A stretch of DNA of 64,000 nt from Actinomyces bovis (GTDB lineage: Bacteria; Actinomycetota; Actinomycetes; Actinomycetales; Actinomycetaceae). Below, one piece after another: positions 1-64,000 of the stretch (positions are counted from its first letter, which is position 1; each line of letters starts with the position of its first letter). The DNA lies in the NCBI RefSeq assembly GCF_900444995.1, contig NZ_UAPQ01000010.1, positions 1 through 64,000 on the forward strand, given 5' to 3'. Position numbers and translations under genes: made by a program. The notes under the pieces are model-generated. The model did no database searches. It was not told where the DNA came from and saw only the letters and a list, made by a program, of their open reading frames with translations.

Positions 1-115
1 GGCGGTGTCCTACTCTCCCACACCCTGGCGGGTGCAGTACCATTGGCGCTGGGAGTCTTAGCTTCCGGGTTCGGAATGGGTCCGGGCGTTGCCTTCCCGC
101 TGTGACCACCGAGAC
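1..115 (-). rRNA. rrf: 5S ribosomal RNA (3' end at or beyond the window edge)
   Basis: The plus strand reads as the reverse complement of a 5S rRNA, with the conserved stretches cctactctcccaca and gcgctgggagtcttagcttc. It follows the 23S gene in the usual 16S-23S-5S order on the minus strand. The 3' end coincides with base 1, so a few bases may be missing. Confidence 0.93.
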
Positions 116-257
116 GTTTATGTGGGGCCCAGTGCGTGTGTTGGGCCGTATTGTGTGTTGTGTTTGTGTTGTGTGTTTGGTGTGTGGGTTGGTGGTGGAC
201 CGTATAGTGGACGCTTGCGTGTTTGGTTCTTGTTCCCCACCTATGTGGTGGGGGTGT

Positions 258-5377
<5,120 letters not shown>

Positions 5378-5577
5378 AGAAACCAAAAAACAACCCACCA
5401 ACCAAAAACAAAAGCCCTCAGCCAGCAAGAAGCCAATCAGAAACAGAAAACAAAACCCAAGCTCAACCCACCCCAAAACCAGAGCAGGCAAAACCAAAAA
5501 ACAAGAACAAGACAACCAACCAACCCCAAAAACAGAGCCAACCAGCCACCCCATCCCAACAAATGACATAAAAAACA

Positions 5578-5606
5578 TGACACACTATCGAGTTCTCAAA
5601 CAACAC
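5578..5606 (-). promoter_or_regulatory. rrn leader antitermination (BoxA-type) element
   Basis: On the minus strand the leader contains TGTTTGAGAACTCGATAGTG, the conserved actinobacterial rRNA leader element about 200 nt upstream of 16S. In the family this region binds the Nus antitermination complex. Confidence 0.7.
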
Positions 5607-5660
5607 ACCCACAAGATTAAGATCGACCAACCGGCCAACCCACCTCAAGGCGACCGGAAT

Positions 5661-5690
5661 AGATTAGGCAGGCGAGCCCTAGGCGGTCAA
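5661..5690 (-). promoter_or_regulatory. rRNA operon promoter
   Basis: On the minus strand TTGACC (5690-5685) and TAATCT (5666-5661) are separated by 18 bases, a sigma-70-type promoter about 290 bases upstream of mature 16S and just upstream of the leader element. No other -35/-10 pair as good was seen in the leader. Confidence 0.65.
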
Positions 5691-5805
5691 GTTGGAAGCT
5701 AGTGACCCCCGTCTCTCTTACTCTCAGGCCCACCGAAGCTACCTACAGCACACCGCTTTGTCCACCACCTGCGGGCGCTGCGCCGTCGGCAGTACTGGGC
5801 CCAGG

Positions 5806-6429
5806 TCACTCGACCATCCCACGCCGCCGGGCCACCGCAACCGCCTCGGTGCGGCTAGAGACGCCGAGCTTCTCGTATACATGCGCTAGGTGCGTCTTGA
5901 CGGTGGCTACGCTCAAGAACAGTTGCCGGGCGATGGACTCGTTGGATGCGCCGTCGGCCACCAGCACCAGTACCTCTAGTTCGCGGGCCGTTAATGCGGT
6001 CACCGGCTGGCGCATTCGGCTCATCAGGCGACGCTGCACCGCCGGCCCGAGTGCTACCTCCCCAACTGCGGCCGAGCGGATCGCACTGGTCAGCTCTTCG
6101 GTGGGCGAGTCCTTCAACAGGTAGCCGGTGGCACCTGCGTCGATTGCTGCCAGGATGTCGGTGTCGGTGTCGTAGGTGGTCAGGATCAGCACCGGTGGGC
6201 CGCCGTCGGCCACTATTTGCCGAGTGGCTTCCGCACCACCAAGCCGGTTGGCTCCGAAGCGCAGGTCTAGCAGCAGCACTGAGCAGGATCCACCATCCCG
6301 TAGATGGCGTAGCAGTTCCTCAGCGGAGCCAAAGTCCGCTACCACTTGCATATCGGGCTGCATCTCAATCAGGGCGCGCAGTCCTGCCCTCACCACGGGA
6401 TGGTCATCGGTGATGATGACCTCGATCAT
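5806..6429 (-). CDS. NarL/FixJ (LuxR-type) response regulator
   Basis: A 207-residue cytoplasmic regulator. The receiver domain (about 1-120) shows the acidic pocket ITDDHP near the N-terminus, the phospho-acceptor Asp in LLLDLRFG and the Lys in YLLKDSP. The C-terminal LuxR-type helix-turn-helix (about 143-200) has the typical LTARELEVLVLVADG and ATVKTHLAHVYEKL stretches. Its start overlaps the end of the histidine kinase gene by 4 bases (ATGA), so the two are translationally coupled. It presumably receives phosphate from that kinase and binds DNA; its targets cannot be read from the sequence. Divergent orientation suggests the DUF2871/HsmA pair at 7817-8637 as a candidate target (inference only). 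Confidence 0.95.
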   Translation of the reverse strand: MIEVIITDDHPVVRAGLRALIEMQPDMQVVADFGSAEELLRHLRDGGSCSVLLLDLRFGANRLGGAEATRQIVADGGPPVLILTTYDTDTDILAAIDAGATGYLLKDSPTEELTSAIRSAAVGEVALGPAVQRRLMSRMRQPVTALTARELEVLVLVADGASNESIARQLFLSVATVKTHLAHVYEKLGVSSRTEAVAVARRRGMVE

Positions 6430-7625
6430 CGCTGTGCCTCCTCTTCCGGGACCGGCAGCACTAGGCGCAGTTTCGCACCCTGCCCTGGCGACGACGTCAC
6501 TTCGCAGCTGCCGCCGAGTTCAGTGGCGCGCGAGCGCATGCCGCGCAACCCGAAGCCTTCCATCTGCGCCGGTTGGAAACCCGCCCCGTCGTCGGTGAGT
6601 GTCAAGCTGACCTCGGCCTCGCCGTAGTCCAACCGAAGGTGGGCTTGTGAGGCTTGCGCGTGCTGAACCACATTGGCCAGGCCGGATTGGGCTACGCGCA
6701 GCAGCGTCGCCTCGATCGCCATCGGCAGGCCGACGGGTATGCCGGTGACCTCCATAGTGCTGCGCAAGCTGGGCTGCAGTTCCTGACTCAAGGTGCAGGC
6801 GTGTTGTAGCGCGGAGGCCAAGGTGTCCCGCTGCAAGGCGGCGGGGGCCAGCGCCCGAATCAGGCGGCGTGCTTCGGCCAGGTTGTCCCGCGCGGTGCTG
6901 GCGGCCTGGACTACCAGGGTCCGGGCGGGTGAACCTTCCAGTTGTGGTTCGGCAGCACGCAGCAGCAGGTTAATGGCGCTGAATCCTTGAGCCAGGGTGT
7001 CGTGGATTTCGCGAGCCAGGCGTTCTCGTTCTCCGAGCACGGCGTTCTCGCGTTCGGCCTCGGCGAGGTAGCTGCGGGTCTGGTTGAGTTCATCTAACAA
7101 TTGCTGACGGCGCTCGTTCTGACTGGCTAGGCTCTCCAGGCCAAAGACCACTCCAACGGCCACGGTGGAACCCACTACGGGGCCGAGCACCGAGCCAAGC
7201 TTGAGACCCGCTAGGCCGTGACGCAGCCCGAAAGCCGCCGCGACGGCGGTGGTGACCGCCACGGCCCCCAGCCCGAAGCGGGGCCCGAGGGTGTGCAGTT
7301 GAATGAGCATCAGCGGAAAGGCGAGCCACAAGGCGTTGTCGGTCAGCCACAGCATGGCCAGCCATCCCAGCCCTAGGAGCAGATTCCAGGCGCCGTCCGG
7401 CCACCAGCGGGCCCGGCGTTCGCCCAGCGGTCGGAGCTCAACTTGCTGGGCTGCACGGCCTGCGACGTAAGTGCCTACGAAGCCGGAGCCCAGCAGGGCA
7501 GCCACCCAGGGGTTGGCGCCCGAGTGCGCGGCGGAGGCAACCGATAGGGCGGTCAGCCCCAAGAACAACAGGTCCAGTCCGAGCAGCAGGCCTTTAGTTG
7601 CGCTGTCTAGGGCTCCTGCTGTCAT
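6426..7625 (-). CDS. sensor histidine kinase, HisKA_3 (NarL-partner) type
   Basis: A 399-residue membrane kinase. The N-terminal half (about 10-165) holds several hydrophobic helices and no large external loop, so it probably senses a membrane or intramembrane signal, as in LiaS/DesK-like kinases. The dimerisation domain has the phospho-acceptor His in LAREIHDTLAQG (about 208), and the HATPase_c domain ends with LTDDGAGFQ and GFGLRGMRSRA. It is cotranscribed with the overlapping response regulator. The 190 bases to the divergent gene at 7817 must hold both promoters. Confidence 0.93.
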   Translation of the reverse strand: MTAGALDSATKGLLLGLDLLFLGLTALSVASAAHSGANPWVAALLGSGFVGTYVAGRAAQQVELRPLGERRARWWPDGAWNLLLGLGWLAMLWLTDNALWLAFPLMLIQLHTLGPRFGLGAVAVTTAVAAAFGLRHGLAGLKLGSVLGPVVGSTVAVGVVFGLESLASQNERRQQLLDELNQTRSYLAEAERENAVLGERERLAREIHDTLAQGFSAINLLLRAAEPQLEGSPARTLVVQAASTARDNLAEARRLIRALAPAALQRDTLASALQHACTLSQELQPSLRSTMEVTGIPVGLPMAIEATLLRVAQSGLANVVQHAQASQAHLRLDYGEAEVSLTLTDDGAGFQPAQMEGFGLRGMRSRATELGGSCEVTSSPGQGAKLRLVLPVPEEEAQR

Positions 7626-7816
7626 GCGGCCAGTCTACGAGCCCGCCGACTAGCCGAATCGCTTGCGCAAAGCCAAAAGCCCGCATCAGCCAAAAGGATG
7701 ACAGCGCCCTCAGCCCTCAAGCTTTCCAAGACCACGATCCTGGCCGATGTCCGGGCCCGCTCAGGCTGGGAGTATCGAGGTAGCCCTAAGACGAACTTGA
7801 AAGTAGAGGGAAGAAA

Positions 7817-8233
7817 ATGCGCAATCTTTGGTTGGCGGCATGTGGATATGCCGCGCTGGGACTGACCTCCGGCCTGGTCTACCGCACGCTCACCCACGAT
7901 GGCTTCACTGGCAAGACGCAGCTGTCCACCACCCACACCCACTTCTTGGCCCTCGGCATGTTGGTCATGCTGATTATGTTGGCACTGGACGCGGCGCTGG
8001 GGGTCAGTGGCTCCCGCTCCTTCAAGGTCTTCTTCGTGACCTATAACGCTGGCCTGTTGGTGACTGTTGGCACGATGATCTGGCACGGTCTGCTGCAGTT
8101 GGATGGAAAGGCCGGAGGGCCGGCGATCGCCGGGGTGGCCGGGCTGGGGCACATCCTGATTACTGCCGGGGTTGTGGCGCTGCTGGTTAGCCTGCGCGCC
8201 CCCATCGCCAAGCACCTGGCCGAGAAGGCCTGA
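7817..8233 (+). CDS. DUF2871 family membrane protein
   Basis: A 138-residue protein with about four transmembrane helices and conserved His/Thr-rich stretches (TTHTHFLALG, IWHGLLQ). The pattern fits the DUF2871 family of unknown function. The start is supported by a GAGGGA ribosome-binding site eight bases upstream. The next gene starts 2 bases after the stop, so the two form an operon. Conserved membrane histidines would allow metal or haem binding, but that is a guess. Confidence 0.8.
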   Translation: MRNLWLAACGYAALGLTSGLVYRTLTHDGFTGKTQLSTTHTHFLALGMLVMLIMLALDAALGVSGSRSFKVFFVTYNAGLLVTVGTMIWHGLLQLDGKAGGPAIAGVAGLGHILITAGVVALLVSLRAPIAKHLAEKA

Positions 8234-8235
8234 GC

Positions 8236-8637
8236 ATGCTTGCCCTTGCGGTTGTTCTCATCTCGCTGGCACTGGTCAGCTACACCACGGGCGTGCTGGC
8301 GGAACGCCGTAGTGGCACCCTGAAGGTCTGGCACGCGGTCGCCTTCGGTACCGGCCTGGTTTTCGACGCCACCGGCACGCAGATCATGTCAATGATCTCC
8401 GATTCCTCCGCCTCAGCGAACTTCGCCACCACCCCAACTGCGTCCCTGCTAAGCAACCTTATGGTGATCACTGGCGCGGCGGCGCTGCTGCTAATGGCGC
8501 TGCATTTCGTTTGGGCGGTAGTGGTGCTGTTCCGCAACCGTGAGAAGGAAAAGGCGACCTTTCACAAGTTCAGCCTGGGCGTTTGGCCCCTGTGGCTGGT
8601 CCCCTACTTCACCGGCATGGCCGCAGCCATGGCCTAA
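8236..8637 (+). CDS. HsmA/TIGR03987-like small membrane protein
   Basis: A 133-residue protein with four hydrophobic helices. The segments SYTTGVLAERRSGTLKVWH, FGTGLVFDATGTQIM and LHFVWAVVVL resemble the HsmA (TIGR03987) family of small membrane proteins. Function unknown. It follows the DUF2871 gene with no gap and is closed by a strong terminator at 8662-8701. Confidence 0.75.
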   Translation: MLALAVVLISLALVSYTTGVLAERRSGTLKVWHAVAFGTGLVFDATGTQIMSMISDSSASANFATTPTASLLSNLMVITGAAALLLMALHFVWAVVVLFRNREKEKATFHKFSLGVWPLWLVPYFTGMAAAMA

Positions 8638-8661
8638 AGGTTGGCCTAAAGACCACACCTG

Positions 8662-8701
8662 GCGCGAGCCCCAGACAAGCGACGACGTCTGGGGCTCGCG
8701 C
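8662..8701 (+). terminator. hairpin terminator
   Basis: A perfect 15-bp stem (gcgcgagccccagac at 8662-8676 against 8687-8701) with a 10-base loop, 25 bases after the stop of the HsmA-like gene. There is only a short T run after it. Confidence 0.75.
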
Positions 8702-8769
8702 TTTGCCGGTCCGATTTATCTGCGGCTTGTAAGCCCTCGATAAAGCCGAGCAGATGATGTGCTGGGCAG

Positions 8770-9160
8770 TTAGTTGTCAGTCGCACTCCTGTACCCTGCT
8801 TCGGCGCGCTTCTTAAGAACCCGAAGCTGGCGGTCCGCCATAATCTTGTCTCCGACCGCCAGCAGGAAGCGACGCATGCCGATGCCCCCATGGCGGTGCT
8901 GGACGCACGCGTTAGCTCGCAGCCGGGTGGTTTGAGATTCGAGTGGCGTAAGCGAGTAGGACACCGAGATTCGACCATAGGATCTCCAGAACTCCTTCCG
9001 AGCAAACAGTTCGAGCGGCCCTTATGCGACAGAACTGCGCAATCCGACAAGGCGGACGCCGTCGTCCTGCCGAGGCATGCAAGATCTCAATTCCGCGGGC
9101 CGAGCGCTCGGCCTCGAAATACAGCGTGGTCGCGTCGTGGAGCACCAGGGTCGCGTCCCC
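8770..9160 (-). pseudogene. degraded transposase remnant, IS1634-like
   Basis: On the minus strand at 9145-9080 the frame reads LHDATTLYFEAERS, close to the LYDVTTLYFE motif at the DDE catalytic core of IS1634-family transposases. The frame then breaks. A second open stretch (8964-8770, ending KIMADRQLRVLKKRAEAGYR) may be another piece of the same or a different element. No start, ends or inverted repeats were found, so this is an old relic. Confidence 0.5.
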
Positions 9161-9328
9161 ATGCCAGCAGGCATGCTGGTAGCATCGGTAGCGCCTGCGT
9201 CTTTGCTGGTGGCGTAGGTATTGGTATCGCTATCACCTAACTACTACTCCCGGTCGTGGAACCTGCAGAGTCACGGCCGGGCCTCTGCAATCCTTTCTGA
9301 CAGCAAAATTGAAAGGCTGGTCTCTCAC

Positions 9329-9526
9329 ATGGCTGAACATTCCAACACTGCCCTGATCGCGATCGGCGGAGGTTTGGTCGCCGTTGTCGGGGGTATCTGC
9401 GCAATTCTCGTGACGCTTCAGGGAAGTCCCTTCTTCACTGGCGCCCTGATTGGGATGGGCGCGTTACTCGTCATCATGATCGGCGTCATCATCGGGATCA
9501 CGATGAGCAGGAGACCCAGGCCATAA
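9329..9526 (+). CDS. small two-helix membrane protein
   Basis: A 65-residue protein starting at the ATG at 9329, which has a GAAAGG site about 13 bases upstream; a longer frame starting at 9221 has no such site. It has two hydrophobic helices separated by LQGSPFFTGALIG and a basic tail SRRPRP, so it sits in the cytoplasmic membrane. I do not recognise a family. A hairpin (cccggtcgtg with cacggccggg) at 9249-9283 lies just upstream. It precedes a broken ABC ATPase, so it could be a leftover transporter or immunity subunit, but nothing proves this. Confidence 0.55.
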   Translation: MAEHSNTALIAIGGGLVAVVGGICAILVTLQGSPFFTGALIGMGALLVIMIGVIIGITMSRRPRP

Positions 9527-9539
9527 CCTCCCCCACTCT

Positions 9540-9760
9540 GCTCGTCGACGTGGTCGGGCTTTAGAAGGTTTATGGCCGGCCAGAGGCCGCGTCAGACGTG
9601 AGCTTCTCGGTAGGCACCGGTGAGTGCCTGGGCCTCTTGGACCCCAATGGCGCCGAAAAGACAGCCGTGCTGAGTTGTCTAGTGGGTTTGCGCCGCCCGA
9701 CGAAGGGCAGCGTGCGCATCTGCGGCGAAAACCCCGCAGCCATAAGCGGAGTCAGCGAAA
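9540..9760 (+). pseudogene. ABC transporter ATPase fragment (5' end only)
   Basis: The frame opens LVDVVGL, hits an in-frame TAG, then continues KVYG and SDVSFSVGTGECLGLLDPNGAEKTAVLSCLVGL. This is the start of an ABC ATPase with a damaged Walker A: GPNGAGKT has become DPNGAEKT, losing the essential Gly before Lys. After about 60 residues (RRPTKGSVRICG) the similarity ends at the 3' end of the YafQ gene on the other strand. No signature motif or Walker B follows. It is dead. Confidence 0.75.
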
Positions 9761-10044
9761 GATCTGATCGTGCGAACCAGTGCGCAGGAATACCGCCACA
9801 CCGTCGAACACCTGCCAGACACACAGCCAGTCTCCCAGGTTTGCTACACGTGGCACTCCCGAGCGCCATGCCACTCCCCCTTGAGCTCGTGCATATGATG
9901 ACGACGGCGTAACTCAGCCAAGGACCCATCATCGGCGGCGAGTACAAGGCGCAGGACCCCTTTGAGGAGGTCGAGGTTGACATGTTTCTTCTTCAGCCGC
10001 TTCACGTCACGCTCAAATTGAGACGTGTACTCCGCCCGCAACAA
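9752..10044 (-). pseudogene. yafQ: YafQ/RelE-type mRNA interferase toxin, frameshifted
   Basis: The frame from 10044 encodes AEYTSQFERDVKRLKKKH and HELKGEWHGARECHV and then stops at a TAG after 66 residues. Shifting frame at about 9842 continues ANLGDWLCVWQVFDGVAVFLRTGSHDQIFR and stops at 9752. The joined product of about 97 residues has the normal YafQ length. The lost C-terminus holds the RTGSH histidine known to be catalytic in YafQ, so the truncated product should be inactive. It lies 8 bases after the antitoxin gene. A sequencing error at 9842 would give the same picture. Confidence 0.85.
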
Positions 10045-10052
10045 CGCCGGCC

Positions 10053-10316
10053 TCAGATTCCGAGGGAGTCGAAGACCTGATCGGCGTCAGCGAAGCGGGC
10101 AGTGCCGCGAACAGCGATCTGTTCTGCTTCCGCTAGCGCCTCGCAAGATTCCTGATTCGGCGCCCCATAACTCAAAGAAAGTGGGATCCGATTCTCGCGC
10201 ACCATCTGGCGATAGAAAGCACGGGTCACTGACGACAAATCAAAGCCAAAATCCTCAGCAATCTTGGCCGCGCGCTCCTTGGTCTCGTCATCCACACGTA
10301 CAGTCACAGACGCCAT
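10053..10316 (-). CDS. dinJ: DinJ/RelB-type antitoxin
   Basis: A ribbon-helix-helix antitoxin. The start is taken at the ATG at 10316 (MASVTVRVDDETKERAAKIA), which has GAGGAGG eight bases upstream; an upstream ATG at 10337 adds MSYEEVV but has no site. The N-terminal half is the DNA-binding dimerisation domain that also autoregulates the operon; the C-terminal tail (TARFADADQVFDSLGI) would wrap the toxin. It now pairs with a frameshifted toxin. A similar tail is preserved as a relic at 18942-19050. Confidence 0.9.
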   Translation of the reverse strand: MASVTVRVDDETKERAAKIAEDFGFDLSSVTRAFYRQMVRENRIPLSLSYGAPNQESCEALAEAEQIAVRGTARFADADQVFDSLGI

Positions 10317-10339
10317 AACAACCTCCTCGTAGGACATAG

Positions 10340-10645
10340 TACTACTAACGCCTTACATCACAGGCTTTGTTTGAAGACACCCACACACTCCCTGCGCCTA
10401 GCTACCGGAAGGCGCGCTAATGAGGCACGGGCACGCCCCCTACCCGCCCCCACTCTTGGGCCCCAGACAGCAAGAAGGCTCGAAGCACGGCCATCGTCGA
10501 CGACCAGGTTCGAGCCTTATGCATTTTGGTGGACCTAGCGGGAGGCTTCTCGAAACTTGCCCCACCGGTGACTCAGATGGTGCGAGCACACCAGTCGATC
10601 CGCGCTGGACGGCGCAGTATGCACCACTGAAGGCGCCACCCACAG
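10340..10645. other. intergenic region upstream of the antitoxin, no gene seen
   Basis: About 300 bases between the antitoxin start and the helix-turn-helix remnant. It must hold the antitoxin promoter and operator near 10320-10400. The rest has only short frames without recognisable motifs. It may be further relic of the recombinase. Confidence 0.5.
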
Positions 10646-10649
10646 CCGG

Positions 10650-10990
10650 GCGCCACGTGCATCCGAAAACCTCCTCCAACGAGCGGAAGCCGCCTACGCT
10701 GCCGGAGGGTCGCTGAAAGCCGTGGCCCGACAGGTTGGTCTTGGACACGAGCGACTCTCTCGTCTCCTCCGGGAACGCGGTGTCGTCCTCCGTAATCACT
10801 CCCCGTCGATCAGCGAGATTCGACTGATGCACGCCATGTATGAGCAAAGGGCTTCACTGGAGCGTGTAGGCGACAAGTTCGTTTACACGGCGGGGACAGC
10901 CCGCAAACACTTGATCATCGCCGGCGTAGTGATGCGCAATACGCACGGTCGTGTCCGAACGGAGCCCCACGGTGTTTCGACCAAGAGCTC
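10650..10990 (+). pseudogene. recombinase-type double helix-turn-helix remnant
   Basis: An open frame without a start of its own reads RAEAAYAAGGSLKAVARQVG, then ERLSRLLRERGVVLRNHSPS, MYEQRASLERVGDKF and TARKHLIIAGVVMRNTHGR. These are two successive helix-turn-helix units of the kind found at the C-terminus of resolvase/recombinase-family proteins in Actinobacteria. No catalytic domain precedes them. The frame runs on by chance into the GC-rich DUF6049 remnant after about 11030, which marks the junction. Confidence 0.55.
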
Positions 10991-11029
10991 AAGACACCTT
11001 GACCAGCGCCGATGTTCCCAACAGGAGCT

Positions 11030-12260
11030 GGTTCAAAGTATGCAGCCCTTCGCCGTGTATATCAGCTCTGTACCCGCCGGCGCCCTCGAACCCGCTGAGG
11101 AGCTGGACTTCACCTCACTCGCCGTCGTGGAGGTCGACGCGTCGACGGGGGCGACCTCGACGAGCGGCGCGACCGGGACGAGCGCCACCGTCCTCGCGCC
11201 CAACGCCCCCCTCTCGCAGATCCTCGACTGGCGGACGACGAGCCTCGCGGATGAACTCGACGCCGAGCAGGCCCTGCGGGCGATCACTGCGATCATCACC
11301 CGCGAGCGCCCGAACTCCTCCCGGACCGTTTTCGTCGCCTCCGAGCGTTCGAACGCGCCGACTGCGGAGCTCGCGGCCAGGGTCCGTTCGCTCCTCGACT
11401 CCCCCTGGGTTAGGGGGGTCTCCTTCTCCGAGATGGCGTCCTCCGAGCCGACGGATGTGGAGCGCGTTCCCCCCCCCCCCCCGGGGAGGGGGCCCTGTCC
11501 CCGGAGGGGGGCTCCGCCGCCTCGACCCTGACAGAGGCCCTCGCCTCCGCCCGCTCCTTCACGGATGCGGCGAGCGACCCCGAGGAGGCCATGGCGGGTC
11601 TGGAGGACTCGATCCTCCCGGTTCTTTCGGCGGGGATCGCCCCGGATGAGCAGCTCACCCGCGCTTCGCAGTTCTCCGCGAAGGTTTCCGATCTGCGCTC
11701 GCGGGTCGCGACGGAGTTCGCGGGAGCGGTGAACCTCATCAACAAGTCCGCGGACTTCCCCGTGAGGGTCCGCAACGACCTGCCCTGGGACATGACGGTG
11801 AAAGTCGCCCTGGTCCCCTCCGATGCGAGGCTGAAGGTCTCCGGGCCGAGTGAGGCGACTCTTCTGGCGGGCTCGGTGACGACGGTCGCCGTCCCTGTGG
11901 AGGCGATCGGCTCCGGCGACGTCGAGGTCGCCTACCGGATCTCAACGCCCGACGGCTCGGTTCTGGAGTCCACGCGGACCGTCCTCGTCCGTTTGCGCGC
12001 CGGCTGGGAGGATGCGATCACGATCACCGCCGCCGGGGTCTTCGGCCTGCTCTTCATCGGCGGCCTGGTCCGTTCGATCCGCAGGAGGTTCAACGCGGGC
12101 GCGGGGAGGGCCGCGGGCTCGGGGAGCCGTGGACGCGGCGACGGCGCCCGGGACGAGGACGGGCGAAGCCCCGGGGAGGCCGGGGCCCCCGCCGAAGGGG
12201 CGCCGGGCCCGCGCCCCGATGACGATTCTTCGAGTGTCGACGAGCAGATGGGAAGCAGAT
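11030..12260 (+). pseudogene. DUF6049 family protein, 5'-truncated and frameshifted
   Basis: DUF6049 proteins are large exported proteins of unknown function, encoded just before murJ in many actinobacteria. Here the first several hundred residues are missing. The middle (ATVLAPNAPLSQILDWRTT, SSRTVFVASERSNAP, SLLDSPWVRGVSFSEMA) runs in one frame up to a C14-type homopolymer at about 11468-11481, then continues in another frame (LTEALASARSFTDAASD to the transmembrane segment ITAAGVFGLLFIGGLVRSIRRRF at about 12020-12090). The tail is Gly/Ala/Arg/Asp-rich. The homopolymer shift may be a sequencing error, but the missing N-terminus is not. Confidence 0.75.
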
Positions 12261-12389
12261 TAGCGCTGATACGGCTGCCGAGCGGACCCCCGACCCGGAG
12301 CGGAATCAGGCCCCCGGGGGGGGCGAGCCCCATCCTCCGGAGGGGCCGGGGCTCCGAAGCGCTCCTCGATCCTGCGGGCCAGCGCGATC

Positions 12390-13337
12390 ATGGCCTCGGG
12401 GACGATGGTCTCGCGCATCCTCGGCTTCGTCCGCTCGATCATGCTCCTGGCCGCGATCGGCGCGGCCGGCGGCGGCGTGTCGGCCGCGTTCCAGACGGCG
12501 AACACCCTGCCGAACACGGTGTTCAACCTGCTCGCCTCCGGAGTTTTCGACGCGGTCCTCGTGCCGCAGATCGTGGGGGCGCTCAAGCGCAGGCATGACG
12601 GCGAGACCTATGTGAATCGCCTCCTCACCCTCGCCGGGACCCTCCTCTTCGTCGTGACGCTCGTGTCGATCACGCAGACCCTGCTGATCGCCGGCGGCTT
12701 CTCCATCTGCGGGGCGGCAGCCGTCGCCGCCGTCGACGGCGTCATCGAAACGGAGGACCGGGAGGAGGTCGTCACCGCCGTCGGCCTCGTCGTCATCTTC
12801 GGGACCCTGATGATCCCGCTCGTCCCGATCCTCGGGGCCCTCATCGGCCTGGACCCCCTGACGACGGGCCTGTGGGCGGGCGCCTCCACCCACGAGGTCG
12901 CCCAGGTCGTCGCCATCGGCGGCGCGATCTCCGAGGAGGCCCTGGCCGGCGCCGTCGTCGTCAAGCTCGCGCGCGTCCTCATGCTCGCCCCCGTGATGGC
13001 GGCGATCAGCCTGTGGCGCCGAGGGCGGATCGCGAGCGGGAGGGGGATCCCGGGCACGAGGGACGAGGGCGGGGCGCTGCCCCCGATCATGCCGCTCTTC
13101 GTCTTCGGCTTCATCTGCATGGTGGCGCTGAGGTGGACGGGGGTCGTCCCCGACCAGGCCCTGTCGGTCCTCAAGGTCGTGCAGTCCGCCCTCCTCGCCT
13201 CGGCGATGTTCGCCCTCGGCGCGGGGGTGCGCCTGAAGGACTTCATCAAGGTCGGGCCGCGACCCTTCGTCCTCGCCGCCCTCATCACCCTCCTCGTCGC
13301 CTCCGTCGGGCTCGCGGGCGTGACGCTCGCGCGCTGA
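12390..13337 (+). pseudogene. in-frame fusion of MurJ N-terminus to YeiH-family C-terminus
   Basis: Residues 1 to about 92 (MVSRILGFVRSIMLLAAIG, AAFQTANTLPNTVFNLLASG, LVPQIVGALKRR) are the start of MurJ, the lipid II flippase. From about residue 95 the protein is the C-terminal half of a YeiH/UPF0324 putative exporter (FSICGAAAVAAV, GLWAGASTHEVAQVVAIG, VVVKLARVLMLAP). The join falls near 12670, inside the inverted repeat cgatca-gcag/ctgc-tgatcg (12667-12690). The true MurJ start probably lies further upstream (a frame MGKQISAD... is reachable from 12247 only with small indels). Neither half is complete, so no function is expected. Confidence 0.8.
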
Positions 13338-13427
13338 ATCCGCTGAGCCCCGCTGAGTTCCCCGAGCCGGTGCCCGGCGGCGGGGCCCCTGCGCGGCGAA
13401 GCCCGTCCCCTGTGTCAGGATGGTCGG

Positions 13428-16400
13428 GTGATCGATGCCCCCGACCGTCCTTTGAGCGCCCTGCGCTTCACCGGTGAGCTGCGCAGTTATCAGAGCGCCG
13501 TGATGGAGGGCCTGGAGCGGGAGTCCTGGCTCGCCGACGGGCCGGGGGAGGATGCGGGCGGGCGCGCCCTCCACCTGGTCGCCCCTCCGGGCTCGGGCAA
13601 GACGATCCTCGGCCTCACTCTCGCCGTCCGCGAGGGGCGCCGCGCCCTCGTCCTCGCGCCGACGACGGTGATCCGCGACCAGTGGGCCGAAGAGGCCCGC
13701 ACCCGCTTCGCAGTCGAGGAGAACCCCGTCGCCGGGGCCGCCGGGGAGAGGCGCGCCCCCGAAGAGTCGGGATCGGGGCGGACCCGAGTGCGCATCACCC
13801 TCGACTCCGATGAGATCGGCGACCTGTCGATCATGACCTACCAGAAGATCGCGGCGGTCGACCGCTCCAACCCCTTCACGGACGTGGCGCGCGAGCAGTG
13901 GATCGAGGAGATGGAGCTCGCCTGGTCGGACCGCGAGCGCGCCGAGGCCTGGCTCGAGGAGCTGCGCACGACGAACAGGAGCGCCTATTCGGCGGGCCTG
14001 CGCAAGAGGGCGGCGGCGATCAGGAAGGACCTGCGCACCCTCGACCCGGCGGTCCTGGAGAAGACCCTGCATCCGAACGCCCTGCGCCTCATCGGGGCGA
14101 TCGTGCGGGCCGGTGTGGGCACGATCGTCCTCGACGAGTGCCATCACCTGCTCGACCATTGGGCGCTCGTCGTCCACCTGCTGCGCGCGAAACTGCGGGA
14201 GGCGGGCCTGGACCCGCTGCTCATCGGCTTGACGGCCACTCCCCCGGACCCGCAGACCCCGAAGGAGGAGGAGAACTATTCGGGGCTCCTCGGCGAGGTC
14301 GACTACGAGGTCCCCACCCCGGCGGTGATCCGCGCCGGGGATCTGGCGCCCTTCCGCACCTGGGCGTGGTTCACGGACCCCACCCCCGCCGAGCGCAGCT
14401 TCATCGACGAGCACGCGGGGATGCTCGACAGCAGGCTCTCCGCCCTGCTCGCCTCACCGGATGGGCGCTCCTTCCTCCTGGAGGCGCTCATCGGCCCCGA
14501 TGCGGACGAGGGCGGGGCCGTCCCCGGCGACCTCGCCCTGCGGATGCGCAGGGCCGTGGAGGCCGACCCGTATCTGGCGCTCTCGGCGGGCCGGATGCTC
14601 TCCCGCATGGAGGCGTCGACGCTGAGCCCGCTGGAGAGCGCCATCGTGTCCCGCCTGCCGGATGTGGAGCGCCCCGCCCTCGATGATCGCCTGCTCCTCG
14701 TCGCCCGGCATGCGCTGACGCGGCTGCTGCCCGATGATGCGCGGGCCGAGGAGTGGAGGGCGACGAAGAGGCTCCTCCAGGCCTTCGGATACCACCTGAC
14801 GGATCGGGGGATCCGGCGCGGGCCGAACCCGATCGACACGACCCTGGCGCGTTCGGAGTCGAAGGAGCGGGCGGTCCTCGACATCCTCCGCCTCGAAGAC
14901 GATCCGCGGATGCGGGCGGCCGTGGTCACGGATCTCGCCCAGCACAATGACCGCTCCGCGATCCTCGACGAGGACGGGGAGGCGGGCCCCGGCGGGGCGC
15001 TGCGCTGCTTCTCGATCATCGCCGCCGATCCTTTCTCGGCCCACCTGCATCCGGTGCTCATCACCGGCAAGCACCTGCGCATCCTCGCAGGCGATGAGGA
15101 GCTCGCACGCGCACTGCGCGCGAAGACCGGCGCCCCGCTCCCGGTCCTGCGCACGAGCGGCGGAGTCGCCGAGCTGTCCGTCGAGGGGGCCGCGCCCTCG
15201 GTCCTCGTCGATGCGGTGGCCGCTGTGATGACCGAGGGCCTGGTCCGCCTCGTCGTCGGGACCCGCGGCCTTCTCGGTGAGGGCTGGGACTGCCCGGCGC
15301 TCAACACGCTCATCGACCTGACGACGGTGACGACCTCGACGGCGACCCAGCAGCTCCACGGGAGGACCCTGCGGCTGGATCCGGCGTGGCCGCGCAAGGC
15401 GGCGCACAACTGGGTCCTGGCCTGCTTGCCGCCGAAGTCCGCGGAGTACGCGAACACCCGCGAGTTGGAGCGGATGGAGCGCAAGGCCGCTCACCTGTGG
15501 GGTTTGAGCAGGATCGGCGCGGACGAGCCGGGGACGATCACGAGGGGCATCCGCACCCTGCTCGACGAGCATCAGCTCGACGCCTTCTCCCAGGATTCGC
15601 CCAAGCGCCTGGCGGGCAAGACGAATGCGGCGACGAGGAGGGCCCTCGTCCCCCGGGAGTCGAGCTTCGAGCTGTGGCGCACCGGTTCGACCGCGTCGGG
15701 CCGGGTGCACCGGAGCGTGTCCTTGACGAAGGATCCGGTATTCGAGTTCACGACCTCGACGACTCCTCTGGCGGCCCTCGCGAGCATCGTGTCCCTCGTC
15801 TTCGCCGTGCTCTTCGTCGTCGCCTCGGGCCTGTGGCGGCTCCGGGATGCGCTCCCTCTCCTGCCCTGGCCGGTGCTCCTCCTCATCACGGCGGGGCTCG
15901 TGGGCGTCGCGGTGTGGAGCATCGGATGGCCGGCCTTCGCGAATGCGCGCTTCTTGTGGCGCACGCGGGCCCATCCGACGGATCTGTACCGTCGGGCGGC
16001 GATCGTCCTCCTGGACGTCCTCGCTCAGACGGGGACGATCTCCCGGGGGATCGACCCGGCGTCGGTGATCGTCGAGGAGGGGGAGCAGGTGCGGGTCGAG
16101 TTCTCGGCGGGCACGCATGCGGATCGGGAGGCGGCGACTCGGGCGCTGGCGGAGATGTTCACGCCGATCGGGGTGTCGAAGCCCCGGCACGTCCTCGCTC
16201 TGGGCCCGATGCCGGAGATCGGCTCCTCGTCCCTGTCGGGGCGGGCGAGGATCCTCGCTGTCGGCGCGCGGATCGTGAATCTCGCGACCTCGAAGAATCC
16301 GCATTATCTGGCTGTTCCGGTGCAGCTCGGGGCGACGAGGGAGTCGGCCGGGCGCGTGGAGGAGGCGTGGAACCGCCTGGTCGGCCCGGCGCGGGTGGTG

Positions 16401-16502
16401 GATGTGCGCACGAGCGAGGGCGCCGATGCTCTCGTCGCGGCGCGCGCGCAGAACCGGGGCGGGATCCGCACGAGCGCGAGGGTGAGCGACTACTGGTCGT
16501 GA
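13428..16502 (+). CDS. DEAD/DEAH-box superfamily 2 helicase with a C-terminal membrane segment
   Basis: A 1024-residue protein with a GTG start. Helicase motifs are in order: Walker A APPGSGKTI (about 50), motif Ia LVLAPTTVIRDQW, motif II VLDECHHLLDHW (about 238), motif III LTATPPD, motifs IV-V TRGLLGEGWDCPALNTLIDLT (about 608) and motif VI QLHGRTLRLDP. The N-terminal QxxAV stretch (RSYQSAVMEGL) is a Q-motif-like start. Unusually, two hydrophobic segments (about 785-845: LASIVSLVFAVLFVVASGLW and PVLLLITAGLVGVAVWSIGW) follow, so the protein may be membrane-tethered. It could be a defence or DNA-repair helicase; the context does not say. It is the longest intact gene of the GC-rich block. Confidence 0.8.
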   Translation: MIDAPDRPLSALRFTGELRSYQSAVMEGLERESWLADGPGEDAGGRALHLVAPPGSGKTILGLTLAVREGRRALVLAPTTVIRDQWAEEARTRFAVEENPVAGAAGERRAPEESGSGRTRVRITLDSDEIGDLSIMTYQKIAAVDRSNPFTDVAREQWIEEMELAWSDRERAEAWLEELRTTNRSAYSAGLRKRAAAIRKDLRTLDPAVLEKTLHPNALRLIGAIVRAGVGTIVLDECHHLLDHWALVVHLLRAKLREAGLDPLLIGLTATPPDPQTPKEEENYSGLLGEVDYEVPTPAVIRAGDLAPFRTWAWFTDPTPAERSFIDEHAGMLDSRLSALLASPDGRSFLLEALIGPDADEGGAVPGDLALRMRRAVEADPYLALSAGRMLSRMEASTLSPLESAIVSRLPDVERPALDDRLLLVARHALTRLLPDDARAEEWRATKRLLQAFGYHLTDRGIRRGPNPIDTTLARSESKERAVLDILRLEDDPRMRAAVVTDLAQHNDRSAILDEDGEAGPGGALRCFSIIAADPFSAHLHPVLITGKHLRILAGDEELARALRAKTGAPLPVLRTSGGVAELSVEGAAPSVLVDAVAAVMTEGLVRLVVGTRGLLGEGWDCPALNTLIDLTTVTTSTATQQLHGRTLRLDPAWPRKAAHNWVLACLPPKSAEYANTRELERMERKAAHLWGLSRIGADEPGTITRGIRTLLDEHQLDAFSQDSPKRLAGKTNAATRRALVPRESSFELWRTGSTASGRVHRSVSLTKDPVFEFTTSTTPLAALASIVSLVFAVLFVVASGLWRLRDALPLLPWPVLLLITAGLVGVAVWSIGWPAFANARFLWRTRAHPTDLYRRAAIVLLDVLAQTGTISRGIDPASVIVEEGEQVRVEFSAGTHADREAATRALAEMFTPIGVSKPRHVLALGPMPEIGSSSLSGRARILAVGARIVNLATSKNPHYLAVPVQLGATRESAGRVEEAWNRLVGPARVVDVRTSEGADALVAARAQNRGGIRTSARVSDYWS

Positions 16503-16599
16503 GCGGAGGGCCGGCGCGGGGCTCGCGATGCGGGTCCGGGCGGTGCGCCTCCGGGGAGGTCCGGTGGGCGGGCGCCTCCGGCGCGCTGCCCTGGCTCGC

Positions 16600-17046
16600 A
16601 TGATGACTCCTCCTTCTCCGCAGGACGAGTGCCCCTGCTACTCGGGCGCGCCCTTCGGCGCCTGCTGCGCGCCGATCCTCGCGGGAGAGGCCCCGTCGAG
16701 CGCGCTTGCGCTCATGAGGTCGCGGTACACGGCTTTCGTCCTCGCCGACGAGGATCACCTGTTCCGCTCCTGGCATCCGAGGACGAGGCCCGCCCCGCCC
16801 TACGCCGATCCGGGCATCGACTGGTGCGGCCTTCAGATCCTCGAGGTCGAGGGCGGGGTCCTCCCCGCCGTCCCGGGCCGCACCCTCAAGGGGGTCATCA
16901 TCGCGGGGGCGATCATGTTGATCCTCCTCATCGGATTCACCCGCCTGTACCTGGGGGCGCACTGGTTCTCCGACGTCATCGCGGGGGGCATGGTCGGCAC
17001 AGCGACCTCCCTCATCACGGCGGAGCTGCTGTTCCGGGACCTGTGA
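16600..17046 (+). pseudogene. in-frame fusion of YchJ/SEC-C protein to PAP2 phosphatase C-terminus
   Basis: The first ~85 residues are a YchJ-type protein with the SEC-C-like zinc motif CPCYSGAPFGACC and the YchJ signature ALMRSRYTAFVLADEDHLFRS. After LQILEVEGG the sequence turns into the end of a PAP2 phosphatase: FTRLYLGAHWFSDVIAGG, with the catalytic His of motif 3 (R-x5-GAHWxxD), and a last hydrophobic helix. The join lies at about 16852-16869, on a perfect 7-bp inverted repeat with a 4-base loop. The PAP2 lacks motifs 1 and 2, so it cannot be active. The earlier ATG at 16528 has no supporting site; the ATG pair at 16600 fits YchJ better. Confidence 0.8.
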
Positions 17047-17059
17047 GGGGATGAACGAA

Positions 17060-17087
17060 GGGGCCCCGACCGTTCGGTCGGGGCCCC
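17060..17087. terminator. bidirectional hairpin terminator
   Basis: A perfect 12-bp stem (ggggccccgacc/ggtcggggcccc) with a GTTC loop, placed between the convergent PAP2 fusion and GlsB genes. Confidence 0.8.
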
Positions 17088-17131
17088 TCCTCAGGCCTTC
17101 AGGCGAATGCGCGTCGCCGATGCGGCCGTCC

Positions 17132-17389
17132 TCAGTTCTTCGAGCGGATCTTGTTCCACACGTACATGACGATGAGCGCGCCGACGATCGAGAGGACCCA
17201 GGTCTTGAGGTTCCAGAAGGAGCCGAGGCCCACGTGGAAGACGAGGTTGCCGAGCCAGCCGCCGACCATGGCGCCGAGAACGCCGATGACGAGGGAGGAG
17301 CCCCAGCCCTCGCCGACGATGCCCGGCATGATCTTCTTGGCGATCGCGCCGACGACCAGGCCGAGGATGATGTAAGCGAAGAATCCCAT
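17132..17389 (-). CDS. GlsB/YeaQ/YmgE family stress-response membrane protein
   Basis: An 85-residue protein with three hydrophobic helices and the Gly-rich family pattern GLVVGAIAKKIMPG, GWGSSLVIGVLGAMVGGWLG. It is of usual length and ends in a basic tail (WNKIRSKN). The family is a small stress-associated membrane protein group (transglycosylase-associated protein). It converges on the PAP2 fusion and shares the terminator at 17060-17087. Confidence 0.93.
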   Translation of the reverse strand: MGFFAYIILGLVVGAIAKKIMPGIVGEGWGSSLVIGVLGAMVGGWLGNLVFHVGLGSFWNLKTWVLSIVGALIVMYVWNKIRSKN

Positions 17390-17599
17390 GAGAAACTCCC
17401 AGAATTCGGGGGCGGAACAGTCTCAGTGTCGCACGGATCCGGATCCGGCGCATCATCGGGGCGCGTATTCCGGGGGCTTCTCACACCCCGGCCCCGCCCT
17501 CGGCGATACCCTGGAGGATCAACCGGGGACCGGGCGCGGGCGCGAGGATCGCAGTACCCCGGCGCGCGAATGGGGCCCGGGGCGGGGATCGGAGGCGAA

Positions 17600-18787
17600 G
17601 TGGCGGCGGAGGACATCGTGGCCTATGTGGAGCGGATGCTCGCGCCCATCGACGCCGAGGGCTTCACCCCCGTGGATTCCCTGGTCCTGTCCTGGGCCTC
17701 CTACTTCCGTGTCCTGCCGGACCTGCCCGCCGCCGCGGGCGAGGAGGGGGTCGAGATCCGCGAACTGCTGCGCGCCGAATGCTTCCCCCGCTTCTTCTGG
17801 ACCGTGTTGGATCCGGACAAGTGCAAGCGGCTCCTCTTCGCGATGGCGGCGAGCCCGCGCTTCCGCTCGATCCGCCAGTGCTTCAGCGTCGACGACGTCG
17901 ATGATGCGCAGCAGAAGCAGTTCGCGGCCTGCGCCTACGTCCTGGGCCCCGAACTCATGTACGTCGCCTTCCGCGGGACGGACCGCACGCTCGTCGGCTG
18001 GAAGGAGGACTTCAACATGGCCTTCGCGGCGCCCGTCCCCGCCCAGGAGGCGGCCGCCGACTATCTCGCGGCCCTCGCCTCGAGGACGAGTGCGAAGCTC
18101 CTCCTCGGGGGGCATTCGAAAGGCGGGAACCTCGCGATCTACGCGGCTGCGCGCAATGCGGAGATGCTCGGGGATCGGCTCGTGCGCGTCTACTCGCACG
18201 ACGGGCCGGGCTTCCTCCCCGAGTTCCTCGCCGAACCGGGGTTCCGCGCCATCGAGGACAGGATCGAGAGGAGCGTCCCCCAATCCTCGATCGTCGGGAT
18301 GCTCCTCGACCACTCCTCCGATTACACGGTCGTGAAGTCGACGAACCTGGGGCCTCTCCAGCACGACCCCTTCTCCTGGGTCGTCGAGGGGGAGAATTTC
18401 GCGAGGGCGAAGGGGCTGAGCTTCGATGCACGCAGGATCGACGCGATCGTGTCGGCCTGGCTGGTCGAGCACACGCCCGAGCAGCGCGAGCTCCTCGTCG
18501 ACGCGATCTATTCGCTCATCACGCTTCCCGAGGTCGAGACCGTCACCGACCTCGTTGATTCCTGGCAGCGGGCGATCCCGGCCGTGCGCGAGAGGATCGG
18601 GGCGCTCGACCCGGAAGTGAGGGCGGCGATCCTCGAGATGCTCAAGAGCCTGGCGGTCGTGGGCCTGAGGGGCAAGGGGAAGGACGCGTCGACGGCGGAG
18701 GAGAAGTCGAAGGGCGGGGCCGGGAGGACTCCGGGGAAGGGCGGGGTGCTCAGAGCCAGGCGAAGTCCAGGGGCAGAAAAGCACTGA
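17600..18787 (+). CDS. DUF2974 (Mbeg1-like) alpha/beta hydrolase
   Basis: A roughly 395-residue lipase-like protein. The GTG at 17600 is taken as start because GGAGG lies five bases upstream; an ATG at 17570 has none, and anything earlier lies over the GlsB gene. The N-terminus (VDSLVLSWASYFR) and the nucleophile elbow GGHSKGGNLAIYAA (catalytic Ser) are typical of DUF2974. The acid is probably in the SHDGPGF stretch and the His in DHSSDYTVVKS. The C-terminus is a basic, low-complexity tail. Its substrate is unknown. Confidence 0.85.
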   Translation: MAAEDIVAYVERMLAPIDAEGFTPVDSLVLSWASYFRVLPDLPAAAGEEGVEIRELLRAECFPRFFWTVLDPDKCKRLLFAMAASPRFRSIRQCFSVDDVDDAQQKQFAACAYVLGPELMYVAFRGTDRTLVGWKEDFNMAFAAPVPAQEAAADYLAALASRTSAKLLLGGHSKGGNLAIYAAARNAEMLGDRLVRVYSHDGPGFLPEFLAEPGFRAIEDRIERSVPQSSIVGMLLDHSSDYTVVKSTNLGPLQHDPFSWVVEGENFARAKGLSFDARRIDAIVSAWLVEHTPEQRELLVDAIYSLITLPEVETVTDLVDSWQRAIPAVRERIGALDPEVRAAILEMLKSLAVVGLRGKGKDASTAEEKSKGGAGRTPGKGGVLRARRSPGAEKH

Positions 18788-18813
18788 ATCAGTGCTGACC
18801 AGCGCAAATGATG

Positions 18814-18877
18814 CAGCGGAACCACGAAAACAGTGCAGCGAATCTACGGATTCACTCCAGCGGAACCACGAAGACAG
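18814..18877. repeat. short direct repeat agcggaaccacgaa(a/g)acag
   Basis: Two copies, starting at 18814 and 18859, 45 bases apart, between the DUF2974 gene and the antitoxin relic. Apart from this pair the 18790-18940 stretch holds no recognisable gene. It could be a remnant operator. Confidence 0.5.
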
Positions 18878-18941
18878 ACCTCGCGGCGGGGTCAGTGGAC
18901 GCAGTCGAAGTTCGCGGGCACGAACCATATCCGGGCACTGT

Positions 18942-19060
18942 CTATGCGCCGACGCGCCACATGCCGAGCGCATCGAACATCTCGTCGGCATCAGCGAAAC
19001 GGGCTGTGCGAGCGGCGATCTTCCGGGATTGCGCGAGGGCTGCGCCGGGTTCCGAATTCG
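18942..19060 (-). pseudogene. RelB/DinJ antitoxin C-terminal relic
   Basis: On the minus strand the frame reads LAQSRKIAARTARFADADEM then FDALGM and ends at a TAG at 18942. It matches the tail of the antitoxin at 10053 (VRGTARFADADQVFDSLGI). The N-terminal ribbon-helix-helix domain is missing and no toxin follows. It sits 45 bases downstream of the DUF4143 ATPase gene. Confidence 0.7.
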
Positions 19061-19104
19061 ATCCTCTCTTCGAGCGCGAATACCGCCCCTCTTCCCCTCC
19101 CCTG

Positions 19105-20358
19105 TCAGGGACCTAGGGCGGTGATGGGCACGACGCAGACGCCGTCGGGTCGCTTGTAGGTGTATCGGCCGCCCGTGATCACGATGAGCGCTGCGGGCTC
19201 CCCATGCCGGTCCGGGTCGATCTTCGAGGCCATGCGCAGCAGCGACTCGGCTGCATCATCTGCAGCATTCTCTCCCAGTTTGACCTCAATGCCCGCCCAT
19301 CTGCCATCAGGCAGTTCGAGGACGACATCGACTTCTGCACCCGTGCGCGAGTCGCGCCAGGAGGACAGGGTCGCCCCAAGCGGCTGCGAATAGACTCGCA
19401 GGTCTCGAACGACGAGTGACTCGAAGTGCAATCCCGCAGCTTCGAGGTCTTTCGACAACTCGTCGACTCCGACACCGAGCGCTGCGGTTCCGAGCGATGG
19501 ATCGACGAAGTGATTGACCGGCGTTGTGCGGAGCCTGGTTCGCGATCTCATATGCGGCTGCCACGCTGGAATCGTTTCAACGAGCATTAACCTGTCCAAT
19601 GCGTCGAGGTAGTTGGACAGCGTTTCCGATGCGACTCGTCCAGCAGGCCCTCCGACGTCGTGCGCGAGGGCCGAGAGGTTGCGCGGAGTCGCTGCGGCCC
19701 GTCCCAAAGCAGCCAGAAGCCTGTGGACGTTGGCAGGATTTCGGCGCAGCCCCATGCCGGGCACATCGATCTCGGCGATGTTGCGAAGGTAGTCGCGCAA
19801 CCAGATTCGGGCTTCTCCTTCAGCGGCATCCAGAAGGTCCGGCCAACCGCCGATGATGATTCGTTCGAGCAGGTCGCGAATCGTCAGGCTTTCCGCGCGA
19901 CCACTCGGATCCCCACCGTTGAGCAGGTTCTTCACACTGACCTGGCCGCTCGAATGCCCCGTCTCGAAGAGGCTCATCGGCCGCATGCGAAGGCGTCCGA
20001 TCCTACCGGCCCCTGAATGCGTGCGCACGTCGTCCCGTAGGCGCGCGGAGCCCGTCAGAATGTACAGCCCTTTTCCGTAATGATCGTCAACTGCGCGACG
20101 CACGAGGTTCCACAGCTCCGGAACCTCCTGCCATTCGTCGAAGACGATCGGCGGAGTCTCCATGAACAGTTGCTCGGGCTGGATCTGCGCGGTCGCTCGG
20201 GCCGCCCTGTCGACATCCATTCGGAAGAGCGTCTTCGCGATGCGTTCGGCCGTTCTGGTCTTGCCGACAGCTTTCGGACCGTCGATCAGCACAGCACCGA
20301 TAGACGCCATTCGCTGCCGCAACTCGCTGTCCGCCACACGAGATCGATAATCCGCCAT
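19105..20358 (-). CDS. AAA ATPase with DUF4143 domain
   Basis: A 417-residue protein. The N-terminal AAA_14 domain has Walker A GPKAVGKTRTAERIA (about 26-40) and Walker B-like PIVFDEWQEVPELW; sensor I is YILTGSARL. The C-terminal DUF4143 domain (about 200-385) has VASETLSNYLDALDRLMLVE and a PD-(D/E)xK-like core HFESLVVRDLRVY ... TGAEVDVVLEL ... WAGIEVKLG. Family members are common orphan genes of unknown role, often linked to toxin-antitoxin or mobile DNA. The start codon lies inside the first unit of a 23-bp tandem repeat (20350-20464), and no clear ribosome-binding site precedes it. Confidence 0.88.
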   Translation of the reverse strand: MADYRSRVADSELRQRMASIGAVLIDGPKAVGKTRTAERIAKTLFRMDVDRAARATAQIQPEQLFMETPPIVFDEWQEVPELWNLVRRAVDDHYGKGLYILTGSARLRDDVRTHSGAGRIGRLRMRPMSLFETGHSSGQVSVKNLLNGGDPSGRAESLTIRDLLERIIIGGWPDLLDAAEGEARIWLRDYLRNIAEIDVPGMGLRRNPANVHRLLAALGRAAATPRNLSALAHDVGGPAGRVASETLSNYLDALDRLMLVETIPAWQPHMRSRTRLRTTPVNHFVDPSLGTAALGVGVDELSKDLEAAGLHFESLVVRDLRVYSQPLGATLSSWRDSRTGAEVDVVLELPDGRWAGIEVKLGENAADDAAESLLRMASKIDPDRHGEPAALIVITGGRYTYKRPDGVCVVPITALGP

Positions 20359-20464
20359 GCCTGAACTCTACAATCCGCCATGCCTGAACTCTACAATCCG
20401 CCATGCCTGAACTCTACAATCCGCCATGCCTGAACTCTACAGTTCGCCATCCTTGAAATCGATG
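20350..20464. repeat. 23-bp tandem repeat carrying repeated start codons
   Basis: Four perfect 23-bp units (atccgccatgcctgaactct + aca; 20350-20372, 20373-20395, 20396-20418, 20419-20441) and one degenerate unit (20442-20464). On the minus strand every unit contains GGCATGGCGGAT, and the ATPase gene uses the ATG of the first unit (20358). Because 23 is not a multiple of three, the other ATGs are in other frames. The degenerate unit overlaps the 3' end of the ABC-F gene. Confidence 0.95.
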
Positions 20465-20811
20465 ATCCGCCATCGAGTAGCGGGCGCGGGACGCTCTGAG
20501 CTACCGCGCACCACGGGCTCCAGCTCGATCCTCTCCCCCGCCCAGTGGTCGAGGAGCCAGCGGTCGTGGCTGGCGACGAGGAGCGTCCCGTCCCATTCGG
20601 CGAGAGCCTTCTCCAGGGCTTCGATCGAGTTCGACGACTCGGCCGTCGGCGCCGATCCCGTGACGATCCTCTCCAGGAGCGTGGTCTTGTCCGCGCCGTT
20701 CGGGCCGATCAGGCAGGCGCGCTCCCCGTTGACGACGGTGAAGGAGACGGAGTCGAGCAGGGGCTCGGCGGTGTAGGAGAAACTCAGGTCGGTGAGGGTG
20801 ATCGCGGGCAC
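20437..20811 (-). pseudogene. ABC-F type ATPase with large internal deletion
   Basis: Residues 1-47 are the start of an ABC-F protein (ITLTDLSFSYTAEPLLDSVS and CLIGPNGADKTTLLERIVTG), with a damaged Walker A (GADKT in place of GAGKT). From about residue 54 the sequence is the very end of the second ATPase domain (SIEALEKALAEWDGTLLVAS, HDRWLL), including the H-loop. About 400 residues between them (signature, Walker B, linker) are gone, in frame. The join lies near 20640-20656, next to the palindrome tcggcgccga. No ribosome protection or resistance function is possible. Confidence 0.8.
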
Positions 20812-20893
20812 AAGGGCTCCTGGGCGCGTCGATGCGGACGGGGGTGAGCGTGTCGGACGGGGCCGAGGGCGTCAGGCGATCATGCGGGTTATG

Positions 20894-22334
20894 GGCTCTT
20901 CACGATTTAGAGTGCGTTGATCCGGGTGTGCAGCTGCCCGGAGTGAATCAGGCACCGCAAGATGTAGTGGTCGAGGTTGCGCAACCCCAGGGCGGTTTCC
21001 CGTAGATGCTCTAGCCGGCCATTGATGGCCTCGACCGGCCCGTTGGACGCCCCGATGTCGAAGTAAGCCAGCACATCCTCGCGCCGACGCCACAACGTCC
21101 GACCCAGCTGGGCCAGCTCCTCCAACCCTTTCGGCACGCCCATACGCAGGGTGTTGATGATCCGTTCCATCAACTTCTTGCCCTCCGATTTCTTCGGGTG
21201 CCCGTAGGCCTGGATCATGTCCTGGTAGAACATCCACGTGACCTCGAGTGCCACGTATTCGTCATCGGTGGCCCACAACAGGTCCAACCGCCTGTTCTGC
21301 CGCTCGGTGAGGTAGTTCCTCCTGGTCAGCAAGGTCCGCCGGTGCTTGTACAGCAGATCATCCTTGCGTCCACGACGCCCCGTGGTCTCACGTTGGAGCC
21401 TCTGGCGGCAGCCAGTGAGCTTGTCCGCTGCCAGATGCACGACGTGGAACGGATCCATCACCTTCCTCGCCTGGGGCAGTACCTGGTCGACGGCGGTGGC
21501 CTAGCCGGTGAAGCCGTCCATGGTCACCACCTGCACCTGGCTGCAAAAACCAGGGTCGCGTTCCTGCAGCCACGTGCGCAGCACGTCCGCGCTGCGGCCT
21601 GGGCGGATATCCAGTACTCGGGCCGGCCCACGGCCATCGGCCAGCGGGGTGAGGTCGACCAGGATCGTCACCAGGTTGGACGGCTGGCCTGGCTTTCGGG
21701 TGTGCTTCCACACGTGCTCATCCACCCCGAGGATGCGCACCCCGTCCAGATGGGAGGGGTTGTCGTAGACGAGCTGTCGGCAGGCGTCCACAGCGACCTG
21801 ATTGACCAGTTCCCAACCCACCTAGAGGGCCTTGGCGGTGGCGGCCACGCTCATCCGGTCGATGGCCAGTCGCTGGAGGATCCAGCCGGTCACCCGGTGG
21901 GTGAGCTTGGCCCCGTCATTGGCGCAGTTGAGGGAGGCTTGGAAGATTTTCCTGGGACATTGTTGATTGGTGCAGGTGAATCGGGGGACACGAAGGTGCA
22001 GGCGGGTGAAAAACCCCACGACCGGCAGGTCAACCAGTCGGCAGACAGTGTGATCACGCAGTTTCCCGCCTTGGGTGCAGTCGGGGCAGTGCCCCTCGAC
22101 AGCGACCGGGGCGGCGTCGATGATGGTGAAGGCTCCGGTGATCGTCAAGCCGATTTCTGCCGTGCGGCAGATGGTGTCTGCGACGAGGTTGCCACTAGGC
22201 TGCACAGTAGGGTCCTGGTTCGGTCAGATGCAAGCGTAGTAACTCTCATCTTGTACCGGCCAGGACCCCCAACATGTTGTCCCACCCCGAACCGGGCTCC
22301 GCGGTCAGCTACGCACCCCAAAACACGAAGAGCC
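20894..22334 (-). mobile_element. ISL3-family insertion sequence, copy 1
   Basis: A 1441-bp element bounded by imperfect inverted repeats (GGCTCTTCACGATTTAGAG at 20894; GGCTCTTCGTGTTTTGGGG, complement, at 22334). It is nearly identical to copy 2 at 25905-27360, in the opposite orientation, but lacks 15 bp near 22125. The 8-bp flanks (gggttatg / accaaacg) differ, so no target duplication survives; this fits recombination after insertion. Confidence 0.9.
20907..22205 (-). pseudogene. ISL3 transposase with two in-frame TAG codons (copy 1)
   Basis: One reading frame from 22205 to 20907 encodes an ISL3 transposase: zinc-ribbon N-terminus (HCPDCTQGGKLRDH, CTNQQCPRK), helix-turn-helix, DDE core (RILGVDEHVWKHT, VTMDGFTG, MDPFHVVHLA) and the end GASNGPVEAINGRLEHLRE. 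It is interrupted by TAG after ATAKAL (21822) and TAG after DGFTG (21501). Both codons occur at the same places in copy 2. Relative to copy 2 it lacks five residues after LTITGA. Confidence 0.9.
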
Positions 22335-22421
22335 ACCAAACGGTCACGACTGCGACCCTTGGGCGGATATGCAAAGCGTTGGGTTGTTCACCCAACGACA
22401 TTCTGACATTTGAGGACTGTA
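22335..22421. other. spacer with hairpin between ISL3 and a small ORF
   Basis: Contains a perfect hairpin (cgttgggt, loop tgttc, acccaacg; 22378-22398), terminator-like but without a T run. Nothing else is recognised. Confidence 0.5.
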
Positions 22422-22646
22422 ATGAGTAAGGACCGGACGAGGAGCGGAATGAGTGAGATGAAGCAGGCGTATACCATCAAGCCTTAAACAGAGGTCACTT
22501 CACCCGACTGCAACACTACTGATCTGAACTTCCCCATTGAGCTAGTCGCACCTGTGGTGGGTATGGCTCATAGCTTTATTAGACGTAAGCTGGGTAGGAA
22601 GTCAATCTTGTCTGAGGCAGACATTCGTCAACTTCTAGAGTGGTAG
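22422..22646 (+). pseudogene. unrecognised small ORF with an internal TAA
   Basis: From the ATG at 22422 (GAGG six bases upstream) the frame runs 21 codons (MSKDRTRSGMSEMKQAYTIK then P), meets a TAA at 22485, and continues in frame for 52 codons (ending FIRRKLGRKSILSEADIRQL LEW) to a TAG at 22644. The amphipathic, charged tail looks like coding sequence. I do not recognise a family. It lies at the inner edge of ISL3 copy 1 and could be the 3' part of a lost gene of the lanthipeptide locus. Confidence 0.35.
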
Positions 22647-23400
22647 AAGCCGTAGCGGCGTACCAGATGGTTTTTCTTGGACTCGATGGTGGCCTGATCG
22701 TTCTTCTTGTGTGGTCGTGAGCGTCGGATGAAATAGACCTGTCTGGCACCGGCCCAGGTGATGAGTTCGTGGTTGATGAACTCGCTTCCGTTGCCTCAGT
22801 CGATGCCGCTGACTGTGTAGGGGATTGCCTGGATGAACTCCTCGAAACAGCCCAGCATGGGGATTTGGGCGTTGTTGCGGATTGAGCGGGTGAACACCCA
22901 ACCGGTCAACACGTCGGTGAAGTTCACCGTCCTGACGAACTCGCCCTGCAAGCTGGGTTCCGCAGTGGGCAACGATAGCGACCTTGAAGAACTCTGGCCA
23001 ATCCTCGACCGCATCTCCGGGGCGGCAGATAATGATGAAGTTTCGTAACATGCTGCCCGGTCCGGTGGCAGAACGGACCTGCGGGTCCTAGCGGTGCTGG
23101 CATCAGTCGGGGATCCCTCGGCCTCCATCGCACCCAGCCAGCTGCTCATCGAGACGGCTAGGTATTTCCCGCACAAACCCCAGAGGTCGCCCACACCTTC
23201 TACAGGACTTTGCGGGCATCGTAGGAGTACTTGCACGGCCTTGTCTTACGCGGTCAACCACAGCCACGGTCGTCACCACCCTGCCGGGCGGTTGGTTCAG
23301 GCGGGCGACCAGTTGTTGGCGGGCTGGTCAAGCTTCCAGCCGGTGACCTCTACCACCTGGTCAAGGATCAATCCCTTGCCTTCATGGAGTCAGCCGCGTA
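22640..23400 (-). pseudogene. integrase-core (rve) transposase remnant
   Basis: The minus strand holds pieces of one transposase in shifting frames: GVCAGKYLAVSMSSWLGAME near 23170, GEFVRTVNFTDVLTGWVFTR near 22915, then GNGSEFINHELITWAGARQV and PHKKNDQATIESK near 22720, ending near 22640. These are the DDE integrase-core motifs (VNFTDVLTGW, DNGSEFxNH) of a family with a conserved KNDQATIESKNNH signature. Frameshifts and stops at several places make it nonfunctional. Ends are approximate. Confidence 0.75.
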
Positions 23401-23555
23401 AACTTGGGCATACCTCGTGGGCACCTCGACACGATCGCTCAACGTTAGTCCTCCACCACTCACGTCCTATCGTCTCCGCTGCCCACCCCGGTCGCAGGGA
23501 AAATATGTGAGGCGCGGGCCCGGCTGTGCGGGGAGCATCAGTGAGTCTCGTCGCG

Positions 23556-23702
23556 ATGTTGACTTTGAAGCTGCACAATCTGATTTTGGATTTAATACAT
23601 ATGCACTCTAATCGACTCCGCTCATCAGGTGATTCGTTTGAAGATGATACCTATTGGCTTCTTCGGCAAGTTATTCACAAACATCGATTCTTGGGCGACT
23701 GA
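23556..23702 (+). pseudogene. probable C-terminal tail of a lantibiotic dehydratase (LanB)
   Basis: A 48-residue frame reads LILDLIHMHSNRLRSSGDSF and ends LLRQVIHKHRFLGD. It resembles the very end of the LanB C-terminal (SpaB_C, glutamate-elimination) domain, which typically closes with a HMHxNRL motif followed by an acidic/aromatic helix. It ends 20 bases before the LanT gene, the arrangement expected for lanB-lanT. The rest of lanB is missing, replaced by the transposase remnant. The identification is by motif only. Confidence 0.55.
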
Positions 23703-23722
23703 TACAGAAGTGAGTCATATAA

Positions 23723-25555
23723 ATGGACGAACAGATTTTCGCTGAATCTAGCAGGCGTGCCGCGCCGCTCGGAACTTCTTTTAAGCAGGCTCTGGGCACC
23801 TTGTATCGAACCGGTCGTTATTCCTTGCTTGCGATTGTCTTTATGACTGTACTAAGGGGACTTTTTCCCGGGCTACAAGTCGCAGGTGTGGCCGGTATTG
23901 TCGCAAGCGTTTCTTCCTATCCCGGAAAATTAACGTCTGGAGGAATGTATGCATTGCTTTTAGTGGCAATGTCGCTTGTTGGTTCTTATGTTCTCGACAA
24001 TCTCGTAAAATATACAAGTGATCGCCTAACGCTTAAATTATCCTATACTACGGATCTTCAAGTAGTCAGACAACTACGCTCTTTAGAAGTCCAAGATTTT
24101 GAATCAGCTCACACATATGACAAAATTCAGCGAGTTGACTCTAGTGCAGGAAGTCACATATTTGGTCTCTTTGACTCGGCCCGTTCTGCTGTTCAAGCCT
24201 TTATATCAATCACAGGGATAGCGGCGGTTATCGCTTCATGGAATGGTTGGATCGCGCTTGCGCTGTTGGTCGCTCCTATTCCTGCTGCAGTTGCAACCTT
24301 TCAACTGCAGTCGAAGACTTACGACATAGAATTCGGGCGAGCGCCACAAACGCGACTGGCAAACTATTTCAGAGCATTATTGACCTCGGACGCCACCAGA
24401 AAAGAAATCAAAATTTTCCGGCTTGCGCGACTCTTCGAGGACAGATACCTCCAATTACGCAAGATCTTTCTTCGTCAAGATTTATTGCTTGCGCGGTTTG
24501 GGCTGACAAAAGCAGGCACTCTAGGACTTATCTCTGTCTTCGCTAATGTTGGCGCAATAGTATACGCTGCTCTATTAGCTGGCGAGAGCGGTAGGGTCGG
24601 AGAACTCGCGGGCTTTATCTCCGCAACAGCTCAGATGAATCCACTGGTTATGGCATCATTTCTTGGAGTGACCGGAATATACCAGCATCTGCTCTATGTA
24701 TCAAACTGGGTCGCAGTGATGGAAACACATCCCGCTGTGATTACTGAAGGTAAGAGTGAACTCAGCAAGGATAAGGCGAGTATCAGCGAACATGGAGGCG
24801 TTTCAATCGAGTTTCGTCATGTGTCTTTCACATATCCGGGAACTGAACGTACGGTACTCGACGATGTTTCATTCACCATTCAACCTGGGAGAACGTCCGC
24901 ATTAGTGGGACTGAATGGCTCTGGTAAAACTACGGTATGCAAGTTATTGCTTCGGTTCTATGAACCAACTAGCGGCACTATCTACGTGAACGGTAAAGAT
25001 ATCAAATGCTTTAATCGCGAGTCTTTGTATGACTGTTTTTCCGCTTTATTTCAGGATTTTGCAAAATTCGAGCGTAGCGTGGGATCGAATGTTACATATG
25101 GGGCTGGCAAAGATTTCACCTCTCCGCCAGACGACGCTGATGTTATCAAGAGTCTTGAGATGGTAGGATTGGATTTTTTGGCAGACTAGCTCCCAAACGG
25201 CTTGGCAACAATTCTCGGTCGACGTTTTGAAGAAGGTCAACAACTTTCGATCGGGCAATGGCAGCGTTTAGCGACTGCTCGTGCCCTGTATAAGAAACCA
25301 AAGTTGCTTGTACTAGATGAGCCAACTGCTTCAGTTGATGCCGTTTCAGAGCGTGCCATGTTCGAGGCCCTCGACAAGATCAATTATGGGCTAACTATCT
25401 TGCTAGTCGCTCATCGCTTTACAACGATCAGCCATGCCGATCATATTGTTGTTCTAGACGGCGGTCGTGTCGTCGGATCTGGAACACACGATTCTCTTCT
25501 ATCGAGCTGTAAGTTCTACGCCGACATGTTTAGAGCGCAACGCGACTATCGATAG
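23723..25555 (+). pseudogene. LanT-type ABC exporter (no peptidase domain), interrupted by in-frame TAG
   Basis: One frame of 610 codons encodes a fused membrane/ATPase exporter. Six hydrophobic segments lie in residues 30-310; the ATPase has Walker A LVGLNGSGKTTV, then after the break the signature LSIGQWQRLATARAL, Walker B KLLVLDEPTASVD and H-loop VAHRF. The LSxGQWQ form is typical of NisT/SpaT-like class I lanthipeptide exporters. A TAG at 25187 (after GLDFLAD) removes signature and Walker B, so the truncated product should be inactive unless read through. The gene itself ends in TAG. Codon use is AT-richer than the chromosome, a sign of transfer. It sits between inverted ISL3 copies. Confidence 0.85.
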
Positions 25556-25904
25556 AGATTTCATAGGACACGAACATCGCCAGGTTACGAGGAGGCTAAA
25601 GGGCGTATCGGGAATTTTCTCAAGCGTATCTTGTTGGTCCTGTGTTGACCGTGTGTTCAAGTGGTAGTCACGCAAGGGACGCCTCTCGGGGCTTGTCTCG
25701 ATTAGAACTGTGGCTGTCGACGGCAGTTGTGGCATTGTTGTGGGAGCGTGATGGGGTTTGGAATCACAAAAACATGAGCGTGACCGACCGTGGTGCCAAG
25801 CGGGACCGAGACAGGATTTCCGGCTTGTAGTTTGCCGTTTGTTAAGTGGCTGGACTTAGTCATGTTCTTCGCGAGGGAGGATTCCAAGCTTTACGGAATT
25901 TATC
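25556..25904. other. spacer between LanT and ISL3 copy 2, no clear gene
   Basis: About 350 bases. On the minus strand a 53-codon frame from an ATG at 25866 (MTKSSHLTNGKLQAGNPVSV...) is open but has no ribosome-binding site and no recognised motif. No hairpin with a T run was found. A lanC gene, expected after lanT, is absent. Confidence 0.5.
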
Positions 25905-27360
25905 GGCTCTTCGTGTTTTGGGGTGCGTAGCTGACCGCGGAGCCCGGTTCGGGGTGGGACAACATGTTGGGGGTCCTGGCCGGTACAAGATGAGAGTTAC
26001 TACGCTTGCATCTGACCGAACCAGGACCCTACTGTGCAGCCTAGTGGCAACCTCGTCGCAGACACCATCTGCCGCACGGCAGAAATCGGCTTGACGATCA
26101 CCGGAGCCGCCGACGCCGCAACCTTCACCATCATCGACGCCGCCCCGGTCGCTGTCGAGGGGCACTGCCCCGACTGCACCCAAGGCGGGAAACTGCGTGA
26201 TCACACTGTCTGCCGACTGGTTGACCTGCCGGTCGTGGGGTTTTTCACCCGCCTGCACCTTCGTGTCCCCCGATTCACCTGCACCAATCAACAATGTCCC
26301 AGGAAAATCTTCCAAGCCTCCCTCAACTGCGCCAATGACGGGGCCAAGCTCACCCACCGGGTGACCGGCTGGATCCTCCAGCGACTGGCCATCGACCGGA
26401 TGAGCGTGGCCGCCACCGCCAAGGCCCTCTAGGCGGGTTGGGAACTGGTCAATCAGGTCGCTGTGGACGCCTGCCGACAGCTCGTCTACGACAACCCCTC
26501 CCATCTGGACGGGGTGCGCATCCTCGGGGTGGATGAGCACGTGTGGAAGCACACCCGAAAGCCAGGCCAGCCGTCCAACCTGGTGACGATCCTGGTCGAC
26601 CTCACCCCGCTGGCCGATGGCCGTGGGCCGGCCCGAGTACTGGATATCCGCCCAGGCCGCAGCGCGGACGTGCTGCGCACGTGGCTGCAGGAACGCGACC
26701 CTGGTTTTTGCAGCCAGGTGCAGGTGGTGACCATGGACGGCTTCACCGGCTAGGCCACCGCCGTCGACCAGGTACTGCCCCAGGCGAGGAAGGTGATGGA
26801 TCCGTTCCACGTCGTGCATCTGGCAGCGGACAAGCTCACTGGCTGCCGCCAGAGGCTCCAACGTGAGACCACGGGGCGTCGTGGACGCAAGGATGATCTG
26901 CTGTACAAGCACCGGCGGACCTTGCTGACCAGGAGGAACTACCTCACCGAGCGGCAGAACAGGCGGTTGGACCTGTTGTGGGCCACCGATGACGAATACG
27001 TGGCACTCGAGGTCACGTGGATGTTCTACCAGGACATGATCCAGGCCTACGGGCACCCGAAGAAATCGGAGGGCAAGAAGTTGATGGAACGGATCATCAA
27101 CACCCTGCGTATGGGCGTGCCGAAAGGGTTGGAGGAGCTGGCCCAGCTGGGTCGGACGTTGTGGCGTCGGCGCGAGGATGTGCTGGCTTACTTCGACATC
27201 GGGGCGTCCAACGGGCCGGTCGAGGCCATCAATGGCCGGCTAGAGCATCTACGGGAAACCGCCCTGGGGTTGCGCAACCTCGACCACTACATCTTGCGGT
27301 GCCTGATTCACTCCGGGCAGCTGCACACCCGGATCAACGCACTCTAAATCGTGAAGAGCC
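25905..27360 (+). mobile_element. ISL3-family insertion sequence, copy 2
   Basis: A 1456-bp element with the same terminal sequences as copy 1 (GGCTCTTCGTGTTTTGGGG at 25905; complement of GGCTCTTCACGATTTAGAG at 27360), in opposite orientation. The flanks (aatttatc / ggttcact) do not match. Its right end cuts a gene that begins MADFEEVN on the minus strand at 27385. With copy 1 it frames a 3.57-kb segment like an inverted composite transposon. Confidence 0.9.
26034..27347 (+). pseudogene. ISL3 transposase with two in-frame TAG codons (copy 2)
   Basis: A single frame of 437 codons covers a complete ISL3 transposase: zinc ribbon CPDCTQGG and CTNQQCPRK, helix-turn-helix near MSVAATAKAL, catalytic RILGVDEHVW, MDGFTG and the final Glu in NGPVEAINGR. 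TAG codons at 26430 and 26751 split it at the same sites as in copy 1; the second probably stands for Tyr (TAC/TAT). The gene ends in TAA. Since both copies carry the same lesions, the element moved or was copied after acquiring them. Confidence 0.9.
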
Positions 27361-27385
27361 GGTTCACTTCTTCAAAGTCAGCCAT
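27361..27385 (-). pseudogene. second lanthipeptide-type precursor gene, cut by ISL3 after 8 codons
   Basis: On the minus strand AGGAG lies six bases before an ATG at 27385, followed by MADFEEVN, after which the ISL3 end begins. The acidic Phe-Glu start resembles the leader of the intact precursor 50 bases upstream (MVNEPDFEF), and tandem precursor genes are common in lanthipeptide loci. The core region is lost from this place. Confidence 0.45.
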
Positions 27386-27434
27386 CTTTTTCTCCTATCG
27401 GTCGTCGATGTTCTTGACTTGCTATCTTGACTTG

Positions 27435-27608
27435 CTAGCAGCACGCACGCGTACCCAAGCGACAGCTACCCCAAATCGCAGTGTCACTGAAGCACTGTGT
27501 AAAGGTAGCAAGGATGAGGGTTCCACATGGAATGGATGTACCACCTGAAGTATCAAGACTGTCTTCATCCAGTTCCACAGCGAATTCAAAATCTGGTTCG
27601 TTCACCAT
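27435..27608 (-). CDS. candidate lanthipeptide precursor peptide
   Basis: A 57-residue peptide with an acidic leader (MVNEPDFEFAVELDEDSLDT, then SGG) and a 34-residue core starting TSIPCGTL and ending CRLGTRACC. The core has five Cys (residues 28, 39, 49, 56, 57) and nine Thr/Ser, enough for up to five thioether rings, with the C-terminal CC pair seen in several lantibiotics. The GG after residue 21 suggests the cleavage site. GGAGG lies 12 bases upstream of the ATG, rather far; a short overlapping ATG at 27617 gives only four codons. It follows the LanE-type gene by 24 bases, in the same operon, and a second precursor start follows. The class (I or II) is uncertain; the LanB tail and peptidase-free LanT nearby favour class I. 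Too short for most gene callers. Confidence 0.75.
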   Translation of the reverse strand: MVNEPDFEFAVELDEDSLDTSGGTSIPCGTLILATFTQCFSDTAIWGSCRLGTRACC

Positions 27609-27632
27609 GCCTGCATTTCACCTCCTTTCAAA

Positions 27633-28433
27633 CTAGTTTCTATACCTAAGCGGACGCCGCATGAAGAAGCAGTACCCTACCGCACCGATAATTAGACCGT
27701 AGAAAATCATCACTATCAGAGCTAGATTTCCGGGTAGACCGATCGCGGCTCGAACACCGGCAGTGCCTGCACCAGCATCCCAGCTACTTGCCCAGTTAAG
27801 AGGACCGAACAACCATTTAGTAAAAGACATTAGGGATTGAGAGCGGTTTGACGCTGCAGAGATGGTCGGCTCCACGAACAGCGAAAAAACCAAGAGTAGA
27901 CTCATGACCACTGCAATATTATTGAAAACAAAACCCAGACCAGCACCAATTAAAGCCCATACCCATTGCAAGGCAAGCATGCGAAACGACGGGACGATTT
28001 GCGCTAGAGTGAAAAGCTCAATAGGCTGGTGGCATAACGCCAGAACTAAGGCGGAGAGCAAGTGATTCAGTACTGCGACTAAGCTTCCGAATATGCCGCC
28101 AAAAAGAACACTCGACCATATTAGTGCGCCAAAAGTACTTCTCTTGTCCAATGCAAGCAGATGTACACGTACTGACTGGGAACTCCGCAATACAGCAGTT
28201 GTAAGATACGCAGAGATCGCCAACGGGATAACATATCCGATTCTTCCAGAAAACGAATACAAATAGCTATAGGACACTCGTTCGATTGTCTCGCCACTGT
28301 AACTCGATGCAACTACGTAGGTCATCAGCAAGTTGAGTACCAACATAAAAACCATTAACACACCCGCAAGTAGCCAAAGCAGGCGATCACGATATTGCAC
28401 CGAACGAGCATATACAGAAAGCTTAGCGATCAT
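27633..28433 (-). CDS. ABC-2 type permease, LanE-like immunity subunit
   Basis: A 266-residue protein with six hydrophobic segments (for example LLAGVLMVFMLVLNLLMTYV at the N-terminus and LALIVMIFYGLIIGAVGYCF near the end), of the length usual for LanE/LanG and BcrB-type permeases. The start overlaps the ATPase stop by 4 bases. With the ATPase it forms an exporter likely to remove the lantibiotic made from the neighbouring precursor gene. The gene ends in TAG, 24 bases before the precursor start. Bacitracin-type resistance transport is the alternative. Confidence 0.75.
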   Translation of the reverse strand: MIAKLSVYARSVQYRDRLLWLLAGVLMVFMLVLNLLMTYVVASSYSGETIERVSYSYLYSFSGRIGYVIPLAISAYLTTAVLRSSQSVRVHLLALDKRSTFGALIWSSVLFGGIFGSLVAVLNHLLSALVLALCHQPIELFTLAQIVPSFRMLALQWVWALIGAGLGFVFNNIAVVMSLLLVFSLFVEPTISAASNRSQSLMSFTKWLFGPLNWASSWDAGAGTAGVRAAIGLPGNLALIVMIFYGLIIGAVGYCFFMRRPLRYRN

Positions 28434-29308
28434 TCCGACGAGCCTCCGGAGACACGGAAATTGTGCGTTTTTAAGTGGTATAATTCGGTCAGAGAAACCC
28501 GGTGGAGATTATTTTCCATGATTTCAGCTAACGACAGCCCCTCCGGTCTTCCGGAGACACCGCTGGGTTCGTAGACATAAACCCACCTTTTACCACGATA
28601 TACCACGTCTTGACCACTGGATCCCTCGGTTAGCTCGGAGCTTTCAAGACAAATGTATCTGTCTAGGTCTTCCATTGACTCTATAATACTGTCCAGATTG
28701 CCCTGATATATGACTTGCCCTTCCATCAGAAAAAGACAGCGATCAACGATTGCCTCTGCTTCGGCAAGGAGGTGTGTGGCAAATATGATTGCTTTCTGAT
28801 TCAAAGCAAGCGCTTTAACTCTGCTGTTGAGCCATTCAATCCCGTCTGGATCCAATCCATTTAATGGCTCATCAAATATGAAAACATCTGGATCTTGAAT
28901 TAGCGAGAGCGCAAGAGCAAGGCGTTGCTTATTTCCAGTTGATAACTTTACAACTCTATGATTCAGATATGGCGTCAGATTGCATTCATCGATTACATTA
29001 TCGAGCAAGCCTGGACTACGTTTCAACGCACGGCGAAGCCCCTCTAGTTGGTCTATGACCCTGGTGTGAGGAAGTAGAAATAACTGCTCGAACACCCCAC
29101 CACACGTGAATTGGCCGATATTAGCTACTTCGCCACTATCTTTCTTCAGGGTGCCCGTCAAAAGCGAGACTAGTGTACTCTTTCCTGCGCCGTTGGGCCC
29201 AAAAATACCCGTTACTTGGCCTTTAGGGAAGTCAGCATCAACTGGTCCGAGAATGAAGCCGTCAAAGACTTTAGTCAACCGGCGACATTCAAAGGATGGA
29301 GCCTTCAT
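28430..29308 (-). CDS. ABC transporter ATP-binding protein, LanF-like immunity subunit
   Basis: A 292-residue ATPase of the LanF/BcrA group. Walker A is FGPNGAGKSTLVSLL (about 34-48), the signature KLSTGNKQRLALALSL, Walker B VFIFDEPLNGLDPDG and the H-loop FATHLLAEAE. The ~80-residue C-terminal extension after the ATPase core is typical of this group. Its start overlaps the small membrane protein gene by 20 bases, so the operon 29510-27435 is tightly coupled. Confidence 0.85.
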   Translation of the reverse strand: MKAPSFECRRLTKVFDGFILGPVDADFPKGQVTGIFGPNGAGKSTLVSLLTGTLKKDSGEVANIGQFTCGGVFEQLFLLPHTRVIDQLEGLRRALKRSPGLLDNVIDECNLTPYLNHRVVKLSTGNKQRLALALSLIQDPDVFIFDEPLNGLDPDGIEWLNSRVKALALNQKAIIFATHLLAEAEAIVDRCLFLMEGQVIYQGNLDSIIESMEDLDRYICLESSELTEGSSGQDVVYRGKRWVYVYEPSGVSGRPEGLSLAEIMENNLHRVSLTELYHLKTHNFRVSGGSSE

Positions 29309-29510
29309 CGCGCTTCTCGCTCACGGTTTTTACCACGATAGTTAATGCACAGATGAACGCAATAAGAAAACACACTCCACCTACGGGCGGCAGACCTACG
29401 ACCATAAAGACTAAGCCGAGTAGTACTGAAACAATCATTATAACCAACTCAACTGGTCGAGCTTTTAAAGCATCTCGAAGTTTCGAGTTACCATTACCAT
29501 AATTTGCCAT
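29289..29510 (-). CDS. small two-helix membrane protein at the head of the lanthipeptide immunity operon
   Basis: A 73-residue protein with GGAGGTG six bases upstream of its ATG. It has two hydrophobic helices (VIMIVSVLLGLVFMVVGLPP and GGVCFLIAFICALTIVVKTV) and charged ends. It is not recognised. Its place, first gene before the LanF/LanE pair, suggests an accessory immunity protein (LanI/LanH-like role), which is inference. Confidence 0.65.
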   Translation of the reverse strand: MANYGNGNSKLRDALKARPVELVIMIVSVLLGLVFMVVGLPPVGGVCFLIAFICALTIVVKTVSEKRDEGSIL

Positions 29511-29539
29511 TATGCACCTCCACGTTGACGATAGCGGTA

Positions 29540-29568
29540 TACTTACACCTTAAGTTGCCGGATGTCAA
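29540..29568 (-). promoter_or_regulatory. promoter of the lanthipeptide immunity/precursor operon
   Basis: On the minus strand TTGACA (29568-29563) and TAAGTA (29545-29540) with a 17-base spacer, about 30 bases upstream of the first gene. A perfect -35 makes this the best sigma-70 promoter in the accessory region. No regulator gene is adjacent. Confidence 0.6.
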
Positions 29569-29656
29569 GTAAAGTCGGTGCTGGTGAGACACCGCCGACA
29601 CCTCTGCGATAAACATCGCACTCACGCCGGCCTCAACCTTGAGGCTCGCACCGAGA

Positions 29657-30229
29657 TCACCAGTCTCTAGACCCAGATGAACACGTATGGCGGTATGCCT
29701 CCAACAACGAGTTATCCAAAACTTCTTCCAGTGTTCCTCCTCCCCCGGAAGGAAGATGCGGCCTGATTCGCTTCTCAACCACGGCAGCCCTCATACCATT
29801 AGTGAAGCCTCTGGCGATGCGTCGGGTGAGTTCGATGAACCCGTTGATGGCTTCGGTGTTGCCATTGCTAGTTCCGTTGCTCGCGAAGTAACCCCAGAAC
29901 ACGTCACGCCACGGGTTGATGGTGCCTCTCAGGCGTGCAATCTGGAGGCTCGGGCAGGTCAAGAACACGTCAAGAACTATCTTCGCGATACGCAGTCCCT
30001 CAGCACGGTTGGCCTGCCAGTATGCCCCACGCAATTGTTGCGCGCAACGCCAAGCAATCTCGACCTCGATGCGTTGCTCGTTGGCGGTGAACGCCGCCTA
30101 GAGGCTAGCTTGCTGCCGGTCGGTGAGATTATCTTCCCCAGTTCGCAGAACGTTGCAGATCAGGTAGCGGATCATCCGTCTTGCAACCCCACTACCCGGG
30201 CGTCCAAATTGAGTGCAGCCGCCGAATGA
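29657..30229 (-). pseudogene. ISL3-type transposase C-terminal relic
   Basis: The minus-strand frame at 30034-29690 reads RGTINPWRDVFWGYFASNG then TSNGNTEAINGFIELTRRIARG, matching the catalytic Glu region (SNGPTEAINGRLEHLRR) at the end of ISL3 transposases. The upstream part (to 30229) is out of frame and the zinc ribbon is absent. It is more divergent than the three larger copies. Confidence 0.7.
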
Positions 30230-30390
30230 GCACCCTTCAGTCACCCCCAGTGACCCCACAATCATGAATCCAAGCACATCGTTTCAACTCAAACCCAAAA
30301 ACCCGTTAGCCGTAATGCCTTAAAACTAAGCCGTTAGGGAAAATATGTTCCCGCCTTTAGTACTTATCATAGAATCAACTAATTCTAGTA

Positions 30391-30677
30391 TCAAATCACT
30401 GTAACAGATACACATTTCGACACCCTTCGGACACCATTTGACGCCCCCATAAACCTTTTGACGATGGCCTGCACTTTTTGATGCCCTAGGGGTCGGTGCC
30501 CCTGAAAAGCCTCCTGTACCCCAGACTCACCGCTCAGCAGACCCCAAACCACCGTCCAGTGCACCCACCCAGCGGACATCCACTCTCCCAGAAACCGCCT
30601 CTGACAAGCCAAAACGCCGCCCGTCCGGGCGAAACAAAAGGACGCTCACTTTGTATCAAAATGAGCGTCCTAGTGGT
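30391..30677. repeat. dispersed repeat, copy A, ending in a strong hairpin
   Basis: The last ~100 bases (from agaaaccgcctctgacaagc at about 30591 to cctagtggt at 30677) are about 90 % identical by eye to 47095-47187. The earlier part is more diverged but shares the spaced tttgacg...ccc motifs. The 31-base segment from ggacgctca to tgagcgtcc (30639-30669) forms a near-perfect hairpin. No gene is seen in 30230-30910; the rest is A/T-rich spacer and the iterons listed separately. Confidence 0.75.
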
Positions 30678-30704
30678 TACTTAGACGTTCATTTTGATAC
30701 AAGG

Positions 30705-30785
30705 CTCTAGGTGGGTGCATGGAGCGGCTAGGTAGGTGCAAAACCCGAGTGGGTGGGTGCAAAAGTCGCGGGGTGGGTGCATGGG
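30705..30785. repeat. GTGGGTGCA iterons
   Basis: Four near copies of the motif ggtgggtgca (aggtgggtgca, aggtaggtgca, ggtgggtgca, ggtgggtgca) spaced 20-25 bases between about 30709 and 30783. Such repeated transposase sites are typical of the ends of IS21-like elements. No transposase gene is attached, so this is probably a solo IS end or a protein-binding array. Confidence 0.6.
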
Positions 30786-30913
30786 GACACTTCGCTTGAG
30801 TGTATGCTGATTCCCCCGGACGCCTAGGTGTGCTTACCTCCTTACCCAGGCGGAAGCGGCTATGGCTTCACCAAGACTGAGTGCTGTGGATCCCCAACGT
30901 TGATCACTGAGTT

Positions 30914-32440
30914 TCAGGCTTTGAAGTGAATCTCGATAGCGCCGTTAGAGGTGACGGTGGCGTGGTCGACGAGGTTGTTCCAGGCTTGGTCAGAGTATTC
31001 GAGGGGTGGCTGGCTGGCGAGGTAGTCGCGGACTTTGGTGGCCTGGGCTCGGCGGTATCGCAGATCATCGATCTGCTCGCTGATGTGTTGATGCTCGGCC
31101 TCGAGTTGCTGGTGCCGGTTTTCGAGCTCGTGGTAGCGGCGGTCGTAGTCGTCAGGGTCATGAGCTGTGGCGGCTGCGGTAGTGATGAGTTGATTCATCA
31201 GCGTGATGGTTTCTTCGATCCGTTCACCCAGTGTGGCCTGCTGGGTTTCAAGCACGGTGGTGTCGTAAACGGTTTCATCAAGCAGACGCATCGTCTCGTC
31301 AAGAACAGCATGGTCGGTGACGCGCTCGATGAGGGCTGCGACGAACGCGTCTTTGATCTGGTCTTCAGAGACGTGGGGCGTGGCGCAATTATGATCCTTT
31401 TTGTATTTGTTGTTGCAGCGCCAGATGTAGCGGCGGTATTTGCTCGTGGAGTGCCAGACTTTCCGCCCAAAACTGCCGCCGCAGTCAGAGCAGGTGATCG
31501 TGTTGGCGAAGGGGTGCGTGTTGGAGGTGCCTTTGCCTGCCCGGCGGGCGAGTTCTGCTTGGACAGCGTCCCAGGTGCCGTGGTTGATGATGGGTTCGTG
31601 GTTGCCGGTGACGTAGTACTGGGGCACTTCACCTTCGTTGACTTTCATGGTTTTGGTCAAGAAGTCGGTAGTGAAGCTCTTCTGTAGGAGCGCGTCGCCT
31701 TTGTATTTCTCGTTGGCCAGGATTGACCGCACAGTGGAGGGCGACCACACAGTTTTGCCGCGCGGGGTGGGGATCTGATCGGCTGTGAGTTCTTTGGCGA
31801 TGGTTTGCGGTGTTGCTCCTTGAAGGAAGCGGGCGTAGATACGCCGCACGATCGGAGCTTGGGTTTCGTCGATGGCAAGGTTTCCGTCTTCGCCTTTCTT
31901 GTATCCGAGCAGTGAGGCGTAGGGCACCATGATTTTCCCGTCGGCGAAGCGTTTCCGGTGCCCCCACGTGACGTTCTCGGAGATGGAGCGGGATTCTTCT
32001 TGGGCAAGGCTGCTCATGATGGTAATGAGCAGTTCGCCTTTGGAATCAAGGGTCCAGATGTTCTCTTTTTCGAAGTACACCTCCACGCCTGCGTCTTTGA
32101 GCTGGCGGACGTAGGTGAGGGTATCGACGGTGTTGCGGGCGAACCGGGACACGCTTTTGGTGAGGACCAAATCGATTTTTCCGGCGAGGGCGTCGGTGAT
32201 CATGGTTTTGAAGCCTTCGCGGTGTTTGGTGGTGGTGCCGGTGATACCTTCGTCAGCGTACATGCCTGCGAATTCCCACTCGCTGCGCGATTGGATGTGG
32301 CGGGTATAGTAGTCGATTTGCGCCTCGTAGGAGGAGGCTTGCTCTTCGGCCTCGGTGGACACCCGCGCATAGGCCGCAACCTTCAACCGCTGTGGCCGGG
32401 CTGGTTTTGCTGGGATCACCCTCATCTCACCCACGTGCAT
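30914..32440 (-). CDS. large serine recombinase (integrase)
   Basis: A 508-residue site-specific recombinase. The ATG at 32440 is used because GGAG lies four bases upstream; a frame reaching 32497 has no site. The catalytic domain starts VAAYARVSTEAEEQASS (nucleophile Ser) and has VSRFARNTVDTL and IMSSLAQEESRSISENV. The recombinase domain and a zinc ribbon (CSDCGGSF ... CNNKYKKDHNC) follow, then a coiled coil (about 405-475). It probably integrated a phage or island. Two small genes upstream and an endolysin/holin pair belong to the same module. Confidence 0.95.
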   Translation of the reverse strand: MHVGEMRVIPAKPARPQRLKVAAYARVSTEAEEQASSYEAQIDYYTRHIQSRSEWEFAGMYADEGITGTTTKHREGFKTMITDALAGKIDLVLTKSVSRFARNTVDTLTYVRQLKDAGVEVYFEKENIWTLDSKGELLITIMSSLAQEESRSISENVTWGHRKRFADGKIMVPYASLLGYKKGEDGNLAIDETQAPIVRRIYARFLQGATPQTIAKELTADQIPTPRGKTVWSPSTVRSILANEKYKGDALLQKSFTTDFLTKTMKVNEGEVPQYYVTGNHEPIINHGTWDAVQAELARRAGKGTSNTHPFANTITCSDCGGSFGRKVWHSTSKYRRYIWRCNNKYKKDHNCATPHVSEDQIKDAFVAALIERVTDHAVLDETMRLLDETVYDTTVLETQQATLGERIEETITLMNQLITTAAATAHDPDDYDRRYHELENRHQQLEAEHQHISEQIDDLRYRRAQATKVRDYLASQPPLEYSDQAWNNLVDHATVTSNGAIEIHFKA

Positions 32441-32508
32441 CACTCTCCTTTCGCCGCCCGCTTTCCTTTGTTGGCTAGGGGGTTGTGGTGGTTGCATCCA
32501 TGTACGCT

Positions 32509-32697
32509 CTAAACCCGGGTTTTATCCAGTCGAACCCGCACAATCAGCGCCCCCACCACAGCTCCCGACTCGTCTGCGATTCGGGCGAGAACGGTGTTCG
32601 CTTCCTGTTCGGTGAGCGCCCCGGCCTGAGCAAGTTGATCGATGAAGTCCACCTGGCGGGTGAGGTCGACTTCGGCATCGAAGATCTCGCTGGTCAT
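32509..32697 (-). CDS. small recombinase-associated protein
   Basis: A 62-residue acidic protein (MTSEIFDAEVDLTRQVDFID...) starting at the ATG at 32697, which overlaps the stop of the upstream gene (ATGA). The middle (LAQAGALTEQEANTVLARIA) looks like a short helical SHOCT-like segment. Such small genes regularly accompany large serine recombinases; the function is unknown. Confidence 0.6.
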   Translation of the reverse strand: MTSEIFDAEVDLTRQVDFIDQLAQAGALTEQEANTVLARIADESGAVVGALIVRVRLDKTRV

Positions 32698-33101
32698 GGT
32701 CTGCCGCCTCGGGTGTTGAAGCGGTGGCGGATATAGCACGGGTGCGAGCAGTACTTGCGGTGCTTGTTTCCGTAGGCATCGAAACTCTCACCGCAGGCGG
32801 CGCAGGTGAAGGTGTAGATCGCTTGCCGGTTGAGCCGCTCCGGGTGGGCATGCCACCACGCCAGGCGGCACGCGTCGGAGCAGAACCTTTGCCCTGCTAC
32901 CGTTGGCTCGATATGGCCGTTGCAGTGTTCGCAGGCCGTGGCAGGCACAACATCTGCCGCCTGGGCGGTGGTGATGTCGGCTCTGCGGCAGATCGACTTC
33001 ACCGTGTTACGTGACATGCCCAAACTGGTAGCGATCTGCCCATACGACGCACCTCGGCGGCGTAGCTCCATCACTTGCTCACGGGTAATCTCACTCGCCA
33101 C
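32694..33101 (-). CDS. helix-turn-helix protein with two zinc-finger-like modules
   Basis: A 135-residue protein with a GTG start (GGAG upstream). The N-terminus is a helix-turn-helix (ASYGQIATSLGMSRNTVKSI CRRA). Two Cys clusters follow: CEHCN ... CSDAC and CAACGESF ... CSHPC, both fitting zinc ribbons. It starts the three-gene recombinase operon and may act as a recombination directionality or regulatory factor, which is inference. Confidence 0.7.
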   Translation of the reverse strand: MASEITREQVMELRRRGASYGQIATSLGMSRNTVKSICRRADITTAQAADVVPATACEHCNGHIEPTVAGQRFCSDACRLAWWHAHPERLNRQAIYTFTCAACGESFDAYGNKHRKYCSHPCYIRHRFNTRGGRP

Positions 33102-33261
33102 GGCGCTCTCCTCATCAGTAGGTCTCTACTGACAGGGCTTCGAGCCACCCCGATTTATAACCACCCACTCCCCCTTGGCCAGGAAAACGAAAAAAGGCCC
33201 CGCCACCACCTCGAAGCGAGGCAGCAGCGGGGCCATTGACTCATCGGTTGGGATGGAGTGT

Positions 33262-33954
33262 TTAGTAGCCGAGTTTCTGATTCACACGTTTCTGGACGGC
33301 GGCATAGTTCGCACCGAGCCTTCGGCGGCGTTCCTCGCCGTTGCCGTACTCGCCTCGGATCACCGCATCAGCCAGCGCGTCGATGTTGACGGAGGGCTTG
33401 GGCGCGGGCGGTGTGGGCTTTGCCGGTGGTGTCGGGGCGGGCTTGGTGCCGCTCATGCGGTCGTACCAGTACTGGGCGCGTGCCATGTAGGCCGCATGCT
33501 GGGAGCCTGCCAGCGAGGCCGGGCATTCGGTGGCAGAGAAATGCTTGTGGCCGAACACGTTCTTACCCCACGCTGGTCGTCCGAGCTTGTAGTAGTGGCA
33601 GATGGCCGCGACGAGGTGGGCACCGTTGTCGAGGCAGGCCTCGGAGATACGCCAGGGCTTGGAGGAAATGTCGGCGTGTTCGATACCGATGGAGGTGGTG
33701 TTAGCCTCCCAGTTGCCTGCATGCCAGGCGGTGTCGCGATCCCAGACGAGCTGGCCGATGCGACCGTTGGAGTCGACCTGGTAGTGGGCGGATGCTTGGC
33801 GGGTCTGCCACACATCCCAGATGGATTTGATGGTGAGGTTGCCTGCGTTGTGGTGGATGATGACCTTATTGATTTTCCGCCCGTTGCGGCCTTTGGTGTA
33901 GTGCTTGTTCATCAGCCGGTTTTCGTCGGCTTCGAAGGTGGCCCAGTTCTTCAT
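33262..33954 (-). CDS. phage endolysin, N-acetylmuramoyl-L-alanine amidase
   Basis: A 230-residue lysin. The Amidase_2 domain (about 20-165) has the zinc ligands in VIIHHNAGN and FGHKHFSATECPASL and the conserved IGIEHAD. A Pro-rich linker (PAPTPPAKPTPPAPKP) leads to a C-terminal repeat-like wall-binding segment ending LGANYAAVQKRVNQKLGY, as in Cpl-7-type domains. The start overlaps the holin stop (ATGA). There is no signal peptide, consistent with holin-dependent release. Confidence 0.92.
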   Translation of the reverse strand: MKNWATFEADENRLMNKHYTKGRNGRKINKVIIHHNAGNLTIKSIWDVWQTRQASAHYQVDSNGRIGQLVWDRDTAWHAGNWEANTTSIGIEHADISSKPWRISEACLDNGAHLVAAICHYYKLGRPAWGKNVFGHKHFSATECPASLAGSQHAAYMARAQYWYDRMSGTKPAPTPPAKPTPPAPKPSVNIDALADAVIRGEYGNGEERRRRLGANYAAVQKRVNQKLGY

Positions 33955-34415
33955 GAGAGGTTCTCCTTTTTAGCTGGGGTGGTTTGGCTGGGGTGGTGTT
34001 CGAGGTCGGGTTTGCCTGTCACGTCACGGGTGATCAGATCCAGGGCGCGGCGAATGTGATCAGGCACGGGCAGCCCGAGCCGAGTGGCGTTTTCGATCAG
34101 GGAGATGCCTTCGTTGGACAGGTAGAACAGGATCGTGGCGGTTCGCAGCACGCCGGGGGTGCCGATGATATGGGTGTCAAGCAGGTGGGCGAGGCCGATG
34201 AGGGCGAAGAGTACGACTTTTCGGCTGATCCCTTTGAATCCGATCGCGGAGGATACGCGCCGTTCACTGATTGCGGCGAGCACGCCGGTGATGTAGTCGG
34301 CGATGACGAAGGCGATGAGGACGTAGATGAGGCCGTCGAGGCCTCCAAGGAAGGCGGCGATCGCGGCACCGATTCCGGCGATACCGGTTTGGATCGCGAC
34401 CCAGATGGCTTTCAC
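33951..34415 (-). CDS. phage holin
   Basis: A 154-residue membrane protein with three hydrophobic segments (IGAAIAAFLGGLDGLIYVLI, DYITGVLAAI, VLFALIGLAHLLD) and the FKGISRKVVLFALI stretch characteristic of the phi29/Cp-1-type (holin_4_1) family. A hydrophilic tail follows. It is coupled to the endolysin gene. The upstream phage genes are absent; unrelated DNA starts at about 34416. Confidence 0.88.
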   Translation of the reverse strand: MKAIWVAIQTGIAGIGAAIAAFLGGLDGLIYVLIAFVIADYITGVLAAISERRVSSAIGFKGISRKVVLFALIGLAHLLDTHIIGTPGVLRTATILFYLSNEGISLIENATRLGLPVPDHIRRALDLITRDVTGKPDLEHHPSQTTPAKKENLS

Positions 34416-34417
34416 AG

Positions 34418-34964
34418 AGAGGTCTCCTACCCCAACCTCAACGACTACCGCTACGCCTCCTACTACCTCATCAAGAAAACCGACAACATCTCAGGGGTTA
34501 ATTTGTGCGTACGTAACCGGCAAGACGCCCCATCACAGATAGAGAACTACACTCCCGTCCTCAACTCCTACGCAGCGCTATGGCACGAATACAAAGAAGC
34601 TACGACTTCCATCACACTGCTCAACGTCACCTGCCGAATCTTGGAGCACTACTTCCTCCAACTCTGCGGATACGACAGCGCCGACCTCACCACAACCCTG
34701 CTCAAAAACCACCGGGACAAATTCATCCACACCGATGCCAATGGCCAAGAAGACCTCGCCGACTACCACCTCGTCACATCCATGCTCACCTACATCAGCC
34801 ACCACAAGAGCGGACTCGAAGACGACACCTACCTCATCGCCGAAGACCACGACCCCAACCAACTACGCCACATCTTCCGACTCCTCTTCACCCTCATGGG
34901 ACAAGAACAGCACTACAAAATGATGGCCGGAGAGCATCGTGTTGCTCCACAATGGCACAGCTAG
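34418..34964 (+). pseudogene. C-terminal fragment of an AAA_13-type ATPase
   Basis: The frame begins at the edge of the holin gene without a start and reads YYLIKKTDNISGVNL, NSYAALWHEYKEATTS, NVTCRILEHYFLQLCG and HRDKFIHTDANGQEDLADYH to a TAG. This matches the C-terminus of AAA_13 (Wrw/PrrC-like) ATPases found in phage-defence anticodon nucleases and related systems. The Walker motifs lie in the lost 5' part. Confidence 0.6.
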
Positions 34965-35071
34965 CATCTCCATTCGCAAGGCTAACTTTTACCGCCTTGC
35001 ACTAAATTCACCTCTGCCCGCTGCAGGTCATCGTCGTTGTCATCCTTTCAAAGGGACAAAGTCGGCATTAG

Positions 35072-35353
35072 AACTACACAAACCGTAAACACCCCAACGA
35101 ACACGGTCGCCCCATAACTGGACTCCTAAGAAATCTCTACGACCACAAGGACGGCACCGGCCAACACGGCCAACTCATCATCCTTAACAACACTGACGCC
35201 ACCCCCACTACACACTTCGATGGTGAAGACACCACAGAACTCATCTTCGGCGAGCATGAAGCAGCAGACCGCTCCGCGCTACTCTTCGACCTCATGGAAA
35301 AACAGCCAGGTACGACAAAAAGCGAAGTGGAGAAGCCACGACTATGGGGTTAG
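35072..35353 (+). pseudogene. unrecognised gene 3' fragment
   Basis: An open frame from 35072 with no start codon (NYTNRKHPNEHGRPITGLLR, YDHKDGTGQHGQLIILNNTD, ELIFGEHEAADRSALLFDLM) ends at a TAG. Hydrophilic and coding-like, with the same C-rich codon bias as the preceding AAA_13 fragment. It looks like the end of another ATPase-associated gene, perhaps of the same lost defence locus. I do not recognise it. The stretch 34965-35071 holds nothing clear. Confidence 0.4.
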
Positions 35354-35362
35354 ACTCAATAA

Positions 35363-35578
35363 TTAGTTAAGTCTATAGTTTCCCAATTTTTTCAGCTCCA
35401 AGTGACTTGAGTATTGTTTAATAAAGCCACGCATAGAAAGGTTGGTCTGGGCTGGATTAAATAGACCATGCGATTTGATAGTGTCTTCCGTGACAGCCCG
35501 TGTTGGGCAGGAAGACGAGTAATCATGAAGAAGTTTTCGAAGCACACCCCTTAAGCAGATTGTGGTCAAGCTCGACAA
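35363..35578 (-). CDS. unrecognised small ORF
   Basis: A 71-codon frame (ending SMRGFIKQYSSHLELKKLGN YRLN). The stretch TIKSHGLFNPAQ resembles the C-terminal region of asparagine-synthase-like enzymes, but the match is weak. The 5' part overlaps the IS3 orfA start on the other strand. It may be a fragment or chance. Confidence 0.2.
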   Translation of the reverse strand: MSSLTTICLRGVLRKLLHDYSSSCPTRAVTEDTIKSHGLFNPAQTNLSMRGFIKQYSSHLELKKLGNYRLN

Positions 35579-35809
35579 AGCCCGATCAATGAAAGCCTCG
35601 GGTAGTACCGTGGCCGAAGTCTGCCGTGATCTGGGTGCCAGCGAGGCAACCTACCATCGCTGGGTCAAGCAGTATGGCTCAATGTCTCGCAGCGAAGCCC
35701 GCCGTTTTAACCAGCTGCAGGAAGAAAACGCCAAGCTCAAGCGCCTGACTGGGGGAAGCAGAGTTGGAAAAAACGCTTCCCAAAGGAGTTGGCGGAAGCA
35801 AAATTCTGA

Positions 35810-37214
35810 GGTCAAGTCCCTTGTAGTGGTGTAACGGTGTTTTCCTCTCGTTTGGGGTTTTAGCCTGCGAGTGCGGGCATGTCGGTATCGGTCGTGGTTG
35901 TGGGTGTGGTGATCGGGTTGAGGCGGCTCTTGGCGAGGACTTCCAGGCCGAGGTAGCGGCGGCCTTGTGCCCATTCATTGGTTTGCTCGGCCAGGACGGC
36001 GCCGACGAGACGAACGATCGCTTCCCGGTTTGGGAAGATCCCAACCGCATCGGTGCGGCGTCGGATCTCGCGGTTCAGCCGTTCGGTGGGGTTGTTCGAC
36101 CAGATCTGCTGCCAGACCTCGGTCGGGAAGCTGGTGAACGCGAGAATGTCAGCGCGGGCGGTATCGAGGTGGTCGGCGACGTCGGGGAGTTTCTCGGCGG
36201 TGTAGTCCAGTAGCCGGTCGAACTGGGCGTGAACAGCATCGGCGTCGGGCTGGTCATAGACGCAGTGGAGCATGGCCTTGACCGCCGGCCACAAGCTCTT
36301 GGGAGTGATGGACATATGGTTCGCGGCGTAGTGAGTGCGGCAACGCTGCCAGACGGCACCGGGCAGGTTCGCCGCGATCGCTTCCACGAGGCCTTGGTGC
36401 GCATCGGAGGTGACCAGCCGAACCCCGGACAGTCCTCGGGCGACCAGATCGGCGAAAAACTCGTTCCAGGCCGGGCCGGTCTCGCTCGTGGCGACCCGCA
36501 TCCCTAAGACTTCGCGATGCCCGTCGGCGTTGCCCCCGGTGGTGAGCATGACGACCGCGTTGACCACACGACCTCCCTCGCGAACTTTCATCGTCAACGC
36601 GTCGGCGGTCACGAACGTGAACGGCCCAGCATCGCCTAGTGGGCGGTGTCGAAACTCGGCGACGTGCTCGTCCAACTCGGCGGCCATGCGAGAGACCTGG
36701 GACTTCGACAGCCGGTCGATTCCCAACGTCTTGACCAACTTGTCCATCCGGCGAGTACTGACTCCAGCGAGATAGCAGTCGGCAACAACAGTGATCAATG
36801 CGGACTCGGCGCGCTTGCGACGCTCCAGCAGCCACTCAGGGAAATAGGTGCCCTGGCGTAGTTTCGGGACCGCGATGTCCAAGGTCCCAACACGGGTATC
36901 GAGCAGTCGATGCCGGTAGCCGTTGCGCTGGGCCCGTCGGTCAGGATCTGGGCGGCCGTACTCGGCACCTGCAACCGCATCAGCATCCGCAGACAGCAAC
37001 TCGTTGATCACGGTCTGCAACAGGTGACGCATCAGGTCCGGTGACGCCTCGGCAAGCAGTTCGCCAAGCAGCCCGGCAGGGTCGATAATATGGGTAGCGG
37101 TCATCGTGTGGCCTTTCGCGAGTGAGTTGTAGGAGACGAAACTCGAGGATCACGCGGTGACCGCCCTGCTGTCCAGCACGACCACCCCGCTACACCACTA
37201 TGAGGGACTCAACT
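35810..37214 (-). mobile_element. IS256-family (Mutator-type) insertion sequence
   Basis: A 1405-bp element with inverted repeats GGTCAAGTCCCTTGTAGTGG (35810) and AGTTGAGTCCCTCATAGTGG (complement, 37214), flanked by a perfect 8-bp target duplication aattctga (35802-35809 and 37215-37222). The insertion point is the end of the IS3 orfA (AKF-stop). It is intact and so a recent arrival. Confidence 0.95.
35860..37104 (-). CDS. IS256-family transposase
   Basis: A complete 414-residue transposase. DDE residues fit TFVTADALTMKVREGG (first Asp), LVTSDAHQGLVEAI (second Asp) and the final Glu in WSNNPTERLNREIRRRT. The motif CRTHYAANHMSITPK corresponds to the family's C/H signature. No stops or shifts, so it is probably active. 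Confidence 0.96.
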   Translation of the reverse strand: MTATHIIDPAGLLGELLAEASPDLMRHLLQTVINELLSADADAVAGAEYGRPDPDRRAQRNGYRHRLLDTRVGTLDIAVPKLRQGTYFPEWLLERRKRAESALITVVADCYLAGVSTRRMDKLVKTLGIDRLSKSQVSRMAAELDEHVAEFRHRPLGDAGPFTFVTADALTMKVREGGRVVNAVVMLTTGGNADGHREVLGMRVATSETGPAWNEFFADLVARGLSGVRLVTSDAHQGLVEAIAANLPGAVWQRCRTHYAANHMSITPKSLWPAVKAMLHCVYDQPDADAVHAQFDRLLDYTAEKLPDVADHLDTARADILAFTSFPTEVWQQIWSNNPTERLNREIRRRTDAVGIFPNREAIVRLVGAVLAEQTNEWAQGRRYLGLEVLAKSRLNPITTPTTTTDTDMPALAG

Positions 37215-38139
37215 AATTCTGACCCCGGCACGTGGGATATGAAGCCATCGATTACGCCCTATCCATGGGCTATTCGGTGCGCTGTGCCTGACGGGTTATT
37301 TGGGGTATCCAGAGCGGCGTACTACAACGCCCGTAAACGCCAACAGGAACCCAGCGTGGATACCTACGCCGCTTTGCGTACTTGGCTGGTCACCTTCGCT
37401 AGCCAGCACCGACGCTGGGGTTATCGCCGCGTGTGGGTGAAAGCCCATAAGGCCGGTGTTAGCTGTGGCCGTGATGTGGTACACCGACTGTGGCGTAAGG
37501 AGGGTTTTGTGGGTTTTTCCTCACAAAGGCTGCTAAGCAGCCGGTGTTTGCCCGCACCGAACACCGCGCACGCAGCCAGCGGCACATCCTTAAGGATGTG
37601 TGGGCACTGGACTTTGCAGTTTGATAGCAACTCACCAGGGCAAAGCCTTCACAATCTGTAACGTCATCGACGAGTTCACCCGTGAGCATGGTGGTTTCGA
37701 GGTCGGTCGGTCAATAACCGCTTCTGTGGTGATTGATCTGCTGGAGAATTTAGCCGCTGTGCGTGGCGGCAGACCTTTCGGTGTTGCGTATGGATAACGG
37801 CCCGGAGTTCATAAGCGATGAGCTGACCCAATGGGCAGCCAAACAAGACAGCCTCGAAGCGTTCATTCCACCAGCAATGCCCTGGCATAACGGGTTTGTG
37901 GAGTCCTTCCACAACCGGCTACGTGACGAGCTGTTAGAAGACGAGATGTTCGACGACCCTGCCCATGCGTCGTACTGCCTGCGGCCGTGGTCGAAGCGCT
38001 ATAATAACTATCATCCTCATTCGAGCCTAGGGTTTATCCCGCCGACTGAGTACGCCAACCAATGGCACCAAACCCAGGAAGGCACTCAAACCCCCGGTCA
38101 TAAAAATCAGCCCGCCCCACTTCTCGTATGCAAACTGAT

Positions 38140-38168
38140 TGAACTTCCGTGCACGACACGGAAGTTCA
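38140..38168. terminator. perfect 12-bp hairpin at the right edge of the IS3 relic
   Basis: tgaacttccgtg / cacggaagttca with a 5-base loop (cacga), no T run. It lies between the IS3 orfB end and the lanE stop (converging), so it could act as terminator or mark the IS end. Confidence 0.5.
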
Positions 38169-38307
38169 TGTTGGCAATGCTGCGGTCGCGGAACATAGTA
38201 GCAGGTTGTTCTGATTTTCCAGGCAATTTGTAACCGGATTAAAACCACCCAAGTGAGAACTTTTCATGCGGAGAACACGCCGCAAGCTCTTAATCGCTAC
38301 CACCGGC

Positions 38308-39105
38308 TTAGACTACGTTCCTTTTGAATCTAACAAATCCAACCAAAACCGAAATCACGGGATACGCTATAGCAGTACAAAATAGGAGTGGATAGTTCAA
38401 TGTGCCTGTTATCACAGGATCTTGTGTAATCAAGTATCCGTAAACATTGTTGGGCAGCCAAGAACTGATTGTCTTTGAAATGTCTAGCGGTATAAGACCA
38501 AATACAATAGGAGCTATCAGGCTTATCGCAATATATGATCCGATCGCGGAAGCAGCATGGCGAAAGATAAACGCCAATCCACCCGCAAACAACACACTAG
38601 TAGCCAAATTGAAACACGCGACTAGGATCTGCCTCCAAACTGTAGCATCAGCTAGAGTGATCGTGTATGGCGTGTCATGTGATACTAAGATGCCTTCGAG
38701 AGGAATAATCGCCATTAGAATTACAAAGAATGTTGATAGCGAAAACGCTAGTGGCCAAAAAAGTTTAGATGCGATAAACCTTGCAGGTCGACGACTTGCC
38801 CCGAAAGTGGTATAGATAAAACCAGAACCCCACTCGGCACAAATGTAGGCGATTATTGCAGCTCCAAAGAAGATTTGCGCAAAAGAAAAACCAAAAAGTG
38901 GAATCTCGTAAAGAAACGAGACGTCTTTAAGCGGTTCTCCTTTACTATAGGAGAGGGCTATGCTATAAGATACCGCTATTGCGATCGCGAACATGATAAC
39001 AAGGCCCGTATAGATCAGCAATCGTGCCGAACGTGACCCCTTGAATACGATCATCTGCAATCGAAAGTCACTGAGAGTGCTACTACGATACTTAACATCA
39101 GCCAT
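38308..39105 (-). CDS. lanE: ABC-2 permease, LanE-type immunity subunit of the class II operon
   Basis: A 265-residue membrane protein starting at the ATG at 39105, which overlaps the ATPase stop (TAATG). It has six hydrophobic segments, including LIYTGLVIMFAIAIAVSYSI, FFGAAIIAYICAEWGSGFIY and PLLFCTAIAYPVISVLVGFV. With the ATPase it probably exports or repels the mature lantibiotic from the producer's membrane. It is the last gene of the operon 45273-38308. No LanG homologue follows. Confidence 0.82.
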   Translation of the reverse strand: MADVKYRSSTLSDFRLQMIVFKGSRSARLLIYTGLVIMFAIAIAVSYSIALSYSKGEPLKDVSFLYEIPLFGFSFAQIFFGAAIIAYICAEWGSGFIYTTFGASRRPARFIASKLFWPLAFSLSTFFVILMAIIPLEGILVSHDTPYTITLADATVWRQILVACFNLATSVLFAGGLAFIFRHAASAIGSYIAISLIAPIVFGLIPLDISKTISSWLPNNVYGYLITQDPVITGTLNYPLLFCTAIAYPVISVLVGFVRFKRNVV

Positions 39106-39986
39106 TACTTTCCACCTTCCGAAGAAAAGGACCAATAGACATCCTCGAGTGATCTATCCACTTCCTTAAGGCAAGTTATTGGAACACCCAGGTTTACCAA
39201 TTTCGGTCCCAAGACAACAGGTGACACCTCTTTAACAAAAATGCCATTTGCAACGATTTCGAACGCATAGTCAAGACGCTTTAGAGCATCTACCAAGACC
39301 GATTGCTGTTGCGCGGTTACGTGCGTAGGTGTACCAGAGACAAGCTTTTCCTTAGTACCTGTCCAGACTGTTCGCCCATTCTTTATTATCACAAACACGT
39401 CTGAAATGATTTCAACTTCCGAAAGAGTATGCGATGATAACAGCACTCCCCCACCCTGGTTGCGATAATTGGACAAAAAGTCACGAAGCCAAAGAATGCC
39501 ATCTGGATCAAGCCCGTTCATCGGCTCATCTAAGATTAGATAGCTAGGCTCCGCCAGTAGCGCCAGAGCAATATTAAGCCTTTGTTTCATACCCAGTGAA
39601 AACGATTTAACTCGTCGATGCTTTGCGTGGTCTAGTCCAACAGTCTCTATCAGCGACATAATCCTTTCGGATGGCACACCATATGCGGCTCCCAATGCGC
39701 TCATGGCATGCATCGCCGTTAGTTCGCCATTGACCCCCTGACGGTCAATAAGTGTTGCAAGCTTTGACCATGGGTCAGCTAGCTTGCCTGCCTCGACACC
39801 ATCAACCGTGCAGTCTCCACTATCTGCCTTTTCGAGCCCTGCAATGATGCGCAAAGTCGTAGACTTTCCAGAACCATTGGGACCAACGAACCCAACAATC
39901 TGTCCGGTTTCAACAGTGAGAGACACATCTTCAAGTGCACGGATGTCACCGTACTTCTTTTGAAGGGAAGATACCTTTATCATCAC
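39105..39986 (-). CDS. lanF: ABC ATPase, LanF-type immunity subunit of the class II operon
   Basis: A 293-residue ATPase: Walker A VGPNGSGKSTTLRIIAGL, signature KSFSLGMKQRLNIALALL, Walker B YLILDEPMNGLDPDG, H-loop LSSHTLSEVE, then the LanF/BcrA-type C-terminal extension. Its start overlaps the LanT stop by 4 bases. It is only distantly similar to the ATPase at 28430, so the two immunity sets are distinct. Confidence 0.88.
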   Translation of the reverse strand: MMIKVSSLQKKYGDIRALEDVSLTVETGQIVGFVGPNGSGKSTTLRIIAGLEKADSGDCTVDGVEAGKLADPWSKLATLIDRQGVNGELTAMHAMSALGAAYGVPSERIMSLIETVGLDHAKHRRVKSFSLGMKQRLNIALALLAEPSYLILDEPMNGLDPDGILWLRDFLSNYRNQGGGVLLSSHTLSEVEIISDVFVIIKNGRTVWTGTKEKLVSGTPTHVTAQQQSVLVDALKRLDYAFEIVANGIFVKEVSPVVLGPKLVNLGVPITCLKEVDRSLEDVYWSFSSEGGK

Positions 39987-42115
39987 AGCCCATCCTTCGT
40001 TGACTCTTGATATGCGAAATACATTTTGCTGAATAGTCCCCCGCCTTCTAACAGCGATTCAAAAGATCCATTCTCCACAACTATTCCTTCATCCAATACT
40101 ACGATTTCATCGAAGTCTCGAATTGTCTCGAGGCGGTGCGTAATTGTCACAAAGGCACAACCCAATCTACTTAACGACTCGTATAGACTTGCTTCAGTTC
40201 TCTGGTCCAGCCCCGAGGTAGCTTCGTCAAGAATAAGTAACCGAGGTTCTTTGAGTAGAGCGCGCGCTATACAAATGCGTTGCCTCTGTCCGCCTGAAAT
40301 ATTCTGACCACCGTTTATCAACATTGTCTGCAGACCTTGAGGGAATAGGTTCGGGTCGAGTCGAAACTGAGCGAGCTCGAGGCACCTCACCAGATCAGCA
40401 TCTGTATGCTCATTTCCCCAGGATAAGTTGTCACGAAGCGTAGCATTTCGCAGACTAGAATCTTGAGGAACATAGGCTACGCAATCATAAAAGCTGGACT
40501 GCGATACACTTCGGAGCCGAACGCCATTGGCTTCAATCGAGCCAGATGTAGGCAGCAATAGACCACCGATAAGTTTGGCTAATGTTGACTTTCCGCAGCC
40601 AGTTTTACCAACGACCGCAATTCTTCTTTGCTCACCAATCTCGATACTGATGTCTGAAACCGAGTCTTTCGCAAATGCTCCATATCTGAATGAGACGCTT
40701 TCAAGACGAACGGGTAACTGAAACTGCGATGATGCATCAGGGGAAAACATTGGGGCATCCATATAATTCACCAGATCGTCAACGCGACGCAAGGCTGACG
40801 ATGTTTCCCCGATTTCGGCGCCCATTTCAACGATCATAGTCACTTGCGCCAAAAAAACTGTTGCAAGCAGTTGCAACTGTACGGCCTGCCCCAAGGCGTC
40901 AGGCCCGAAGGAGCTAAAAAGGTTTGTAAGGAAAACGACAACAGGCAAAAAGGTTTGTATTGCGTTTACCAGTGAACTTATAGACCCCCTTAGAAACAGC
41001 TTCTTGCGCTCTAGTGACACAACTTTTGCGTTGTGTGCTGCCCATGATTCAAATATTTTCTCCTCGTGACCTCCTGCCTTGACCTCTTGGATCGAGCTAA
41101 TGGAGTCAACCAGAACTGAGTTTGCTAAAGAGTCTTCCCTATTTTGCTCATCCGACAGCTTCCTAATTTGCCGCTGTGAGAAATTGAAAGCTCCTAGGTA
41201 AATCATGGTAGCCGCTAATAAGAGAAGAAAGCTCCTAAAGTCCAGCACGCAAATGTATATGAGACACCCTATTCCTGCAACGCTACCGACAAATAGCTTG
41301 GGCAGAACTCCAGACACAAAGGACTCTAACTTCTTGATTAGAGAAACACGGTATAGCAGCTCACCCCGAGGACGAATATTGAAGTAACTTAAGGGCGCAC
41401 GAAGTAAAGTGTAATATATGATCTCAGTTAAGCGTTTACTAATTGTCGTTGAAGCTACCGAACTAATAGCAGTATTCAACAGGTGAACTAATATGAAACC
41501 GAACGCAAGGCTGACGATTACAGCTATTATTGATGCTTGATCCATACCTCCAAGCTGCTTTACCAGCCATCCGGTGATTTGAGGGACTGCTACGGTAACA
41601 CCCGTAACGAGAATAACGCCAAGGAGTATAGGAAGAAGTAAGAATGCTTTCCCTGCCAAGAGTACTGCGAGGGACTTCCATGATGGATCATCGCTAACTT
41701 GACCTTCGCTAACTTTAGTATTCCCTCTTGCCGCTGTTACACAAAAGCTTCTGAAGTTAGCCTCAATTTCCTTTTTGCTACACCAACGACGGCCGGATGA
41801 TGGATCGACGATGCGCCAACTATCGCCAAGTCGCTTCTCAAGTACGACATAATGCGCGGGTTCCCACGCAATGATCGCAGGCAAGGGGACACGGGACAGA
41901 TTTGAATAAGAGCACTTTACAACTTTGGAGTTCAAACCAAAGTCACTAAGTATCTGGGTTAAAGCTCGAAGAGACAATCCGTCACGTCCTGGCGCATATG
42001 TCACACGCATTTTTCGAAGCGAAGCGGAGATCCCAAATGACTGAATTAGCATGTGAACACAAGCAAGCCCGCAGTCCGATTGCGCCACTTGGTACGATGG
42101 TCTCACTCTAACCAT
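39983..42115 (-). CDS. lanT: LanT: peptidase-containing ABC transporter for lantibiotic processing and export
   Basis: About 710 residues. The N-terminal C39 peptidase domain (about 1-130) has the catalytic Cys in VAQSDCGLACVHML and His/Asp in PAHYVVLEKR ... WRIVDPSSG; it cuts leaders after a double glycine. Six membrane helices follow (about 160-430). The ATPase has Walker A VVGKTGCGKSTLAKLIGG, signature NISGGQRQRICIARALL, Walker B RLLILDEATSGLD. The ATG at 42115 with GAGG nine bases upstream is preferred; a GTG at 42124 is possible. The start lies inside the 3' end of lanM. Its substrate should be the precursor at 45118. Confidence 0.93.
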   Translation of the reverse strand: MVRVRPSYQVAQSDCGLACVHMLIQSFGISASLRKMRVTYAPGRDGLSLRALTQILSDFGLNSKVVKCSYSNLSRVPLPAIIAWEPAHYVVLEKRLGDSWRIVDPSSGRRWCSKKEIEANFRSFCVTAARGNTKVSEGQVSDDPSWKSLAVLLAGKAFLLLPILLGVILVTGVTVAVPQITGWLVKQLGGMDQASIIAVIVSLAFGFILVHLLNTAISSVASTTISKRLTEIIYYTLLRAPLSYFNIRPRGELLYRVSLIKKLESFVSGVLPKLFVGSVAGIGCLIYICVLDFRSFLLLLAATMIYLGAFNFSQRQIRKLSDEQNREDSLANSVLVDSISSIQEVKAGGHEEKIFESWAAHNAKVVSLERKKLFLRGSISSLVNAIQTFLPVVVFLTNLFSSFGPDALGQAVQLQLLATVFLAQVTMIVEMGAEIGETSSALRRVDDLVNYMDAPMFSPDASSQFQLPVRLESVSFRYGAFAKDSVSDISIEIGEQRRIAVVGKTGCGKSTLAKLIGGLLLPTSGSIEANGVRLRSVSQSSFYDCVAYVPQDSSLRNATLRDNLSWGNEHTDADLVRCLELAQFRLDPNLFPQGLQTMLINGGQNISGGQRQRICIARALLKEPRLLILDEATSGLDQRTEASLYESLSRLGCAFVTITHRLETIRDFDEIVVLDEGIVVENGSFESLLEGGGLFSKMYFAYQESTKDGL

Positions 42116-42849
42116 AGCGGACACCTCACAACTTCCTGAGACGACAACAGGTACTCTCCATATAGCACTGTTCCAGCAATTCCAGCGAAGAGGCTGTGTG
42201 AAATCGAAGATCTTGATAGCGACCGTAGAAAACTAGGGAGAACGTTTTGGAGCCAGAAGAGGCCGGCCTCGCGACTTCTTGTAACCAAGGCATGGTCCCC
42301 TATCAACTCACCAACTTTCTGTAGAATCCAGAGATTGCCCACGTCCCCATGGCACAATGTGGGATTACCGCCGAAGGTTTCCTTCTTAACTACATCGGTG
42401 AGAAATTCAATCATGGGAGCAAGCTCATAACATTTTCCCAACTCGCTCTCGTGGAATTGAGCTAAGGCCAAAAGGACACCTGGAGTACCAGAACACCAAC
42501 CTCTACCGATGCCAGTTTGTTCAAAGCCGATTGGCCATAATCTCGATTCACTCTCACGGAAACTCAAGAACTGGCTAAACAATCTACTTACTGAGCTCTC
42601 AAGCCGATCCCTATTCGAAATGTGGTCGCAGAGCATAGCAGCGGAGGCTAAAGCACCGGCATGACCATGTGCATAGCCGGATAACCAACTACAACCACGC
42701 GAGGTCGATTCAGCCAAACTGTCTAGAGCATTTAAATAGTCATCTTCAATTTTGGTTGATTCGAATACACCTAAGGCCTTTGCCAAAACCGATAAACCGA
42801 TAGTGCCTCCAGTGAAATCGAATCCGTCGTGCGAGGCACACGAAATCAT
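42103..42849 (-). CDS. lanM: LanM C-terminal part: LanC-like cyclase domain, separated by an in-frame TGA
   Basis: Continues the frame of the 42871-45036 gene after a TGA and seven codons (LKSLANK). It holds the whole zinc site of the cyclase: Cys in RGWCSGTPGVLLAL and Cys-His in NPTLCHGDVGN, plus GYAHGHAG and SHSLFAGIAG. As a separate 248-residue product it would need its own start at 42849, which has no evident ribosome-binding site. The joined protein of about 977 residues is the normal LanM length. Confidence 0.88.
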   Translation of the reverse strand: MISCASHDGFDFTGGTIGLSVLAKALGVFESTKIEDDYLNALDSLAESTSRGCSWLSGYAHGHAGALASAAMLCDHISNRDRLESSVSRLFSQFLSFRESESRLWPIGFEQTGIGRGWCSGTPGVLLALAQFHESELGKCYELAPMIEFLTDVVKKETFGGNPTLCHGDVGNLWILQKVGELIGDHALVTRSREAGLFWLQNVLPSFLRSLSRSSISHSLFAGIAGTVLYGEYLLSSQEVVRCPLWLE

Positions 42850-42870
42850 TTTATTGGCTAGTGACTTTAG

Positions 42871-45036
42871 TCACTCGAGTCCACCGTTATCCCCCGCGGC
42901 GGAATAATAACAATGCAATGACCACAACACAGAGTGCGCACCAGACAAGGCTCCCGTATTTAGCGTAGCCAACTGTGTGGTATTTAGAGATTCAAGCTTG
43001 GTGACTAGTCCATCAAAGTAGTCATGTGCCTCTTTTCTTCCTCGACAGGAAAGACCCGCAGGCCCCGACAACACAAGCGGTAAAGCCAAGCCGGAGGATC
43101 CGGCATATAGATCCATGGAGACTTCGTCGACGTACCAGTACTGATGAGCCTGGTTGCTAAGTCTAGCGCCAATCCAAGTAGCCGGGGCACTTCCTGAACC
43201 GTAAACATACCCATTCAACAAAGATGTAAGTGCCTCATTTAGTGACACTTCGATATTATGTGAAACGTTAGAAAGGCTGTCGGAATATTTAAACTGTGTG
43301 GCATTGGATGATTCATCATAATAACTCGCGAATGATATCTCGATTAGCCAGCAGTCCAGCTCAATGGTTTTGGAATCCATCTTTTGCACACGACCTATTG
43401 CATTTTCGATGGGCGACTCGATAAAGTAGTTCTTTTTGACTGTTTGAACAGACCCTTCGAGGTCACTCGATGTTGCTGAGACCACATATCGAGGAATATC
43501 TCCAGAAATGAGGCTTGCAAGCTCGTTACGCAATAGTAGCCGGTCGCTGTCGAAACGCCCAATAGCAAAGCGTAGCAGGGCTCCAACATAAAGACTAGGA
43601 CTACTTAGACACTGCTGATTTGTTGCCAGTTGAATAGCATTAACGTATTTTATGGTGTCCTGCACCACTACACGAAAACACGACTTAGAAAAGCACTCTC
43701 GTAACAAGTTAGAGATCGATGCCTTTTTGTCAACGACAGCTTTAGTAAGTTCTCTGTAGCGTTCTGTTAAACTTCTGACGTAGTCGGATGAAAAACGGAA
43801 ACTAGACGCGTTATCAGACATATGCTTGGCTACATCCTCATACACCAAGTGCATCTTATTTGTAAAAGAATTCTTTAATACTAGCTGGCGCTCAGTAATA
43901 AGGTTCTTATCGCGTCTACCAAGTACGCCAACATCTACAAAAGTTTCTCCGCGCTTTTTGGGGATAACTAGCGGTGACGGGAAAAAGCCTGTTGAGGTGA
44001 CAGTCTCGGATAGTGCAGCGTGTATTGGTATACCCTCACTGTCACGACGACAGAGACCCGAGGTAAGGGCGGTCTCAGCGTCTACCAGGATTGGGATACC
44101 ATCGGCGCTAAAGCGCACGTTCTCGTAATGAACATCGGTAAAACTTAGAAGCTTCAGGAGTAGGGCAAACTCGGCTGCTGCCCTTGGATTATCAAAGCGG
44201 CTTTCTTCGACGTGTGGGACATGCTCTGCCCAGCCGTATGAGCCCCGAGTGATTACCTTTCCGACGAACGTGCAGGTAAATCCAAACATTCGGCCCAACT
44301 GCTCGGCAAACCTCGAGCAAGACTCCTCTACATCTAGAGGTCGCGGTTTGTGAAAAATCTGTTGTCCATCATCCAAGGTCACAACTGCAACGCTTTTGCC
44401 ATCATGCGTATCACCCAGTTCAAAGGTGATGTTTGATACTTGTGAGTCCTCTGTCAGTCCGAACCTTGACAGTCTAGACCAGTCTTCCTTCAAATGGTCT
44501 AGTATCTCTGACAGGTACCTTAAACTGCGTTCACACTTACGGTTTGCCAGGTACCACGCAATTGGATAGCGTTCCTTAAATTGTGCCAAGCTTCGGAAAA
44601 GTGCTTGAGAGGACTCTTCATAAGTCAGTTCTGGTCCGTTGCTACTTATTTCCTTTTCAACGAACTCGAGTTGACATCTCAGAAGAAGGCGTTGAAGTGC
44701 TGAACAATTTGCAGATACGAATGATTTAATTACAGCGTCGCAGTCGATTCTGTGAGGAAAAGCATCAATCACGTCCCTGATGGATGATATTTGCAAGTCG
44801 GATAGTGCCCATGTTGAATCAAGGAAGGGGATAGGTTCGCGTTCGAAGAATCGGTAGAGTTCTGCAAGATTGTCAGCGAGCACCTCTTCGTCAGTCTCAC
44901 TGTTCTTTTGTGTGAATTTGTCGATCTCTCCTTGGAGCGAGGCCACACCGTGCTCGTAGGCAGCACTAGTCAATAGTTCTTGGAACAGATCATCTGTGAT
45001 CTCTGGGAAAAATTTCCTAATGCTACCCACAAGCAC
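42871..45036 (-). CDS. lanM: LanM N-terminal part: lantibiotic dehydratase domain
   Basis: A 721-residue frame with a GTG start and AGAGGT upstream, 81 bases after lanA. The DUF4135 dehydratase domain (about 150-520) shows the kinase-like active site: KSVAVVTLDDGQQIFHKPRP, then DVHYENVRFSADGIPILVDAETALTSG (catalytic DxHxEN and DAET). It phosphorylates and eliminates water from Ser/Thr of the precursor. The LanC-like domain begins at about 630 (MDLYAGSSGLALPL) and is cut by TGA at 42871-42873. The first half alone could dehydrate but not cyclise. One base change or a sequencing error would restore the gene. Confidence 0.92.
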   Translation of the reverse strand: MLVGSIRKFFPEITDDLFQELLTSAAYEHGVASLQGEIDKFTQKNSETDEEVLADNLAELYRFFEREPIPFLDSTWALSDLQISSIRDVIDAFPHRIDCDAVIKSFVSANCSALQRLLLRCQLEFVEKEISSNGPELTYEESSQALFRSLAQFKERYPIAWYLANRKCERSLRYLSEILDHLKEDWSRLSRFGLTEDSQVSNITFELGDTHDGKSVAVVTLDDGQQIFHKPRPLDVEESCSRFAEQLGRMFGFTCTFVGKVITRGSYGWAEHVPHVEESRFDNPRAAAEFALLLKLLSFTDVHYENVRFSADGIPILVDAETALTSGLCRRDSEGIPIHAALSETVTSTGFFPSPLVIPKKRGETFVDVGVLGRRDKNLITERQLVLKNSFTNKMHLVYEDVAKHMSDNASSFRFSSDYVRSLTERYRELTKAVVDKKASISNLLRECFSKSCFRVVVQDTIKYVNAIQLATNQQCLSSPSLYVGALLRFAIGRFDSDRLLLRNELASLISGDIPRYVVSATSSDLEGSVQTVKKNYFIESPIENAIGRVQKMDSKTIELDCWLIEISFASYYDESSNATQFKYSDSLSNVSHNIEVSLNEALTSLLNGYVYGSGSAPATWIGARLSNQAHQYWYVDEVSMDLYAGSSGLALPLVLSGPAGLSCRGRKEAHDYFDGLVTKLESLNTTQLATLNTGALSGAHSVLWSLHCYYSAAGDNGGLE

Positions 45037-45117
45037 GGCGTAAACCTCTCTCTAGCGATCGAAGTACACTTCAAGTGGAGGGACTAACGCAGTATCTCCA
45101 CCCTCACGCTGTGTAAC
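45037..45117 (-). other. lanA-lanM intercistronic spacer
   Basis: An 81-base spacer with short inverted repeats (ccacttgaagtgtacttc; ggtggag...ctcc). Such a partial terminator between lanA and lanM usually sets a higher level of precursor than of enzyme. No other gene. Confidence 0.4.
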
Positions 45118-45273
45118 TTAGCCGCAGAGGAAACCCCAGCACTCCCACGACATGGTGCAAACGCGACCAATCGTGCGAGTACCCGGTACGGTCCAGGCAC
45201 CGCCCGTGAAGGAGTTTTGGTTTTCACTGAGCTCCTGTTCACTCAGTTCTTCAAAGAAATTAATGCCGGACAT
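45118..45273 (-). CDS. lanA: class II lantibiotic precursor peptide (mersacidin/actagardine-like)
   Basis: A 51-residue precursor with GGAGG seven bases upstream of the ATG at 45273. The leader (MSGINFFEELSEQELSENQN, then SFTGG) is acidic and ends in the double glycine recognised by C39 peptidases. The 26-residue core begins AWTVPGTRTIG and ends RVCTMSWECWGFLCG, with Cys at core positions 14, 20 and 25. CTMSWEC matches the CTxT/SxEC lipid II-binding ring of mersacidin, actagardine and plantaricin C. Three thioether rings are likely (for example Thr9-Cys14, Thr15-Cys20, Ser17-Cys25; the last is a guess). It is followed by lanM, lanT and lanFE on the same strand. Confidence 0.92.
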   Translation of the reverse strand: MSGINFFEELSEQELSENQNSFTGGAWTVPGTRTIGRVCTMSWECWGFLCG

Positions 45274-45295
45274 ATGAGACCTCCGAGTTCTAGTA

Positions 45296-45332
45296 GGTAC
45301 CCACAGCTTGTGCTGTGGTAGGTCAGGGTACC
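45296..45332 (-). promoter_or_regulatory. inverted repeat in the lanA leader
   Basis: ccacagc / gctgtgg with a 4-base loop (45301-45318), itself flanked by ggtacc on both sides (45296-45301 and 45327-45332), 25-60 bases upstream of the lanA start. It may be an operator or an RNA hairpin. No lan regulator gene lies in the operon. The stretch 45333-45448 holds the presumed promoter, not identified. Confidence 0.45.
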
Positions 45333-45448
45333 AGGTACGCCAAAGCGCGCAAGTGGATTTTGAACACTTACGCGTTGGCTTGCCTCGAGGTCTCATTTTG
45401 AGGCACTCGCAGAGCTTAGCTAGGTTTAGGTTCGAGTGCAAGTTTGCT

Positions 45449-46943
45449 GGCTCTTCGCAATCTTTTGGGGAGTGAGTGCCTCCGGGGCGACGCGCTCACG
45501 CGGTGAAGCCGGGGACCGAGCCTGTGTACCAAGGGGTGCTAGGGGCTGCGGGGTGATGTGAAAAAGTCAGGGCCCTCCGGCACGATGGAAGTAACGACAC
45601 AGCCATCACGTAAGGACCCTGACGTGACTTACTCTAGCTTCCGTACCCCGGATCTTTCCACCTTCACCAACCTCGACCAGTGCGGTCTGGCCATCATCGG
45701 CCAACAGGTGGAAGACAACCAGCAGCCCGCCCGCTTGTTGTGTCGGCCTGTCGTGATCCAGTTGAGCTGCCCCGCGTGCGGGACTCGCGGCTATCCTGGG
45801 GGTACGACCACCAGGCAGCTCTCCCACATTCCCTGGGGACACCGCCCTACCATCCTGCACGTCGTCATCCGCCGTTACCGCTGCCCCGCATGCGAAACAA
45901 CCTGGCGCGATGATCTCAACAGGGCCGCGCCACCACGCAGCAAGCTCACCTACGCCGCTATCCGGTGGGCGCTGGTGACGATCGGCTCAGATCACATGAC
46001 AATCTCGCGGTGCGCAGCGAAACTACAGGTCGCATGGCACACCGTGAACACAGCCGTGCTCGATGAAGGCCGTCGCGTACTGTTTGACGACCCCCAACAG
46101 GTTCGATGGTGTACGCGTTATCGGCGTTGACGAGCACGTGTGGCGACACACCCCACCGGAAACCGATATGTGACGGTCATCATCGACCTGACACCCGTGC
46201 GTACAGGCGAGGGGACTGCACGTTTGCTTGATGTGGTGCCTGGTAGATCCAAACATGCTTTCTCGGGGTGGCTGGCTGCCCGTCCACCACAGTGGCGGGA
46301 CAACATAGAGGTCGTTGCCATGGATGGCTTCACAGGCTTTAAGAGTGCTGCCAACCAAGAACTACCCCACGCGGCCACGGTGATGGACCCGTACCACGTC
46401 GTGCACACCGCAATCCAGGCACTGACTACGTGTCGGCAGCGGGTACAGCAGGAAACATGTGGTCACCGCGGCAAATCGGGCGATCCGTTGTATGGGGCAC
46501 GCCGTACGCTCTTAACCGGGGCGGACTTGCTCACCGATCGGCAACGCGAGCGGCTCAACCTACTGTTCGCCGATGACAAGCACGTTGAAGTGCATGCCAC
46601 ATGGAGTGTGTATCAACGTGTGCGGCAGGCATACCACTGTGACAACCGTGACCTGGGCAAATATGCCATGGTCAACCTCGTGGAGACGATCACGAACAAC
46701 GTGCCGACACCGCTCGTCGAGGTCGCACGTCTAGGGCGATTCCTCAAGCGCCGCTTGGGCGATATCCTGGCGTACTTTGATCGCCCGCACACCAGCAACG
46801 GCCCCACCGAGGCTATCAACGGACGACTGGAGCACCTACGCGGCTCAGCCCTAGGGTTCCGGAATCTCACGAACTACATCGCGCGATGTCTCTTAGAGGC
46901 TGGGGGCCTCAAACGCAAGCTGCACCCTTAATTACGAAGAGCC
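45449..46943 (+). mobile_element. ISL3-family insertion sequence, copy 3 (distinct type)
   Basis: A 1495-bp element with ends GGCTCTTCGCAATCTTTTGG (45449) and the complement of GGCTCTTCGTAATTAAGGGT (46943). The first eight bases equal those of copies 1 and 2, but the transposase is only related, not identical. It lies directly upstream of the lanA promoter region. The 8-bp flanks (agtttgct / cttttgac) do not match. Confidence 0.88.
45585..46931 (+). pseudogene. ISL3 transposase with a local double frameshift
   Basis: The frame encodes CPACGTRGYPGG and CPACETTWRDD (zinc ribbon), MTISRCAAKLQVAWHTVNTAV (helix-turn-helix), then breaks: at a run of five C near 46092 it shifts, runs as FDGVRVIGVDEHVWRHT, and returns near 46150 to the first frame (PTGNRYVTVIIDLTP). 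In the original frame this gives a TGA at 46128. The rest (VVAMDGFTGFKSA, MDPYHVVHTA, HTSNGPTEAINGRLEHLRGS) is complete. Both indels are in C runs, so sequencing error is possible. Confidence 0.88.
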
Positions 46944-46949
46944 CTTTTG

Positions 46950-47186
46950 ACATCATGCCCCAAACAATTTGACGGAGCCCCATACATTTAGACGCCCTCG
47001 GGGTCGAGGTACCTCGATCCACCTCCTCGCTCCGGATTCGCCACCGGGAGCACCCCGAGCTGCCGTCCCCTACACCCACCAGGCAACCACCTACCCCCAG
47101 AAACCGCCCCTGACAAGCTAAAACGCCATCCGTTCGGGCAAAACAAAAAGGACGCTCACTTTGTATCAAAATGAGCGTCCTAGTGG
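46950..47186. repeat. dispersed repeat, copy B, abutting tRNA-Ala
   Basis: Direct repeat of copy A (30391-30677); the last ~92 bases match about 90 % by eye, including the hairpin from ggacgctca to tgagcgtcc (47149-47180). The similarity stops exactly at the CCA/discriminator end of tRNA-Ala (47184-47187). No gene is seen in 46944-47186. Confidence 0.75.
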
Positions 47187-47259
47187 TGGAGCTAAGGGGA
47201 TTCGAACCCCTGACCTTCTCATTGCGAACGAGACGCGCTACCAACTGCGCCATAGCCCC
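47187..47259 (-). tRNA. tRNA-Ala (anticodon CGC)
   Basis: A 73-nt cloverleaf on the minus strand: acceptor GGGGCTA / TAGCTCC, D-arm GCGCAGTTGGTAGCGC, anticodon loop TTCGCAA, T-arm AGGGGTTCGAATCCCCT. CCA is encoded (47184-47186). Confidence 0.96.
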
Positions 47260-47343
47260 TTGTGCGCACCGATGTTAGCACTCCGGCCAACCATGCCCGC
47301 AAGTCAAGCCCCGGTGAAGCACGACACCACCCCGGCGCCTGCC

Positions 47344-48513
47344 TTACTCCCCCACAGCCCGACGGCGTGCCAGCACAGCGTCGAGGTCGATGGGGTGGAA
47401 GGTGTGCTCTTCCGCCTCAATCCCATCAAGACTGAAGGAGCGCACCGCCTTAGGGCGCAGCGGCGTACGCACCGACAGGTCAGCCACCGCCTCAACCCCA
47501 GCGTCGACCACCTTCCGGCGGGGAGCACGCCCAGCCAAGGTGTAGGTAGGCGCAGGCACATTCACCGGGCTCCACCCCTGCGGGGGCGTGGTGGGAGCGA
47601 GTTCCACCTCAGGCGGCGCAACCCGCCGCTTCGCAACAGACACCTCGCGCGCCACCGGCTTCGCGGGCACAAACTCAGCCACCTCAGCCACTCGTGAAGC
47701 AGTCGGCAACTGCGTCACTGGGGCAGCTTCCTGCTGGACCGCAGCCGCGCTCGTCACAAGTTCCGCCGCCTCGCGCATAGCCGCCGGCGTCGCAGGAGAG
47801 GCTGCCGACGGCGTCGACACGGCAGAACGAGCAGAGAGTGCAGACGCGCTAGAGCGCGCCGACCCAGCCGAGCGCGCAGAGTGGGCAGAGCGGCTCGGTG
47901 CAGCTGCGCGCCGAGCGCGCTCAGAGTCGGCAGCCAGGCGGCGAGCCCCCTCAGCACCCGAAACTGAACGAAGCTGGCGGCGCATAGCTGCGATCTTGCG
48001 CAACTCCCGCTGATTACCAGCCTTATCCAACTGGGTAGCCCACCGACCATAGGCAAAAGCCACCACCGTCACCGCGGGGGCGAATAAGCCATCCCACCAA
48101 GGCAGTTTGGTAAAAGCCACCACTAGGAGCATCACCAAGGAAGCTCCCAGCAGCGCCAGCACCACCAGGGCGCGGCGCTCGGCGGCCCGGCGTCGCCGAA
48201 CCCGGTTGGCAAGGTGGGTGGCGCGAGCCTGTTCCAGCTCTCGTTCCATACGAAGCGAGCGGACGCTCCTAACAGCAGGCCTGTCCAACACCCTCACCTC
48301 CGGTCGGCTCTCAAAGATCTGCGCGTGCCCGCCTCCAGCTGAGCAGACCTCATCCGACTCTGGGGTCCCCGTGGCCAAGATCCTCAGCTGCGCTGAGTAC
48401 CTGTCCTCCGAGCGGGAACTCCCCATCATCTCGCGGCGTCCAACCAGGGTGGGCAGCATGTACAGGGAGAGGACCGCGGCGAGCACAACCAGCACCCAAA
48501 TCTCGATCCCCAC
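47344..48513 (-). CDS. membrane protein with long basic/Ala-Ser-rich cytoplasmic region
   Basis: A 389-residue protein, GTG start. One helix at the N-terminus (IWVLVVLAAVLSLYMLPTLV), two more in the middle (ALVVLALLGASLVMLLVVAF and WDGLFAPAVTVVAFAYG), with an Arg-rich coil before them (THLANRVRRRRAAERRALV) and a low-complexity Ala/Ser region (about 210-250: SARSAGSARSSASALSARSA) after. Proteins of this layout sit next to moeA and the GNAT gene in actinobacteria; function unknown. Confidence 0.8.
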   Translation of the reverse strand: MGIEIWVLVVLAAVLSLYMLPTLVGRREMMGSSRSEDRYSAQLRILATGTPESDEVCSAGGGHAQIFESRPEVRVLDRPAVRSVRSLRMERELEQARATHLANRVRRRRAAERRALVVLALLGASLVMLLVVAFTKLPWWDGLFAPAVTVVAFAYGRWATQLDKAGNQRELRKIAAMRRQLRSVSGAEGARRLAADSERARRAAAPSRSAHSARSAGSARSSASALSARSAVSTPSAASPATPAAMREAAELVTSAAAVQQEAAPVTQLPTASRVAEVAEFVPAKPVAREVSVAKRRVAPPEVELAPTTPPQGWSPVNVPAPTYTLAGRAPRRKVVDAGVEAVADLSVRTPLRPKAVRSFSLDGIEAEEHTFHPIDLDAVLARRRAVGE

Positions 48514-48650
48514 ATGGAAAACCGTATGGCCCAGCGCCCATGCAACCAGGTCGGCACGCCGAACGCACGCGCGCGATTTGCTTTGGAATCACAACCGTAA
48601 ACTCACATGCGACCCAAAAGCGCACTCACGTCACACCAGTCACATGCGCA

Positions 48651-49349
48651 TCAGTTGGGTTGTGGCTCGCCACCCTCCAGCGGTACCACCGCCCGCTCCA
48701 AGCGCTGCACATACCCAGCGCCGACCTCCTCCGCCGTCGCCGCAAAAGAACGATGATCCGCCCAGCGGCCAGCCACATGCATGTACCGCAGCCGGGTACC
48801 TTCCTCGCGCAACCTCAGCTTGCGCACCACCGCCAGGCTGGGCCCATTCTCCGGCCGGATATTCACCTCCACCCGGTGCAAGCCAACCTCCGGCCCCAAC
48901 AGGTGGTCCAGCAGCATGGCCACACACAAAGTCATGACGCCGCGCCCCTCCCAGCGCGAGCCCAACCAGTAGCCCAGGGTCGCTGACCGCATGGAACTCC
49001 ACACGATCGGCTCCACCGAAACCTGCCCCGCAAAGTCCCCATCCACCTCGATCACAAAAGGCATAGCCGTGCCATCGCGGGCCTGACGGCGTAGATCACG
49101 CACATAAGCGCTAAAGGACAAGTTGCCCTCGCCACTGCCCGGCGGCAAAGTCGCATCCCACTGGGCTAAGCGAGCTTCCTCCGCCACCCGCAGGGACCGC
49201 CAGGCCGCAGCGTCCCCCAGGCGCAGCGGACGCAGGCGGACCACCGCGATCCCCCGGCACAGACCGCGCTCCTCCAGGCTAAGCTCCGTCAACACCACCG
49301 GCCACTCAAAGCGTGGCTCCGCCAGCATCCGCGCCAGCCATCCCGTCAT
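48651..49349 (-). CDS. GNAT family N-acetyltransferase (RimJ/RimL type)
   Basis: A 232-residue enzyme with the GNAT fold: VVRLRPLRLGDAAAWRSLRV at the start, FVIEVDGDFAGQVSVEPIVW, and the acetyl-CoA pyrophosphate loop region GYWLGSRWEGRGVMTLCVAMLL followed by VEVNIRPENGPSLAVVRKLRLREEGTRL. Position next to moeA fits the RimJ-like protein usual at this locus. The substrate is probably a ribosomal-protein or other N-terminus (inference). Confidence 0.9.
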   Translation of the reverse strand: MTGWLARMLAEPRFEWPVVLTELSLEERGLCRGIAVVRLRPLRLGDAAAWRSLRVAEEARLAQWDATLPPGSGEGNLSFSAYVRDLRRQARDGTAMPFVIEVDGDFAGQVSVEPIVWSSMRSATLGYWLGSRWEGRGVMTLCVAMLLDHLLGPEVGLHRVEVNIRPENGPSLAVVRKLRLREEGTRLRYMHVAGRWADHRSFAATAEEVGAGYVQRLERAVVPLEGGEPQPN

Positions 49350-49353
49350 GGCG

Positions 49354-50550
49354 TCAGGAATCCAACAGCAAACAGGCCAAGGTGGTCCCGGCAGTTACCA
49401 CCGCCCCCTCTTCTGGCACCACCGCCAGCGCATTAGCGCGCGCCAAGGCCAGCAACCCCGTACCCATAGGCTCAGCCTGGTAGCCCGCCGTCGGAGAACC
49501 AGCCACCCGCACCGGCAAAAACTGCCGCAAGCCCCGGGGGGACTCCCAGCCCTGGCTGACCACAGCTGGCACCGAGGAGCGGTGCAGCCCCGCCCAACCG
49601 GCCATCTGCCGCAGCACCGGACGTACAAAAGCCTCGTAGGCGATCAAAGCAGCAGCTGGCTCACCCGGAAGACAGAAAATCGGGGTGCCATCCCCCACCG
49701 TGCCCAAACCAAGTTGGCGTCCCGGGGACATCTGCACCTGGTCAAACCTGACGGTTCCCAGTGGCGCCAGCACGGACTTAACAGTGTCACTCTGCCCCAC
49801 CGAGAGGCCGCCGCTGGTGATGATGACATCGGCGCGCACCAACTGGTCCTCAATGCATTCGGTTAGGGCCCGCACGTCATCGGGCACCGGAGCTACGCGG
49901 AAGGCGCGGCCACCAGCATCACGCACTGCCGAGGCCAGGGCATGACCGTTGGCGTCATACACGTCCCCGAGCGGCCTGCGCGTGCCAGGCTCCACTAGCT
50001 CATCGCCAATGGAGATCACCACCACGCGCGGCGCCGGGTGCACCCGCACCCGCGCCAGACCCATGGCTGCCAGCAAACCCACCTGCCGAGCGCTCAGCCG
50101 CGCCCCACATTTGAGAACGGTCTGCCCTGAGGCCAGTTCACCGGCACGCGGACGAAGGTTCTGTCCCGCCGTCGGCACCTGGTCGATACGCACCTGGGAA
50201 GTGCCGCGATCCGTATCCTGCCACGGCACGACGGCGTCGGCACCGCGCGGCAAAGGGGCGCCGGAGTCAATCAGCACGGCGGCATTCTTGACCAGAGTCA
50301 CAGGCCGGACGTCACCTGCCCGCACCGCGTCCTGCACCTCCAAATAGCGGCCTGCCCCCAGCTGCGCCACGTCGGCCGCACAAACGGCGTAACCGTCCTG
50401 CCCCGCCAAGTCCAACTCCGGCATATCCGCGGCGGCGACGACGTCCTCCGCCAGCACACAACCGACGGCGTCGGGAAGCGGCACGTCCAGCGGGTCTGCA
50501 GCCTGAGCAATCTCCAGGCAGGCCGTCAGGTGCTCGGCGACACTTCTCAT
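49354..50550 (-). CDS. moeA: molybdopterin molybdenumtransferase MoeA / Glp family
   Basis: A 398-residue enzyme that inserts molybdate into adenylated molybdopterin. The ATG at 50550 has GAGGAG six bases upstream; five earlier codons do not. Typical motifs: DMPELDLAGQDGYAVCAADV (active-site Asp), PLPRGADAVVPWQDT, the MoCF domain VVVISIGDELVEPGTRRPLGDVYDANGHAL and IITSGGLSVGQSDTVK, and FCLPGEPAAALIAYEAFVRP. It ends 4 bases before the GNAT start, so they are one operon. Confidence 0.96.
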   Translation of the reverse strand: MRSVAEHLTACLEIAQAADPLDVPLPDAVGCVLAEDVVAAADMPELDLAGQDGYAVCAADVAQLGAGRYLEVQDAVRAGDVRPVTLVKNAAVLIDSGAPLPRGADAVVPWQDTDRGTSQVRIDQVPTAGQNLRPRAGELASGQTVLKCGARLSARQVGLLAAMGLARVRVHPAPRVVVISIGDELVEPGTRRPLGDVYDANGHALASAVRDAGGRAFRVAPVPDDVRALTECIEDQLVRADVIITSGGLSVGQSDTVKSVLAPLGTVRFDQVQMSPGRQLGLGTVGDGTPIFCLPGEPAAALIAYEAFVRPVLRQMAGWAGLHRSSVPAVVSQGWESPRGLRQFLPVRVAGSPTAGYQAEPMGTGLLALARANALAVVPEEGAVVTAGTTLACLLLDS

Positions 50551-50725
50551 TGCGCTCCTCTGCATCGAACTGCGCCCAGGCTACCCGCACGCTAAGAAAC
50601 AAGCATCTTGAGACCGATGGAAGCACCCCCCCCCAGCGTCCGGCTCGGCGCCGGTAACACTGCCTGGGTAGCGCTACCGGTCCCAGCGACCAGCCAAGTG
50701 CCCACGCACCTGCCACAATCAGAAC

Positions 50726-51385
50726 ATGACCGTCGCTCCTGCACTACCCGACACTTCCTGGCTGGAGAAAGTGGATGCTAAAGAACGCCTCCGCCAGGTG
50801 CTGCGCGAACACCGCCGGAGCCACCACCCCCACCCCAGCCGAGGCCACAACCTCGCCTGCGAGGCCCTAACCGAGCACGCGCTGGAGGCCATCGGAACCA
50901 AGCAGACAGTGGCCTGCTACGTCTCCACCGGAAGCGAACCCTGCACTCGGCTCCTACTGGAGCGGCTGCACGAGCAAGGGGTTCAGGTGCTACTGCCGGT
51001 ACTTGGGCCCCGGTTGTCGCGCGCTTGGGGCTGGTTCAAAGGCGTAGATGATCTAGCAGAGCGGGCCCCCCGCCGCCCCCCGGAGCCCAGCGGCGAGCCT
51101 CTGGAGGCAGAGACCATCGCCCTGGCTGAGGCGGTGCTGGTGCCCGCCCTGGCGATTGATCCAAACGGCAACCGCTTAGGCCAAGGCGGGGGCTGGTATG
51201 ACCGGATGCTTCCGCTGGTAGCCCCAGAGGCCACCGTCTTTGGCGTGGTGCACCCTGAAGAACTGGTGCGTACACCCGTGCCGGTAGAAGCGCACGACAA
51301 CCGCGTGGATGCGGTTATCACCGCTGAGTCTTGGTTCCTGCTGCAGGGCTCTAGCTTCAAGCTGCACGGAACCAACGGGGCCTGA
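50726..51385 (+). CDS. 5-formyltetrahydrofolate cyclo-ligase
   Basis: A 219-residue enzyme that converts 5-formyl-THF to methenyl-THF with ATP. The N-terminal Arg/Lys-rich ATP site (KERLRQVLREHRRSHHPH), VACYVSTGSEPCTRLLLERL, and the signature LVPALAIDPNGNRLGQGGGWYDRML with the Gly-rich loop identify the family. Divergent from moeA; the 175 bases between them hold both promoters. Confidence 0.95.
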   Translation: MTVAPALPDTSWLEKVDAKERLRQVLREHRRSHHPHPSRGHNLACEALTEHALEAIGTKQTVACYVSTGSEPCTRLLLERLHEQGVQVLLPVLGPRLSRAWGWFKGVDDLAERAPRRPPEPSGEPLEAETIALAEAVLVPALAIDPNGNRLGQGGGWYDRMLPLVAPEATVFGVVHPEELVRTPVPVEAHDNRVDAVITAESWFLLQGSSFKLHGTNGA

Positions 51386-51497
51386 GCGGGGTATTTCCCG
51401 CCTAAAGCCGCGCTCCACAGCTGGCAGCCGCGCTTCCTAGTTGGCCGACCTCTTTGGCTACGCGCATCGACGCCCTGCGGCGCAGCAGCCTTGATTC

Positions 51498-52190
51498 ATG
51501 GCTCCTAAATCCAGCGACACCCGCTCCCGCCACCGACAAGCCCCCGAGCGCCACAGCACTGAGCGGACGCGCGGCGGCCTACGACGTCGCCTATTTTGGG
51601 GCCGGCACCGCCACCTGATTCTGGCCGCCTGTCTGGCCACCGCCGTGATTTTGCTAGTGCCGCGGTTTACTGCAGCGAACAGCGGTGGCAGCAGCGTGCT
51701 GGTGGTGGCGCACCGCCTAGAAGCGGGCCAAAGCATTGACTCGTCCGCGCTAAAACGCAGCAATATTCCTGAATCAGCGCTGCCTGCTGCAGGTCTGGCG
51801 GATGAGGCAGTAATTGGTCAGCGTGCCGCAATCAGCCTAGAAGAAGGCACCGTGCTCACCACTTCAATGACTAGCGGAAGCGCGGCCACAGACCTCAGCG
51901 AAGATGAACGTCTAATTGAAGTTCCGGTTGCAATTGGCGCGGAACTAGCCACCCCTGGAGCGCGGGTAGACGTGGTAGCGCCATGCAGAAATGGGCAAAT
52001 GGGAGAGGTAACTCCAAAGGTGGTCGGACATGACCTGCGAGTGGTTAGCACACGCCGCAAAACTGAGGAAGGAATATGGAAAGAGGGGACGAGTATCACA
52101 CTAATCAGTCTTGCCGTACCGAAACAGGACGCTAGCCTTGTAGTAGGCGCGGCCTCAGACAAGGCGCTCAGCATCATGCTGAGTCATTGA
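51498..52190 (+). CDS. SAF-domain protein (CpaB/FlgA-like)
   Basis: A 230-residue protein with one N-terminal membrane helix (LILAACLATAVILLVPRFT) after a basic cytoplasmic stretch, then a SAF domain (about 70-150: VLVVAHRLEAGQSIDSSALK, AISLEEGTVLTTSM). The conserved SAF protein between the cyclo-ligase and mscL is usual in Actinomycetaceae. It may be a pilus-assembly CpaB relative or a cell-wall-binding protein; unknown. Confidence 0.85.
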   Translation: MAPKSSDTRSRHRQAPERHSTERTRGGLRRRLFWGRHRHLILAACLATAVILLVPRFTAANSGGSSVLVVAHRLEAGQSIDSSALKRSNIPESALPAAGLADEAVIGQRAAISLEEGTVLTTSMTSGSAATDLSEDERLIEVPVAIGAELATPGARVDVVAPCRNGQMGEVTPKVVGHDLRVVSTRRKTEEGIWKEGTSITLISLAVPKQDASLVVGAASDKALSIMLSH

Positions 52191-52280
52191 AGCCGTGGGC
52201 CGGGAAGACTCCGGCTTTCCTCATCCTCTCCGGCGCACCCTGATGCGTCCGCAACAGGTCGCCAGACCGAAAGGCAACTC

Positions 52281-52661
52281 ATGATCAAGGGTTTCAAGGA
52301 ATTCATCTCTCAGGGCAATGCCATCGACCTTGCCGTCGGTGTCATCATCGGTGCCGCCTTCAAGACCATCGTTGACGCTCTGGTAGAGAAGGTCATCAAC
52401 CCGCTTATCGGTGGCATCTTCGGGCAGCCTAACTTCGACTCGGTCGGCAAGTTCAGCGTGAATGGCGCCGAGGTTCTGCCCGGCGCGATTATCACCGCCC
52501 TGGTCAACTTCCTGCTCGTTGCTTTCGCCCTCTACTTCTTCCTGGTTGTTCCCATGAACAAGCTGAAGGCCGCTCAGAAGCAGGGCAAGGAGGACGCTCC
52601 CGCCGAGCCCTCCGACGAGGTCAAGCTCCTCACCGAGATCCGCGACTCCCTGGCCCGCTGA
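52281..52661 (+). CDS. mscL: large-conductance mechanosensitive channel MscL
   Basis: A 126-residue channel. The N-terminal helix FKEFISQGNAIDLAVGVIIG AAF, the first pore helix continuing TIVDALVEKVINPLIGGI, the second helix IITALVNFLLVAFALYFFLV and a charged cytoplasmic bundle are all present. It opens under membrane tension and releases solutes on osmotic downshock. Terminator at 52723. Confidence 0.98.
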   Translation: MIKGFKEFISQGNAIDLAVGVIIGAAFKTIVDALVEKVINPLIGGIFGQPNFDSVGKFSVNGAEVLPGAIITALVNFLLVAFALYFFLVVPMNKLKAAQKQGKEDAPAEPSDEVKLLTEIRDSLAR

Positions 52662-52722
52662 ATCAAATCGGAAGGCGCCACTGTTTTTCAGTGATCCCCT
52701 TCTGACAGCTGCCTAGCCAAGT

Positions 52723-52758
52723 AAGGGCCCCGCCGACCAACTGGTCGGCGGGGCCCTT
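52723..52758. terminator. strong hairpin terminator after mscL
   Basis: aagggccccgccgacca pairs perfectly over 17 bp with tggtcggcggggccctt, loop of two bases; convergent genes on both sides, so it probably serves both. Confidence 0.9.
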
Positions 52759-52803
52759 CGTATTCCAGTCATATTTCAGCGCCCGCTGCTCGCGCGTCAG
52801 CGC

Positions 52804-53088
52804 TCACTGCCAATGTGGCGGCACCTCAGCCAATAAACGCGCGTCATTGGCCTGCTGCCCGTGCGCCCAGCCATTAGCACCACTGCCATCTTCGCCTAGT
52901 ACGCCACCGCCGCGCTCCTGCGCCTCCGCCAGCGCATCCAGGCCCCGGCGTCGCCGCTCCTCAGCCTGTTCCTGCGTCGGCTCACCGCGAGAAACCAGCT
53001 CGGCATCCTGTGGTGACAGCGCCACCACGCGGCGTCGGCGCCGCACCGAGCCGCCCCCGGCGCCCTCACCCGGGCCTCTGGCCACCAC
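52804..53088 (-). CDS. small conserved-looking hydrophilic protein
   Basis: A 94-residue protein 5 bases downstream of the large ATPase gene. It has a basic start (SVRRRRRVVALSPQDAEL), an acidic helical middle (PTQEQAEERRRRGLDALAEA) and a C-terminus NDARLLAEVPPHWQ. Codon use fits the chromosome. I do not recognise it. The coupling to the upstream gene argues it is real. Confidence 0.6.
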   Translation of the reverse strand: MVARGPGEGAGGGSVRRRRRVVALSPQDAELVSRGEPTQEQAEERRRRGLDALAEAQERGGGVLGEDGSGANGWAHGQQANDARLLAEVPPHWQ

Positions 53089-53093
53089 GGCGT

Positions 53094-56000
53094 TCAGCGT
53101 CCGCGCCGCACGGCGTTAGACAGCACTGCGTCAACGCTCGCCCCACGGCGGCGCAACGCCAAGGTGGCGCGCAATTCCTCAATCTCCTCCGACTCATCGC
53201 GAGCGACGCCGTCGGAACGAATCCAAGCCACCAAGTCATCAAGCTGATCATCGGAGTAGGCCTGCAATGGCAAACCAGCCGCAATTGGGGGCCGCTTCAC
53301 GCGCTGGGGCTCCGCTGGCGCCGCCTCCGCCGTCGTGTCACTCGGTGCGCTGGCGGTGCTGGAGGCAGTCTCGGGTGCGTCGGCGGTGCTTGCAGAAGCC
53401 TCCGAGTGAACGGGCTCCGTCTCCACCGCCTCCGCTACGTCCTCAACTGGCTCCACCGGCACCATATCCGCCACTTCCTGCGGGATAGCGGCCTGCGGCG
53501 GCGGAGCGGGCGCGCGGCGGGCACGGATAACCGACTCCACCAGCTGCTCCACGCGACGCGCCTCAGCCTCCGGGTCCACAAACACCCCGGCGGAGAAGGC
53601 CATATGCACCAGCCAACCGCGCCGCTCTAGGCGCTCCACCCAGTGCCGGTCACGACGCCGCAGACTCGGCTCCGCCACATAGGCCGCGTTGTCGGTCAAC
53701 ACCGCCACAAACAACTCGCCTGGGAAATCTGGGTGACCGATCGCCAGCGGAATCCGCGCCCCACCCTCAAGGCCATAGCGGGGACGCACGGTCAGACCCC
53801 GACGCCACAGGTGCTCAGCCAGATCAACCAGGAGCGGATCGGGGGCGACGCCGTCGGCAGTGTCATCATCCACACCGCCCTCGGCCTGTTCCAGCAGCTC
53901 ACGCAGGAGGCGCGAACCAGCTGCGGTAAGACGGCTCGGGTCCAGGTCGACGGCGCGCAGGCAAGAGACCACCAAGGTGCGCTCGCGCGCGGCACACAGC
54001 GCCTCCACCAGGGCCACCATGCCGCCCTTCTGCGCTACTCGCCCAAAGCGGTGAATCGTGCGGCCGTGCACGGTCTTGGCATAGCCAACACTCAAAATGA
54101 TCCGGTCACGACGCAAAGAACGGCACTCGTTGAGATCCACCACCACAAATGGCTCCGCGCCATGGTCGCTGAAGAAACGCTCCAGAGCCGGGGAACCACT
54201 GAGCTCCTGCATAATCGCCTGGCGGATCGCATCCGCGTGCCGAGTGTTGAGCGCAATAACCGCCAAAGACAACTCCGGCGTGCTCAACACGTGCTCAATG
54301 ACTAGGTCCACCACCCGGTTGACCTCAGCGGCCACCGTCTCCACCGCCACCTCACCGGGGGCAGCGGCGCCGCGCCCATCCACCAACTCCAAGCTCAGGG
54401 ACTGAGCCCCCGGAGGCGTGGGCACGGCCTCAATGGTGCCCTGATAGTCATTGGCCGCCAAGAAGGCAGCAATCATCGGGTCAAAAGCATGGCGAGTGGT
54501 GGGCAGGGTGACCTTGGGCAACAGTGGGCCCAGCTCGGCCGCCAGACCAGACTCCGCCCGGCGCGGATCGCCAACCACCAGCACCTGCTCAGCCCGCACA
54601 AAGGCCGGCAACACCTGCGCCACGGGGATGGACACGGAGGCATCCAGCACCGCCAAGTCCAGCAGAGCATTGGCGGAGAAAACCTGCGGCACCAGCATCG
54701 GCGGAACAATCCAGACCGGCTTGGCAACTAGCGCCAGCGGGTAGCGCTCGATCACCTCACTCAGGTCGGCGCCCTCCTCCCGGGCCAGGTTGGTGAACAG
54801 GGCCCGGGCCTGCTCCAGATGCTCATCCACCTGGCTGCGGACTCGGCGGGCGTGCGCCTGAGCTACTGGCACAGACAAGGACTCCGATTGAGCCGCGTCC
54901 AACTCGCGCAAGGACTTGGCCAGAGCAGCCAAAGCAGCCGCGTCCAGGCCCCCCATATCTGGGTCGTCGCGTAGAGCCTGAGCCAGCACTGAAGACCACC
55001 AGCAGTAGGTGAGCTCCAGTTCCAGCTGGTCGGCCTGCGCGGAGCGTGCGGCCAGGTCATCTACCAGGGGGCCCAGGCCAAGTTCCGCAATATCCGCCAT
55101 GACCTTGTTGAGCTCAGGCACGCGCACGGCCTCATTGTCCTGGGCCGCCAGGGTGCCGACCTGTTCGCGCAGGTCATCCAGCGTCAGGTCAATGAGCTTG
55201 GGAGTGCCGGGGGTGCGATCCAGCAGGACCTGCACCTGGTCCAACTGGCTAAGAGTCTCTTTGGCCGTGGCCGCCATCTCGTCCAGGCTGGAAGGCAGGC
55301 TAGGCCAGCCGCCCTCCGGGGTGTAACGGCGCCAAATCTCCCGGCGGCGCTGTACCTGCACTAACTCGGCGTGCAGGTCCCCCACCACGCGCCCGGGGCG
55401 CACCCACTCGCGGGCCTGCCGTTGGAAACGACGCCGGGTGTTGGCGTTCATCTCCACGTCGTGCTCCTCGCGCCACTGGCGGGTGGCGGTAGCAATCACC
55501 ATATCGGCGGCGGAGCGTTCAAATATTTGCGGCCGGAAGATATCCAGGGACTCGCGGACGCCGTCTAGCACCTCAAGCTGTTCGCGCCACTGACGCAAGG
55601 ACTGCGCACGGGTCATGCCGGTGGAGCGGGAGCACTTCTCCACATGCTCACTGACGGTGGGCAGCAGCTCCTCACTGAGGCGCCGCAGTACTGCCAGGGT
55701 ATCCGTGACCTCGTCCAGGTCCGTGACTGCCAGGGATGTCCAAGCGGAAGGCTGCGTGCGGGGCACCAGCATGCCCAGGGAGTGCGCGCGTTCCAAGACC
55801 TTGCGGGCACGAGCCAGGCCAGCGGCGTCGAGCTGTTCCAGACGGCCGGGGACAATGCGCGCGGTGGTGCGGGCACGGGTGCGTGAGGAGGTCATCTCCG
55901 CGAGCTTTTGCAGGGCCTCAAAAGCGGAAACACCCCAGGGGGCACGGCTGGCGTGCAACGCACCGACGTAGCGCTGCAGGCGGGAGCGGACGGTAACCAA

Positions 56001-57512
56001 CCGCTCGCGCAGCTCCACGATCTCCTCTGTGTCCACCTGAGGGGGGCGCACTCCCAGGCCCTCTTTGATGGCCTCAGCGGCGTGACGGCGCCAGGCCGGG
56101 TCCTCCGTGAGGTCCACAACCAGCTCCCCCAAGCCCAGCTCCCGCAGGCGGTCGGCGACGGCGTGGCCGTCCGCGCAGCTGGCGGGCACGTGCAACACGG
56201 TGCGGCCCGAGCCAGCGGCGTCGGCGATCACCGCGGCTAGGGCGGTGGGCACGTCTGATCCCGGTGGGGCATCCAGCAGCAGGGAGGCACCCGAGCCCAC
56301 GGCCTCGACGGCGTCAAGCTCCTGGGTCTCCAGGTCCCCGGCTCCACGCTCGTCTTCGGGGAAGCGGTCGCGTGGTTCCGGGTCGGGGAGTTTGACATCC
56401 AGGGCCTGGCAAGCGGCGCCGTCGCCTGCCAGGGCAGCCACCAGGGCGGAGGCGCGGCAGCGCTCGCGCACGGCGTCGAAATCCTCAATCAGGGCCTGGC
56501 CGGGGTGGACGAATGCCCCCACCACCAGCCGCTCATGCTGATCGAAGGCGGGGAGGTATTCGCGGCCCAGGGAAGCCAGCCGGGTCAAAGCGGCCCTAGG
56601 CGTGAAACCCACCTCAGAAACGGCAGCGTGGGCGATGGCGGCCACATCAACGTCACAGCCGTGGGCGCGCAGGGCTTTTACCAGCAGCGGGTTGACCTCT
56701 ACGGACGGGTCTAGGGCCAGCATGGCGTCGCCAGTGGCGCCAGTCAGGCGCACGGGGCGCAGCAGCACGGGGGCGTTGATGGTCTCCACTCGCGCGTCGC
56801 TGCCTGACCGGGCAAAAGAAGGGCGAGCAGAACTGGACTGCGCAGCACCCTCGGTGGGGCCGGTCTGGGTCCAGGTGGCCACGCCCACGGCCAGGTAAAC
56901 GGGGGCGACGCCGAACTGCCGGGCCAGGTCCTGGGTGCGGGCCGCCACTTCGCGCAAGGACTGGCGAGCGGCCAGGAGAGCGGAACGCTCGCGCACCAGG
57001 GAGGACAGGTGAGTGGCACGGCCGGCGTAGAGCTGGGCCAGGCCGGAGGGGTGGGCGGCGGTTAGGTCCACTACCCCCTCGTCCAGCATGGTGATATCTG
57101 AGGCGGCAGCGACGCCGCCGAGGTCCAGCAGTTCGTCGCGCCAGCGTTCCAGGGCGGTGTCAATCCGTTCCAGGCGGGTGCTGCTGGTCTCCGGCTCGTA
57201 TGCCGACGCCAAGCTGCTGCGGGCGGAGCTAGCGGCACTGCTGGGGCTGGCGGCGCTGCTGACGCTCGCTGGGCTGGAGGCACTGGAGCCACTGGCGCCG
57301 CTAGCTGAACTGGCTGAGTCAGCGGAGGCGACGCCGTCGGCCCCAGTGGCCCGCCCATTGGCCGCCGACGCTACAGAGGCCGCAGCGGTGGACTCCGGCT
57401 GACTCTCGGCGGAGGTATCGGATTCGGTGGCCTGGTTGGGTGCCTCTGGGTCACCTGTCCGGGTAGACAGCGCGCGTCGCAGCCGGTCAAAGGCGGAGGG
57501 AGGAGGCGTCAT
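53094..57512 (-). CDS. DUF4011-like P-loop/helicase-type protein with C-terminal nuclease-like domain
   Basis: About 1472 residues; the ATG at 57512 (MTPPPSAFDRLRRALST) is preferred to one at 57587 that lies close to the tRNA-Arg. An N-terminal Ala/Ser-rich low-complexity region (about 25-95) is followed by LERIDTALERWRDELLDLGG, as in DUF4011 proteins, where the ATPase fold is degenerate (LLDAPPGSDVPTALAAVIAD in place of a Walker A). Further on are NECRSLRRDRIILSVGYAKT and FGRVAQKGGMVALVEALCA (superfamily 1-like motifs) and at the end HPDFPGELFVAVLTDNAAYV, RDRHWVERLERRGW, resembling the restriction-endonuclease-like domain of DUF4011/DUF3320 proteins. The role is unknown; DNA metabolism or defence is likely. 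Confidence 0.75.
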   Translation of the reverse strand: MTPPPSAFDRLRRALSTRTGDPEAPNQATESDTSAESQPESTAAASVASAANGRATGADGVASADSASSASGASGSSASSPASVSSAASPSSAASSARSSLASAYEPETSSTRLERIDTALERWRDELLDLGGVAAASDITMLDEGVVDLTAAHPSGLAQLYAGRATHLSSLVRERSALLAARQSLREVAARTQDLARQFGVAPVYLAVGVATWTQTGPTEGAAQSSSARPSFARSGSDARVETINAPVLLRPVRLTGATGDAMLALDPSVEVNPLLVKALRAHGCDVDVAAIAHAAVSEVGFTPRAALTRLASLGREYLPAFDQHERLVVGAFVHPGQALIEDFDAVRERCRASALVAALAGDGAACQALDVKLPDPEPRDRFPEDERGAGDLETQELDAVEAVGSGASLLLDAPPGSDVPTALAAVIADAAGSGRTVLHVPASCADGHAVADRLRELGLGELVVDLTEDPAWRRHAAEAIKEGLGVRPPQVDTEEIVELRERLVTVRSRLQRYVGALHASRAPWGVSAFEALQKLAEMTSSRTRARTTARIVPGRLEQLDAAGLARARKVLERAHSLGMLVPRTQPSAWTSLAVTDLDEVTDTLAVLRRLSEELLPTVSEHVEKCSRSTGMTRAQSLRQWREQLEVLDGVRESLDIFRPQIFERSAADMVIATATRQWREEHDVEMNANTRRRFQRQAREWVRPGRVVGDLHAELVQVQRRREIWRRYTPEGGWPSLPSSLDEMAATAKETLSQLDQVQVLLDRTPGTPKLIDLTLDDLREQVGTLAAQDNEAVRVPELNKVMADIAELGLGPLVDDLAARSAQADQLELELTYCWWSSVLAQALRDDPDMGGLDAAALAALAKSLRELDAAQSESLSVPVAQAHARRVRSQVDEHLEQARALFTNLAREEGADLSEVIERYPLALVAKPVWIVPPMLVPQVFSANALLDLAVLDASVSIPVAQVLPAFVRAEQVLVVGDPRRAESGLAAELGPLLPKVTLPTTRHAFDPMIAAFLAANDYQGTIEAVPTPPGAQSLSLELVDGRGAAAPGEVAVETVAAEVNRVVDLVIEHVLSTPELSLAVIALNTRHADAIRQAIMQELSGSPALERFFSDHGAEPFVVVDLNECRSLRRDRIILSVGYAKTVHGRTIHRFGRVAQKGGMVALVEALCAARERTLVVSCLRAVDLDPSRLTAAGSRLLRELLEQAEGGVDDDTADGVAPDPLLVDLAEHLWRRGLTVRPRYGLEGGARIPLAIGHPDFPGELFVAVLTDNAAYVAEPSLRRRDRHWVERLERRGWLVHMAFSAGVFVDPEAEARRVEQLVESVIRARRAPAPPPQAAIPQEVADMVPVEPVEDVAEAVETEPVHSEASASTADAPETASSTASAPSDTTAEAAPAEPQRVKRPPIAAGLPLQAYSDDQLDDLVAWIRSDGVARDESEEIEELRATLALRRRGASVDAVLSNAVRRGR

Positions 57513-57691
57513 ACCAACAACATATCGGGATTGGGGCCTTATTGTCCGCAGGCTCGGCGGAAGGAGGCGCAGTTGCTGGCACGGCACTCCCGCTCAGCGG
57601 TACTCGTGGGCAAAAGCGCCCTGCTGAACGCCCTGGATAGGTCCCGGAGAGACCGCTGGGGCCAGCGCGTACGCCAGCCCCAGCCGGTTGG

Positions 57692-57764
57692 TGCCCCCGA
57701 GACGATTCGAACGTCCGACACCCGCTTTAGGAGAGCGGTGCTCTATCCCCTGAGCTACGAGGGC
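57692..57764 (-). tRNA. tRNA-Arg (anticodon CCT)
   Basis: A 73-nt cloverleaf on the minus strand: acceptor GCCCTCG / CGGGGGC, D-arm GCTCAGGGGATAGAGC, anticodon stem CCGCT/AGCGG with loop CTCCTAA, T-arm with GTTCGAATC. CCA is encoded next (57689-57691). Confidence 0.95.
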
Positions 57765-57837
57765 CTGGGCAGCAGCGTACCAGCGCCACGCCGCCGCTGA
57801 GACCCACCTTCAGATGCCTCGGTGCGAGCTCTAGGAA

Positions 57838-58773
57838 TCAGGCCCGCCCCCAGGGCATCTGGACCCGACCCGCAGCAGCGCCGTCCTTGCCACGGCTCGG
57901 CACCACCATCACTGGGCAAACCGCGTGCGAGAGCACCGCCTGGCTGGTGGAGCCCAGCAGCAGTCCAGCAAAGCCACCGCGGCCACGCGAACCCACCACC
58001 ACCAGGTCCACCGCCGTCGAGAACTCCGCCATCAACTCAGCCGGGTTGCCGTCCAGCGCATGCTTGCGCACCTTCACCTTCGGATGCCCTTCCAAGGCCT
58101 TCTGCACGGCGTGGTCTAGGCCATCACGCACATCAGCAAGCACTTGCTCGCGGTCGATAGCGGCGGGCAGCCAGGCCAGTGCACCAGTGCCGGAGGCCAG
58201 TGGCACCGCGGCTACCACCGTCAGCTCGGCATCCCAGGCCTCAGCCTCCGCAACCGCCCAGGCCAAGGCCTTGCGCGCAGAATCAGAGCCATCCACACCG
58301 ACGACGATCCGCCTCACCGGCGTGAACTCGGCCCCCTCCACATGGCGGGGCACCACCACTGTCGGACAGTGCGAGTGGGCGGGCAGGGCCGCAGAAACCG
58401 CCCCCAGCAGGCGGTCGGCAAAACCGCCGCCGCCGCGGGTACCCACCACGGCAAGTGCCGCCTCATCCGATAGGTCCACCAGCACCCCGGCGGGGTCACC
58501 GGTCTCCAAGGAGGAAGTGACCTTCACCCCGGACCCAGCGGTGTGTTTGACTGCTTCATCAATGACGCTCTGGGCGCCGTTGCGAATGGCGGTGTCATCC
58601 AGTGCGGCGTATCCGCCGTCGAGTGAGGCCGTGGTGAAGGAGGGCAGCGAGTAGGCACACAAGAGGTGCACCCGCCAGCCTGCCTTAGCGGCCCGGGCTA
58701 CCGCCCAGTCAACCGCCTCGAGGGACTCTGGTGAGCCGTCAACCCCAACGAGCACAACCTTGTCTTCAGCCAT
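57838..58773 (-). CDS. universal stress protein, two UspA domains
   Basis: A 311-residue tandem Usp. The ATG at 58773 has AGGAGG nine bases upstream. Domain 1 (1-150): KVVLVGVDGSPESLEAVDWA and the ATP-binding VVGTRGGGGFADRLLGAVS; domain 2 (about 160-300): RRIVVGVDGSDSARKALAWA and VVGSRGRGGFAGLLLGSTSQ. Both carry the G2xG9G(S/T) nucleotide motif, so ATP binding is likely. Cytoplasmic stress-survival role. Confidence 0.95.
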   Translation of the reverse strand: MAEDKVVLVGVDGSPESLEAVDWAVARAAKAGWRVHLLCAYSLPSFTTASLDGGYAALDDTAIRNGAQSVIDEAVKHTAGSGVKVTSSLETGDPAGVLVDLSDEAALAVVGTRGGGGFADRLLGAVSAALPAHSHCPTVVVPRHVEGAEFTPVRRIVVGVDGSDSARKALAWAVAEAEAWDAELTVVAAVPLASGTGALAWLPAAIDREQVLADVRDGLDHAVQKALEGHPKVKVRKHALDGNPAELMAEFSTAVDLVVVGSRGRGGFAGLLLGSTSQAVLSHAVCPVMVVPSRGKDGAAAGRVQMPWGRA

Positions 58774-58900
58774 AGCAGCAAACCTCCTGGTCCTAGAGAA
58801 CCTATATGCACATTGTGCCGCAGGTCTCACTCTAGCGTGTAGGCTTCCGGGCCACATACTTAGCAGCTAATTTGCCCGGTCGGCGGCCCACAGCAAAACG

Positions 58901-58933
58901 CGGGGGCGGTCACCGTGGTGGTGACCGCCCCCG
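58901..58933 (-). terminator. hairpin terminator after the NlpC/P60 gene
   Basis: A perfect 14-bp stem (cgggggcggtcacc / ggtgaccgcccccg) with a 5-base loop, 19 bases after the stop of the NlpC/P60 gene. Confidence 0.85.
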
Positions 58934-58951
58934 TGAGAAGACTCAGTTGGC

Positions 58952-59785
58952 TCAGCCGATGCGGATGTAGCTCGGGGAGTCGTATACAGCAGCAACCTTG
59001 ACGACGTCACCCGGGCGGGGGGCGTGAATCATCTTGCCGTTGCCGATGTAAATGCCGACGTGGTAGCCGTAGTAGACGATGTCACCCGGCTGGGCCTGGG
59101 CGGCGGAGACGCGGGTACCAGCGGCGCCCTGCGCATAAGAGGTACGCGGCAGGGAGATGCCCGCCTGACGGTAGACGTACTGCACCAGACCGGAGCAGTC
59201 GAAGCCGGAGGGAGAGGTGCCACCGTAGACATAGGGAACGCCGAGGTACTGGGAGGCAATCGCCACGATATTGCTTCCAGCGGCGGAGGCTGGAATCTCC
59301 TGGCTGGACTTGGAGGGCGCCGGGGTGGACTCCGACTGGGAGGAGTTGGACTGGCGCGAAGCCTGACGACGGTTGGACGAGCTCTCGGAAGCGGCGGTCG
59401 CACGCTCGGTGGTGGACTCGGTCTTGGTCTCTTCCTTGGGCTCTTCAGCCTTGGGCTGCGGTGCGGGCGGAGCCTCGGCGGCAACCTCGGCAGCAGCAGG
59501 ACCCTGCCACTGGGCGTCAGCAGCAACGGTAATGGCCTCGTTGGTGGCTACGGCCTCACGAGCCGGGGCAGCAAGTGCGCCAATTCCAGCCTCCAGAGAC
59601 CCGGCGGACTCACCTACCTCAGTAGCCGTCGATGCGGCGACGGCGGCACCAGAGCCAACCATCGCAATGGCCAGTCCGGAGGTGGCTGCGACGGCGAGGC
59701 CCAGGCGAGTGGAGGGTGCGACCTCCGACAGGGGCGTCAGAGCCCGTGTCGCCTTGCGGTGGCGTGCCTTTGTCGTAGCGGTCAT
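58952..59785 (-). CDS. secreted NlpC/P60 peptidoglycan endopeptidase
   Basis: A 277-residue exported protein. The N-terminus is basic with a hydrophobic segment (LGLAVAATSGLAIAMVGSGA) and an AxA-type cleavage site around 50. A Pro/Glu/Ser-rich linker follows (about 100-165). The catalytic domain (about 170-277) has GVPYVYGGTSPSGFDCSGLV (nucleophile Cys), GDIVYYGYHVGIYIG (His) and GKMIHAPRPGD (third residue His). It should cut D-Glu-mDAP or similar stem peptide bonds in cell separation. Long 5' leader, see the candidate riboswitch. Confidence 0.93.
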   Translation of the reverse strand: MTATTKARHRKATRALTPLSEVAPSTRLGLAVAATSGLAIAMVGSGAAVAASTATEVGESAGSLEAGIGALAAPAREAVATNEAITVAADAQWQGPAAAEVAAEAPPAPQPKAEEPKEETKTESTTERATAASESSSNRRQASRQSNSSQSESTPAPSKSSQEIPASAAGSNIVAIASQYLGVPYVYGGTSPSGFDCSGLVQYVYRQAGISLPRTSYAQGAAGTRVSAAQAQPGDIVYYGYHVGIYIGNGKMIHAPRPGDVVKVAAVYDSPSYIRIG

Positions 59786-59829
59786 CTCTCACTCCTTAGC
59801 AGATTCTGCCGACTCGAGGTCCGACAAAC

Positions 59830-59995
59830 GAATAACTGCAACCTACCTGGGATGCAGGGGCTTTGTCATCGCGTAGTCACCCACATCGCAGTGGCGCACA
59901 CCACATAACTACTGGGATGCACCTGGATACCGATCCGATTTCTTGCCACCCCGCAGCCAGTTCCCCTTGGAATACCAGCACAAGCGCGATAGCAC
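59830..59995 (-). promoter_or_regulatory. candidate c-di-AMP (ydaO/yuaA-type) riboswitch
   Basis: The leader is about 200 bases long and GC-rich, and reads GGGGAACTGGCTGCGGGGTG in the part where the ydaO class has GGGGAACC...GGGGTGAAT. In actinobacteria this class very often precedes NlpC/P60 cell-wall hydrolases. I could not confirm the pseudoknot or the terminal GTAGGCG block, so the call rests on context and a partial motif. No other gene is present in 59786-60104. Confidence 0.3.
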
Positions 59996-60104
59996 TGCCG
60001 ACTCCGCGAGCAGACGACGAACAGTCACCCAACTGCACCGCAAATCCGTGCAGCCTGTCTCAACAACAGGACAAGCCAGGGCGGGAAGGCTGGTTTCAGC
60101 AGGC

Positions 60105-60776
60105 TCAGCGAGCCAAGAACACGTGGCGCGCCACGTCAGCAGGCAGCACCACCTGGGCGCCGTCGGCAGCGGTGATCTGCACGCCCTGGCCAGTAGGCCG
60201 CACCGTGACCTCAGCGCCCCGAATCACCCCGGCACGCTCCACCTGCTTAATCAGCTCAGCGTCGGCCTGAATTGGCTCGCCGACCCGCTTCACCTTGGCC
60301 GTGACCTCACCCTCACGCGCCGCCCGATCTGCAGAGATTTCAGAAGCAGCCGGACGCGGGCGGATTTGGTCGCGCTCGGGGATGGTGTTGCCAAAGGGAT
60401 CGGTTTGCACCGTGCCCAGGAGCTCGGTCAGGCGGTCCTCCACCTGTTCACTCATCACATGCTCCCAGCGGCAAGCCTCTTCGTGAATCAGGCTGCGGTC
60501 CAGGCCAATGACATCCAGCAAGAGCCTTTCAGCAAGGCGATGCTTGCGGATCACCTCAACGGCTTTGCGGCGCCCCTCCTCGGTGAGTTCCAGGGCCCGG
60601 CCTTCACCCACCCGGATCAGACCGTCACGCTCCATGCGGGAAACCGTCTGGGAGACGGTGGGGCCCGAGTGATCCAGGCGCTCAACAATCCTGGCGCGCA
60701 AAGGAGGAACACCATCCTCCTCAAGCTCATAGACGGTTTTGAGATACATCTCAGTGGTGTCAATCAGCTCGCTCAT
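60105..60776 (-). CDS. DtxR/IdeR-family iron-dependent repressor
   Basis: A 223-residue regulator. The winged helix (1-73) has [20 protein letters not shown]. Metal ligands fall at exactly the DtxR positions: Met10, His79, Glu83, His98, and Cys102-Glu105-His106 in EEACRWEH. The C-terminal SH3-like domain (about 150-223) is present. With Fe(II) it should bind operators of iron-uptake genes; none are in the window. Mn-type MntR is less likely because Cys102 is kept. Confidence 0.95.
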
Positions 60777-60920
60777 CCGGGATTCCCCTTACTCCTACGC
60801 CGCCTGCAACGGACGCCTGTGCCAGCCCGGTCCCGGCAATCCTGCCAGGACGCGCCCAGGATAACGGTGAGGCGGCAAAACTGAGGCCCAAACCGCGCCG
60901 ACTCACGGACGAAAAGCTGC

Positions 60921-62162
60921 TTAGGCCGCATCAGCGCGCCAGTGTTTACGCGTCCACAAGCCTGCCGCCAGCGCTACCAACAACGCCGCCCAGCCACCTA
61001 CGGCAATGCCAAAGCGTGGCCCCCAGACATCACTAACCCAGCCGATCAACGGGGCGCCTAGCGGAGTCGCCCCTAGGAAAGCCAGCATGTACAGGCTCAT
61101 CACGCGGCCACGCATCTCCGGCTCCGTGCTCAACTGAACCGTCTGGTTAGCCGTGGTCAAAAGGGTGAGGACAGCCAGCCCGGTGGGAATCGTCATCAGG
61201 GCGAAAGTCCAGTAGGTGGGCATCAGGGACAGCAGCAAGCTGGTCACCCCCAAGACACCCGCCGCAATGATTACCGTGTGCAGGCGCGGGTGCTTGCGTC
61301 GTGCCGCCACCAGCGCGCCCGCCAGTGAACCGACCGCAAAAATCGAGGAGACCGTGCCGTAAGCCTCCGATTGCAAGTCAAAGACGCTGCGGACCATAGC
61401 TGCCATAGTCAACTGATAGTTCAGGGTCAGCATGGAGACCACAAAGGCGATTCCAATAATCATCAGCAGATCCCGGCGGTGGCAGACATATGCGAAGCCC
61501 GCACGAATCTGGCCTTTGGCGCGCGGCGCTCGCGGGATGTTCTGCAGCTCCGCCACACGCATGGCCACCAGAGCCATAGTGGGGAACAGAAAAGTCAGGG
61601 CGTTGACCAGGAACACCCAGCCTGGCCCCACCCAGGCAATTGCTATGCCCGCCGCTGCTGGGCCGAGGAGACGAGCAGCGTTGAAGGAAGCAGAGTTCAA
61701 GCCGACGGCGTTGCTGAGGTTTTCCGGCGGCACCATGCGCGCAACGAAGATCTGGCGAGCTGGGGAGTCGTAGGCGGCTGCGGCCCCCGTAAGCGCCGCT
61801 GCCAGATAGACATGCCAGAGCTGGGCGTGACCGAGCAGTACGTCCAAAGCCAGGACCGCAGAGACCAGTCCCATGGAGGTCTGCGTAAACATCAGGAACT
61901 TGCGGGCGTCCATCCGGTCCGCCACCAGGCCTGCGTGCGCGGATAGAAAAACCGTCGGGAGGAACTGTATGGCCGTGGTCAGGCCCGTGGCGGAAGCGGA
62001 GTCATTGGTCAGGATTCTCAAGACCAGCCAGTCCTGAGCCACGCGCTGCATCCAAGTCCCGGTGTTGGTCACGAGCGCCGCCAGGAACCAAATGCGGTAG
62101 TTACGGATCGCCAGTGACTCGAAAGTGCTCCGCAGCGCTTTGACCACTCCCTGCCTCCTCAT
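60921..62162 (-). CDS. MFS transporter (EntS/MFS_3 type)
   Basis: A 413-residue permease with 12 predicted helices. The first-loop motif GLVADRMDARKFLMFTQTSM corresponds to the MFS motif A (GxLaDRxGRkxxl). The N-terminal FESLAIRNYRIWFLAALVTN and PLGAPLIGWVSDVWGPR are typical of the MFS_3/enterobactin-exporter group. Substrate unknown; siderophore or drug efflux is possible. It lies next to the iron repressor on the same strand. Confidence 0.9.
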   Translation of the reverse strand: MRRQGVVKALRSTFESLAIRNYRIWFLAALVTNTGTWMQRVAQDWLVLRILTNDSASATGLTTAIQFLPTVFLSAHAGLVADRMDARKFLMFTQTSMGLVSAVLALDVLLGHAQLWHVYLAAALTGAAAAYDSPARQIFVARMVPPENLSNAVGLNSASFNAARLLGPAAAGIAIAWVGPGWVFLVNALTFLFPTMALVAMRVAELQNIPRAPRAKGQIRAGFAYVCHRRDLLMIIGIAFVVSMLTLNYQLTMAAMVRSVFDLQSEAYGTVSSIFAVGSLAGALVAARRKHPRLHTVIIAAGVLGVTSLLLSLMPTYWTFALMTIPTGLAVLTLLTTANQTVQLSTEPEMRGRVMSLYMLAFLGATPLGAPLIGWVSDVWGPRFGIAVGGWAALLVALAAGLWTRKHWRADAA

Positions 62163-62312
62163 GAGCCACCGCCCCTCCTAGGACCATATACCTAGTGACG
62201 GCGTCGGCGTCGCAGTACTCAGGGATCGAGAGCTCTGGGAGCAGACCACTGGACCGCGGCGCCGACGCCGTCGGCAACAGGAATGAGGCGGCAGACCGCC
62301 GTTAGTTGAGCG

Positions 62313-63788
62313 TCAGCCGATACCCAAGATCGCCTTAATCGGCGTCAGCGTGAAGTAGACGACGAACATCAGCGAGGCCACCCACATAAGCGGGTGAATG
62401 GCTTTGATCTTGCCGCGCGCCACCTGAATCACCAGGTAAGACACGAAGCCCGCACCGATGCCGTTAGTGATCGAGTAGGAGAAGGGCATCATGATGATGG
62501 TGATGAAGGCGGGCAGGGCCACCTCTGGGGCCTTCCAGTCGATCTCTGTCACCTGCGTCATCATCAGGAAACCCACCACTACCAGGGCGGGGGTAGCTGC
62601 CTCGTAGGGGACCATCGAGACCACCGGAGCAATGAACATGCTCGCCAGGAACAGCAGGCCCGTAACCACCGAGGCCAGGCCCGTGCGCGCCCCCTCACCG
62701 ACGCCCGCAGCGGACTCGATATAGGAGGTGTTGGAGGAGACGCCGCCAGCACCACCGGCAATTGCCGCCAGGGAGTCAACCACCAGGATTTCACGGGTCT
62801 TAGGCGGGTTGCCGCCCTCGTCCAGCAGGTCACCCTCAGAGCCGATCGCCACCATCGTGCCCATCGTGTCAAAGAAGTCTGCCAACAGCAGGGAGAAGAC
62901 CAGCAGGACCACGGAGACGATCCCGACCTTCTCAATGGAGCCCAGCAGGTTGAAGTGGCCCAGGGTGGCCAGGCTTGGCAACTCCACCGGGGAACCCTTA
63001 AGCGCAGGCACCGACAGGGACCAGCCAGTCAGGTTGAGGGCGCCACGCTCCGGGTTGTCGTTGAAAGCCCCTAGGTGAGCCACTGCCTCAATGATGGCCG
63101 CCAAAATAGTCGAGGAGACGATGCCGATTAGGATCGCGCCCTTCACCTTGCGCACATGCAGCACCAGGATCAGGAATAGGCCCAGGAGGAATACGAGCAC
63201 CGGCCAGCCCTGCAGGCTGCCTCCCAGGCCCAGTTCCAAGGGTGTGCCGCCGGGGCGCACCACCTTGGCGTCCACTAGGCCGATCAGGGCGATGAACAGG
63301 CCGATACCCACGGAGATCGCCGTCTTGAGGTAGGCCGGGACCGCCCGGAAAACCGCCTCACGGAAGCCGGTGAGGACCAGCAGGAGGATGATGACGCCCT
63401 CGATGACGATCAGACCCATGGCATCGGCGTAGGTCATGCCCTTGGTGCCGGCGATCGTGTAGGCAACCATCGCGTTGATGCCCAGGCCGGCGGCCAAAGC
63501 CATCGGGTAATTGGCGACGACCCCCATGAGGATCGTCATGACGGCGGCAATGAAGGCGGTGCCTGCGGCGATCTGGGCCGTGGTGCCCAGCGGGGTGACG
63601 CCGTCGTGCGGGGTGGAGAGGATCAGCGGGTTGAGAACCAGGATGTACGCCATCGTGAAGAAGGTGACTAGGCCACCGCGAACTTCACGGGCAATGGTGG
63701 AGCCGCGCTCCGAGATGTGGAAGAACCGGTCCAGGGCGGAGGTGGGGGCCTCGGCCCTGGCTGTGCTGGATGGGGAGGTGGTACTCAC
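62313..63788 (-). CDS. NCS2-family (AzgA-like) purine permease
   Basis: A 491-residue permease with about 12-14 helices. AzgA-type signatures: EVRGGLVTFFTMAYILVLNP, GLGINAMVAYTIAG, SVGIGLFIALIGL and DFFDTMGTMVAIGSEGDLLD with GGVSSNTSYIESAAGVGEGA. The family imports adenine, guanine or hypoxanthine with protons. No riboswitch was recognised upstream within the window. Confidence 0.95.
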   Translation of the reverse strand: MSTTSPSSTARAEAPTSALDRFFHISERGSTIAREVRGGLVTFFTMAYILVLNPLILSTPHDGVTPLGTTAQIAAGTAFIAAVMTILMGVVANYPMALAAGLGINAMVAYTIAGTKGMTYADAMGLIVIEGVIILLLVLTGFREAVFRAVPAYLKTAISVGIGLFIALIGLVDAKVVRPGGTPLELGLGGSLQGWPVLVFLLGLFLILVLHVRKVKGAILIGIVSSTILAAIIEAVAHLGAFNDNPERGALNLTGWSLSVPALKGSPVELPSLATLGHFNLLGSIEKVGIVSVVLLVFSLLLADFFDTMGTMVAIGSEGDLLDEGGNPPKTREILVVDSLAAIAGGAGGVSSNTSYIESAAGVGEGARTGLASVVTGLLFLASMFIAPVVSMVPYEAATPALVVVGFLMMTQVTEIDWKAPEVALPAFITIIMMPFSYSITNGIGAGFVSYLVIQVARGKIKAIHPLMWVASLMFVVYFTLTPIKAILGIG

Positions 63789-63838
63789 GTCACCTGATCT
63801 TGGCAGATCGCCTGTGACGCACCTGAAACGCGAGGGGC

Positions 63839-64000
63839 TCAGCGGGAGGGCAGGGAGGACTCTAGGTCGGCGAGGGCCTTAGCGGTGTCCTGGTCATCCA
63901 GTTTGGCAGCACGACGGCGTCGTTTGCGCGGGGCCGCGGCGACTGGCTCTGGGAGATCCAGTTCCAGGCGTGGCGGGGCAGCAGGTTCAGCTGGGGGCGC
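63839..64000 (-). CDS. unidentified protein, C-terminal 53 residues only
   Basis: The frame enters from the window edge and ends at a TGA at 63839. It reads APPAEPAAPPRLELDLPEPV then a basic patch PRKRRRRAAKLDDQDTAKAL and ADLESSLPSR. Low complexity; no family can be named from the fragment. Confidence 0.6.
   Translation of the reverse strand, partial: APPAEPAAPPRLELDLPEPVAAAPRKRRRRAAKLDDQDTAKALADLESSLPSR

Follow-up and report, generated by a model that had tools for sequence, protein, structure and literature searches.

The locus described here lies on the minus strand of the window (the whole 64-kb stretch of DNA that was analyzed) and comprises a short lanthipeptide precursor frame, a LanFE-type gene pair, and a small upstream ORF. 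These features, and the insertion sequences and lanthipeptide-related genes around them, are as follows:

20894..22334, minus strand: inverted ISL3-family element (copy 1), sharing 98.9% identity with copy 2
23526-25555, plus strand: LanB-tail-like frame and split ABC transporter, between the two inverted ISL3 copies
25905..27360, plus strand: ISL3-family element, copy 2, bounding the locus downstream of lanA
27361..27385, minus strand: Shine–Dalgarno-led frame starting MADFEEVN, cut by the insertion sequence after 8 codons
27435..27608, minus strand: lanA, Ros-beta-like precursor, leader MVNEPDFEFAVELDEDSLDTSGG, core TSIPCGTLILATFTQCFSDTAIWGSCRLGTRACC
27633..28433, minus strand: LanE-like permease, 266 aa, identified by sequence comparison with relatives
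28430..29308, minus strand: LanF-like ATPase, 292 aa, homologous to LanF of relatives
29289..29510, minus strand: 73-aa ORF, positioned like the small ORF upstream of relatives' precursors
29657..30034, minus strand: transposase remnant upstream of the operon, ISL3-like by eye
38308-45273, minus strand: second class II lanthipeptide cluster (LanE, LanF, C39 LanT, LanM, short precursor)
45273-45118, minus strand: second-cluster precursor frame, core AWTVPGTRTIGRVCTMSWECWGFLCG, mersacidin-like by eye, matching no Pfam family

The 73-aa ORF, LanF, and LanE share one strand and overlap at their ends; lanA starts 24 bases past the stop of the LanE-like gene (27633), on the same strand, behind a Shine–Dalgarno sequence (GAAAGGAGGTG) rated good/strong. 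Its 57 codons run from 27608 to 27435 and encode an acidic leader with an SGG end, followed by a core of 34 residues that contains five Cys and ends in CC. The initial annotation had proposed this frame, these peptide features, and a lanthipeptide-type precursor beside a LanF/LanE-like pair, all of which the exact coordinates, the translation, and the gene arrangement bear out. A 12-base stretch, TAGCAAGTCAAG, is present twice at the end of lanA (27413-27437, minus strand), with the stop codon inside the first copy. A perfect TTGACA lies ahead of the operon but comes with no acceptable -10 element, and with two sigma-70 sites against 2.8 expected no promoter is claimed; terminator-like sites in the region number five against 2.5 expected, and none was used.

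LanF and LanE are homologous to the ABC ATPase and permease of lantibiotic loci. The best NCBIfam match of LanF is galliderm_ABC (lantibiotic protection ABC ATPase), at 113.7 bits and thus below the cut-off of 309.75; no NCBIfam family matched LanE. The 73-aa ORF has no sequence match to the small ORF of relatives, and its membrane nature was judged by eye.

That the precursor frame is real rests on homologs in two genomes of the same genus, which are decisive: a first search of 59 genomes (own included) returned strong matches in G021 (E 2.3e-17) and G031 (E 5.1e-17), and the other matches listed stood at E 0.007 or worse. One of these, in G054 (E 0.007), lies in a region of ordinary large ORFs and was taken as chance. 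A pattern scan (40–110 aa, at least five Cys in the last 35 residues, terminal CC, and GG or GA before the last 25) recovered lanA as the sole match in the 64-kb window, and 30 third-order Markov sequences of the same length gave no match; the pattern was devised with the frame already known and is therefore weak as evidence. The window precursor matched no family in Pfam or NCBIfam, and the matches of its relatives all fell below cut-off. A three-row profile matched 3 of 49 genus genomes, own included (2 of the 48 others). At the class level, where at most 16 candidates were scored per genome, the profile search recovered 3 of 394 genomes—own, G400 (9.6e-12), and G105 (9.1e-8)—and at the order level, with at most 14 candidates scored per genome, a five-row profile recovered own and G031 (2 of 396). 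Two genome-contig scans, which rest on short patterns and may miss near genomes, yielded no relative, a weak absence; nor was a precursor relative found in one viral-contig scan and one plasmid scan.

The window precursor is 53–60% identical to those of G021 and G031, which keep all five Cys, and 48% identical over 48 residues to the beta-like precursor of G400. The core spans 34 codons and shares 22 residues with each of the G021 and G031 peptides, yet identical codons number just 9 and 7; by the NG86 method, dN is 0.31 and dS 2.57 against G021, and dN is 0.34, with dS saturated and no value returned, against G031. The core codon comparison shows that the protein was under constraint in the past, and not that it functions at present.

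In both G021 and G031, the beta precursor is followed by a second (alpha) precursor, containing GSGWVYTFGCCWC and GSGWMYTFGCCWC, respectively, and by LanM, LanT, LanF, and LanE. These loci are class II and two-peptide: their LanM carries DUF4135 and LanC-like domains (Pfam) and matches TIGR03897 above cut-off, and their LanT has a C39 peptidase domain. Upstream are a small ORF and a frame that looks, by eye, like a response regulator. In G400, the beta-like precursor adjoins a peptide with the core GSGVLGTLGCCSCLPWYSGWTVCGLACNPGKPCKN, followed downstream by a LanM and a LanT that are 34% and 41% identical to those of G031. The L030 and L031 neighborhoods were covered for precursors, plus LanM and LanT by one tblastn set. 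The stretches printed for Ros-alpha in the part of PMC10027976 consulted (SGVLGTLGCC at 2-11 and SGWTVCGLAC at 18-27) are both held by the G400 alpha core, which has Cys at positions 13 and 33 as well.

Because its G400 relative adjoins a peptide matching the published Ros-alpha core, the window precursor is, judging by these sequence relationships, a Ros-beta homolog. Of the six fixed positions in the C-terminal motif given for Ros-beta, GS/TxxxxS/TxGCC (PMC10027976, in part), the window's GSCRLGTRACC fits five, with Ala for Gly, and all four aligned relatives fit six. The core, for which the initial annotation knew of no named lantibiotic, is of a recognized kind, given the profile matches, the partial motif fit, and the G400 alpha neighbor. 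The type is in fact already known, insofar as the portion of PMC10027976 consulted names the beta of "A. radicidentis" among betas lacking ring C partners; we read this name, which that portion does not spell out, as Actinomyces radicidentis, a species that exists. The roseocin beta precursor has been placed in family II 2 (PMC7268733, in the part consulted). The betas of the window, G021, and G031 carry five Cys and that of G400 six, in line with one ring having been lost; for the window peptide, five rings would be no more than a prediction.

The remaining components of such a system were sought in the window's own genome, an assembly of 12 contigs with an estimated completeness of 99.97%. 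No alpha precursor was found there at E 0.01, strong matches among the 49 genomes being confined to G031 and G021. Weak alpha matches (E 0.001–0.01) arose in six genomes and were rejected. Those in G001, G011, and G024 (loci L024, L025, and L026) are another precursor type, alike in the leader: small precursors whose cores contain HEC and end in CCS, resembling lacticin 481 by eye, and which precede, by some 500 bases or more, LanMs that are 26–27% identical to the roseocin type; L025 holds two copies of this precursor. Those in G066, G030, and G017 are frames without precursor features and look like chance. A roseocin-type LanM was not found on any contig; the single LanM recovered, in the second cluster, is interrupted by a stop and about 25% identical to the roseocin type (23–29% in parts). 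No C39 LanT stands beside the precursor, and within the window the G031 LanT query covers the C39 part only in the second cluster (39989-42091). As the searches for an alpha, a roseocin-type LanM, and a neighboring C39 LanT found none of them, membership of the roseocin family as a cluster is withheld; and since the genome yielded neither an alpha nor a roseocin-type LanM, the window locus most likely represents a remnant rather than a producing cluster.

What truncated the locus may be visible at its downstream border. The MADFEEVN frame is probably the former next gene of the operon, although its 8 codons match nothing. The transposase of ISL3 copy 2, which cuts it, lies in several frames, the last of which matches DDE_Tnp_ISL3. 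ISL3-family elements have a target duplication length of 8 bases; the four flanks of the two copies have no common 8-base duplication, the best pair agreeing at 4 of 8 positions, which fits a later deletion or other rearrangement. GC content is 47% in the remnant and 49% in the precursor, compared with 70% at 12300-19100, a stretch treated as core, and is likewise 47% in the second cluster and in the LanT-like gene; given this low GC, the three lanthipeptide-related stretches look foreign to the genome. A large serine recombinase (Resolvase, Recombinase, zinc ribbon; 30914-32497, minus strand) and frames that are lysin- and holin-like by eye (33262-34415, minus strand) are likely a prophage remnant adjoining the lanthipeptide remnants. 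Elsewhere in the window, tandem near-repeats of about 23–46 bases occur at the end of one frame (20349-20473).

The putative LanB tail and LanT relic that the initial annotation placed close by are there as frames, but are probably not linked to lanA. The LanB tail matches PF14028 at E 0.012, below its cut-off; the LanT relic, an ABC transporter, is broken into two frames (23723-25189 and 25202-25555), and the domain scan reported no C39 domain for it. Because an ISL3 copy separates these frames from lanA and they are encoded on the other strand, and because the precursor's relatives are class II, they probably belong to another decayed locus unrelated to lanA, possibly a third lanthipeptide locus, of class I. 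A class I reading of the precursor itself was rejected: no LanB/LanC set lies near it, the weak LanB-tail match being found only beyond the insertion sequence, and its relatives carry LanM and C39 LanT. Intact loci with a homologous precursor, which the initial annotation had envisaged with lanB and lanC, thus exist in G021 and G031, but with class II machinery.

The distribution of the LanFE pair across the genus offers a broader context. The window's LanE type occurs at E 0.001 or better in 7 of 49 genomes, own included, and just two of these seven, G021 and G031, have a roseocin-type LanM (61% identical to each other; 14 other LanM matches in the genus are 23–28% identical to the roseocin type). 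In G070, locus L042 (G070:C1:696001-715900) retains a response-regulator-like frame, LanF, LanE, and a truncated LanT missing its first part as well as an inner one, with no beta, alpha, or LanM match nearby; it is a roseocin-type locus in decay. G017 has kept LanF and LanE, and the response-regulator-like frames before LanFE in G070 and G017 (by eye) recall those of the intact loci. G022 and G015 hold the LanF and LanE nearest to those of the window. None of these four genomes has a LanM match within the 18–20 kb fetched around LanFE; no DUF4135 match was obtained at E 1e-5 in G022, G015, or G017, and the two in G070 are both far from LanFE. That five of the seven LanE-type genomes are without a roseocin-type LanM suggests that the biosynthetic part has been lost repeatedly and the LanFE pair retained—the weapon lost and a probable immunity kept.

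How, then, are lanA and the LanFE pair related? We consider the window locus to be probably a decayed roseocin-type two-peptide class II lanthipeptide locus, a reading with some evidence against it: the LanFE pair is far more diverged from its roseocin-type counterparts than the precursor is, and the gene order is not that of G021 and G031; the beta frame is undamaged, as would be expected of a functional gene; saturation of dS means that a recent loss of constraint is not readable from dN/dS; and an assembly of 12 contigs leaves some room for a missing piece. It is also conceivable, if rather unlikely, that LanFE stands alone as a unit for immunity or peptide resistance, and that the beta is a passenger that arrived independently, without any past operon relation. 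The window LanE is 27–30% identical to that of G021 and G031, and LanF 31–34%; set against the 53–60% identity of the precursors, these values mean that pair and precursor may have different histories, having diverged to very different degrees. Further, the nearest relatives, in G022 and G015 (about 40% for LanE, 35–37% for LanF), lie where no LanM was found. The 24-base spacing, the shared strand, and lanA's own Shine–Dalgarno sequence nonetheless argue for an operon, as does the homology of the window LanE to the roseocin-type LanE of G021 and G031 (E ~1e-20), a relationship that the second-cluster LanE does not share (E 0.1).

The readings in which the locus still yields a product fare less well. 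Maturation of the orphan beta in trans, without an alpha of its own, by the second-cluster LanM and LanT 14 kb away is improbable: an intact beta frame and a LanM (DUF4135 and LanC-like domains) with a C39 LanT in the same window (39983-45036) speak for it, but that LanM is split by an in-frame TGA at 42871-42873 and is only about 23–29% identical to roseocin-type LanMs over alignable parts, and the second-cluster precursor has a different leader (MSGINFFEELSEQELSENQNSFTGG). That the living strain has a complete, producing locus, its missing genes lost to an assembly gap around the insertion sequence, is more doubtful still; short-read assemblies do fail at near-identical copies such as these (98.9%), and there are 12 contigs, yet both copies lie within one 202-kb contig, the estimated completeness is 99.97%, and no contig holds an alpha or a second LanM. 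Hardest to credit is a hybrid two-peptide system, in which the mersacidin-like second-cluster peptide would act as a lipid II binder paired with a pore-forming beta of another family. The CTMSWEC of that second-cluster peptide resembles the lipid II-binding CTxTxD/EC motif, which, in the part of PMC10027976 consulted, is found in most characterized alpha peptides and is absent from Ros-alpha. In G070, a match to the second-cluster precursor (56% identity over 41 residues) adjoins a LanM.

If the locus is a decayed two-peptide system, its history might be reconstructed as follows. The ancestral operon would have run from the small ORF through LanF, LanE, and the beta precursor, then probably to alpha, LanM, and LanT; an ISL3 insertion with a linked deletion, after codon 8 of the next gene, would have removed all that lay past beta. 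Transcription and translation of the beta precursor may continue but, lacking a matching LanM, its own C39 LanT, and an alpha, the peptide probably goes unmatured. LanFE may still be under selection, as a putative protection against kin producing the two-peptide compound in intact form. The frame, its Ros-beta homology, the class II relatives, the failure to find an alpha or roseocin-type LanM in the assembly, and the insertion-sequence junction are observed; we infer the ancestral gene order, the deletion as cause, the immunity function, and the lack of product. No description of an orphan beta with LanFE was found in the open-access literature searched, which is thin ground, and family clusters with missing genes are mentioned in the part of PMC10027976 consulted. 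The locus adds a roseocin-beta relative. If LanFE still protects, such strains would be immune non-producers, in which the persistence of immunity beyond the weapon could be tested; as a lesson for annotation, a five-Cys precursor with a LanFE pair need not mean a producing cluster.

Class I lantibiotics of the nisin/gallidermin type have LanB/LanC and LanFE immunity pairs. The window resembles them in its own LanFE pair and in the weak LanB tail and ABC transporter near lanA; it differs in that the insertion sequence separates lanA from the LanB tail, which is encoded on the opposite strand, and in that the precursor's relatives have LanM. The likeness to the G021 and G031 loci lies in the beta core (22 of 34 residues identical), the small upstream ORF, and the presence of LanFE. 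Those loci, however, also hold alpha, LanM, LanT, and a response-regulator-like frame in a different gene order, and the stretches fetched are 71–73% GC, against 47% in the window remnant. Compared with roseocin, as far as the consulted parts of its description extend, the window is without alpha, a matching LanM, and a C39 LanT of its own; LanFE stands before the precursor; and the peptide has five Cys, against six in the G400 beta, and Ala for Gly in the GCC motif. To the same extent, the window precursor shares with roseocin a double-Gly leader, a core start of T[ST]xxC, and a C-terminal GSC followed by a CC end, and its relatives share the alpha, the beta, one LanM with CHG motifs (by eye), and the C39 LanT.
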